Shown here one piece after another: positions 1 to 40,573 of a stretch of 40,573 nucleotides of DNA (position 1 is the first letter of the stretch; each line of letters begins with the position of its first letter). This stretch comes from Anaerostipes sp. (lineage in GTDB: Bacteria; Bacillota; Clostridia; Lachnospirales; Lachnospiraceae), in the NCBI GenBank assembly GCA_028704435.1, contig JAQWFL010000024.1, forward strand, positions 1 to 40,573, read 5' to 3'. The notes below the pieces were generated by a model. That model saw nothing but the letters and a program-made list of their open reading frames with translations. It was not told where the DNA came from and did no database searches. The translations under genes and the position numbers were made by a program.

Positions 1-725
1 CATCTCTTTTTATTCACACTGACCTGCTCTCTTTCAATGTTATTCTCTAAAGTACGAAGAGCTTCATCCACCTGTCCTGTAGACTGTAGCGACTTAATGA
101 CCGTACAAAAAGCGGAAATCTCACCATTACTAAAACTCATTTCCAGTTCATCTAAGCAATCATTTAAGCTTCGTCCACCATCCAAATCATTTCTTAACCT
201 CATAAGTGCTGTCTTTAGTCTCTTATTTTCCACCACAATAACCGCATCCTTTAGAGCATCTGCGATATACTGACCACCTCTTTTACCATAGAGAACGGAT
301 CGGCTCATCTCCATAATGTCTGGCATCATCTCATCATTAGAAGATCGGTTCTGTGCTCTTAAGATGATATCTAAAAAAAACCATCCAAGTATTGCAACCA
401 CAACGCTAATTGGCTTTGCCATCTCAAACTTTAATATTCCTTCTGTAATAAAGAAACATATCATTCCAAACAGTCCTGCCATCATTCCCTTATATAAATA
501 CCACTGGCTTACCGTCATCTGGTCTTTTAAGAGAACGCCCGCTCCCATCTTTTTTAACGTAAGCTGCTTGTTTGCAAAGAACTTTCGTACAAAGGAAGAC
601 TGTTTGATTTTGTCCATCTTCTTTTTCGCTTCCTTGGCAGGTGTTGTACCATGAATCAGATACACGATTCCCTGTACAAAGGAAAACACTAGAATAAATA
701 ATAATGCTACGAATAATCCTATCAA
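1..725 (-). CDS. TadC-like type II secretion F-domain membrane protein (3' part missing)
   Basis: The frame opens at a TTG at 723-725, eight bases after an AGGAGG (734-739), and continues through base 1, so at least 241 residues are present and the C-terminus is outside the window. The only nearby ATG gives an immediate stop, which favours TTG. Residues about 2-24, 79-95 and 103-122 are hydrophobic. After them comes a cytoplasmic helical region (DIMEMSRSVLYGKRGGQYIADAL near 136-158, then a repeated helical pair ending in ALRTLENNIEREQ) typical of the T2SF domain of TadC. In Tad/Flp systems TadB and TadC form the inner-membrane platform that works with the CpaF/TadA ATPase. It starts 14 bases after the preceding TadB-like gene, so the two are co-transcribed. 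The family assignment is good; assignment to TadC rather than TadB rests on order. Confidence 0.72.
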   Translation of the reverse strand, partial: MIGLFVALLFILVFSFVQGIVYLIHGTTPAKEAKKKMDKIKQSSFVRKFFANKQLTLKKMGAGVLLKDQMTVSQWYLYKGMMAGLFGMICFFITEGILKFEMAKPISVVVAILGWFFLDIILRAQNRSSNDEMMPDIMEMSRSVLYGKRGGQYIADALKDAVIVVENKRLKTALMRLRNDLDGGRSLNDCLDELEMSFSNGEISAFCTVIKSLQSTGQVDEALRTLENNIEREQVSVNKKR

Positions 726-739
726 TCCATCTTCCTCCT

Positions 740-1693
740 TTACTTATCCGTCTTAAACATCTTGATTCCTACCATCAGATACAACAATCCTGTGATAAGA
801 AGAAGTGCCTGTCCTGCCATATTTCCAGTTAAACTTCCCTTAACATCAATGCCAAGTCCTGCGCCAATAATCCATACGATAATCACAGCCGTAATGGAAA
901 TCACAACAAGCGTCAGCTTCATAGAAAATAAAATGTTCTTTCTGTCTTCTCTTGCGGATAATCCCGCTGCCACCTGGCTCATCATCTGTGCCAATACCTC
1001 TTCATAATTTGCCTGATAATGCATACAGTTCTTAAGGTTAATAATGATGGTCTGTAACTGTCTGTTCTCCACTGATTCCTTCATATAGTCAAATGCAATA
1101 TCTACATTTCCTGTATTCTCTGCATCCTGCACAAACTTCTCTGCAATACCTCTTAGCACTCCGTTTAGAGATGAAATCGTGTTCTGCATGATGGATACAA
1201 TATCACTGCTTCCTTTGGCATGATTGGATAGGATGGATATAAATATCGCTGTCTGATCTTCAATCTGGTTATAAGTCCTTCCAGATAATCCAATGGCAAC
1301 TGCATAAAGAACAACTGCCTGCGCCACTGCGAGAAACAATGCCACAAACACATTCTGAAAGATTATTGTTCCTTCAAAGAATCCTGCAACTGAAAGTACA
1401 ATCTCTACGCATAAGAATACTTCTCCATTTACAAAGGGAAGTACATTCTTAATCCCGCTCAGTAACATCAGTCGGTCTAGCTTATAAAGAATCGAATGAT
1501 TCTCAATTGCACCAAACTTCGTTACAAACTCTGCTTCCGATAGTACCTTTAAATCTACATTGTCCTTATATTTCTTAACGACTTTTCCCCAGACATTGTT
1601 TTCTACAAATCTCTTATGAATCAGAAAAATCAATAAGAAACTGAATAGAAATATACAGCCCCAGGGAAGCCATCTTAATACTTCTTCACTCAT
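740..1693 (-). CDS. TadB-like type II secretion F-domain membrane protein
   Basis: A 317-residue protein with hydrophobic segments near residues 8-25, 91-108, 113-135, 259-281 and 293-311. A cytoplasmic helical domain (about 140-255) ends in a conserved-looking stretch, VLAQMMSQVAAGLSARED, just before the last membrane pair. This layout is that of T2SF proteins such as TadB, the platform subunit of Tad/Flp pilus machines. The ATG start is directly adjacent to the stop of the upstream unknown gene (1694) and the stop is 14 bases before the TTG of the TadC-like gene, so the three form one transcription unit. No CpaF ATPase or pilin gene is within the window. They may lie to the left, or the ATPase may have been lost with the DNA replaced by the restriction cassette. 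Function in a pilus or a secretion machine is inferred. Confidence 0.75.
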   Translation of the reverse strand: MSEEVLRWLPWGCIFLFSFLLIFLIHKRFVENNVWGKVVKKYKDNVDLKVLSEAEFVTKFGAIENHSILYKLDRLMLLSGIKNVLPFVNGEVFLCVEIVLSVAGFFEGTIIFQNVFVALFLAVAQAVVLYAVAIGLSGRTYNQIEDQTAIFISILSNHAKGSSDIVSIMQNTISSLNGVLRGIAEKFVQDAENTGNVDIAFDYMKESVENRQLQTIIINLKNCMHYQANYEEVLAQMMSQVAAGLSAREDRKNILFSMKLTLVVISITAVIIVWIIGAGLGIDVKGSLTGNMAGQALLLITGLLYLMVGIKMFKTDK

Positions 1694-2581
1694 TTACTGT
1701 GTCCCTCCTTCTTCTCCACCAGAATCGGTGATTGTCTCTGTATTATCCACAGGAAGCGATACGCCAATGTTTACATCTCCTGGATCTGAACTTTCATCTA
1801 CGCTTGGCATCCTGTCTGGATCACTTGGATCGTACTTGACCGTACCATCTTCGTTATACAAAATGATTGGATCATTCCAGTCAATCGCTGCATCATAGGC
1901 TTCGCCATTGTATTTCTTTGCATCTGCATCCGATACATAACGGAAAAGACCAACGCCATTAACAAAGTAATAACCTGACTTAAAATACTCTGGAATCTGA
2001 ATCATAATGAAGTTACTGTGCATAAATTCATAATCGTAACTCACAAATCGCTCCAAGCTGCCAAAGCTGTGAATGTTCGCTTTTAGGTTGTAATCTTGGT
2101 AGTATGTTCCTGTGTAGAATTCACAAGTATAGGTCTTGTCCTTCTTTAGTCCAAGAACAGTTCCGCCATCGGACACATTCTTTTCATCCACCTTGGTATT
2201 ACCTACCTTATCCAAATACAATCTTGTGATAATATCAATACTTGTAAGCTGTGCTGCATCTGATTTCGTATCAATGTAATACTTATAATCATCCTCATCT
2301 ACATCTGCATAGACCAGATAATAATGACCGCCCTGATCGGCTTGCATATTTGAAACTCCAATGGTGTATCCATAATCTGCGAATCGTTCAAATACAATCG
2401 AGCTTGGCACTTCCGTACTGGATACATACACCAGACAATCGGAACTTGTGACTGTTGGAATGTTTCCATCTGTGTCTGAATCCACCCAGATGCTTCTTGG
2501 ATACTCCGTCACTTCCTCTAGTTCCTTGTTCTTGAAGTTGTAATCTCCAGTGATGCAGGTAAAGAACACATCCTTACCCAC
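1694..2581 (-). CDS. Protein of unknown function, probably 5'-truncated at a recombination junction
   Basis: 295 residues from a GTG at 2581. The same frame stays open upstream to about 2660 inside the end of the neighbouring endonuclease-like gene, without an ATG and with only a distant AGAGGA. There is no signal peptide or membrane segment. The protein is rich in Asp, Tyr and Gly, and the C-terminal 40 residues are acidic and low complexity (Pro/Asp/Ser, ending GGEEGGTQ). I do not recognise a domain. Its place directly before two Tad-like genes, and its secreted-looking composition, suggest the C-terminal part of an extracytoplasmic component of the same machine whose N-terminus was lost when the restriction cassette arrived. 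Base composition returns to the higher-G+C level of the Tad genes here. It may not be translated at all in the present configuration. Confidence 0.55.
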   Translation of the reverse strand: MGKDVFFTCITGDYNFKNKELEEVTEYPRSIWVDSDTDGNIPTVTSSDCLVYVSSTEVPSSIVFERFADYGYTIGVSNMQADQGGHYYLVYADVDEDDYKYYIDTKSDAAQLTSIDIITRLYLDKVGNTKVDEKNVSDGGTVLGLKKDKTYTCEFYTGTYYQDYNLKANIHSFGSLERFVSYDYEFMHSNFIMIQIPEYFKSGYYFVNGVGLFRYVSDADAKKYNGEAYDAAIDWNDPIILYNEDGTVKYDPSDPDRMPSVDESSDPGDVNIGVSLPVDNTETITDSGGEEGGTQ

Positions 2582-2589
2582 ATCCGAAC

Positions 2590-3855
2590 TTAGATCCTCT
2601 TTGATATCTGCTCCATCATGATGCCATACATGCTCTTGTTCATCTCTTCACGTTTTTCCACGTCAATTTCAATATCTGTTCCTTGTTTTCTCATTTCTAA
2701 AATCTTATATACATAACTTCTCAATATTTGATCTCTTTTTAAACTTGTAAACATTATCTCATCGCCTAAATTAACATGCTGGTTTCTCAAATTTCCTTCT
2801 TGTAAAACAAACATTTTACTTCCATCAACCGCAGTCACAACCTGATCAGAAACTGCTAATGGTTTAATTTGGTTAGTAATATATTTACTATCCTTCTCGT
2901 AATATACTAAATTATAAACCTCTTTTAACTTGTATTTTTCAAATACTTCTTCAATAAATGCATGCGGTATAATTGCATCATATTCCTTTTTATGTGCTAT
3001 TTTTATCTTATTTCTCTGTGTTACGATTGAATCTAGTAAAATATAGTTCAGAATCGACAATTTTACTCTGTTTCTAACATCCTTTTGAACCAACTTATCG
3101 TAATAATTAGCATATTCATAATATCTTTTTTCTCGACTTGTTAATGTAGCCTGATTAGTCGTTTTGACAGTGCTCAGTACTTTTGAATACGCTTTCCATG
3201 CTTTCTGCATATCATTCGGAGGCAAACGGAATAAACGCTTTACCTCATATCCTGAAAAGTTCATTCCTTGTATCGTATAATAAAATTCATCATTATCAAA
3301 TGAAAATAATGCATTCAGATTATTGTTTTTATTTGTTGGCTCTTTTATTGTATCAATGATATTTGAAAAAAAATATTTAATGCTATCCATTGGCTCTTCC
3401 GCCAAATCATCATGTACTATTCCACAGGCGTCACATTCTAGCTGACTATCTAAACATTTTTTTACAACTGAAAACAAGAAAAACTCAATTACAAATGGAA
3501 TATCTTCAGACAAGCCACTAACACTAATATTAGGTTGGGACATTTCATCGATTATTCTATTATTGTCATAGTACATGATTTTCAGAAGCATCTCTCCATA
3601 TTTTGTGATTTCTTCATTCTTATTAAGAACTCCCATTTTTCTCAATGCTTCTATATATTGATGTGCTATCCCCTTATCATGCATTGCAACTCTTTCAAGA
3701 TTTTTGCAAATATTTGTTATTGCTTTTGCACCCGTGTTAAAAAAAGAAATATGACGTAACTTAAAGTTACCTTTTTGATTTCTTGGTATCAGTTCTTCTG
3801 GTTCAAAGATTGCATCTAATAGATCCAACTCATCTGCAGCTATCCACATTTCCAT
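2590..3855 (-). CDS. Putative restriction endonuclease of a two-methyltransferase R-M cassette
   Basis: 421 residues; not recognised by motif. It is the last gene of a tightly overlapping operon with an HTH regulator and two D12 adenine methyltransferases. Its ATG overlaps the stop of the second methyltransferase (TAATG), with a GGAGGT just upstream. That position is where a cognate type II endonuclease is expected. Residues about 55-95 look like a winged helix (HQYIEALRKMGVL then ITKYGEMLLKI), which could be a DNA-recognition module. I see no secure PD-(D/E)xK, HNH, GIY-YIG or PLD signature; a lone CDAC pair is near residue 143. The last 40 residues are encoded by less AT-rich DNA than the rest, so the original C-terminus may have been fused to flanking sequence. 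Alternative: a non-nuclease accessory protein. Confidence 0.5.
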   Translation of the reverse strand: MEMWIAADELDLLDAIFEPEELIPRNQKGNFKLRHISFFNTGAKAITNICKNLERVAMHDKGIAHQYIEALRKMGVLNKNEEITKYGEMLLKIMYYDNNRIIDEMSQPNISVSGLSEDIPFVIEFFLFSVVKKCLDSQLECDACGIVHDDLAEEPMDSIKYFFSNIIDTIKEPTNKNNNLNALFSFDNDEFYYTIQGMNFSGYEVKRLFRLPPNDMQKAWKAYSKVLSTVKTTNQATLTSREKRYYEYANYYDKLVQKDVRNRVKLSILNYILLDSIVTQRNKIKIAHKKEYDAIIPHAFIEEVFEKYKLKEVYNLVYYEKDSKYITNQIKPLAVSDQVVTAVDGSKMFVLQEGNLRNQHVNLGDEIMFTSLKRDQILRSYVYKILEMRKQGTDIEIDVEKREEMNKSMYGIMMEQISKRI

Positions 3856-5153
3856 TACCTCCTTGCATAAAATAATAATTCATCTATCATTTTCTTATGT
3901 CCACCACTTTGACTTTGATAATTTTTTCTTTTTATAGTTGATGGATCTTTATCATAATATGAAAACCCTTCAACATTTTTTAGTATATTAATAATTGCAT
4001 CTCTTCCCTCAAATGATGCTTCCTTTTTTCCATGGCTCCAATGATTATTTTCATCATAATAACTAATCAACACATGTCTGGATTTGGTATCGTCTATCAA
4101 TTCTGTTAATGCTCTCACAAATTTATCTTTATAACAATATCTAGAATTGAAATTATCATCCATATTTTGACCTCTTACAAATTTAAATTCAGCAGCATAT
4201 TTAAGTAAATCATCAATATCGCAATATTTTGCTATAAAATTCAACATATGATAATATGCCGAATATTGTCTGAAATTGTATGGCGGATCAATATACAAAA
4301 CGGATTCACTAATGTCGATATTTTGAAACTCATTTTTCTTATATAATTCATTAGCGTCTTCCCTAAACACAATGTACTTTTTTTCTTCATCGAAAATATT
4401 AAACATAATAGGTTTAAAATAAAGTTTTGCTTCTGCATTAGGATATAATTTACTTCTATTGAAATCGTGAAAAGTGCCGTTAACATTGGCATTCAACGTC
4501 ACTTCCTCAATAATACACGCTAACAGAATATATTTTTCTAAATCAGTTATCAAATTGCTATTTGCCCATTTCTTAATTAAGCACAAACTTTTTCCTAATT
4601 TTTTTGCATTCTCTTCTGAAAAATAATTCCTTTTACCTATTGTTCCTCTAGCACTTTTATATGTCGATTGACTTCCCCAAACCGTATAATAATCAAAAAA
4701 TAATGCTTCTTCTTCTGATAAATTTTCTAAGCTTATTCTATTAAGATACTGTAATACTTTCAATAAAGGCTCAATGTTCTGATCAAAATTTATTTTTTGA
4801 TAATACCCTTCCTCAAAAATCTTATCAGCTTCTATTTTTCTCTGTATATACAACTTGTCTTTATTTAAATCTTCTTCTGAAACAACAAATGAACTAAACT
4901 CGCTTTCATTTATTAACTTCTCAAATGAAGGAAACTCATTGTTTTCTAAATATGCCTTTCCTAAAACATATGAGAATTCATTAACATCATTTGATATAAC
5001 ATCAAATCCTCTTTGTTTAAAATACTGGGAAACATTTGTAGTTCCAGCAAACACATCTATAATCAGTCCATCTGATATGCCTTTTTCCTCCAAAAATTCC
5101 TTAATACCATCAACAATAACTTTTTTATTTCCTATATATTTATCCATATACAT
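3855..5153 (-). CDS. D12-class DNA adenine-N6 methyltransferase (second of pair)
   Basis: 432 residues from an ATG at 5151-5153 that overlaps the upstream methyltransferase stop as TGATG. A TTG 12 bases further upstream would give 436 residues and is less likely. The N-terminus has the D12 pattern DKYIGNKK, then the AdoMet-binding motif I variant IIDVFAGTTNVSQYF at about 30-45, and the catalytic motif IV DPPY at about 289-292 within VLYIDPPYNFRQY. A long insert of about 240 residues between the two, larger than in Dam, probably carries target recognition. Such enzymes methylate adenine N6. The frame is strongly AT-rich compared with the genes on either side of the cassette, which points to horizontal acquisition. 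Paired adenine methyltransferases often serve asymmetric sites, one enzyme per strand. Confidence 0.85.
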   Translation of the reverse strand: MYMDKYIGNKKVIVDGIKEFLEEKGISDGLIIDVFAGTTNVSQYFKQRGFDVISNDVNEFSYVLGKAYLENNEFPSFEKLINESEFSSFVVSEEDLNKDKLYIQRKIEADKIFEEGYYQKINFDQNIEPLLKVLQYLNRISLENLSEEEALFFDYYTVWGSQSTYKSARGTIGKRNYFSEENAKKLGKSLCLIKKWANSNLITDLEKYILLACIIEEVTLNANVNGTFHDFNRSKLYPNAEAKLYFKPIMFNIFDEEKKYIVFREDANELYKKNEFQNIDISESVLYIDPPYNFRQYSAYYHMLNFIAKYCDIDDLLKYAAEFKFVRGQNMDDNFNSRYCYKDKFVRALTELIDDTKSRHVLISYYDENNHWSHGKKEASFEGRDAIINILKNVEGFSYYDKDPSTIKRKNYQSQSGGHKKMIDELLFYARR

Positions 5154-6544
5154 CAATAATGGCAAATAAACAATAATTCACCATCATCTAATTCCTTCCT
5201 ATTTGAATTTTTACTACTAAGTTTTCTATATCTATGCGAAATATTTCTCATCTTGACATTAGGATAATTTTTCTTTAACAATTCCATTAATTCCACTTTA
5301 CTTACAACTCTTTTCCTCGTATCCTGATTATCATCTGAATCAGAATAACTCATAATAATATTGGCTCCTGTACTAGAAATAGTTTCAATTAATTTTTCAA
5401 ATTCCATTTTTCCTTTCGATGGAATACAATAATTAGATTGAAATCTATCGTTTCTATATCTTCCATTCATCAGATAAATCTTTCCATTATATTTCTTTTC
5501 TTCTAGTATAGGATAATCATATTTAACCAATGTTTCCAACACATGATAAAATCGAGAATAATGATCAATAGTATATGGAGGATCTAAGTAAAAAGTGTCT
5601 GCCGCTTTTATTTCAGTTATTTCAATTGCTTCAAACGAATCCAATGTATATGCTTTGTTGCTATCAGAATAAATTTTCCTTCTTCTATTAAGAATTTCTA
5701 ACATCTCTTTAAAAGGATCTTCAATTTTAAGTTTTCTATCTCTCATACATCTATTTATTGCAAAAGTTTTAATTTTTCCAGAACCATCTACTACCTTTAT
5801 CGGTTGAGCAAAATTTTTACCAACACTGCTAACAATTTCTGATACTGCATGAAGTAGGCATACCATTAAAATTTTTTTTGTTACAGAATTTTCAGTACTA
5901 TTTGTTTCAATCATATCGATTGCTTTTCTAATTGAATCTATTTCTATACATTGTTCAACAGAAAAGTAGCTGTTTGAATAATACAAAGTAAATAGTGCAT
6001 AAATATCTCTATCATTTTTAAATTTTTCTATAGATTCATCTGTAAACATATTTATGCTTTCGCCAAATATTTTTTTTAATTCGTCTCTTGATGTATCTGA
6101 GATATTTTCCCCGTTATAAAACACATTGCATTCACATAATTTGGCAAGTAATTCTGTATCATTATTTTCAATAACTTGCTGTTCATATTCGAGAATATCT
6201 TTAAAATATTTACATAATTCGTCCTTATTATTTTTATATGCCTCAGAATTAATTAAGTCATCATAACCGATTAGTGACCTACTATTCTTTATTAATACAC
6301 CTGTAATCAAGCTGCTATATTCCTGGACATCATTTGCTATTACGCGATAACTATCTGCCAAATAGCTTGAAACGACTCCGGTTCCTGAGAATAAATCTAC
6401 AACAGTTCCATGCTCCGGAGTAATTTTCTTTATCTCTTTTTCAATCGCATCCAAAATATTAACTTTACTTCCTAAATACTGGATAACTCTAATTTTTTCT
6501 TTCACATTAATGCTCCGTTTATTTATTTTAATTTCTTTTTTCAT
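5153..6544 (-). CDS. D12-class DNA adenine-N6 methyltransferase (first of pair)
   Basis: 463 residues. N-terminal IQYLGSKVNILDAI (about 21-34) corresponds to the D12 start motif, followed by motif I VVDLFSGTGVVSSYL at about 48-62 and motif IV TFYLDPPYTIDHYSRFYH with DPPY at 321-324. The long middle region is presumably the target-recognition part. It resembles the second methyltransferase in architecture but the two are quite divergent in sequence, so they are not a recent tandem duplication. The ATG at 6544 lies inside the end of the HTH gene (17-base overlap) and the stop overlaps the next ATG, so expression is probably translationally coupled along the cassette. Predicted role: protective methylation of one strand of the recognition site. 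Confidence 0.86.
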   Translation of the reverse strand: MKKEIKINKRSINVKEKIRVIQYLGSKVNILDAIEKEIKKITPEHGTVVDLFSGTGVVSSYLADSYRVIANDVQEYSSLITGVLIKNSRSLIGYDDLINSEAYKNNKDELCKYFKDILEYEQQVIENNDTELLAKLCECNVFYNGENISDTSRDELKKIFGESINMFTDESIEKFKNDRDIYALFTLYYSNSYFSVEQCIEIDSIRKAIDMIETNSTENSVTKKILMVCLLHAVSEIVSSVGKNFAQPIKVVDGSGKIKTFAINRCMRDRKLKIEDPFKEMLEILNRRRKIYSDSNKAYTLDSFEAIEITEIKAADTFYLDPPYTIDHYSRFYHVLETLVKYDYPILEEKKYNGKIYLMNGRYRNDRFQSNYCIPSKGKMEFEKLIETISSTGANIIMSYSDSDDNQDTRKRVVSKVELMELLKKNYPNVKMRNISHRYRKLSSKNSNRKELDDGELLFICHY

Positions 6545-6737
6545 AGGAAATTACAATATCGTATCCCAATGCTTCCATCATTTCGACAAATTTCTTGTTA
6601 ATTATGCCATCTTTCTTTTTAATTATACGATTGACATATTGACCACTGGTTCCTATCGCTTCACCTAGTTGTTGCTGAGTTAGTTTATTTTCGATGCACT
6701 TTACCTTTACGTCTATCTCAATCTCATTTTTTACCAT
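6528..6737 (-). CDS. Small XRE-type HTH protein, possible R-M controller
   Basis: 69 residues. A helix-turn-helix is visible in LTQQQLGEAIGTSGQYVNRIIKKKDG (about 18-43), followed by a C-terminal extension ending in LGYDIVISYEKRN, a pattern common in small HTH proteins that head operons. It is the first gene of the restriction-modification operon, behind a near-consensus promoter, with a GGAG ribosome binding site nine bases before the ATG at 6737. By analogy with C proteins of type II systems it may set the timing of methyltransferase and endonuclease expression. I could not see an obvious C-box palindrome upstream, so regulation is inferred only from position. Confidence 0.75.
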   Translation of the reverse strand: MVKNEIEIDVKVKCIENKLTQQQLGEAIGTSGQYVNRIIKKKDGIINKKFVEMMEALGYDIVISYEKRN

Positions 6738-6784
6738 TTTTGTGAACTCCTATAACACAAATAAGATTATTTTTTACCCTATTA

Positions 6785-6813
6785 ATTATAATCCATAAAT
6801 TAATTTTACACAA
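6785..6813 (-). promoter_or_regulatory. Promoter of the R-M operon
   Basis: On the minus strand TTGTGT (6808-6813) is followed after 17 bases by a perfect TATAAT (6785-6790). The predicted start near 6778 leaves a leader of about 40 bases before the HTH gene. The surrounding 190 bases are extremely AT-rich. Confidence 0.7.
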
Positions 6814-6845
6814 GAATTTTTAAATCAACTCACATAATGCTATAA

Positions 6846-6912
6846 CTAATTTTGTTTCAAAAAATAAAATGCAATTCTTTCCTTATAAAAATAAGAAAAG
6901 TCCAAATCACCT
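6846..6912 (-). other. Orphan ribosome binding site with a 19-codon stub at the R-M cassette's outer edge
   Basis: Just after the stop of the four-helix membrane protein (6925) the minus strand has AGGTGA (6907-6912), a spacing base and a TTG at 6905, which opens a frame of only 19 codons ending at 6846. This looks like the initiation region of a downstream gene whose body was replaced by the restriction cassette. The stub's composition becomes very AT-rich within a few codons, so the junction is probably near 6900. It could also be chance. Confidence 0.35.
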
Positions 6913-6924
6913 TTGCTTAGATTA

Positions 6925-7350
6925 CTATTCTTCAATTCTTCTCACCCTCGGCTTCTGTTGATTCTTCCGATCCAACCAAGGTATTGTTGCATTTGCAAAT
7001 ACCGCCAACTCCATAAATCCGAAGAATGCCACGATAACAACTTTTAATATAATTCTTACAATATCATTTCCTATATAATCTGCGAATACCCAAAACAATC
7101 CAGTAAAGATTATCACACCTGCGATACATGGAACTGCAGCAACGATTGGCATATAGCTTAACGCACAATACAGAACAACAAATGCTGCACAGATTCCAAA
7201 TGTCATCCACCAACTTGCATCAGGGAATAACTTTTGATGAAGCGGAATGCTCCACACAACTGCAGGCACTATATTTATCAATGGAATCTTGTAATTCTTA
7301 TCATATGAGTTTGTCTTAATGTCTTCTACAATATACTTTGCCATAATCAT
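6925..7350 (-). CDS. Small four-helix integral membrane protein of unknown function
   Basis: 141 residues with hydrophobic segments around residues 23-40 (weak), 47-66, 68-92 and 98-121, a short charged N-terminus and a basic tail (WLDRKNQQKPRVRRIEE). The start ATG at 7350 overlaps the reconstructed stop of the upstream broken gene as ATGA, which supports the longer MIMAKYIV start over the internal ATG six bases later. No catalytic motif is visible and I do not recognise a family. Genes of this size and topology are common in conjugative or plasmid-type operons, so a role in the transfer or Tad-like machine is possible but unproven. Confidence 0.7.
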   Translation of the reverse strand: MIMAKYIVEDIKTNSYDKNYKIPLINIVPAVVWSIPLHQKLFPDASWWMTFGICAAFVVLYCALSYMPIVAAVPCIAGVIIFTGLFWVFADYIGNDIVRIILKVVIVAFFGFMELAVFANATIPWLDRKNQQKPRVRRIEE

Positions 7351-7657
7351 TCCTCACCTTCCCATATATCATATCGTTTATCTGCAACTACTTCAAATGG
7401 TTTTTATCAATGACTTTCCATCTTCTTGTATTGGGACTCTTTACTTCAAAATGGATTTCTCCATGCTCTTTTTCATATTGATACAGCTTCTTTTCTAAAA
7501 TTCGTCTTGATCAGGTATATACTCCACCAGTATACTTGCTCAACTCAATGCATAGCTCTCTAATTGTTCCCTCGTATTCATAGCTGCACCTGCAGTCACC
7601 AGTTGGATATGTCTTAATAACCTTGAAGCGCAATTTTTCTTTTTCCTTATCTGCCAT
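7347..7657 (-). pseudogene. Degraded small gene (in-frame stop plus one-base frameshift)
   Basis: An ATG at 7657 with GAGGA seven bases upstream starts a frame reading MADKEKEKLRFKVIKTYP and on to GGVYT, where a TGA at 7511-7513 interrupts it. Reading straight through continues as SRRILEKKLYQYEKEHGEI and FEVKSPNTRRWKVIDK. A one-base shift in a run of A residues near 7405 then restores PFEVVADKRYDIWEGEE. That ends in a TGA at 7347-7349, overlapping the next gene's ATG as ATGA. The restored product would be 103 residues. The natural ATGA overlap is a strong argument that this was one gene. I do not recognise the family. Either there are two real mutations or one is a sequencing error; the first 48 residues alone may still be made. 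Confidence 0.7.
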
Positions 7658-7689
7658 AACAAATTCCTCATACTTTATTGTGGATGTTC

Positions 7690-7742
7690 CCCTTGGTCGC
7701 TTGACCAAAGGGTTACAACTTCTAGTCAACTTGACCAGAAGT
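7690..7742. repeat. Two tandem palindromes sharing a GGTCAAG core, downstream of repA
   Basis: Between the repA stop and the broken gene are two inverted repeats. One is at 7690-7712 (arms CCCTTGGTC and GACCAAAGGG, loop GCTT, one bulged base). The other is at 7718-7742 (arms ACTTCTAGTC and GACCAGAAGT, loop AACTT, one mismatch). Both contain TTGACCA on the plus strand and their centres are about 29 bases apart. No T-run follows on the minus strand, so they are poor terminators. They look more like a binding site for RepA, ParB or a repressor, or an mRNA structure between the two genes. Confidence 0.6.
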
Positions 7743-7750
7743 GATTCCGA

Positions 7751-8755
7751 CTAATTCATTCCATACATATCGTGTCGTACTTCTGAATTGTAATAATGGC
7801 TTATGGTATTAGGCGCATTATAGAGAGCTGTAATCAAGTAAGCCTTAATATTAGCAACCTTAGTTGTGTTCTTTTCCATACATCCAATGACATACTGCAA
7901 GTGAGATGAATTCAGTTTTAAGAATTTACTCTTAACCAGACTGTATGGATATTCTTCTCCTGCGATTCTAATTGTCTTACGAGGAACACATACAACATCA
8001 CAGATAATCTGATACAGTTCATCGTACATGTCTCTGTCATTCCACTGATAATTAGACATCATAATGTCATACTCAATGTTGTCTCTGATGATTTCCATGT
8101 ATGCAGATGCCTGATCCATCTCATCCACCTGCTGATAAGATTGACTGATAGGATTAGTATTACTCAATATATTATTGTTCTCTTTATTATTCGGGTGTAA
8201 TAATTCCCCCAGTACCGTGGTAGTTTCTTCACTGGTTTCGTCCACTATTTTACGCTGGCGAAAATTATCCTCTGGTGAATCAGCTTCACTGGTGCCATTT
8301 ACACACTGGTGTATTTTTTTCACTGGTTCCATATCTTCACTGGTGTTATTAGTATCCTGGCGAACTTCTTTCACTGGTGTTTTGCCTGCACTACTCTTAT
8401 CTTCTGATACAAAGTTTTTCACATAGATAACATTAGCCACACCGGTCTGTTTTACCATATCAATTAAGCCGATATTCTCTAATTCTTTTAGCAACACACC
8501 TGCAGTTTTTTTGCTTACATTTAAGTCCTCTTCAATATTGTTTAGAGAATACTTGATGAAGACCTTATTGTCCTCATCAAGCCATCCTCTTCTCTTGGAA
8601 AGAGACATTCGATCAAGCATCAGACCGTAGAGAAGCTTTGCGTTATTAGACATATCCTTAAAGCGTTCATCTGTAATCAACGCCTTTGGTAATCTATAAA
8701 ACGTAAACTGCTCCGATTCTCTTCCATAATAAAAATCAAGCTCCAACTTCTCCAC
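7751..8755 (-). CDS. repA: RepA_N-family plasmid replication initiator
   Basis: 334 residues from a GTG at 8755 that overlaps the parB stop (TAGTG) behind AAGGAGGG. Residues about 16-110 match the RepA_N pattern: FTFYRLPKALITDERFKDMS, AKLLYGLMLDRMSLSKRRGW, and then a winged-helix stretch with DLNVSKKTAGVLLKELENIGLI. A low-complexity linker (about 120-200) is where the DNA carries iterons. The C-terminal domain (about 215-334) is smaller and less conserved, as is usual in the family. RepA_N proteins initiate theta replication of many Gram-positive plasmids and are also carried by ICEs. In the plasmids that have been studied the origin lies inside rep, consistent with the repeat array seen here. 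Co-transcribed with parA and parB. Confidence 0.9.
   Translation of the reverse strand: MEKLELDFYYGRESEQFTFYRLPKALITDERFKDMSNNAKLLYGLMLDRMSLSKRRGWLDEDNKVFIKYSLNNIEEDLNVSKKTAGVLLKELENIGLIDMVKQTGVANVIYVKNFVSEDKSSAGKTPVKEVRQDTNNTSEDMEPVKKIHQCVNGTSEADSPEDNFRQRKIVDETSEETTTVLGELLHPNNKENNNILSNTNPISQSYQQVDEMDQASAYMEIIRDNIEYDIMMSNYQWNDRDMYDELYQIICDVVCVPRKTIRIAGEEYPYSLVKSKFLKLNSSHLQYVIGCMEKNTTKVANIKAYLITALYNAPNTISHYYNSEVRHDMYGMN
8228..8386. repeat. 17-bp iteron array inside repA, probable replication origin
   Basis: The nonamer TTCACTGGT occurs exactly at 8228, 8285, 8319, 8336 and 8370. Degenerate copies keep the same phase at 8251, 8268, 8302 and 8353, with a weak one at 8387. From 8251 to 8370 the copies start every 17 bases without exception (8251, 8268, 8285, 8302, 8319, 8336, 8353, 8370); all keep the CTGG core. 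A period of 17 is not a multiple of three, so the protein sequence does not show the repeat and protein-level selection cannot explain it. In RepA_N plasmids the initiator binds iterons located within its own gene, which is what this arrangement suggests. Confidence 0.85.
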
Positions 8756-9651
8756 TAATTATGCCCTCCTTTCTCTTTCCACTCATCCAATAACTTCACA
8801 ATAATTGTTTCAATATCTTCGTTACTCATATTGGGTTCAAAATATGAATCCAATCTTTTCTGATTAAATACCACCTTACGAACTGCAGCTTTCTTATAGC
8901 TCATGATTTCTCTTAACCATTGCTCATTAAAAAGCCCTTCCTTTACTGCGTTCTTAATTCTTGCTGATTGCTCCATATTAACGAATACACCAATCTCATT
9001 CATAACACGATATACTACTTCCTGCTGTTCTGCAGATATAAAGGATAAATCTACACCTTGCGCAATTCCAAGTTTTTTCATATCAATGCATTCTAACAGT
9101 TCATCTGACAGATTTGATAAGTATATAAGTCTCTGAATCGTCTTACAGCTTTCTCCTGCAGAATCACTCATTTCTTGCAGTGATAATCCACCAGTTGCAC
9201 CCTGATGTTTCATTGCATCGTATTTCATGCGGTAAGCCTTGGCTTTCTCACTTATAGATATATCTTCTCTCTGAATATTGGCATCAACCATAATCACAGT
9301 TGCTTCATCATCATTACAGTCTTTAATCATAACTGGCATTGTTTCCAGTTCAGCCAGGGTTGCCGCATGGTGTCTACGGTGACCTGAAATCAGTTCATAG
9401 CCACCTTCTGCACGAACTCTTACAATGGCAGGAACAAGAATGCCATACTGCTTTACACTTTCAACCATTTCTTCCATCTTGTCATCATCTAAGACTTTAA
9501 ATGGATGATTCTTGAACGGATGAAGCTCACTAAGAGCCACATCCTTAATTTGTTCACCTTGCCCCTGTACTGCATCATCCTCTGGTTCAGACCCAAACAT
9601 ATCATCGTATTTGGATAATACAATCTTTTCTCCTAAGTTTCTCTTACTCAT
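8755..9651 (-). CDS. parB: ParB/Spo0J-family partition protein
   Basis: 298 residues from ATG 9651, nine bases after a GAGGAGG. A TTG nine bases upstream is in frame but lacks correct spacing. The ParB N-terminal domain is clear: a VALSELHPFKNHPFKVLDDDK lead-in, then ISGHRRHHAATLAELETMPVMI (about 90-111) in place of the GERR box that binds CTP in this family. Next comes NIQREDISISEKAKAYRMKYDAM, and an HTH region around LSLQEMSDSAGESCKTIQRLI. The C-terminus would mediate dimerisation. It acts with ParA to segregate the replicon or stabilise an ICE. The start overlaps the parA stop by eight bases and the stop overlaps the repA start, so parA, parB and repA are translationally coupled. Confidence 0.88.
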   Translation of the reverse strand: MSKRNLGEKIVLSKYDDMFGSEPEDDAVQGQGEQIKDVALSELHPFKNHPFKVLDDDKMEEMVESVKQYGILVPAIVRVRAEGGYELISGHRRHHAATLAELETMPVMIKDCNDDEATVIMVDANIQREDISISEKAKAYRMKYDAMKHQGATGGLSLQEMSDSAGESCKTIQRLIYLSNLSDELLECIDMKKLGIAQGVDLSFISAEQQEVVYRVMNEIGVFVNMEQSARIKNAVKEGLFNEQWLREIMSYKKAAVRKVVFNQKRLDSYFEPNMSNEDIETIIVKLLDEWKEKGGHN

Positions 9652-10426
9652 GGCTGACAACCTCCTCTACTAACTGTTCGTATGCCTTTGCTACTTTACC
9701 TTTTGCATCATGTGTATATATGCTAACACCTGCGGCTGGCATCTCTGCTGCTCTTACTGACATTGGAATTACATTATCAAAGATATGAATATCCTTTGCA
9801 TACGCATTGTAAACAACATCAATAATGTCATTTGCATAATTGGTTCTGTAATCAACCATTGTAAGCAAGATACCCATGATATGAAGTTTTGGGTTCATCT
9901 TTCTTTTTACCCTACTGATTGTCTTAAGCAACTGCTGTAAGCCCTTAATTGGCAGATAAGCAGGTTGTACGGGTATGATAATCTCATCTGCAGCTACAAG
10001 TGCATTCAATGTCAACTGACCAAGGTTTGGAGAGCAGTCAATTACAATATAGTCATAGCGATCTGCAATCATTTCGATATAATCCTTTAAGACAGTCTCA
10101 CTACTCATAATTCCGATTAAGGATGTTTCTACACCTGCTAACTCAATATTGGCAGGCATAAGGTCAACACCCTCTTTGTGATGAAGAACTCCTGCATCAA
10201 GACCAAAATCATCTTCATTCAATACCCACTCCATAATATTGGATAATGTTACATCTAATTGATCTGGTTGCTGATAGCCTAACGCCTCTGTAAGAGATCC
10301 CTGGGGATCGTTGTCAATAATCAATACCTTTTTACCTAATCTTGCCAAACCAATTCCTACATTGATTGTTGTGGTTGTCTTTGCGACTCCACCTTTCTGA
10401 TTTGCACATATAATAACTTTACTCAT
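9644..10426 (-). CDS. parA: ParA/Soj-family partition ATPase
   Basis: 260 residues. The N-terminus has the deviant Walker A motif QKGGVAKTTTTINVGIGLA (about 10-28), a second motif IDNDPQGSLTEALGY (about 37-51), and a Walker B-like DYIVIDCSPNLGQLTLNAL (about 124-142). It lacks an N-terminal HTH extension, so it is a Soj-type ParA rather than a P1-type one and should not autoregulate through its own DNA-binding domain. It binds DNA non-specifically in the ATP form and moves ParB-bound DNA. The AAGGAGG before ATG 10426 lies inside the end of the 59-residue DUF3970-like gene, one base separating stop and start. It is the central gene of the rep/par operon of the element. Confidence 0.92.
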   Translation of the reverse strand: MSKVIICANQKGGVAKTTTTINVGIGLARLGKKVLIIDNDPQGSLTEALGYQQPDQLDVTLSNIMEWVLNEDDFGLDAGVLHHKEGVDLMPANIELAGVETSLIGIMSSETVLKDYIEMIADRYDYIVIDCSPNLGQLTLNALVAADEIIIPVQPAYLPIKGLQQLLKTISRVKRKMNPKLHIMGILLTMVDYRTNYANDIIDVVYNAYAKDIHIFDNVIPMSVRAAEMPAAGVSIYTHDAKGKVAKAYEQLVEEVVSHE

Positions 10427-10427
10427 T

Positions 10428-10607
10428 TTACTTGTCCTCCTTAAATTCTACTTTTTTGATTTCTGCATACATTCTGTAATATTTATTAGTTCCTTTATTC
10501 GTATAGATTTCTGACATCTGAATGACTTCTATCTGTGGACTGCTTTTCAGCAATCCACAAAACCACTCTATATATTCCTTTGTCCCTTGCAATCTAACCT
10601 TTAACAT
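10428..10607 (-). CDS. Small DUF3970-like protein
   Basis: A 59-residue frame starting MLKVRLQGTKEYIEWFCGLL at 10607 and containing YTNKGTNKYYRMYAEIKK, which fits the pattern I know from the DUF3970 family of short proteins found on Gram-positive plasmids and ICEs. The start lies 14 bases inside the end of the DUF6075-like gene and the stop is one base before the parA ATG, so it sits in the rep/par operon. It is easy to miss because of its length. Its biochemical role is unknown; the conserved basic and aromatic residues could suit nucleic acid or protein binding. Confidence 0.75.
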   Translation of the reverse strand: MLKVRLQGTKEYIEWFCGLLKSSPQIEVIQMSEIYTNKGTNKYYRMYAEIKKVEFKEDK

Positions 10608-11052
10608 ATAACGCCTCCCAATCTACATAAGAGCAATACTCTGGATATCGAATCTTAATTGCCTCCCAAAAGTATCTTACATATCCACTGCAGAATATTT
10701 CTTCCACTGTGTACTGACGACACTCTGTTAATTGCTGCTCGTGTTTCTTATAATCATCTACACTCGGTGTTCCATTGCAATATAGATTAAAAGCCATTCT
10801 GATTACTTTGACACTTCCACTGGTATTCCATCCTTTTTTCAGGCATTCCGTCTGAACACATCCAGTCTGGAAATTATAGATTTCCTCAACATGATTTCTT
10901 GTATCCTCACTGATGCCGAGGCAATATACCAATGCTTTGTGATATACATCTTGATATCTACACTTCTGCATCCATTCCTCATAGAATTCTCGGTGACTTT
11001 CATTCTTAAAATTGATTGTTTCTTTTTTTGCACTTAACGCTGTGTTATTCAT
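10594..11052 (-). CDS. DUF6075-like protein, first gene of the rep/par operon
   Basis: 152 residues from ATG 11052 (MNNTALSAKKETINF), which has AGGAGC at the right distance. The frame is open upstream to 11139, but that extension runs through promoter-like repeats and has no ribosome binding site. Features include a DVYHKALVYCLGISEDTRNHVEEIY stretch at about 42-65 and a C-terminal FWEAIKIRYPEYCSYVDW, which match my recollection of DUF6075 proteins found beside parA on clostridial elements. Function unknown. It is soluble, with several Cys and Tyr and no membrane segment. It heads the operon, directly behind the phased repeats. Confidence 0.7.
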   Translation of the reverse strand: MNNTALSAKKETINFKNESHREFYEEWMQKCRYQDVYHKALVYCLGISEDTRNHVEEIYNFQTGCVQTECLKKGWNTSGSVKVIRMAFNLYCNGTPSVDDYKKHEQQLTECRQYTVEEIFCSGYVRYFWEAIKIRYPEYCSYVDWEALYVKG

Positions 11053-11073
11053 ACTTATTAGCTCCTTTCTGAC

Positions 11074-11131
11074 TTCGTATAAATTTCGTATACAATATCG
11101 CAATTCTCGTATACATTCTTTGAATATACGA
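11074..11131 (-). promoter_or_regulatory. Promoter and phased operator-like repeats before the rep/par operon
   Basis: CGTATA occurs at 11076-11081, 11087-11092 and 11108-11113, and inverted as TATACG at 11125-11130. Spacings of 11 and 21 bases put the direct copies on one face of the helix. The last two copies form an imperfect palindrome (11107-11131). On the minus strand TTGCGA (11098-11103) and TATACG (11076-11081) are separated by 16 bases and make a plausible promoter whose -10 is one of the repeats. A bound protein would therefore both mark the site and repress the operon. Confidence 0.55.
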
Positions 11132-11137
11132 TGGAAC

Positions 11138-11178
11138 AAAAAAGGACCTTCCCTTAGAATTTTTCTAAAGGAAAGTCC
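11138..11178 (-). terminator. Rho-independent terminator reading away from lysS
   Basis: On the minus strand a 16-base-pair stem (11144-11159 with 11163-11178) with a three-base loop and two G-U wobbles is followed by six T residues (11138-11143). The wobbles pair only on the minus strand, which fixes the direction. It would stop transcripts arriving from lysS before they enter the rep/par operon. Confidence 0.85.
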
Positions 11179-11180
11179 CT

Positions 11181-11328
11181 ATTTTCGTTAATCTTTATCC
11201 TGTTTTATTCAAAGCTATCCGTCAGTTGAGCCCATAATTCTTCATCTCAAATTACGAATTTGTTGTAGTAAGCGTTGTAGTAAGCACCTTACTCAACCTC
11301 GCAAACCCTTGATTTTACTGGCTTTCTA
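11181..11328. other. Probable attachment-site region at the lysS 3' end
   Basis: This 148-base stretch from the terminator to the lysS stop holds no convincing gene. It joins core chromosome to plasmid-type genes and contains a tandem 12-bp repeat (11262-11285) of the kind that integrases use as arm sites. The crossover sequence probably includes the last codons of lysS or the bases just after its TAG at 11326-11328. No tRNA gene is present. The matching second copy was not seen inside the window, as expected if the element extends to the left. Confidence 0.45.
11262..11285. repeat. Tandem direct repeat, 2 x 12 bp
   Basis: GTTGTAGTAAGC occurs twice head to tail with no spacer, 41 bases beyond the lysS stop codon. 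It may be an integrase arm-type binding site, or simply a local duplication. Confidence 0.8.
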
Positions 11329-12804
11329 CTTGTCTAATGACTTCATCGTCGGGAATAGTAATACATCTCTAATTGCAGATGAATCTGTAAGTAACATTAC
11401 CATTCTATCAATTCCGAATCCAATTCCACCAGTTGGAGGCATACCTACAGATAAAGCATTCAAGAAGTCTTCATCTGTTGTATTTGCTTCATCATCACCT
11501 TGTGCTAACAATTCTTCCTGTGCCTTAAAACGCTCTCTTTGGTCAATTGGATCATTTAACTCAGAGTAAGCATTGGCCATCTCCCATCCATTCATAAAGA
11601 ACTCAAAACGTTCTACATATTCAGGGTTCTCAGGCTTTTTCTTTGTTAATGGAGAGATATCTGTTGGATGATCCATAACAAATGTAGGTTGGATTAAATG
11701 TTCTTCTACATATTCTTCAAAGAATAAGTTTAGAATATCACCCTTCTTATGGCGATCTTCAAATTCAACATGCTTTTCCTTTGCAATGGCTCTTGCATCT
11801 TCTAATGTCTCGATGGTATTCCAGTCAACACCTGCGTATTTCTTGACTGCGTCAACCATAGTAATTCTCTCAAATGGCTGTTCTAAATCCATCTCAATCT
11901 CATTGTAAGTAATCTTAGCAGACCCAGTTACCTCAGTTGCAAGATAACGATAAAGATTTTCTGTTAAATCCATCATTCCATTGTAATCTGTATATGCTTG
12001 GTACAATTCCATCAATGTAAATTCAGGGTTATGTCTTGTATCAACACCTTCGTTACGGAATACACGTCCAATTTCATAGACTCTCTCTAAACCACCTACA
12101 ATTAATCTCTTAAGATATAATTCAAGAGAAATACGTAATTTTACGTCTTCACTAAGTGCATTGTAGTGAGTTTCAAATGGACGAGCTGCTGCTCCACCTG
12201 CATTGGATACAAGCATTGGAGTTTCAACTTCCATAAATCCTTCTCCGTCTAAGTAACGGCGAACTGCACTGATAATCTTAGAACGCATAATAAATGTCTT
12301 CTTAGAGTCTTCATTCATAATCAAATCAACATATCTTTGACGATATCTTGTGTCTGTATCTGTTAATCCGTGGAACTTTTCTGGAAGTGGCTGTAAACTC
12401 TTAGAAAGTAAAACTACTTCTGTTGCATGGATAGACTTTTCACCCTTTTGAGTTGTGAATACAGTTCCTTTGATTCCAATAATGTCACCAATATCCATCT
12501 TCTTAAAATCTTTATATTCTTCTTGTCCAATTTCATCTCTCGCAACATATGACTGAATCTTTCCTTGTAAATCCTGAATATTACAAAAAGAAGCTTTCCC
12601 CATGACACGCTTAAACATCATACGTCCAGCGACTGTGACTTCTTTTCCTTCTAATTCATCATAGTTTTCTTTGATTTCTTCTGAATGATGTGTCACATCA
12701 TACTTTGTAATCTCGAAAGGGTTCTGTCCACGCTCTTGTAGATCAGCAAGCTTGTCAAGACGAACCTTTACCAATTGATTCTCTTCATTCTTTTGTTGTG
12801 CCAA
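11326..12804 (-). CDS. lysS: Lysyl-tRNA synthetase, class II
   Basis: 492 residues, the usual length. An N-terminal OB-fold anticodon-binding domain (about 55-165) precedes the class II catalytic core with motif 2 (RVFRNEGVDTRHNPEFTLME near 252-271) and motif 3 (GGIGFGIDRMVMLL near 459-472). The protein charges tRNA-Lys with lysine in the cytoplasm. It starts 13 bases after the greA stop and shares its promoter. The C-terminus (LLFPTMKSLDK) is normal, so any integration at the 3' end has preserved the reading frame. Confidence 0.97.
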   Translation of the reverse strand: MAQQKNEENQLVKVRLDKLADLQERGQNPFEITKYDVTHHSEEIKENYDELEGKEVTVAGRMMFKRVMGKASFCNIQDLQGKIQSYVARDEIGQEEYKDFKKMDIGDIIGIKGTVFTTQKGEKSIHATEVVLLSKSLQPLPEKFHGLTDTDTRYRQRYVDLIMNEDSKKTFIMRSKIISAVRRYLDGEGFMEVETPMLVSNAGGAAARPFETHYNALSEDVKLRISLELYLKRLIVGGLERVYEIGRVFRNEGVDTRHNPEFTLMELYQAYTDYNGMMDLTENLYRYLATEVTGSAKITYNEIEMDLEQPFERITMVDAVKKYAGVDWNTIETLEDARAIAKEKHVEFEDRHKKGDILNLFFEEYVEEHLIQPTFVMDHPTDISPLTKKKPENPEYVERFEFFMNGWEMANAYSELNDPIDQRERFKAQEELLAQGDDEANTTDEDFLNALSVGMPPTGGIGFGIDRMVMLLTDSSAIRDVLLFPTMKSLDK

Positions 12805-12816
12805 TTTCTATTCCTC

Positions 12817-13296
12817 TTACTTTCTCTTTACATCTACGACTCTAAATTGATTTACCTGATTTACACCTTCTACATCAACAACATCACCAATTTGTGCTCC
12901 TAATAAAGCTCTTCCAATTGGTGCTTCATTTGAAATTTTATTATTTAAAATATCAGCTTCGGTAGAACCAACAATATGATACTTTACTTCTTTTCCAAGT
13001 GTCATATCTTCTAATGTTACAAGACATCCTAAACTAATAACACCTTTCTTAAACTTAGTTTCAATAACCTCAGCGTTCTTAAGAATAGCTTCGATTTCAT
13101 CGATACGTGCTTCCATATCTCTCTGCTCATCTTTTGCAGCATCATATTCAGCATTCTCGGATAAATCTCCCTGCTCTCTTGCCTCTTTAATTTTTTGTGC
13201 AACTTCTTTACGCTTTACTACTTTTAAGTCTTGTAATTCATTCTCTAATGCTTGTAACCCATCTCTGGTTAAAATATTCTTTTTTGCTTCTGCCAT
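12817..13296 (-). CDS. greA: Transcription elongation factor GreA
   Basis: 159 residues. The N-terminal coiled coil is evident, with the loop residues DLSENAEYDAAKDEQRDMEARI at about 44-65 carrying the acidic tip that stimulates RNA cleavage, and a C-terminal FKBP-like domain with IGRALLGAQIGDVVDVE. GreA rescues backtracked RNA polymerase. It is the first gene of a greA-lysS unit with a near-consensus promoter immediately upstream. Confidence 0.97.
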   Translation of the reverse strand: MAEAKKNILTRDGLQALENELQDLKVVKRKEVAQKIKEAREQGDLSENAEYDAAKDEQRDMEARIDEIEAILKNAEVIETKFKKGVISLGCLVTLEDMTLGKEVKYHIVGSTEADILNNKISNEAPIGRALLGAQIGDVVDVEGVNQVNQFRVVDVKRK

Positions 13297-13331
13297 GATA
13301 TTCTCCCTTTCTAAACGTTTTTAATTAATCA

Positions 13332-13361
13332 ATTATATCCTAGGAACCTTTTACTTGTCAA
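13332..13361 (-). promoter_or_regulatory. Promoter of greA-lysS
   Basis: Minus strand: perfect TTGACA (13356-13361, overlapping the last dusB codons), an 18-base spacer, perfect TATAAT (13332-13337). This is the closest match to a sigma-A consensus noted in the window. Confidence 0.8.
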
Positions 13362-14331
13362 TGTAATCCTTCAACAGACTATATAGTTCTTCATAGCTCT
13401 TTGTTTGGTTGACCATTCCACGAAGTCTTGCTGCTCCACTGAATCCATGAGTATACCATGAGACATGCTTTCTCATTTCACGGATTCCAGTATATTCGCC
13501 CTTACATTCAATGAGCATTTTTCCATGCTTTAGAATCATCTCAAAGACTTCTTCTTTACTTGGATGTGGCAATAATTCTCCCGTTTCAAAATAATGCTTC
13601 ATTTCCCTGAAAATCCATGGATTTCCTCTGGCATGTCTACCAATCATAATTCCATCACAGCCGGTTTCCTCAAACATACGCTGTGCATCTAGAGGGGTAC
13701 ATACGTCTCCATTTCCAATGACAGGAATGGAGACTTGCTCTTTCACTTTTCGGATAATATTCCAGTCAGCCTTCCCAGAATAATATTCTTCTCTTGTTCG
13801 TCCATGTACTGCAACAGCTTTGGCTCCACCTGCTTCAATTCGTTTTGCAATCTCCACTGCATTAATTGAATCATCATCAAAACCTTTTCTTATTTTCACT
13901 GTAACTGGAACTTTTACATTAGAAGAAACTTCCCTTACTACATCTTCTACCAACTGTGGATTCTTAAGAAGTGCTGATCCATCTCCATTATTTACAATCT
14001 TGGGCATGGGACATCCCATATTAATATCAATAATCTCAAATCCCTGTTCTTCTACCAACTTTGCCATTTCACCCATTAGCTTTGCATCGGAACCAAAAAT
14101 CTGTGCAGCTACAGGCTTTTCTCTTGGATCAGATTCCATCAATGGACCAGTATTGGGACTCTTATAAAAGATTCCCTTTGCACTGATCATTTCTGTATAT
14201 ACAAGTCCTGCACCCATCTCTTTACATAACAGGCGATAAGGAAGATCCGTTACCCCTGCCATAGGTGCAAGAAGAAATGGAATATCTATTGTCAAATTTC
14301 CAATTTGCAATGGTTTATTTTTGCTTTTCAT
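13351..14331 (-). CDS. dusB: tRNA-dihydrouridine synthase
   Basis: 326 residues of a TIM-barrel flavoprotein that reduces uridine to dihydrouridine in the D-loop of tRNA. Visible motifs are [17 protein letters not shown] near the start (FMN binding), the catalytic cysteine in [20 protein letters not shown] (about 98-117), [16 protein letters not shown], and IGNGDV with [12 protein letters not shown] (FMN phosphate). DusB of Firmicutes fits best. The start overlaps the coaX stop by 17 bases, so it is part of the same operon. The greA promoter begins within its last codons. Confidence 0.93.
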
Positions 14332-15082
14332 ATATGATTCTCAATCCTTTTAATGTTAATTTATCATCGTAAAAGTCAATCTCTTCTACTTCCTTTGAAA
14401 GTATTCTGCCAAGACCACCAGTTGCAACAACTTTAATATCATCTCTGCCATATTCTTTTTTTATACATTCGATAATGTATTTTGTTTCTCCTACGACACC
14501 ATAAAATAACCCTGCCTGCATACTAGAAATGGTTTCTATGCCAAGAATACTGTCCATTTTTTTAATTTCAATTTGTGGAAGTCTTGCCGCTCCCTTCCAT
14601 AGGGCATTGGCTGCAGTTCGAATTCCTGGAGACGTTGCTCCACCAAAGAAAACCCCGTCTTCTGTAACTAAATCGTATGTGGTTGCTGTTCCGTAATCAA
14701 TGACGATAGTTGGACCTCCATATATACTATATGCCGCAACAATATCCACAATACGGTCTGCTCCAACTTCTCTAGGGTTTAATCGACTTAAATTAATTCC
14801 TGTTTTCACTCCAGGTCCAATAATCACTGGTGTTACATGAAAATATTTTCCAATGGCATTGTTTAATGAATGCATGATATCTGGAACAACAGATCCAATA
14901 ATAGCAGCATCAATCCCTGCGATATTAATTCCTTTATGTGACAGCATATCACATATTAAAGCACCAAATTCATCTGAAGTTCTCTGCATTTTTGTTGTAA
15001 TACGAAAAGAATCTAACAAATCTTCCCTATCAAATACTCCAACTGTAATATTTGTATTTCCTACATCTAGTCCTAGTAACAT
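14315..15082 (-). CDS. coaX: Type III pantothenate kinase
   Basis: 255 residues. It has the ASKHA-type phosphate loop [17 protein letters not shown] at the N-terminus, then [33 protein letters not shown] (about 107-139) with the catalytic aspartates, and GGATSPGI. It catalyses the first step of coenzyme A synthesis and, unlike CoaA, is not feedback inhibited by CoA. Its start touches the stop of the DUF6145-like gene (both at 15082), and its end overlaps dusB. Confidence 0.95.
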
Positions 15083-15414
15083 TATTCTACCTCTTCTCCC
15101 AAGAAAAACACTTTATAAAACATCTCTAGAGATTCCCAAAGTTCTTTTTTATCCATTTGCATCTGCTTGATTTTAAGACCACTTCCAATTTCATCAAACA
15201 TATAATCATTTTCCTTTGCTTCTGTTACAAAATGAAGATTCCCTTCTTCATCATACTCAATGGTTATGATTCCACCAGCTTCTGCGGTATATAAAACACA
15301 GGCAATCTTTAATTCATCTTTTATTCCTTGTGGCAGTCCATTGAAATCTTCATTCAAATAATACTTCTGCTCATATGAACTTGCTCCACATAAAACCATA
15401 TTATCTTGATACAT
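15082..15414 (-). CDS. DUF6145-like conserved protein
   Basis: 110 residues, acidic, without signal peptide or membrane helices. Sequence features are [18 protein letters not shown] near the N-terminus, a central [25 protein letters not shown], and [20 protein letters not shown] near the C-terminus. From memory this corresponds to the Lachnospiraceae family DUF6145, commonly found between birA and coaX. Function unknown. It is located 11 bases after the birA stop and immediately before coaX, so it belongs to the argF-birA-coaX-dusB run. Confidence 0.75.
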
Positions 15415-15425
15415 GTTGTCCCCTC

Positions 15426-16415
15426 CTAAATATATCCGAGAATTCCTCGAATCGATACTTCTCCTGAAATTACCGTATATACTTCATGACTGGCATCCTC
15501 TACCATAAGTTCTCCCTTTTGGTCAATTCCAAGGGACAAAACTTCTTGTTTTTGATTCTGTCTTACAATTGTAATTGGCTTGTTACGATGAATTAAAAGT
15601 TCATTATATTCATCCATAACCTTGGATAAATCACCGGTTTCTTCAAACTCCTTATAATAGTCCTCAAAAAACTTCAGCACCTTGCATACAAGTAGACATC
15701 TATTTATTTTCATTCTCTGCTCAATAAACAAAGATGTAGCTACATCCTTAACCTCCTCTGGGAAAGACTCTATGTTTACGTTAATTCCAATTCCAACGAT
15801 AACATAGTTTAACTCGTCCATCTGTGCACTTAACTCCGTCAAAATGCCGCACACCTTTTTCCCATGAAAGACAATATCATTGGGCCACTTAATTTGAACG
15901 TCCGCCTTGGCTACATCCTTAATACCCCTTGCAACCGCAAGGGCTGTCACAAGAGTAAGCATAGAACTGCACTCCACTGGAATCTCAGGCCTTAAGACAA
16001 AACTCATGGCAATTCCAGTTCCTTTCTGTTCTTTCCATGCACGTCCTCTCCGACCTCTTCCTTGGTTCTGACAGTCTGCTACAACTAAAGTTCCGTGTGG
16101 CGCACCTTGTTCTGCCAATCGCTTCGCCTCTAAATTTGTAGAATCGATGGTATCATAATAATAAATCTCAGAACCAATCCATGTAGTATCTAGTTCTGTC
16201 ATCAATTCTTCTTTTCCAAGAATATCTGGTGTTGCCTTTAGACAATATCCACGATTACTCACTGATTCAATCTCATACCCAGCTTCCTTTAATCCTTTGA
16301 TATGCTTCCATACCGCCGTTCTGGATACCCCAAGTTTTTGGCACAATTCCTGCCCTGAGATATAAGTATTCTCATGTTTTTTTAGTTCATTTAGTACTTC
16401 TGATTTAACTGACAT
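15426..16415 (-). CDS. birA: Bifunctional biotin-protein ligase / biotin repressor
   Basis: 329 residues. An N-terminal winged helix (about 1-65, GQELCQKLGVSRTAVWKHIKGL) is followed by the biotin ligase core with DSTNLEAKRLA, the biotinyl-AMP loop NQGRGRRGRAWKEQKGTGI (about 117-135), KWPNDIVFHGKKVCGIL and GIGINVN, and a small C-terminal domain. It biotinylates carboxylase subunits and, through the N-terminal domain, can repress biotin genes. No biotin operator or biotin gene is seen near it. It begins directly after the argF stop. Confidence 0.95.
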   Translation of the reverse strand: MSVKSEVLNELKKHENTYISGQELCQKLGVSRTAVWKHIKGLKEAGYEIESVSNRGYCLKATPDILGKEELMTELDTTWIGSEIYYYDTIDSTNLEAKRLAEQGAPHGTLVVADCQNQGRGRRGRAWKEQKGTGIAMSFVLRPEIPVECSSMLTLVTALAVARGIKDVAKADVQIKWPNDIVFHGKKVCGILTELSAQMDELNYVIVGIGINVNIESFPEEVKDVATSLFIEQRMKINRCLLVCKVLKFFEDYYKEFEETGDLSKVMDEYNELLIHRNKPITIVRQNQKQEVLSLGIDQKGELMVEDASHEVYTVISGEVSIRGILGYI

Positions 16416-17351
16416 CTACTCTCCTAAGGTTGCAACCATAACTGCTTTGATTGTATGCATACGATTCTCTGCCTCATCAAAAATAACCTCTGCATGCTGA
16501 TCAAATACTTCTTCTGTAATCTCATTTCCCTTCACTGCTGGAAGGCAATGCATTACAATTGTAGAATCTTTCCCTGTCTTAGCCATCAATTCTTTATTTA
16601 CCTGATAGGGTTTTAATACTGCAACTCTTTCTGCCGCTTTATCTTCTTCTCCCATAGAGCACCATACATCTGTATAAATACAATCTGCTCCCGCAACTGC
16701 ATCTGGATTCTCTGTAAATGTAAGTGTAGAACCTGACTCTTTCGCATACTCCTTGCATTCATCGATTAACTCACTCTCTGGCCATAAGCTTTCTGGTGCA
16801 AGACAAATAAAGTGAAGTCCCATCTTCGCACATCCAATCATCAAAGAATTTCCCATATTGTTTCTACCATCTCCTGCAAATACAAAAGTCAATCCTTTTA
16901 ATGTTCCAAACTGCTCTTTCAATGTTAAGAAATCTGCTAAAATTTGTGTTGGATGATAATCATCTGTTAATCCATTCCATACTGGAACTCCACTATATTT
17001 TGCAAGTTTTTCTACATTCTCGTGTAAGAATCCACGAAACTCAATTCCATCAAACATACGTCCCAACACTCTTGCTGTATCTTCGACACTTTCTTTATAT
17101 CCTAATTGAATATCATCTTTTCCTAGATATTCAGGATGCCCACCTTCGTCAATACATCCAATGGTAAAAGAACATCTTGTACGTGTACTTGGTTTCTCAA
17201 AAATCAACGCAACGTTCTTTCCTTTTAAACTGTTTCCAGTAATTCCTTTTTTCTTGTCTGCTTTTAACTTTGCAGCTAAATCAATAAAATATTCAATTTC
17301 TTCTGGTGTAAAATCTTTTAATGTTAAAAAGCTTCTTCCCTTTAAATTCAT
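16416..17351 (-). CDS. argF: Ornithine carbamoyltransferase
   Basis: 311 residues from ATG 17351 ([14 protein letters not shown]) with GGAGGA eight bases upstream. The frame is open further upstream without a ribosome binding site. Motifs are the carbamoyl-phosphate loop [11 protein letters not shown] (about 52-62), the [15 protein letters not shown] segment, SMGEE, and the ornithine-site [13 protein letters not shown] (about 271-283). It condenses carbamoyl phosphate and ornithine to citrulline in arginine synthesis, or runs in reverse in catabolism. The neighbours are not arginine genes. A putrescine carbamoyltransferase cannot be wholly excluded by eye, but the HCLP motif and length favour ArgF. 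Confidence 0.92.
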
Positions 17352-17390
17352 AACATTTCCTCCGATATATTTTTTTCGCCATATGAACTG

Positions 17391-17419
17391 ATTATATAAC
17401 ATCTTTTTTTATTTTTCCA
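17391..17419 (-). promoter_or_regulatory. Probable promoter of argF
   Basis: Minus strand: TGGAAA (17414-17419), 17-base spacer, TATAAT (17391-17396), with the -35 inside the end of the SGNH hydrolase gene. The -35 is weak. Confidence 0.45.
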
Positions 17420-18068
17420 CCCTTTCAAGGATTTCCTTTACTTTCTCCCCAATGGCCCTTCCAAGGCTTCCATGACTTTCTGGTTCCATATGACAAGCAT
17501 CCACTTGTGATGGCTTTGCATACTTTGCCGCGTCTAAAAAATCAATTCCATATGCTTTCGCATACTCCTCGTAAATTGGGGCAAGTCTTTTAGAATACTC
17601 CAACGCTCTCTCAAACCCCATCTCTTCTCCTGCTGGGATCTGTGCAACATTATCTCCAATATGAATTGGTGACACAAGAAGAATGTCTGCTGGCTTTCCA
17701 TCTTCTCTTTTTTGGGGCGTTATTTCTAATATTTTCTTTATCAAACATTCTACTGCTTTTCCAATGGTAATAGGCGTCAGTCCAAAACGAACTTTCAAAT
17801 CATTGGTTCCAAGCATTAATATTACCAAGTCCACCGGTCCATGAGAATGAAGGCATGGATCTAAATATTCAAGTCCAATCCGTCCCGGACGAATCACATC
17901 ATCAAAACATGTGGTTCTTCCATTTAATCCTTCTTCAATAACTCTTGCATCTTCTTTTACCATCTTCTGCAAAACACCTGGCCATCGCACCTCATAATCA
18001 TATCGAAATCCAGTATGAGGATTATACCCATATGTATTAGAATCTCCAAAGCATACAATTGTTTTCAT
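17409..18068 (-). CDS. SGNH/GDSL-family hydrolase (arylesterase-like)
   Basis: 219 residues. Block I is TIVCFGDSNTYGYNP with the nucleophile serine at about residue 9, block II EEGLNGRTT, block III LMLGTNDLK, and the DACHMEPESHGSLG segment (about 191-204) supplies the Asp and His. There is no signal peptide, so it is a cytoplasmic esterase or deacylase with unknown substrate, resembling the TesA/arylesterase branch that begins with a GDSNT motif. It is followed by argF and preceded by a terminator hairpin. Confidence 0.88.
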   Translation of the reverse strand: MKTIVCFGDSNTYGYNPHTGFRYDYEVRWPGVLQKMVKEDARVIEEGLNGRTTCFDDVIRPGRIGLEYLDPCLHSHGPVDLVILMLGTNDLKVRFGLTPITIGKAVECLIKKILEITPQKREDGKPADILLVSPIHIGDNVAQIPAGEEMGFERALEYSKRLAPIYEEYAKAYGIDFLDAAKYAKPSQVDACHMEPESHGSLGRAIGEKVKEILERVEK

Positions 18069-18096
18069 TCTAACTCCTTTCCTTCTATAACAGAGA

Positions 18097-18123
18097 AAGG
18101 CAGTCGCTTTTTACGACTGCCTT
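18097..18123 (-). terminator. Terminator hairpin after the amino acid ABC operon
   Basis: A perfect 10-base-pair stem, AAGGCAGTCG (18097-18106) with CGACTGCCTT (18114-18123), and a seven-base loop. The T-rich tail on the minus strand is interrupted (TTTCTCTG), so termination may be partial. Confidence 0.65.
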
Positions 18124-18134
18124 CTTTGTAATGT

Positions 18135-18866
18135 TTATAACACCTGATTTAAAAAGTTAATAGTTCTCTCTTCTTTTGGATGTGCTAATACTTCCTCTGG
18201 TGTTCCCTGTTCTACAATATACCCGCCATCCATAAAGATAATACGATCTGCAACTTCTCTGGCAAATCCCATCTCATGGGTTACAACTACCATTGTCATC
18301 CCGTTCTTTGCAAGCTGCTTCATGACATTTAGTACTTCTCCAACCATCTCTGGATCAAGGGCACTGGTTGGCTCATCAAACAACATAATATCTGGATGCA
18401 TGGCCAAGGCTCTTGCAATGGCAACACGCTGCTTCTGCCCTCCAGATAACTGTGCTGGATATACATCTGCCTTATCAGAAAGTCCAACTTCTTGAAGCAA
18501 TGATAATCCTGTTGTCTTTGCTTCCTCCGTTGTCATCTTCTTTAATTCTACTGGTGCCATCATAATATTCTCGATAACTGTCTTATGTGGAAATAGATTA
18601 AAGTGCTGAAATACCATTCCAATATTCTCTCTCACTTTATTAATATCCGTTTCCTTGTCTGTAATATTGAATCCGTCGATTTCTACATCTCCCCCTGTAA
18701 TTGACTCTAAACGATTCAAACAGCGAAGAAATGTACTTTTTCCAGACCCAGATGGACCGATTAAACATACAACCTCTCCATCGGCTACTTCAACATCCAT
18801 CCCTTTTAGTACTTCCAAAGAACCAAAGCTCTTTATAAGCCCTCTTACTTTTACTTTACTTTCCAT
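18135..18866 (-). CDS. Polar amino acid ABC transporter, ATP-binding protein
   Basis: 243 residues. Walker [19 protein letters not shown] (about 37-54), Q-loop [18 protein letters not shown] signature [18 protein letters not shown] (about 137-154), Walker [17 protein letters not shown] and the switch histidine [17 protein letters not shown] all fit the GlnQ/HisP subfamily. It energises uptake of a polar amino acid such as glutamine, histidine or cystine. The start overlaps the permease stop by 11 bases. Last gene of a binding protein-permease-ATPase operon. Confidence 0.95.
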
Positions 18867-19539
18867 AAGACATTCTCCTTTCTAGTACATTGGCTACCTT
18901 AGAAAGGATTGTACAAATTACCAAGTAGTAAACTGCTGCAATAAGATAAATAGACATAACGTCGGCAGATTCATTTGCAGAAATAATCTTACTGTTAAAA
19001 GTTAATTCTCTTAACCCAATGGCAGATATTAAAGATGTATCCTTTAAGGAAATAATAAACTGATTAATAATTGATGGTAACATAGTTCTAATTGCCTGTG
19101 GTAAAATGACCTTTCTCATGGCCTTTCCATAAGTCAATCCTAAACTCCTTGCTGCTTCCATCTGTCCTCTATCTACAGATTCAATTCCTCCTCGGACAAT
19201 CTCAGCCATATATGCACCTGCATTCAAACTAAGTGCAACTACACCTGCTGTAAATCCTCCTCCAAAGTCATTCCAATTCATTCCCATTGGTTGTAAAATA
19301 CTGCCTGCGACACCAAAGTACATAATAAATACTTGTACCAATAATGGCGTTCCTCGAATGATATCGATATAGATTGTTGCAATAAAGTTTAAAATCTTGT
19401 TACTTGATACCTTAAACATACCAAATACAATACCTAAAATACTTGCAAAAACCAATGATACGATAGTCAAACGAACTGTTAGCCCTAATGCATCTATAAA
19501 ACTTGGGGCATATTGTTGAAATAGTTCTATAAAGTTCAT
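18856..19539 (-). CDS. Polar amino acid ABC transporter, permease
   Basis: 227 residues with hydrophobic segments near 17-42, 52-75, 86-108 and 185-210. The cytoplasmic EAA-type loop is [38 protein letters not shown] (about 130-167), characteristic of the HisM/GlnP family. It forms the membrane channel, presumably as a homodimer, because no second permease gene is present. Confidence 0.94.
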
Positions 19540-19567
19540 AAGTTACTCCTAATCTAATTTACTAGTC

Positions 19568-20329
19568 TTATTTTGTGTATTTATCAATGATTTCTTGATA
19601 TTTTCCACTCTTCTTGATCTTTTCAAGTCCACTGTTAAATTTCTTGATTAATTCAGCGTTATCACCCTTCTTCACAGCGAATCCATATTCACTTCCTTCA
19701 TTTGAAGTATAAGCCACTTTTAGCTTTTGTCCCTTTTTGTTGATTTCATAGCTCATAACTGGGAAGTCTTCAAAACATGCTGCTGCATTTCCTGATGTTA
19801 CTTCTTGATACATAGTTGGTGAACTGTCAAATTCTTTTACTTCAAAATTATACTTCTTTGCCATCTTCTTTGAATATTTAGATCCAACAGTTCCCACTTT
19901 TGCTGCAACTGTCTTTCCTTTTAAGTCTTTTAATGATGTAATCTTAGCATCTTTTGCTACAGCAAAACATACTTGAGACTTATAGTAGCTTTTTGAAAAG
20001 TCATACTTTTCTTGTCTTTCTTTGTTAATTGACATACCAGCGATCATACCATCGCTTTCCCCTGATTCTACAGAAGCCATAGCTGCATCAAATCCTAATG
20101 CACTCACTTCATACTTAAAACCTTCTTCTTTTGCAATTGCTTCTAAAAGCTCTAAGTCAATTCCTTCTCTTTTTCCATCCTTGTTTTCATATTCAAATGG
20201 TGCAAATGTTGTGTCTGTTGCAATCTTGTAAGTCTTCTCTCCACTAGACTTCTTATTTCCACCACAGGCAACTAAACTAAGTGCCATAACCGCAGCCAAT
20301 CCAACTGCTAAAACTCGTTTCATTCTCAT
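19568..20329 (-). CDS. Polar amino acid ABC transporter, substrate-binding lipoprotein
   Basis: 253 residues. The N-terminus is a lipoprotein signal, MRMKRVLAVGLAAVMALSLV, followed by ACGG with the lipidated cysteine at about residue 22. The mature part is a type II periplasmic-binding fold of the SBP_bac_3 family with IATDTTFAPFEYENKDGKREGIDLELLEAIA, MIAGMSINKERQEKYDFSKSYY, and KVGTVGSKY. The conserved arginine in NKERQ would clamp the amino acid carboxylate. It is anchored to the outer face of the membrane and delivers substrate to the permease. AGGAGG eight bases before the first ATG supports the longer start over MKRVL. Confidence 0.94.
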   Translation of the reverse strand: MRMKRVLAVGLAAVMALSLVACGGNKKSSGEKTYKIATDTTFAPFEYENKDGKREGIDLELLEAIAKEEGFKYEVSALGFDAAMASVESGESDGMIAGMSINKERQEKYDFSKSYYKSQVCFAVAKDAKITSLKDLKGKTVAAKVGTVGSKYSKKMAKKYNFEVKEFDSSPTMYQEVTSGNAAACFEDFPVMSYEINKKGQKLKVAYTSNEGSEYGFAVKKGDNAELIKKFNSGLEKIKKSGKYQEIIDKYTK

Positions 20330-20385
20330 TCTTTCGTCCTCCTAAATTTTTTTACAATGACTCAAAAGTTAATGTATTAACACAT

Positions 20386-20414
20386 ATTATATAATATTTT
20401 AAATCTATGGTCAA
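20386..20414 (-). promoter_or_regulatory. Promoter of the amino acid ABC operon
   Basis: Minus strand: TTGACC (20409-20414), 17 bases, TATAAT (20386-20391). The leader before the binding-protein ATG is about 50 bases and shows no riboswitch-like structure. Confidence 0.75.
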
Positions 20415-20452
20415 CTAAAGCGGTAACGTCTTACATTGGCTAAGACTACAAA

Positions 20453-20483
20453 AAGGCACAATTTAACTTGTAAACTGTGCCTT
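20453..20483 (-). terminator. Terminator after the SPFH gene
   Basis: Minus strand AAGGCACA (20476-20483) pairs with TGTGCCTT (20453-20460), with an inner partial stem, and the TTTT tail continues below 20453. It closes the unit ending with the SPFH protein. Confidence 0.7.
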
Positions 20484-20506
20484 CGCTTTTTTGATTCTAT
20501 AACATT

Positions 20507-21460
20507 TTATAACTCTTGTAATGTAGGATTTTCCTCTTTTTCTTCATCCTTTGACGCAACTTCTGTTATAGATTTCACAAGTCCTGCAATTCCCTGAATC
20601 TCAGATGGAATAATAATCTTTGTAGCTTTTCCATCTGCTGCCTTAGCAAATGCTTCTAAGCTCTTTATTTGGATGACCGCATCATCTGCTCCTGCCTCTT
20701 TAATATAACGAATAGCATCTGCATTGGCTAATTGGATCTGCTTAATTGCTTCTGCCTCTCCTTCCGCTTCACGAATGGTTGCCTCTTTCTTTGCCTCTGC
20801 TCTTAAGATTGCTGATTCTTTCTCTCCTTCTGCCTCTAAGACAACGGATTGTTTGTGTCCTTCTGCTCGGAGTACTTGAGACTTCTTTTCTCCTTCTGCA
20901 ATCAAAATTGATTCTCTTCGTTCACGTTCTGCTTTCATTTGTTTTTCCATGGCATCCTGAATTGCCGCTGGTGGAATAATATTCTTAAGTTCCACACGAT
21001 TCACCTTAATTCCCCATGGATCTGTAGCCTCATCTAAAGTAGCTCTCATCTTTGTATTAATAGTCTCTCTTGATGTTAGTGTCTGGTCAAGTTCAAGATC
21101 ACCAATAATATTACGAAGAGTTGTAGCTGTTAGATTCTCAATAGCCATAATTGGATTCTCAACACCATAGCTGTAAAGCTTTGGGTCTGTTATTTGAAAA
21201 TATACAACAGTATCAATTCGCATGGTTACATTATCTTTTGTAATAACTGGTTGTGGTGGAAAATCTACCACTTGTTCTTTTAGATTCACTTTCTTCGCCA
21301 CACGATCAATAAATGGTACCTTGATATGAAGTCCTACTGACCATGTACCTAAAAATGCTCCTAATCTTTCCACTACATATGCATGTGCCTGTGGGACTAT
21401 TCTCACAGACGATACAATAACTAGTATAATGATAAATATTAAAACTATTAGTAATATCAT
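20507..21460 (-). CDS. SPFH/band-7 membrane protein (QmcA/stomatin-like)
   Basis: 317 residues with one N-terminal membrane helix (about 2-20) and the SPFH domain from about residue 20 to 180 (RIVPQAHAYVVERLGAFLGTW, then VDFPPQPVITKDNVTMRIDTVVYFQI). A charged coiled-coil region (about 185-260) follows in which AEGEK-like blocks recur. Such proteins oligomerise into rings on the cytoplasmic or outer face of membranes and organise microdomains or proteases. The NfeD partner is encoded 10 bases upstream, a classic pairing. Confidence 0.92.
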   Translation of the reverse strand: MILLIVLIFIIILVIVSSVRIVPQAHAYVVERLGAFLGTWSVGLHIKVPFIDRVAKKVNLKEQVVDFPPQPVITKDNVTMRIDTVVYFQITDPKLYSYGVENPIMAIENLTATTLRNIIGDLELDQTLTSRETINTKMRATLDEATDPWGIKVNRVELKNIIPPAAIQDAMEKQMKAERERRESILIAEGEKKSQVLRAEGHKQSVVLEAEGEKESAILRAEAKKEATIREAEGEAEAIKQIQLANADAIRYIKEAGADDAVIQIKSLEAFAKAADGKATKIIIPSEIQGIAGLVKSITEVASKDEEKEENPTLQEL

Positions 21461-21469
21461 ATTTTTCTC

Positions 21470-21898
21470 CTATTTTTCTTTTACAATTAAATTGACGCCT
21501 CGTATTTCTTCAACGATTACTTCTGTTCCCTCTGAAATCACAACATCAATTTCTGTTGACTTTGCACTCCAGTCCATTCCATTGATAAACACAATTCCTT
21601 TTCCCTGAACATTTTCAATGGTTTCTTTTACAATCGCTGTTTCCCCAATTAAACTCTCTGCATTGGTCTTTTCTGTTTTCCCATTGAAATACTTTTGAGC
21701 AATGGGTCTTGTAACCAAAAACAAAGAGAGAGAAACCAGAATCCATAGGATAACTTGTGCATAAAATGGTGCTCCCACTCCAGCAAGAATTGCGGCAGCA
21801 ATTGCTCCACCAGCAAACCATATACTTGTCAATCCCAGAGTAGCAATTTCAATCAGTAAAAACACTGCAACTGCTATTAACCAATATACTGGATACAT
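21470..21898 (-). CDS. NfeD-like membrane protein
   Basis: 142 residues. Three hydrophobic segments (about 5-20, 28-44 and 46-65) precede a soluble C-terminal OB-fold domain (about 80-142) that begins SLIGETAIVKETIENVQGKG and contains NGMDWSAKSTE, the pattern of short NfeD proteins. The partner SPFH protein is immediately downstream. The pair is thought to build membrane scaffolds. No serine-protease ClpP-like N-terminal domain is present, so this is the short form. Confidence 0.9.
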   Translation of the reverse strand: MYPVYWLIAVAVFLLIEIATLGLTSIWFAGGAIAAAILAGVGAPFYAQVILWILVSLSLFLVTRPIAQKYFNGKTEKTNAESLIGETAIVKETIENVQGKGIVFINGMDWSAKSTEIDVVISEGTEVIVEEIRGVNLIVKEK

Positions 21899-21903
21899 TT
21901 TGA

Positions 21904-22671
21904 TTACCTTTCCTTCCTTTGACGTCTAGCTTCATACATTAATAATCCGCTCGCCATAGCAGCATTTAATGATTCTACTTTTCCATCCATTGGAATCCGA
22001 ATCAGTTTGTCTGCGTTTTTTGATAGTTCATCTGTCAAGCCATTTCCCTCATTTCCGATGAGAAAACAGCTTTGTGTCTCAAATGGTTCTTTTGTAAAAT
22101 CCACTCCATCTAAATGAGCTGCATACAGTGTAATTTTCTCTTCTTTCAGCCTTTTTACCACTTCCATGGTATCTTCTATATATACAAATGGAACTCTAAA
22201 AATAGAACCCATTGTAGATCGGATTACCTTTGGATTGAATATATCGACTGTCTCTTTTGTCATAATAATCCCACCAATTCCAGCACCTTCACCAGTTCTT
22301 AAAATGGTTCCAAGGTTTCCCGGATCTTGAAGATTTTCAAGGAATAAAAGATTCTGCTCTTTTTGACTTATCACATCCTCTAAAGTATATGCGGGACATC
22401 TCACAAGGGATAAAACTCCTTGAGGTGTCTGGGTATCTGACATATCTTTCATTACTTCGTCTGATACAATATCATAATCCCCATTTATCAAGTCTTTATG
22501 TGCTTCATAAAAATGTTCTGTCACAAATGTCTTTTGATATAAAGAAGTAGGAATTTCTTCAAACATGCGAATTCCCTCTACTACAAATTGCCCAGATTTT
22601 CTTCTTTCTCTAGCGCTTTTTTCTATCTTTTTAATTTGCTTAATCTGCTTATTTTGTACTGTTGTTATCAT
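21904..22671 (-). CDS. SpoU/TrmH-family rRNA 2'-O-methyltransferase (RlmB-like)
   Basis: 255 residues. An N-terminal substrate-binding domain (about 1-95, with a QFVVEGIRMFEE core) precedes a SPOUT methyltransferase domain with motif 1 LENLQDPGNLGTILRTGEGAG (about 110-130), motif 2 FLIGNEGNGLTDEL (about 203-216) and motif 3 IPMDGKVESLNAAMASGLLMYE (about 225-246), the knotted AdoMet site. It modifies a ribose in rRNA; the exact nucleotide cannot be told from sequence alone. It lies five bases upstream of NfeD and three after ktrA, so it is part of a mixed operon. Confidence 0.92.
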   Translation of the reverse strand: MITTVQNKQIKQIKKIEKSARERRKSGQFVVEGIRMFEEIPTSLYQKTFVTEHFYEAHKDLINGDYDIVSDEVMKDMSDTQTPQGVLSLVRCPAYTLEDVISQKEQNLLFLENLQDPGNLGTILRTGEGAGIGGIIMTKETVDIFNPKVIRSTMGSIFRVPFVYIEDTMEVVKRLKEEKITLYAAHLDGVDFTKEPFETQSCFLIGNEGNGLTDELSKNADKLIRIPMDGKVESLNAAMASGLLMYEARRQRKER

Positions 22672-22674
22672 ACC

Positions 22675-23319
22675 CTACCTAATCTTCGCAATATATTTTT
22701 TATCACCAATCACTATAAGACTATCTGTAGCCTCCAAAATACGATCAGGGTCTGGAGAACCGTCAAATTCATCTCCAGTATGAATTGCCACAACATTGAT
22801 GCTGTATTTTCCACGTAAATCTAACTGGCGAAGTGTCTTTCCAACCCACTGGCTCTTAATATGAATCTCAATTACACTTGTTTTCTTTGACAAATCAATC
22901 AAATCCATAATTGTTCCACTGGCAAGGTTGTAGGCAATTCGTTTTCCCATCTCAGTTTCTGGATATACAACCTTATCTGCCCCAACACGCTTTAGAATCT
23001 CTCCTTTAATATGTCCATCTGCTTTAGCTAAAATATAAGGAACACCTAATTCTTTTGCTGTCATAATTGCCATGACACTGGCTTCTAAACTTTCTGCTGT
23101 AGCAACCACTGCTCCATCTACAGAATCAAGCCCAATAGTTTTCATAATCTCTATGTCCATAACATCTGCACACACTGCACATGTAACGTCATCTGCAATA
23201 CTACGCACCAACTCTTCACTTTTATCAACTGCTAAAACTTCTGCTCCGTTAAGCATGAGATTTTTTGCCACACTAGACCCAAACTTTCCCAAACCAAACA
23301 CTGCATACGACTTTGCCAT
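22675..23319 (-). CDS. ktrA: Potassium uptake regulatory subunit KtrA/TrkA
   Basis: 214 residues. An N-terminal RCK Rossmann domain (YAVFGLGKFGSSVAKNLMLNGAEVLAVDKSEE) binds nucleotides, and a C-terminal TrkA_C domain (about 135-214) has WVGKTLRQLDLRGKYSINVVAI. One RCK copy and about 215 residues fit KtrA, which forms an octameric ring on the KtrB dimer, rather than the two-copy TrkA of enterobacteria. The TrkA_C domain binds c-di-AMP in related proteins. The gene follows ktrB by 12 bases. Confidence 0.92.
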   Translation of the reverse strand: MAKSYAVFGLGKFGSSVAKNLMLNGAEVLAVDKSEELVRSIADDVTCAVCADVMDIEIMKTIGLDSVDGAVVATAESLEASVMAIMTAKELGVPYILAKADGHIKGEILKRVGADKVVYPETEMGKRIAYNLASGTIMDLIDLSKKTSVIEIHIKSQWVGKTLRQLDLRGKYSINVVAIHTGDEFDGSPDPDRILEATDSLIVIGDKKYIAKIR

Positions 23320-23331
23320 AATAACCTCCCC

Positions 23332-24687
23332 TTATCCAAGAGTAATATTCTCTTCTGGATATTTCGCTAATTTCTTGTTTCCTCGAGTTGTAAATCCTAG
23401 TGCCAGCGACACTGGTCCTACTCGTCCTAAGTACATGGTGCAAATAATTACAATTTTCCCAATATCGTTTAAATTGGGCGTCAGTCCCTTGGTCAGTCCA
23501 ACTGTTGCAAGTGCCGATATAGATTCAAAACACGTTTCCATAAAATTTGAATCATTTGAAATAAGTATGAGTAAAATGGACGTCAACAATACTGTTAAAT
23601 TAACACAAATAATAGTAATCGCCTTTGGGAGAAAACTCTGTGCAATCCCTCTCTTAAATAAAATAACTTGCTTCTCTTGTTTTACTACCGCAATGACACA
23701 ACAAACTACAATTGCCAACGTAATTGTCTTAACTCCACCTGCAGTACCAACTGGGGAACCTCCAATAAACATGAGAATCATAGATATCAAAGACGATCCT
23801 TCTGAAAGGTTTGCCTGTGCAATAGATTCAAATCCTGCTGTTCTTGTTGTTACTGATTGAAACAATGAAGCTTGAATTTTATGCCACAAGGAATAGTCTG
23901 CCATGGTCTTTGGATTATTATATTCAAAAATAAAAATTAGAAATGCTCCGCCAAACACCAATACCATAGATACAACGATAACAATTTTGGAATGAAGAGA
24001 TAGTTTTCGAAAAATATCTTTCATTCGAATCTCTCTTTTCCATAATTGTTTGATAATATGCACACAGTCACGCCATACAATGAAGCCAAGTCCCCCAAGT
24101 GTAATCAATGCCATAATAGAAAAATTAATGACAGGATTAAATACATAGCTTCTCATGCTGTCTAACTTTACAATATCAATTCCCGCATTACAGAATGCAG
24201 AAACAGAATTAAAAACAGATGCCCATATTCCGTACTTCCATCCAAATTCAGGAACAAACTGTGTTGCCATAGCAACACTTCCCATCCCTTCTACAACCAA
24301 AACTCCTTGAAATATTCTTGCAATCAATTTTACAAGTCCCGACATTTCATTGAGTCCATATGATTCTTGAATCAGAATTCTCTCTCTCATAGTTACTCGT
24401 TTCCCAAGAATCAAAAGAAATCCCATAACCATAGTGATAACACCTAATCCACCAATCTGAATTAACAACAATATAACAACTTGTCCAAATAGACTCCAAT
24501 GAGCGACTGTTGGTACTGTAACAAGCCCCGTTACACATACCGATGTGGTTGCCGTAAACAATGCATCCACATAGTTTGTTGCAGTTCCAGATTTTGATGC
24601 AATTGGCAGGGTTAATAATAACGACCCTATTAATATAATCAAAAGAAATCCCATCAAAATAATCTGAACTGGTTTCAGTTTCTTCAT
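23332..24687 (-). CDS. ktrB: Potassium transporter membrane subunit KtrB/TrkH
   Basis: 451 residues with about ten membrane segments and four P-loop repeats. The filter-like segments are TTATSVCVTGLVTVPT, NSVSAFCNAGIDIV, SVTTRTAGFESI and SISALATVGLTKGL, with the gating-loop-like GGSPVGTAGGVKT between repeats. The length fits KtrB. Together with the adjacent KtrA it imports K+ coupled to Na+. A large antisense open frame exists on the plus strand across this gene, but the conserved repeats show that the minus strand is the coding one. Confidence 0.93.
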   Translation of the reverse strand: MKKLKPVQIILMGFLLIILIGSLLLTLPIASKSGTATNYVDALFTATTSVCVTGLVTVPTVAHWSLFGQVVILLLIQIGGLGVITMVMGFLLILGKRVTMRERILIQESYGLNEMSGLVKLIARIFQGVLVVEGMGSVAMATQFVPEFGWKYGIWASVFNSVSAFCNAGIDIVKLDSMRSYVFNPVINFSIMALITLGGLGFIVWRDCVHIIKQLWKREIRMKDIFRKLSLHSKIVIVVSMVLVFGGAFLIFIFEYNNPKTMADYSLWHKIQASLFQSVTTRTAGFESIAQANLSEGSSLISMILMFIGGSPVGTAGGVKTITLAIVVCCVIAVVKQEKQVILFKRGIAQSFLPKAITIICVNLTVLLTSILLILISNDSNFMETCFESISALATVGLTKGLTPNLNDIGKIVIICTMYLGRVGPVSLALGFTTRGNKKLAKYPEENITLG

Positions 24688-24710
24688 AACAATAACTCTC
24701 TCCCTTATTC

Positions 24711-24765
24711 ATCGCTTACCGCCTATAACGGCGGACGTTGTTTCGCATCCTCGCGGAGCATCTTC
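24711..24765 (-). other. G+C-rich structured leader upstream of ktrB
   Basis: A G+C-rich stretch in otherwise AT-rich surroundings lies 24-78 bases upstream of the ktrB ATG. It contains a perfect stem CCGCC (24719-24723) with GGCGG (24730-24734) and further short complementary pieces (CTC-CGC-GAG near 24753). It is in the ktrB 5' leader if transcription starts near 24775, where TATAGA lies. It does not match the c-di-AMP (ydaO) riboswitch by length or by its conserved segments. It could be a structured leader or a small repeated element. Confidence 0.35.
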
Positions 24766-24802
24766 TATATAATAACAATTCCCAAGGAATTTCTTATTAC
24801 AT

Positions 24803-24846
24803 AAAAAAGCAATCTGAATTCACACACATGAATAGACCGCTTTTTC
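24803..24846 (-). terminator. Terminator of pfkA
   Basis: Minus strand: AAAGCGGTCT pairs with AGATTGCTTT (two G-U), with an inner ATTCA/TGAAT stem, then six T residues (24803-24808). It lies 20 bases after the pfkA stop. Confidence 0.8.
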
Positions 24847-24866
24847 TATGTCAATATTACTCTTTA

Positions 24867-25856
24867 TTATTTACCTAATAGATGTGCAATTTGCAATTGA
24901 TAATCATCAATCTTCTTCTCAACAGCTAATCCTTCCATGATATCAACATCAGAGAATTCTCCGTTCTTGTAACGAACAATACGGTTTGTTTTTCCTTCAC
25001 ATAATAAGTCAACTGCATAAGCACCCATAATTGATGCATACACTCTATCTTTGGCTGTTGGGCTTCCACCACGCTGCATATGTCCTAAGATTGTTGCTCT
25101 TGTTTCAATTCCTGTTGCAGACTCAATTCTCTTAGCCATGCTATATGAATGTCCAACACCCTCTGCATTCACAATCATATGGTGTGTCTTACCTAATGCT
25201 CGGTTACGAAGCAAATGTTCAATAATCTGTTGTTCAACCTTTGGCATATTACCATCGTATGATTCTGGGATAAGAATATCTTCTGCTCCTGTTGCCATAC
25301 CACACCATAATGCAATATAACCAGCGTTACGTCCCATAACCTCAACGATACTACAACGTTCATGTGATGTTGATGTATCACGAATCTTGTCAATGGCTTC
25401 CATGGCTGTATTTACAGCTGTATCAAAACCAATGGTATACTCTGTACATGGAATATCTAAATCAATAGTTCCTGGGACTGCAATTGTGTTAATTCCGTTC
25501 TCAGATAGACGCTTTGCTCCTTGGAAAGATCCATCTCCACCGATAACTACAAGTCCGTCAATTCCGTGTTTCTTACAAATATCAGCACCTTGTTTTTGAC
25601 CCTCTGGAGTCTTAAACTCATTACATCTTGCTGTAAAAAGAATTGTTCCACCATGAGAAATACTATCTGCAGTATCACGTGGTGTTAAATCAACAATCTC
25701 TTCATTCAATAAACCATTATATCCTTTTTTAATTCCTTTTACTCTTAATCCTCTTTCAAGACCAATTCTAACAACCGCTCTTGTTGCCGCGTTCATAGCT
25801 GGAGCATCTCCTCCACTTGTTAAAACTCCAATTGTTTTTACTTTAGGTGTTCCCAT
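24867..25856 (-). CDS. pfkA: ATP-dependent 6-phosphofructokinase
   Basis: 329 residues. ATP-site motif TIGVLTSGGDAPAMNAATR (about 8-26), IGGDGSFQGAKRLSE with glycine after the GGD aspartate (ATP rather than PPi type), the catalytic loop GTIDLDIPCTEYTIGFDTA (about 129-147), and the substrate segment IVEVMGRNAGYIALW. It phosphorylates fructose-6-phosphate, the committed step of glycolysis. The loop has leucine in the position where E. coli PfkA has asparagine (TIDND). From memory this is common in Lachnospiraceae enzymes. It is a single-gene unit with its own promoter and terminator. Confidence 0.96.
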   Translation of the reverse strand: MGTPKVKTIGVLTSGGDAPAMNAATRAVVRIGLERGLRVKGIKKGYNGLLNEEIVDLTPRDTADSISHGGTILFTARCNEFKTPEGQKQGADICKKHGIDGLVVIGGDGSFQGAKRLSENGINTIAVPGTIDLDIPCTEYTIGFDTAVNTAMEAIDKIRDTSTSHERCSIVEVMGRNAGYIALWCGMATGAEDILIPESYDGNMPKVEQQIIEHLLRNRALGKTHHMIVNAEGVGHSYSMAKRIESATGIETRATILGHMQRGGSPTAKDRVYASIMGAYAVDLLCEGKTNRIVRYKNGEFSDVDIMEGLAVEKKIDDYQLQIAHLLGK

Positions 25857-25907
25857 ATTATGTTTTCCTCCAAATTTAGTTTACCTTTATAATTTATAGA
25901 TACCATC

Positions 25908-25936
25908 ATTCTAATGCATTCATTTCTCTTTTTCAA
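25908..25936 (-). promoter_or_regulatory. Promoter of pfkA
   Basis: Minus strand: TTGAAA (25931-25936), 17 bases, TAGAAT (25908-25913); start near 25901 and a 45-base leader. Confidence 0.7.
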
Positions 25937-25941
25937 TAGTT

Positions 25942-28900
25942 CTATATACCTATTTTCTTAATTTTAATATTTTTTTTACCAAAATTCTCTTGTAATTGAT
26001 AAATAAGGTCTTGATCAGAAGATGCTCCAAATCCATTTCCAAGTCGGTTTATTGCCTTTTCCTCCTTACAATAGATGATAACACGGTTCTTTCCACGGTG
26101 CATTTTCAATAGTTCATACAACTTATTTTGTTCTTCAAAAAATACATTTTTACTGTCAAATTGAACCCATATTTCTTGAATCATGTCGTCAAACGTGGTT
26201 ATTTGGTTGCAGATAATCTTACTTTCTTCTTCTGAAATTTGTGCAGTTCCTCGAATAAATACCTTTTGATCTGCCTGAAGTATGCTCTGGCACGCCTGAT
26301 ATTGTCTTGGAAAAACTATAACTTCTACCGTTCCTCGCATATCTTCTAATGTAATAAATGCCATATTTTCATTTCTTCTTGTTAATTTTATGGTAATATC
26401 ACTAATAATTCCGCCTATAGTACATGTCTCTCCGTCTACCACATGAGACTCCACTTCATCATCTAATAAGAAATCTACCGTAGATACTGAAGATACTTTT
26501 TCTATCATCTGGGCATCGTCCTCTAAAGGATGCCCACTGGCATAAATTCCAAGAACTTCCTTCTCAAGTAAAAGCTTTTGGTTCTTCTCATACTCCCCAA
26601 CATCAGGATAAGTAATCTCAAAATCCTTCTGCTGATCTTCTGTCATAAAGTCTAGCAGACTCATTTGTCCAGAAATTTCACTCTTTCGTTGCTTCTGAAT
26701 TCCATCTAAAACACTTGCATATACAAACATCTGCTGCTTTCTTGTATAACCAAGGCTGTCTAAAGCTCCCGATTTAATCATACTCTCCACAGTTCGTTTA
26801 TTCATTTCTTTGCTGGAAAGCCTCTCTACCAAATCAGAAAGAGACTTATAGGGACCATTTAGATTCCTCTCTTTTATAATTGCTTCAATGACTGGTTTCC
26901 CCAAGCTCTTAATTGCACTTAAACCATAGCGAATATTCCCATTATCAACAGAGAAACTTCCTTCTCCCAAGTTAATATCTGGCGGAAGCACTTTAATTCC
27001 CATCTTTCGGCATTCATATACATACGCTGCAACCTTTTCTGTGTGATCAAGCACAGAGGTCATAAGTGCAGCCATAAATTCCTTTGGATAGTAGTATTTT
27101 AAATATGCAGTTTCATAAGAAACTACCGCATAAGCTGCCGCATGAGACTTATTAAATGCATACTTGGCAAAATCCATCATCTCATCCCAGATATGGTTAG
27201 CTGTCTTTTCATCGATTCCATTATTGATGCAGCCTAAAACTCCTTCTTTTTCATTTCCATAGACAAAGTTCTGGCGTTCCTGTTTCATAACCTCGCCCTT
27301 TTTCTTGGACATAGCTCTTCGCACCAAATCACTTCGTCCTAAGGTATATCCAGCTAACTCCATAACAATCTGCATAACCTGTTCCTGGTATACAATACAT
27401 CCATAGGTTGGCGCCAAAATTTCTTCTAACTGAGAACAATCATACGCTATAGTTTCCTTGTCATTCTTTCCCTTAATATACCTTGGAATAAAATCCATTG
27501 GTCCTGGACGGTATAAGGAAATTCCCGCAATGATTTCTTCTAGACTCTCAGGTTTTAATTCCTTCATGAAACTTTTCATTCCAGAACTTTCAAGCTGAAA
27601 CACACCTTCTGTCTTTCCCTCTCCAATCATATGAAATACCTTTGTATCATTCATAGGAATTGTCTCTATATCCAATGGTTTCTCTAATCTTTTGTTTATA
27701 AGATTTACGGCATCTTGAATTACGGTCAATGTTCGAAGTCCTAAAAAGTCCATCTTAAGTAGTCCAAGTTCTTCGATGGTTGTCATAGTAAACTGTGTGG
27801 TGACAGCATCCTCTGATCCCTTTGCAAGGGGTACAAATTCATCAATTGCCTCTTTACCAATTACAACTCCTGCTGCATGCATAGAAGAATGTCTCGGAAG
27901 TCCTTCCAACCTCATGGACATATCAAGAAGATACTTGCTTTCCTCATCTTCCTCATATATTTTCTTTAAATCAGAACTTATCTTTAATGCATGTTTTAAT
28001 GTAATATTTAATTCATTTGGTACCATCTTAGCAATAGAATCCACCTTTGCATAAGGTATATCCAGTGCACGTCCCACATCTCTAATTACCATTCTAGCGG
28101 ACATGGTTCCAAAGGTGATAATCTGTACTACTTGCTCCTTACCATATTTTTCTACTACATAGTCAATCACTTCCTGTCGTCTTTCATAACAAAAATCGAT
28201 ATCAATATCGGGCATAGACACACGTTCTGGATTTAAGAAACGCTCAAACAAAAGCTGATATTGAATGGGATCAATGTTAGTAATCTCAAGGCAATACGAT
28301 ACAATACTTCCTGCGGCGGAACCCCGACCTGGTCCAACTGCAATCCCCTGTTCTTTGGCATAACGAATAAAATCCCACACAATCAAGAAATAATCTACAT
28401 ATCCCATATGTTCAATGGTAGACAATTCAAATTCTAAGCGTTCTCTTAAGTTTTGGGTTACAGAATCATATCTTCGGTTGATACCTTCTTCACATAACTT
28501 TCTCAGATAAGTAACTGATGTAAATCCTTCTGGCACATCAAACTTTGGTACCTTTTGCTCTCCAAATACAATGTCAACTTCACATCTTTGTGCAATCTTA
28601 TGTGTGTTTTCTATCGCTTCACTTGCATAAGGGAAAAGACGTTCCATCTCTTTGGCTGACTTTAAGTAGTATTGCCCGCCCTCATACCTCATTCGTTCTT
28701 CATCGGCGACCTTTTTCCCTGTCTGAATACACAATAAAATATCATGGGCCTCTGCATCCTCTGCATAAGTATAATGGACATCATTGGTTGCCACCATATC
28801 AATTCCAGTTTCTTTGGAAAGTTTTACAATGGCAGAATTCACCTTCATCTGCTCTGAAATCCCATGATCTTGAAGTTCTAAAAAGAAATTGTCCTTTCCA

Positions 28901-29397
28901 AATAACTTTTCAAAATTCAATGCCGTTTCTTTTGCTTTTTCATAGTCATCTTCCAAAATATAACTTGGAATCTCTCCTGCCAAGCAGGCACTTAATGCTA
29001 TAATTCCTTCTTTATACTTTTCTAACACTTCATAATCCACACGTGGACGATAATAAAATCCCTCCGTAAATCCTCGGGATACAATCTTCATTAAATTGTG
29101 ATAGCCAGTATTATTCTCCGCTAATAAAACAAGGTGATAATACCTGCTCTCTCCCTGCCGCGTTTCTTTGACAAACCTAGACTCTGTTGTGACATAAACC
29201 TCACATCCAATAATTGGCTTAATTCCTTCAGCCTTTGCTGCTTTATAAAAATCGATAACACCATACATAACCCCATGGTCAGTAATCGCAAGACTATCCA
29301 TTCCAAGCTCTTTTGCCTGATGCACAATCTCTTTGATTTTGCTGGATCCATCTAGCAAACTATATTCTGTATGCACGTGTAAATGCGTAAATTCCAT
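25942..29397 (-). CDS. dnaE: DNA polymerase III alpha subunit, DnaE type
   Basis: 1151 residues from ATG 29397 (MEFTHLHVHTEYSLLDGSSK), with GGGGG five bases upstream. The frame extends 15 codons further without a good ribosome binding site. The order of domains is an N-terminal PHP domain with HLHVHTEYS and AITDHGVMYG, the polymerase core with GPGRGSAAGSIVSYCL and the catalytic PDIDIDFCYERR (about 390-400), then helix-hairpin-helix and a C-terminal OB fold (FITLEDMRGTVEVIVFPRQY). It is the DnaE1-like form, without the inserted exonuclease of PolC. In Clostridia it extends primers beside PolC or acts as replicase. Separated from the divergent murF by about 110 bases. Confidence 0.96.
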   Translation of the reverse strand: MEFTHLHVHTEYSLLDGSSKIKEIVHQAKELGMDSLAITDHGVMYGVIDFYKAAKAEGIKPIIGCEVYVTTESRFVKETRQGESRYYHLVLLAENNTGYHNLMKIVSRGFTEGFYYRPRVDYEVLEKYKEGIIALSACLAGEIPSYILEDDYEKAKETALNFEKLFGKDNFFLELQDHGISEQMKVNSAIVKLSKETGIDMVATNDVHYTYAEDAEAHDILLCIQTGKKVADEERMRYEGGQYYLKSAKEMERLFPYASEAIENTHKIAQRCEVDIVFGEQKVPKFDVPEGFTSVTYLRKLCEEGINRRYDSVTQNLRERLEFELSTIEHMGYVDYFLIVWDFIRYAKEQGIAVGPGRGSAAGSIVSYCLEITNIDPIQYQLLFERFLNPERVSMPDIDIDFCYERRQEVIDYVVEKYGKEQVVQIITFGTMSARMVIRDVGRALDIPYAKVDSIAKMVPNELNITLKHALKISSDLKKIYEEDEESKYLLDMSMRLEGLPRHSSMHAAGVVIGKEAIDEFVPLAKGSEDAVTTQFTMTTIEELGLLKMDFLGLRTLTVIQDAVNLINKRLEKPLDIETIPMNDTKVFHMIGEGKTEGVFQLESSGMKSFMKELKPESLEEIIAGISLYRPGPMDFIPRYIKGKNDKETIAYDCSQLEEILAPTYGCIVYQEQVMQIVMELAGYTLGRSDLVRRAMSKKKGEVMKQERQNFVYGNEKEGVLGCINNGIDEKTANHIWDEMMDFAKYAFNKSHAAAYAVVSYETAYLKYYYPKEFMAALMTSVLDHTEKVAAYVYECRKMGIKVLPPDINLGEGSFSVDNGNIRYGLSAIKSLGKPVIEAIIKERNLNGPYKSLSDLVERLSSKEMNKRTVESMIKSGALDSLGYTRKQQMFVYASVLDGIQKQRKSEISGQMSLLDFMTEDQQKDFEITYPDVGEYEKNQKLLLEKEVLGIYASGHPLEDDAQMIEKVSSVSTVDFLLDDEVESHVVDGETCTIGGIISDITIKLTRRNENMAFITLEDMRGTVEVIVFPRQYQACQSILQADQKVFIRGTAQISEEESKIICNQITTFDDMIQEIWVQFDSKNVFFEEQNKLYELLKMHRGKNRVIIYCKEEKAINRLGNGFGASSDQDLIYQLQENFGKKNIKIKKIGI

Positions 29398-29416
29398 AAG
29401 ACCCCCATAATCACAA

Positions 29417-29445
29417 TTGATTTTATCTTCTAAATATAGCATAAT
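29417..29445 (+). promoter_or_regulatory. Promoter of murF
   Basis: Plus strand: TTGATT (29417-29422), 17 bases, CATAAT (29440-29445). It lies between divergently transcribed dnaE and murF. Confidence 0.65.
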
Positions 29446-29505
29446 AGTACCATATTTTAAGATATTAATAAACCTAATTTATACGCAAAAGAATTGAGGA
29501 AGAAC

Positions 29506-30858
29506 ATGGAAAATATAACAGTACAGGACATTCTAACCGCAACCGGAGGAACTCTTCTATGTGGTAATCCAAAGACTATCATTGATGGAATTAGTACAAA
29601 TTCAAAGGAACTTGGAGCAAACACACTTTTTGTTCCCCTTCTTGGTGAAAAAGTTGATGCACATAAATTTATTAAAAATGCAATGGAAACTGCTGCTGCC
29701 ACGCTAACAAGTGAACATAACTGTGCCAACTCAGACAAGGCATATATTAAAGTTCCTGATACATTAAAAGCAATGCAGAATCTTGCAACATACTATCGAA
29801 ACCGCATGAATCTGCCTATTATCGGTGTCACCGGAAGTGTTGGAAAAACAACAACCCGCGAGATGATTGCCCACGTATTAAAGGGAAAATATAAGGTATT
29901 TGAAACTCGTGGCAATCAAAATAGTCAGGTTGGTGTTCCTCTTACTTTAGATGATTTAACATCTCAGGATGAAATTGGAGTCTTAGAAATGGGTATGAGT
30001 GAACTAGGGCAGATTACAACACTTGGAGAAATCATCCGCCCTAATATTGGTGTTGTAACAAATGTTGGTGTTTCCCATATTGAGATGATGGGAACAAGGG
30101 ATGCCATTTGCAAAGAAAAATTAGACATCCAAAATAACCTGCCTAAAGACGGACTTCTTTTCTTAAATGGTGACAATGATATGATTCGCAAACACTTAGA
30201 TTATGTAAAAATTCCATATGAATTCTATGGATTTTCAGAAGATTGCAATTATCGTGCTGAGAACCTTTCCGTGGAAAACTCTTCGACACATTTTACATTT
30301 ACCTATAAAGACATAAAAGAATCTGTAACTCTTGGAGTATTAGGTGAACATAACGTATCCAATGCATTAGTTGCCATTGCCATTGGTTTGCATTTCCATG
30401 TTCCAATGGAAATCATTAAAAAACAATTGTCCACATTTTCAGGGCAGCGTCAAAATATTTTCCACAAAAATGGTTACACCGTGGTGGATGATGCCTACAA
30501 CGCAAGTCCTGATTCCATGAAGGCAAGTCTTAAAATTTTGTCTGAACTTAATAACACTGGTCACAAGATTGCCGTTCTATCTGATATGTTAGAATTAGGT
30601 CCTGATTCTCCACTTTATCATCGAGAAGTTGGAGAATTTCTAGCGACAACAAAAATAACAGATTTATTGACCACCGGGGTCTTATCAAATGAATATATAC
30701 AAGCAGTAAAGAAATTAAAACCTTCTATTCTTACAAAACATTTTGATTCTAACAAGGAACTTATCTCTTATCTTAAAGAGAATTTAGAAGCGAATGATGC
30801 CCTTTTAATCAAAGGCTCTAATGGAATGAATTTAAAAGAAGTTTCTCAGGCTTTATAA
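29506..30858 (+). CDS. murF: UDP-N-acetylmuramoyl-tripeptide--D-alanyl-D-alanine ligase
   Basis: 450 residues from ATG 29506 (MENITVQDIL), with GAGGAAG immediately upstream; the TTG four codons earlier overlaps that site. The N-terminal domain binds UDP-MurNAc-tripeptide, the central ATPase domain has GVTGSVGKTTTREMIAHVL and the Mur-type EMGMSELGQI and NVGVSHIEMMGT, and the C-terminal domain contains DDAYNASPDSMKASL. It adds the D-Ala-D-Ala dipeptide, completing the UDP-muramoyl-pentapeptide in the cytoplasm. It is the only protein gene on the plus strand in the window and stands alone between a promoter and a bidirectional terminator. Confidence 0.95.
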   Translation: MENITVQDILTATGGTLLCGNPKTIIDGISTNSKELGANTLFVPLLGEKVDAHKFIKNAMETAAATLTSEHNCANSDKAYIKVPDTLKAMQNLATYYRNRMNLPIIGVTGSVGKTTTREMIAHVLKGKYKVFETRGNQNSQVGVPLTLDDLTSQDEIGVLEMGMSELGQITTLGEIIRPNIGVVTNVGVSHIEMMGTRDAICKEKLDIQNNLPKDGLLFLNGDNDMIRKHLDYVKIPYEFYGFSEDCNYRAENLSVENSSTHFTFTYKDIKESVTLGVLGEHNVSNALVAIAIGLHFHVPMEIIKKQLSTFSGQRQNIFHKNGYTVVDDAYNASPDSMKASLKILSELNNTGHKIAVLSDMLELGPDSPLYHREVGEFLATTKITDLLTTGVLSNEYIQAVKKLKPSILTKHFDSNKELISYLKENLEANDALLIKGSNGMNLKEVSQAL

Positions 30859-30903
30859 CCAAAAAACAGACGAAATTGTGATTCGTCTGTTTTTTTTGGT
30901 TAT
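30857..30903. terminator. Bidirectional terminator between murF and the cysteine protease gene
   Basis: AACCAAAAAACAGACGAA pairs with TTCGTCTG followed by eight T residues and GGTT. The A-run and T-run make it functional in both directions for the convergent genes. Confidence 0.9.
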
Positions 30904-33059
30904 TTTGTCTTTTTCTTTTTTATCTTACTGTAATCACTGTAAACGTTGGTTCCCAAAGATTTCTTATAACTTCGAACTCGAATATAATATGTCTTTTTTC
31001 GTTTCAATTTTGTGATAGTTTTTGTCAAGGTTGACCGGCTACGCACTTTATAACTTTTCTTTCCTTTTGTAAATGACTTGTTTGTAGCAATATCAATGCG
31101 ATATCCTGTGGCCTTACTTACCTTTTTCCATTTCACTTTTAATGTTTTCCTGCTAGGAGAAGACACAGATTTTAAAGTTGTCTTCTTTGGTGCAACAAGA
31201 ACATTGAGTTTCTTCGTTACCGCTGGATATTCCTTATTCCCTGATACCCTTACAGAGATAACTGCCTTTCCTACCCCTTTAATCTTAACCGTGCCTTTGG
31301 ATGTTACTGTTGCAACTGACTTATTATTAGAAGAATAAGACAGACTTCCAATTCCTGAGGTTCTCTTGGCTTTTACATTAAAAGGCTTTTGGCCATATCT
31401 TTTCTTATATGTACTTGCTGAAGTTGAAATCGTCTGATTTCTTGTATTTGTATATACTTTCATAAGGGCATTTCCTGCTTTTGCACTGCCTGTAAAATAT
31501 ACACCTCCTGAATTCTTCCATCCACTTGAATTTAAACTTCCAAGATCATAATAACTCTGCCCTGAAGAATAGGAAATTTCAGAACCCATGGATCCCCATG
31601 CTGCCTGCATTTCAAATGGCAACAAATAATATGTTTTAGATCCTGATGTGTAATATGTAGTAAATACAACAGAGTATCTTGTTCCTTTTGGCAATGCAAA
31701 GTAACTAGATCCTAAATCTAAGGTATGATATCCTGCATTGGTTAAGGTAAATGTGTGACTATATTTTTTTGTTCCTGACATTGGTTTTTTAGCAGTCACT
31801 CCTGTATAAATACGAACAGATACTTTTGTATTTGCAGCCGGAGTATAAGTTCCTATCCCTCGAATCGTCTCATTTCCCCTTGCTGTATATATATTTGCAG
31901 CATTAATTCGTGAGGTTCCCACATATAAACCATCGCCCATACCAACTCCATCATACTGATATATATTTCCATAGGTATGGCTGCTTCCAGTTGCTTTATA
32001 TGTTGTATTCTCTGCTACATATCCTGTTGGCTCAGAAAATGTTCTATCTTCATAAGACAAATAAAAATATCCATTTCCAGGCGTTCCTGTTCCATAGCTA
32101 TTCTTCACAATCCATGCCCCATTGCTTGATGGCTTTGTTCTAAAATTGTCTTTAGAATAATTATCATCCCATCCAACAATAGTTACTTCATGATTTGGTT
32201 CAGCACTATTGTTATTACAAAAATAAGATTCTGTTTTTGCCACGGTATTCACTGTATTATACCCGCCAGTCTGCTTCCCAAGATTGTTATCTGAATAAAT
32301 TCCTACACTCACTGCACCTTTGCTGTAGATATAATCTTTAATACTTCCAACAGCTGCTGTACTTCTCTTTGTCCACGTTCCACTGCTATTATAAGTATTT
32401 ACCTCTGGCAGATATACTGCATCCTTTAAACCAATGGCAGAAGATGTCTGTAAACTTGTTGAAAGACTCCCCATGGAAGTAATGTTGTATTTTGCTTTGG
32501 ATTCATCTACAGCTCCATATCTCCTTGCCAATGCAGCAACTGCAATGGTTCGGTTTCCACCAGAATTATAAGCACCATATCCATTTGCTACATAATGATC
32601 CTTCCCTGCATATTTACTCACTGAATAGCTGTTGGATCCATGGAATGCAAACCATGCCAAATGTCGTTCTGATAAATCAACACTTGTACTTGCATGCCCT
32701 GTGGATATTAAATTTGATTCTAATGATGCCATAGCACCAAATGCCCAGCAGGCTCCATAAATGCCCTGATCCTTTACAGATGTGCTTTTCCCTTCTGTCA
32801 CAAGGGTGTACTGACTAGGAAGAGCCGCCGCCCTTTTTAAAATGCTTGAAGAAGAAGCTGATTGTAGAATTTCTGGTGTATTTAAAACATATGTTTTCTT
32901 ATCCCCATTGACCTCCCAATGACCCAATGCCTGTACATTATCCACAACAGGTTTTACCGTTGCCCCAAGAGTTCTTTGTCCACCAAAGCTACATCCTAGC
33001 CCTACAGCAAATGCTCCTGTTAATACATACTGAATCCACTTTCTTTTTACTATTCTCAT
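30900..33059 (-). CDS. Secreted papain-like (C1A) cysteine protease with lectin-like, Ig-like and Fn3-like domains
   Basis: 719 residues. A signal peptide (about 1-33) is followed by a C1A peptidase domain with the oxyanion Gln and catalytic Cys in KDQGIYGACWAFGAMASLES (about 97-116), the His in NHEVTIVGWDDN and the Asn in AWIVKNSYG. A lectin-like beta domain follows (about 365-485, from NIYQYDGVGMGDGLYV). Then comes an Ig-like Big_2-type repeat (about 545-625) and a lysine-rich fibronectin-III-like domain (about 630-719) with KVSKATGYRIDIATNKSF. No LPxTG motif is present, so it is probably retained through the very basic C-terminus or released. Proteases of this layout in gut Firmicutes are thought to act on extracellular or host proteins. 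Confidence 0.88.
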   Translation of the reverse strand: MRIVKRKWIQYVLTGAFAVGLGCSFGGQRTLGATVKPVVDNVQALGHWEVNGDKKTYVLNTPEILQSASSSSILKRAAALPSQYTLVTEGKSTSVKDQGIYGACWAFGAMASLESNLISTGHASTSVDLSERHLAWFAFHGSNSYSVSKYAGKDHYVANGYGAYNSGGNRTIAVAALARRYGAVDESKAKYNITSMGSLSTSLQTSSAIGLKDAVYLPEVNTYNSSGTWTKRSTAAVGSIKDYIYSKGAVSVGIYSDNNLGKQTGGYNTVNTVAKTESYFCNNNSAEPNHEVTIVGWDDNYSKDNFRTKPSSNGAWIVKNSYGTGTPGNGYFYLSYEDRTFSEPTGYVAENTTYKATGSSHTYGNIYQYDGVGMGDGLYVGTSRINAANIYTARGNETIRGIGTYTPAANTKVSVRIYTGVTAKKPMSGTKKYSHTFTLTNAGYHTLDLGSSYFALPKGTRYSVVFTTYYTSGSKTYYLLPFEMQAAWGSMGSEISYSSGQSYYDLGSLNSSGWKNSGGVYFTGSAKAGNALMKVYTNTRNQTISTSASTYKKRYGQKPFNVKAKRTSGIGSLSYSSNNKSVATVTSKGTVKIKGVGKAVISVRVSGNKEYPAVTKKLNVLVAPKKTTLKSVSSPSRKTLKVKWKKVSKATGYRIDIATNKSFTKGKKSYKVRSRSTLTKTITKLKRKKTYYIRVRSYKKSLGTNVYSDYSKIKKKKTK

Positions 33060-33119
33060 ATAATCTGATCCTTTCTTAACTTATGATGCTGTGAGTTCTC
33101 CCATGCTTTCATCAAATCT

Positions 33120-34202
33120 TTATTTCATCTTTACGTAAAGTGTAACTAGTTTTTTTATGGTATCAACTAAATGATTTCTCGTGTCCGTATCCATATCTTT
33201 CACCGTCATACCAAGAGCAATCAAATCTTTCATAGAGAATTTTGATACCATTGCCAGTCCTTCATTGGCACCTAACAATTCATATAAAATAGTTGCAAAT
33301 CTTTTTCTTTCACTTATGGTCATATTCTGAATCCATTGATATAAAACTATATCCATATGCTTAGATTTATTTGACACGTGCTGGGTATAGATAAAGTCTC
33401 CATTCTCCACAATCCAAGAGTATGGATTGTGCTGCATAATTCCACCACTTTCTACACTTTTGACAACATAATATCTACCCTGGCTCTCTAAAAGCATACC
33501 AATTAGAGATGATTCTGGAACTGTCTTATGAATTCTATCCTCAATTCTTTGATACTTTGAGGAAGCAAAAAATCCTTTTGAAAATCCAGGTCCATCATGA
33601 TTATAAATTGCAATGATTCGACTTTGAATCCTTGGATGACACATAGACCCTGCGTACACAGCTAAATTTCCACCTTTGGAATGTCCTCCTAGAATCAACC
33701 GTCTTCTTGTCCACTTTGCAACCACATTCAAATATCGAAGTGCCTCTCTTTGTGCTGGAATAGTTTTCATAAATGCCATATTAAAATCTTCTTTCCATCC
33801 CACAGCTGTGGCATCTGTCCCTCGAAATGCAACATATGCTACTTGCTTTGTTATTAGAAATACAACAGCCGAGAACTGCTGCTCTTTTTCAATACTTACA
33901 TCATCAACAAAAAACTTCAATGGAATATCACGAAATCTAGGGCTACTTGCAAGTGCAGTTATTAATCTTTCGTTCCAGTTTTGATCTCGAACCTGATGAA
34001 ACATTCGGTGGAAATATTCTCTCAAAAATAAATCCTTTATCTTGATTCCTTTTGTAAAAAAAGATAATCCAGGCACAATCCCATCCATTTTAAAATAAGC
34101 CACCTGTGATAGAATTAGGCTATCCACAACACAGAATTCCTTTTCCTCAAAAGTCTGTGGTGTACTCTGAATGTAATTAATAATGTTCTTATATTTCTTC
34201 AT
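33120..34202 (-). CDS. Mbeg1/DUF2974-like alpha/beta hydrolase
   Basis: 360 residues, no signal peptide. A lipase-like alpha/beta core is shown by VAYVAFRGTDATAVGWKEDFNMAF (about 128-151), then the nucleophile elbow LILGGHSKGGNLAVYAG (GHSKG, serine at about residue 174), and NHDGPGFS for the acid region. This is the DUF2974 (Mbeg1-like) family common in Lachnospiraceae and Clostridium. The substrate is unknown. It is transcribed toward the secreted protease gene but separated by about 60 bases, so read-through is possible. A TATAAT (minus strand, 34237-34242) lies 35 bases upstream with a weak -35. Confidence 0.85.
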   Translation of the reverse strand: MKKYKNIINYIQSTPQTFEEKEFCVVDSLILSQVAYFKMDGIVPGLSFFTKGIKIKDLFLREYFHRMFHQVRDQNWNERLITALASSPRFRDIPLKFFVDDVSIEKEQQFSAVVFLITKQVAYVAFRGTDATAVGWKEDFNMAFMKTIPAQREALRYLNVVAKWTRRRLILGGHSKGGNLAVYAGSMCHPRIQSRIIAIYNHDGPGFSKGFFASSKYQRIEDRIHKTVPESSLIGMLLESQGRYYVVKSVESGGIMQHNPYSWIVENGDFIYTQHVSNKSKHMDIVLYQWIQNMTISERKRFATILYELLGANEGLAMVSKFSMKDLIALGMTVKDMDTDTRNHLVDTIKKLVTLYVKMK

Positions 34203-34279
34203 CCCATATATCCCAGCTTTCTTATTTCTTTCTTTTATTATAACAGATTATCTTGTGAACTATAAAAGAAAATAATTAC

Positions 34280-34308
34280 TTGCTTTTTTATATTAAAAAT
34301 TGTAAACT
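34280..34308 (+). promoter_or_regulatory. Probable promoter of the tRNA-Thr gene
   Basis: TTGCTT (34280-34285), 17 bases, TAAACT (34303-34308), placing the start about 10 bases before the tRNA. Confidence 0.5.
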
Positions 34309-34325
34309 ATATACGTTGCTAATTT

Positions 34326-34398
34326 GCTGAAATAGCTCAGTTGGTAGAGCACTTCACTCGTAATGAAGGGGTCGCCGGTTCAAATCCGGTTTTCAGCT
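34326..34398 (+). tRNA. tRNA-Thr (anticodon CGT)
   Basis: 73 bases forming a full cloverleaf. The acceptor stem is GCTGAAA with TTTCAGC, the D arm GCTC/GAGC, the anticodon stem CTTCA/TGAAG with loop CTCGTAA (anticodon CGT, reading ACG), and the T arm CCGG-TTCAAAT-CCGG. CCA is not encoded. It stands alone on the plus strand between a promoter and a terminator. Confidence 0.97.
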
Positions 34399-34430
34399 TT
34401 TTTAAAATGGCATAAATACAAGGTTTATCA

Positions 34431-34469
34431 AGACAATCATCGACTTTATGTTGAGTGATTGTCTTTTTT
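34431..34469 (+). terminator. Terminator downstream of tRNA-Thr
   Basis: AGACAATCA (34431-34439) pairs with TGATTGTCT (34456-34464), with a partly paired loop, followed by six T residues. Confidence 0.85.
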
Positions 34470-34510
34470 CTTCTAAGTTTCTTCTGTATTTATAGTCATT
34501 TTCGTTATAC

Positions 34511-34550
34511 AAAAAAAAGGTACTTTACTATATCCCTATAGTAAAATACC
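34511..34550 (-). terminator. Terminator of the uvrC-hprK-murB-rapZ-whiA-HPr operon
   Basis: A 14-base-pair stem (34519-34532 with 34537-34550, one G-U) with loop TCCC, followed on the minus strand by eight T residues (34511-34518). It lies 13 bases after the HPr-like gene's stop. Confidence 0.9.
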
Positions 34551-34562
34551 TTTTGCCTTTTC

Positions 34563-34820
34563 TTATTTACCTTTTGTCAAATATTCTTCAATTGTAGAAA
34601 CAGCCTGCTCTTCATCTTGACCATCTGCAATCAAAGTCAACTCTTTCGTATTCTCAACCCCAAGACTCATCATTCCCATGATACTTTTCATATTGATTTG
34701 CTTGTTATCAATCTCGATTTGAAGTCGGCTTTCAAACTGACTCGCCATCTGTACTAAAAGTGCAATTGGTCTATCTGCACTCTTGGTATTCATCTGAATG
34801 TTTACACTTCTTGAAATCAT
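34563..34820 (-). CDS. crh: HPr-like protein lacking the phosphocarrier histidine (Crh-like)
   Basis: 85 residues with the full HPr fold length. Aligned by position, residues 13-18 read KSADRP where HPr has GLHARP, so the PEP-dependent phosphorylation site His15 is alanine. Ser46 is intact in KSIMGMMSLG, the site phosphorylated by HprK. This matches Crh of Bacillus subtilis, which cannot carry phosphate for sugar transport but co-activates CcpA after Ser46 phosphorylation. The gene overlaps the whiA stop (ATGA), as Crh follows the WhiA gene in B. subtilis, and hprK is in the same operon. Crh-like is inferred from residues and context; no interaction is shown. A PTS-competent HPr should be encoded elsewhere. 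Confidence 0.88.
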   Translation of the reverse strand: MISRSVNIQMNTKSADRPIALLVQMASQFESRLQIEIDNKQINMKSIMGMMSLGVENTKELTLIADGQDEEQAVSTIEEYLTKGK

Positions 34821-35746
34821 AATCTTCCTCCAACTTTCATATCATCCGCAATTCGGCTTAATTTCTTCATTCGATGATTCACTCCCGACTTTCCTACTGG
34901 TGGTGAAAGCATCTCACCTAGCTCCTTCAATGATGCTTCTGGGTTATCTAGTCTTAGATTCGCTACATCTCTCAACCCTTGATTCAATTCTGAAAACTTA
35001 CCACGTTCTATGATAAATTCAATGTCTTCAAGTTGTTTTACTGCAGCCGAAACTGTTTTGTTAATATTCGCAGTTTCACAGTTCACTCTTCGATTCACAC
35101 TATTACGCATATCTTTCATAATACGTATGTTCTCAAGATTCATCAAAGCAATATGTGCTTCCATAATATTCAGTACATCAACAATCTTGGCACCTTCTTT
35201 TATGTAAATCACATGATACTTCTTTCGTAGCACAATCTTAGCATCTAAATCAAAAGAATTCATAATATCTCTCAGCTTCTGAGCTAATACTTGTGACATT
35301 GTTGTAATCTCAAAATGATAGTGTTTTTCAGGATCACTCATGGAACCTGCCCCAAGAAATGCACCTCTAAGATACGCTCTTTTACAGCATGTGTTCTGTA
35401 GTATAATCCCAAAATTATTATTATCTAAAAGTTTTACTGCCTTTAATATTAAAACAGTTTCATCATGATTGTCAACAAAAACCGAGTAATTTCGATTTCT
35501 TTTTAAGTAATCATTCCTTTGTACAGATAACTTTGCACTAACTCCAAAGGTCTCCTTTATCAACGAAAAAAAGTGTTTTGCCACTGCTGGATTTTCTGTA
35601 TGTATCCCCAGAGAATACTTTACATTAGAATCGATTTTCACCTGCCCACAATACTGAATCATCGCTGCAGTTTCCGCCAGCTTACAATGTCTGGAGCCGC
35701 TATCAATTCTAGAAAGTTCTTCTTTAATATCTGTTGAAAATGACAT
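34817..35746 (-). CDS. whiA: DNA-binding protein WhiA
   Basis: 309 residues. An N-terminal LAGLIDADG-like domain of the homing endonuclease type (about 10-185, with CCKRAYLRGAFLGAGSMSDPEKHYHFEI) has degenerated catalytic positions, followed by a C-terminal helix-turn-helix domain (LRDVANLRLDNPEASLKELGEMLSPPVGKSGVNHRMKKL). WhiA controls sporulation genes in Streptomyces and affects cell division and chromosome segregation in Bacillus. It is encoded five bases after rapZ and overlaps the HPr-like gene. Confidence 0.95.
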   Translation of the reverse strand: MSFSTDIKEELSRIDSGSRHCKLAETAAMIQYCGQVKIDSNVKYSLGIHTENPAVAKHFFSLIKETFGVSAKLSVQRNDYLKRNRNYSVFVDNHDETVLILKAVKLLDNNNFGIILQNTCCKRAYLRGAFLGAGSMSDPEKHYHFEITTMSQVLAQKLRDIMNSFDLDAKIVLRKKYHVIYIKEGAKIVDVLNIMEAHIALMNLENIRIMKDMRNSVNRRVNCETANINKTVSAAVKQLEDIEFIIERGKFSELNQGLRDVANLRLDNPEASLKELGEMLSPPVGKSGVNHRMKKLSRIADDMKVGGRL

Positions 35747-35751
35747 TTTCC

Positions 35752-36606
35752 TTACCTCATTATATCTCTATGTTCCACCTTAGCCAGATATGGCAGAGAA
35801 TTTAATCTTTCTGCCAGTTTATTTGTAATTGTTACAGAACGGTGCTTTCCACCAGTACATCCGATTCCAACAACCAAGTTATATTTTCCTTCTTTAATGT
35901 AATTAGGAATTAAAAATGTCAGCATATCTTCTAACTTGTCTAAAAATTCATGAGCCTCTTTACAATTCAAAACAAAGTCTTGGATTGGTTTATCATTTCC
36001 CGTTAATGGGCGTAACTCCAAATCATAATATGGATTCGGCAGAAACCTTACATCAAACACTAAATCAACATCCGGCGGAATCCCGTATTTAAACCCAAAT
36101 GAACTAACTGCCACATTAAAATTCTTGTATGAATTCTCTTTTAAAAAGATATCGTCTAACTCCATCTTTAATTCCCGTGTCAAAAGCTGACTGGTATCTA
36201 CGACATAATTCGCTCTTTTCTTCAAGAAATCAATAGCTTCCCTTTCTTTTAGAATTCCATCCTCGATTCTCCCATTTCTTGCAAGGGGGTGATTCCTTCT
36301 CGTTTCTTTGTACCGTTTGATTAAAATACGATTGCTTGCATTTAAAAACAAAATCTCATATTCAATGCCCCGGTCGGTTAATTTTCTTAGTTCTCCCTCA
36401 AGTTCTGAAATTTTTGCTCCACTGCGAATATCAATTCCAAGGGCAATTTTTGACACATCAATATTATCTTCCTCTGATAAGTCAGCAAATTTGTTTAATA
36501 AACTGACTGGTAAATTGTCCACACAAAAGTATCCAACATCTTCTAGCATTCGAAGTGCTGTGCTTTTTCCTGCGCCAGACATCCCCGTTACAATGACTAA
36601 CTTCAT
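35752..36606 (-). CDS. rapZ: RNase adapter RapZ / nucleotide-binding protein YvcJ
   Basis: 284 residues. Walker A GMSGAGKSTALRML (about 8-21), Walker B-like region GIDIRSG, and the conserved C-terminal VVGIGCTGGKHRSVTITNKLAERL (about 245-268) identify the family. In E. coli RapZ guides sRNA decay controlling GlmS; in Bacillus YvcJ hydrolyses GTP and affects competence. In B. subtilis yvcK (glmR) separates yvcJ and whiA, but here they are directly adjacent. Confidence 0.94.
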   Translation of the reverse strand: MKLVIVTGMSGAGKSTALRMLEDVGYFCVDNLPVSLLNKFADLSEEDNIDVSKIALGIDIRSGAKISELEGELRKLTDRGIEYEILFLNASNRILIKRYKETRRNHPLARNGRIEDGILKEREAIDFLKKRANYVVDTSQLLTRELKMELDDIFLKENSYKNFNVAVSSFGFKYGIPPDVDLVFDVRFLPNPYYDLELRPLTGNDKPIQDFVLNCKEAHEFLDKLEDMLTFLIPNYIKEGKYNLVVGIGCTGGKHRSVTITNKLAERLNSLPYLAKVEHRDIMR

Positions 36607-36615
36607 AGTTCTCCT

Positions 36616-37530
36616 TTAAAATTTTCCTACTCTTTTGACTTCTGGTTCTAACATTACACCAAACTTTTCATGTACCTTTTCCTGCACATCCTCGATTAAT
36701 CTAAGTACATCAGCTGCTGTCGCTTTATCTTGATTCACTACAAATCCACAATGTTTATCAGATACTCTAGCCCCTCCTACTTGATAACCTCTTAAGTTGG
36801 TATCTTGAATTAACTTCCCTGCAAAATATCCCTCTGGCCGCTTAAATGTACTTCCTGCACTTGGAAATTCAAGTGGCTGTTTTGTTCTTCGTGCCATTGA
36901 ATATTCATCCATCTTACTTTTTATTTCATATGCTTTTCCAGGTTTTAATTTGATAACTCCTTCTAGTACAACATACTCTTCTTTTAAAATATTGCTTGTA
37001 CGATATCCTAGTTCAAGATCTCCTGCCGGAATTTTCTTAATTTTCAATTCCTTTGTAAGTACTGTCACTTCCTTTAATACCTGTACAATTTCTCCTCCAT
37101 AGGCACCTGCATTCATGGTAATGGCTCCACCAAAAGTTCCAGGAATTCCTCCAGCAAATTCAAACCCTTCTAGCTCCTCTTTCCATGCTTCCTTTGCAAT
37201 AGAACTAAGAAGACAACCTGCACCTGCTGTGATTTCATCCCCACACACTGTGATTTGATTCATATTCTTATACACTTGAATCACAAGTCCATCCATACCT
37301 TTATCTCCGACTAAAAGGTTACTTCCATTTCCCAAAATAAAATATGGTACATTCATCTCTTTTGCACACTTGCACGCAAATAAAAGTTCCTCAATTGTTT
37401 CTGGAATTACAAATACATCTGCAGGTCCTCCAATTTTAAATGTTGTATGCTTTTTCATTGGTTCTTGTTCAAGAATACGGTCCAGTGGGTACACTTCTTT
37501 TAATCGATTTATAAATTCTTTTGCTACCAT
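36616..37530 (-). CDS. murB: UDP-N-acetylenolpyruvoylglucosamine reductase
   Basis: 304 residues. FAD-binding motifs KHTTFKIGGPADVFVIPET and LGNGSNLLVGDKGMDGLVI, AGAGCLLSSIA, the GIPGTFGGAITMNAGAYGGE segment, the substrate-binding AGSTFKRPEGYFAGKLI with its catalytic serine, and a C-terminal glutamate in FGVMLEPEVK. It belongs to the type II MurB group common in Firmicutes. It makes UDP-MurNAc in the cytoplasm. It starts one base after the hprK stop region and precedes rapZ by nine bases, so it shares the carbon-control operon. Confidence 0.95.
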   Translation of the reverse strand: MVAKEFINRLKEVYPLDRILEQEPMKKHTTFKIGGPADVFVIPETIEELLFACKCAKEMNVPYFILGNGSNLLVGDKGMDGLVIQVYKNMNQITVCGDEITAGAGCLLSSIAKEAWKEELEGFEFAGGIPGTFGGAITMNAGAYGGEIVQVLKEVTVLTKELKIKKIPAGDLELGYRTSNILKEEYVVLEGVIKLKPGKAYEIKSKMDEYSMARRTKQPLEFPSAGSTFKRPEGYFAGKLIQDTNLRGYQVGGARVSDKHCGFVVNQDKATAADVLRLIEDVQEKVHEKFGVMLEPEVKRVGKF

Positions 37531-37531
37531 C

Positions 37532-38467
37532 CTATTCCTCCAATTGTCCTGTCACTCTCTTATATAATTCCTCCGCCGCATTGTATCCCATTTTCTTCTG
37601 TCTATGGTTAATTGCTGCTGATTCTACAATCACTGCAAGATTTCGTCCTGGTCTAATTGGCAATGCGTGAGAAACAACTTTATTTCCTAAATATTCTGTA
37701 TATTTTTCATCTAGTCCCAACCGATCATAATCTGTATCTTTATTCCAGTCTTCTAATTGGATTACTAAATCAATATTTTGAGTCATCTTAACACTCTCAA
37801 CACCAAATAAATTCTTTACATCAATAATTCCAATTCCTCTAAGCTCAATAAAGAAACGAGTTACCTCTGGGGAGGATCCAATCAATGTATCTTTGCTCAC
37901 TCTTTTAATCTCAACAACATCATCTGATACTAAACGATGTCCACGCTTAATTAACTCAAGTGCTGCTTCACTCTTACCAATTCCACTTTCTCCTGTAATT
38001 AAAACTCCTTCTCCAAATACATCCACTAAAACTCCGTGAATAGAAATTCGTGGTGCTAATTCAACATTAAGCCAGCGAATTACTTCTGCCATAAATTCAG
38101 ATGTTGGATCTTCTGTAATTAAAAGCGGAACTCCATACTTTCTTGCCACCATCTTCATACGTTCGCACGGTTCAATTCCTCTACAAAAAACCATACATGG
38201 AAGATCTGTATGAAAAATCCCCTCATAAATCTTCTCTGCCTTTTCATCATCGATTAGCATCTTATTCAAATAAATATATTCTACATTTCCAATGATTTGC
38301 AGCCTATTTGTAGAAAAGTGATCAAAAAATCCAGCTAACTGTAAGGCTGGTCGATTGACTTCTGCCTGGGTAATATAACGATTATCTGTATTAATATCGG
38401 TAAAAACTGATTTCAAATTATGCTTTTTAATTAATTCTGTAACGGATACCTTGTGTTCTTGTGTCAT
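37532..38467 (-). CDS. hprK: HPr kinase/phosphorylase
   Basis: 311 residues. The C-terminal kinase domain has Walker A GVLITGESGIGKSEAALELI (about 150-169), the DDVVEIKRV segment with the catalytic aspartates, and the family signature FIELRGIGIIDVKNLFGVESV (about 206-226). The N-terminal domain (about 1-125) is less conserved. It phosphorylates Ser46 of HPr-like proteins in response to ATP and glycolytic intermediates and removes the phosphate when Pi rises, setting carbon catabolite repression. A predicted target, the Crh-like protein, is encoded in the same operon. Confidence 0.96.
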   Translation of the reverse strand: MTQEHKVSVTELIKKHNLKSVFTDINTDNRYITQAEVNRPALQLAGFFDHFSTNRLQIIGNVEYIYLNKMLIDDEKAEKIYEGIFHTDLPCMVFCRGIEPCERMKMVARKYGVPLLITEDPTSEFMAEVIRWLNVELAPRISIHGVLVDVFGEGVLITGESGIGKSEAALELIKRGHRLVSDDVVEIKRVSKDTLIGSSPEVTRFFIELRGIGIIDVKNLFGVESVKMTQNIDLVIQLEDWNKDTDYDRLGLDEKYTEYLGNKVVSHALPIRPGRNLAVIVESAAINHRQKKMGYNAAEELYKRVTGQLEE

Positions 38468-38498
38468 GATAATTACCTCCTAAATTTATTCTAGTGTA

Positions 38499-40376
38499 TC
38501 ATATTTCCTCTTTAGATTCATTGAAAAAAATATAGATTCCTTCTGCAATATTTTGTTTCATTCCTGGAACCTTCATTAATTCATCGATTGTTGCATCTTT
38601 GATATGTCCAATTTCTTTAAAATGTTTCATCAATGCTCTTCTTGTTTTTGGTCCAACTCCTTTGATATCATCTAAAATAGAATAAACCTGTCCCTTAGTT
38701 CTAAGTGAACGATGATATTCAATGGCAAATCGATGGGCTTCATCTTGAATTCGTGTCACAAGCATAAATGCCTCGCTATGTTTTGGAAAAAAGATCTCCT
38801 CGTTATTATAATACAATCCTCTGGTTCTATGATTGTCATCTTTTACCATTCCGCATACTGGTATATGAATCTTTAGACTCTCAAGGACTTTCAACGCAAC
38901 ATTTACCTGTCCTTTTCCACCATCCATTAAAAGAAGGTCCGGAAATTTCGTAAAACTTCCATACTGAAGATCTTTCTTTTGGATCATTAATTCTTCCTGC
39001 TCTTTTTTCCCATGGAGAAGCCTTCTTGTAAGAACCTCTTCCATACTTTTATAATCATCTGGTCCTGTAACCGTTTTTAATCGAAATTTTCTATAATCTC
39101 GATTCCTTGGCTTTCCATCTTCAAACACAACCATAGATGCCACCGTCTGAAAACCACTAATATTAGAAATATCAAAAGCTTCCATTCTTTTTAAATTCTC
39201 TAATCCAAGCAAGTCCTCAATCTCATGAACTGCTCCAACGGTTCTTTGTTCTTCTCTCTTAATTCGTTCTCGATCCTGTCTTAATACATTTTCGGCATTT
39301 TCCTTAGCCAGTGCTACCATTCGGTACTTCTCACCCCGTTCTGGCACACGAATATGAACTTTTGCTCCTCGTCTCTCACTTAACATCTTCTCAAGCCATT
39401 CCTGTTCTTCCATCTCACACTCTAGGAAAATCTCTTCTGGCAAATATGGTGTTCCTGCATAGAACTGTTTTGCAAACGCTCCTATTAATTCAGCCTGGTT
39501 TTCTTCTTCCTCTCTAGTCATATGAAAATGTTCTCTTCCAAGTAACTTTCCATCCCTCACAAAAAATACAGATATAACCGCGTCTTTTTTATCAAATGCC
39601 GATGCAATAATATCTCTATTTTCAAATCCTTTGTTGCTGTTAATCTTCTGTGTCAATCCAATATCGTTGACGCTCTTTAATAAATCCCGATATTCTGCTG
39701 CAAGCTCAAAATTCAATTCTTCTGAAGCTTCCATCATCTTCTCTGTGAGCATCTCCACCACTGGCTTATGATTCCCCTTTAAAAAATCCACTACCTGATT
39801 CATGGACTTTCCGTAATCTTCTTTGGAAATATAGCCCTGACAAGGTGCATTACACTGTTTAATCTGGTAATACAAACATGGTCTGTCTTTTCCAATATCT
39901 CTTGGCAGATTTCGATTACAAGTACGAATCTTAAAAATCTTTCTAAGAAGTTCCATGGTATCTCTCACTGCCCCGCCACTCTTATAGGGTCCAAAATACT
40001 TAGATCCATCCTGCTTCATCTTCCTTGCAAGCATAAGTCTTGGAAAATCTTCTTTCAGTGTCACTTTAATATATGGATATGTTTTATCATCCTTTAACAT
40101 GGTATTGTATTTAGGATGATGCTGTTTAATCAAATTATTCTCTAATACCAAAGCTTCCAACTCAGAATCTGTAATAATATATTCAAAATAATCAATGTGG
40201 GAAACCATATGTGCTATCTTGGTACTAAGATTTCGACTGTCCTGAAAATACTGTCTCACCCGATTACAAAGCCTAATCGCTTTCCCAACATAAATGATTT
40301 CTCCTTGTTTATTATGCATTAAGTAAACTCCTGGCTTTGCAGGCAATTTTTTTAATTCTTCCTGTATGTCAAACAT
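38499..40376 (-). CDS. uvrC: UvrABC excinuclease subunit C
   Basis: 625 residues from ATG 40376 ([20 protein letters not shown]) with GGAGGAG just upstream; the ATG six codons earlier is less well placed. An N-terminal GIY-YIG nuclease domain ([21 protein letters not shown]) makes the 3' cut. Then a cysteine cluster ([13 protein letters not shown]), a UVR motif (about 200-235), a C-terminal RNase H-like domain with [23 protein letters not shown] and [14 protein letters not shown] for the 5' cut, and tandem HhH motifs (about 570-620). It acts in nucleotide excision repair. First gene of the operon in this window. Confidence 0.96.
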
Positions 40377-40419
40377 AATGCTCCTCCATGGCATTATCTT
40401 AGCATAATTTTACGCATAA

Positions 40420-40444
40420 AAATAGCCCCAGTCATCTGGAGCTA
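40420..40444 (-). terminator. Terminator upstream of uvrC
   Basis: Minus strand TAGCTCCAG (40436-40444) pairs with CTGGGGCTA (40423-40431, one G-U), with a four-base loop, then five T residues. It ends a minus-strand unit whose last gene lies beyond the right edge. No gene was identified from 40445 to 40573; a 17-codon frame there is noted as rejected. Confidence 0.7.
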
Positions 40445-40573
40445 TCTTAAAAAGAGAGGATTAAATATATATATGAAAAACTATGTCTTAAGTATATCAG
40501 AATCCCCTCTCAATTCAATGTTCTAATCATAAACATTTCTAAACAAAGTATAAACTCATCTTATGAAATTCTT

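Follow-up and report, generated by a model that had tools for sequence, protein, structure and literature searches.

A 17-bp iteron array inside repA as the probable replication origin of a lysS-flanking RepA_N element

The window analysed here, a stretch of 40,573 bases that constitutes the whole of contig C26 of its genome, carries a regularly spaced array of short repeats within the coding sequence of its repA gene. We propose, with a probability of about 0.86, that this array is the oriV of a RepA_N-type integrated element (an ICE or a derivative of one), located inside the gene of its own initiator. On the sequence evidence assembled below, it is very probably an in-gene RepA_N origin, read by RepA, on an element that flanks lysS and carries parAB, and of which some close relatives are conjugative. 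Our confidence is held at this level because the covariation between the protein and its putative sites covers only arrays with a 23-bp period. The first-pass annotation had read the segment as a replication origin hidden in the gene, and this reading is supported at the level of sequence by the repeat phase kept in homologues, by the covariation of helix and half-sites in 59 arrays of 23 bp and by the suppression of synonymous change in the linker.

Results

An array of eight plus two cores within repA

The repA gene (7751-8755, minus strand) encodes a RepA_N domain (residues 18-92), a disordered linker (123-211) and a DUF6017 domain (215-331). Eight iterons with a CACCAGTG-type core on the coding strand occupy 8253-8379 (minus strand) at exact 17-bp steps, the plus-strand CTGG cores lying at 8255, 8272, 8289, 8306, 8323, 8340, 8357 and 8374. 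Counted as nine-letter units they start from 8251 to 8370, with a further unit at 8228 (core 8232). The eight copies at exact 17-base steps were already described in the first-pass annotation, whose coordinates are right, and CCAG is present in 8/8 slots in the unit tables. Exact matches to TTCACTGGT number only five in the whole window (8228, 8285, 8319, 8336 and 8370), the remaining units being degenerate. The isolated exact copy reported at 8228 is equally real: its core, AACCAGTG (8230-8237, minus strand), stands 23 bp from the last 17-spaced core, and an extra core, TACTGGGG (8207-8214, minus strand; plus-strand core 8209-8212), is found another 23 bp beyond it. The layout is thus 8x17 followed by 2x23, with a weak ninth 17-step copy at the opposite end of the array (gene position 361). 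The two 23-spaced cores are followed by the AT peak at 8153-8192, the AT-richest 40 nt of repA (82% AT vs 63% for the gene), which is a candidate DNA unwinding element.

The array was evaluated by the best count of a 4-mer in eight equally spaced slots, over all periods from 11 to 40 that are not divisible by 3. In 400 synonymous-codon shuffles of repA this score was 3 (174 shuffles), 4 (177), 5 (42) or 6 (7), compared with 8 in the real gene, where CCAG occupies every one of the 17-bp slots. A score of 6 was attained nowhere else in the window (starts 8101-8419 left out). The motif search over repA suggested by the first-pass annotation therefore recovers the array, with CCAG in 8/8 slots against at most 6 in shuffles; the tandem-repeat search suggested with it does not, as Tandem Repeats Finder at score 30 left the array unlisted. 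DnaA boxes show no excess (58 found vs 63 expected). The 60 nt past the computed array end are AT-richer than the rest in 54/59 arrays of 23 bp vs only 1/8 arrays of 17 bp, and AT-richness straight after the array was dropped as a feature of the 17-bp class on the basis of this 1/8 at computed ends.

The repeat is constrained as DNA

The earlier statement that the period is not a codon multiple is correct, and the core is translated in all three frames, giving TSE (ACC AGT GAA), PVK (CCA GTG AAA), and HQC (CAC CAG TGT) or RQ (CGC CAG). Translated as in the last of these frames, the third, the consensus CACCAGTGA would become CAC-CAG-TGA, with a stop codon. Across the window and three relatives, TGA is found in 0/12 third-frame iterons vs 16/22 in the other frames, because the reading frame must stay open, which shows which copies have to deviate. 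Within the window the core columns agree at 0.89 and the spacer columns at 0.58. Cores are likewise better conserved than spacers between the window and L083 (0.89/0.68) or L085 (0.81/0.51); against the nearest relative, L078, cores (0.89) are no better conserved than spacers (0.93).

Of 18 hand-picked gene pairs, which share members, 15 show less synonymous change in the linker than in the domains (p<0.05); the exceptions are L022-L117, L141-L138 and L029-L080, the last being a pair whose iterons have themselves changed sequence. All 18 chosen pairs have more nonsynonymous change in the linker. Low synonymous and high nonsynonymous change indicate that the linker is loosely bound as a peptide and more tightly as DNA. 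Between the window and L078, synonymous changes amount to 6.0/57.2 sites in the linker and 58.0/139.0 in the domains (p 8.4e-6); nonsynonymous changes in the domains amount to only 5.0/572.0 sites, and the protein is therefore under purifying selection.

The period is kept in homologues

A match at E<=1e-20 was found in 142 of 397 genomes of the same family. The 440 ORFs retrieved include 92 with matches to both the N-terminal and C-terminal domains (NTD and CTD) and nine with a match to the CTD only, and 76 representatives below 90% identity were kept. The period was tested in 71 of them, five (L166, L135, L038, L183 and L182) being left out as they have no regex anchor; the window stands in this survey through L078, its 96% relative. 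The best period not divisible by 3 is 23 in 60 homologues, 17 or 34 in ten and 19 in one. With 200 synonymous shuffles for each gene, p<=0.01 was reached in 66/71 homologues, among them 58/60 of the 23-bp genes; those above this value are L020 (period 17, p 0.398), L084 (34, 0.159), L040 (23, 0.015), L105 (23, 0.264) and L133 (19, 0.617). In all ten representatives of the 17-bp clade, 17 is the best or second-best period and 34 the other, and eight of the ten have p<=0.01. A disappearance of the repeat phase in homologues was looked for and not seen, since 17 or 34 is kept in the clade and 23 in 60/71. In the likelihood tree (midpoint-rooted), the ten 17-bp genes form one clade (100/100) with the 23-bp genes around it. 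Because the 17-bp genes are a single clade within the 23-bp genes, it can most simply be supposed that the 23-bp spacing is ancestral and that the 17-bp spacing was derived once.

Eleven genes were scored for the 23-bp step that follows the 17-bp chain, whose end was defined loosely (4 of 6). A core with 5 or 6 of 6 matches at +23 from the chain end is present in the window, L071, L078, L083 and L085, the last chain unit of L071 being itself weak, and no such core is found in 6/11 genes (L084, L022, L117, L075, L118 and L020). By bare CYRG spacing, 23-bp steps are seen in L084, L117 and L020 as well.

RepA_N genes on five plasmids of other families served as controls, with 60 shuffles each. 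In-gene 23-bp arrays score above all 60 shuffles in the S. xylosus (51 vs at most 45) and Anaerococcus (61 vs 48) plasmids, the array of the Planococcus plasmid is marginal (41 vs 40), and none was found in the Lactococcus lactis and Lactiplantibacillus plantarum plasmids. The best period is also 23 in a 518-kb Monoglobus plasmid, in nine faecal contigs filed as phage and in the second RepA_N gene of this genome, L105 among these being not significant. An alignment search of viral contigs yielded 31 loci; the first viral-contig search, with P0001, confirmed nothing. In two loci (L038 1139-1477 and L041 2517-2852), an extra RepA_N-like N-terminal stretch (28-29% identity) lies directly upstream of a full repA.

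RepA and its recognition helix

RepA matches the Pfam families RepA_N (PF06970; E 5.9e-25, 87.4 bits vs a cut-off of 30) and DUF6017 (E 5.2e-42). Its AlphaFold (AF2) model has a mean pLDDT of 65 and a pTM of 0.41, with both ends folded, and pLDDT falls below 50 in segment 123-211, for which the array and the AT-rich stretch code. The NTD matches the solved RepA_N structures 4pql, 4pt7 and 4pta and the Rep-DNA complex 5kbj. A Foldseek search with the model gave eight matches at E<=0.001, all of them RepA_N N-terminal domains, and no solved relative of the C-terminal DUF6017 domain. The iterons thus lie within rep, between the parts coding for the NTD and the CTD, as is characteristic of the RepA_N family.

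The similarity of half-sites was compared with that of each 10-residue stretch of the NTD, the rest of the domain being controlled, in the 59 arrays with period 23 (86 stretches). The eight best of the 86 stretches start at residues 77-84. The best one, 81-90, has a partial Mantel r of 0.49 (p 0.001, uncorrected for the scan of 86 stretches), compared with a domain median of 0.05, and the best-covarying stretches coincide with helix 82-95 of the RepA model. By eye, and with exceptions, residues of this helix pair with half-sites: SKPT(C) with GTAAA, xQK with a GTG or CAC half-site, (R/K)DK with CGG, (R/K)EKC with GTTCG, and RNKA with GTCTA, GTCTG or GTTTG. One exception is L140, with KEKC and GACCG. 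Between L172 and L176, from a set of seven hand-chosen pairs that share members, 10/123 N-terminal positions differ, nine of them between 74 and 95 (printed segment), and their iterons differ. Short of a footprint, this covariation is the best evidence that the 23-bp arrays are RepA binding sites; for the 17-bp arrays, a reading by RepA would be carried over from the 23-bp arrays by homology.

Spacing and the wing

Dyad and consensus analyses covered 67 arrays at p<=0.02, the covariation analysis being restricted to the 59 of them with period 23. The 23-bp consensus is AGAAGTctGAAAAtCAaAcTTCA (lower case below 50%); it was seeded from a typed template and its pattern leans toward that template, a shuffled-column null being run alongside. 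Its best-kept columns are the outer AGAA and TTC, the central A-tract and the A of column 18 (62-90%), and the columns between the outer triplets and the A-tract vary more. Dyad symmetry is significant (p<0.05) in 52/59 arrays of 23 bp and in 3/8 of 17 bp, and is not so in L078, the representative of the window (p 0.10). The 17-bp consensus keeps the A-rich spacer and has no room for the outer triplets (6 bp).

The proteins differ in parallel. A wing motif, G-x-[GT]-[KRHL], is present in 60/60 proteins of the 23-bp type, in 0/10 of the 17-bp clade and in 4/6 unclassed ones. The mean net charge of the wing is +3.73 (range 1 to 5) in 23-bp proteins vs -0.60 (range -1 to 0) in 17-bp proteins, and the wing of the 17-bp clade is one residue shorter in the alignment. 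The solved RepA_N proteins have a basic wing as well, with N in third place (QKRQGLNKPN). With its period of 17 and no wing motif, the window therefore belongs to a sub-type separate from the 23-bp, basic-wing RepA_N-DUF6017 genes. Wing loss and 17-bp spacing are one evolutionary event on one branch, and their association is a lead and not a statistic.

A par-rep module beside lysS

Between repA and lysS lie, all on the minus strand, parB (8755-9660; ParB_N E 1.4e-20, TIGR00180 above cut-off), parA (9644-10426; AAA_31 E 1.2e-55) and a DUF6075 gene (10594-11139), which is the outermost element gene on the lysS side and has homologues beside lysS in G418, G420 and G026. On the other side, repA is followed by a small gene without a Pfam match (6925-7350, minus strand), whose homologue follows repA in G418 and G026 (80% identity). 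The presumed integration target, lysS (11326-12804, minus strand), ends in ...FPTMKSLDK, and the approximate junction between the element and the lysS 3' end is placed at 11295-11326 by matches to the lysS regions of genus relatives, which begin at 11295 (G398) or about 11338-11342 (others). G398 was considered as an empty lysS site, a reading dropped because of its weak matches to the DUF6075 region next to lysS. A perfect 12-bp tandem repeat, GTTGTAGTAAGC, occupies 11262-11285, at the element end beside lysS. In two genus relatives (L067 2-508, L068 3-488), lysS extends past FPTMKSL into a C-terminal domain, which we take to be a tRNA-binding domain and which the lysS of the window lacks; in G103, a free-standing ORF downstream of repA (L071 17745-18128) has 77% identity over 128 residues to this extra domain.

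Searches with G418 protein queries show that the par-rep module adjoins lysS in 8/11 loci of the 17-bp clade (window, G418, G419, G420, G096, G055, G026 and G103); in G082, G336 and G359 no lysS turned up in the parts searched (50 of 58, 40 of 83 and 39 of 97 kb). In 3/11 of these loci (G418, G419 and G103), genes for a relaxase, VirB4 and VirD4 share a contig, and G420 has a relaxase without VirB4 and VirD4. In the window, conjugation-module genes (T2SSF-like and neighbours; 1-2638, minus strand) are truncated at the contig start and run into cargo near 2638; their matches to three genes of G418 have 83%, 83% and 76% identity, and the T2SSF match is below cut-off. At about 2638, where methyltransferase cargo starts, the homologue of G418 3940-5046 is devoid of its first 47 residues. 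This join of conjugation genes and cargo is not seen in G418, and the copy is therefore rearranged or the assembly wrongly joined. The cargo at 3855-6544 consists of two adjacent D12-class adenine methyltransferase genes, beside a gene of unknown family (2590-3855). Elsewhere in this genome, contig C36 carries part of a VirB4 gene, at 80% identity, together with a VirD4 gene split by a 2.7-kb insert (L114 4240-6919), and no G418-type relaxase was found on the stretches of this genome compared with G418.

Possible element ends were observed on other contigs. A lysS-tip copy in G103 (83435-83498 in the joined stretch) has 78% identity to the tip in the window (E 2.7e-9) and comes after a tyrosine integrase gene at 82002-83234, recognised by its 49% identity to the C52 integrase, which was itself named by eye; with this copy as its end, the element would measure about 50 kb. 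The same G103 contig, C15 (L071-L116 joined), contains an 85% direct repeat of 458 bp (32944-33401 and 90859-91313), its copies about 58 kb apart and the first just downstream of lysS; this repeat speaks against a simple boundary and could mark another element boundary. Contig C52 has a second, diverged lysS 3' tip (51217-51275; L057 5218-5276) beside an integrase-like gene (L057 5456-6697), as well as a VirB4-like gene (24413-26707). This tip copy is possibly the other att end or belongs to a tandem element, and is a candidate part of the element in the window. The second RepA_N-DUF6017 gene of this genome (C16:8576-9472, L069), with its 23-bp array, shares its contig with a VirB4-like gene, and this locus is probably a second ICE.

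Discussion

The layout of repA resembles that of pSK41-type RepA_N theta replicons. The statement in the first-pass annotation that RepA_N plasmids carry origin iterons inside rep is borne out by pSK41, whose in-gene origin is documented: its Rep binds four Rep boxes inside rep, in the linker-coding part, the protein tolerates deletion of the linker, binding resides in the NTD and the CTD contacts DnaG (PMC5703833). The gene described here shares with this type the RepA_N winged helix, repeats in the linker-coding part, a presumably passive linker and a separate CTD (PMC5703833), but differs in its DUF6017 CTD, its mostly 17-bp core spacing, its uncharged rather than basic wing and its location on an integrated element. 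Most characterised RepA_N repeats are described as semi-palindromic and converging on a poly-A tract, and an integrated satellite, the Vibrio PLE, replicates through a RepA_N protein (PMC7145576). This phage satellite is likewise integrated, and its replication is driven from its own origin by a RepA_N protein that binds semi-palindromic repeats; the PLE repeats, however, are placed in NCR3 and not in rep, and PLE replication needs phage (PMC7145576). The consulted sections of another source describe RepA_N and ParA on ICEs of the Tn5252 and Tn1549 types, lysS as a streptococcal ICE target, and TnGBS1/2, which encode RepA_N and replicate before integration, replication aiding their maintenance (PMC4701971). 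The element of the window is similar to these integrated conjugative elements, thought to replicate as episomes, in its RepA_N and ParA genes and its presumed lysS target, but has a clostridial host, and an in-rep iteron array is not described for them in those sections (PMC4701971).

Computation shows the array, its constraint as DNA, the covariation with the recognition helix among relatives with 23-bp arrays, the fold of the RepA_N domain, ParAB, and the context of lysS and conjugation genes in relatives. From these we infer binding, unwinding, primosome recruitment, the mode of replication and the activity of the present copy. We hypothesise that RepA dimers would bind the repeats via the recognition helix of the N-terminal winged helix, and that RepA, assembled on eight tight (17 bp) and two loose (23 bp) sites, may open the AT-rich stretch next to them. 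Recruitment of the host primosome would then fall to the C-terminal DUF6017 domain, theta-type replication would follow excision of the element, and ParAB would keep the low-copy circle. The protein stretch encoded by the array would serve as a passive, disordered linker.

Several alternatives were weighed against this proposed origin. A repeat at the protein level or of chance origin, in the form of a low-complexity linker peptide or a decaying minisatellite, would agree with a linker that is disordered and fast-evolving as protein; neither 17 nor 23 is a multiple of 3, however, one DNA core encodes TSE, PVK, and HQC or RQ, and core columns within the window agree at 0.89 vs 0.58 for spacers. 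Protein repeat and chance array were accordingly rejected on the shuffles, the three-frame reading and the synonymous suppression, and retain a practically negligible probability. A role of the array as a centromere (parS) to which ParB binds is very improbable. The position of parB next to repA (8755-9660) and the likeness in kind between centromeres and repeated near-palindromes speak for it, but the 23-bp half-sites covary with the recognition helix of RepA, and the S. xylosus plasmid has an in-gene 23-bp array with no parB among the annotated genes of the 2.2 kb inspected. Binding of RepA to the array might also serve mainly to repress repA, as a transcription roadblock, with RepA being transfer-related or regulatory. 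Sites inside the very gene that RepA would regulate fit this idea, as does a speculation ascribed to Weaver et al. that chromosomal RepA_N proteins on conjugative transposons gained new activities (cited in PMC7145576). We nevertheless regard it as unlikely: the AT-rich stretch adjoins the array, parAB neighbours repA, the same in-gene layout is found on annotated plasmids (Monoglobus 518 kb, S. xylosus, Anaerococcus and, marginally, Planococcus), and replication helps to maintain the RepA_N-encoding TnGBS1/2, as stated in the consulted sections of PMC4701971.

The present copy could also be a fossil, the element having once replicated and now being dead. The conjugation gene cut near 2638, the VirD4 gene on C36 split by a 2.7-kb insert and the finding of no G418-type relaxase on the stretches compared favour this view, to which we assign a rather low though appreciable probability. 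On the other hand, the repA domains are under purifying selection in the comparison with L078, repA, parA and parB are open, and contig breaks may mimic rearrangement. Replication of the present copy appears likely from its sequence, with transfer genes that are split or rearranged in the assembly.

At the evolutionary level, we tentatively suggest a rebuilt origin in the 17-bp clade, a scenario that is possible but rather doubtful in its entirety. RepA would have lost its positively charged wing and the iteron its outer GAA/TTC triplets (6 bp), so that dimers could be packed every 1.6 helical turns on alternating faces. The two sites by the AT-rich stretch would have stayed at the ancestral spacing of 23 bp and would form an end specialised for melting or hand-off, and recognition-helix residues around 80-90 would constitute a readable half-site code, predicting incompatibility groups among gut ICEs and plasmids. 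A step of 17 bp corresponds to about 1.6 turns and one of 23 bp to about 2.2, from which packing on alternate faces may be surmised.

In-gene RepA_N origins and RepA_N-bearing ICEs are known, and the 17-bp geometry looks new in the open-licence literature searched. This novelty is provisional because the search covered open-licence papers by their titles and abstracts, in which no 17-bp class or helix code was found; no paper on DUF6017 was found in the same literature. The data are evidence, at the level of sequence, for a plasmid-type origin in a group of ICE-type elements from the gut. They also provide a natural protein-DNA series, in which the initiator and its sites lie in one gene and both spacing and specificity have changed, and with which the assembly of RepA_N on an origin and the exclusion between ICEs and plasmids therefore become testable.
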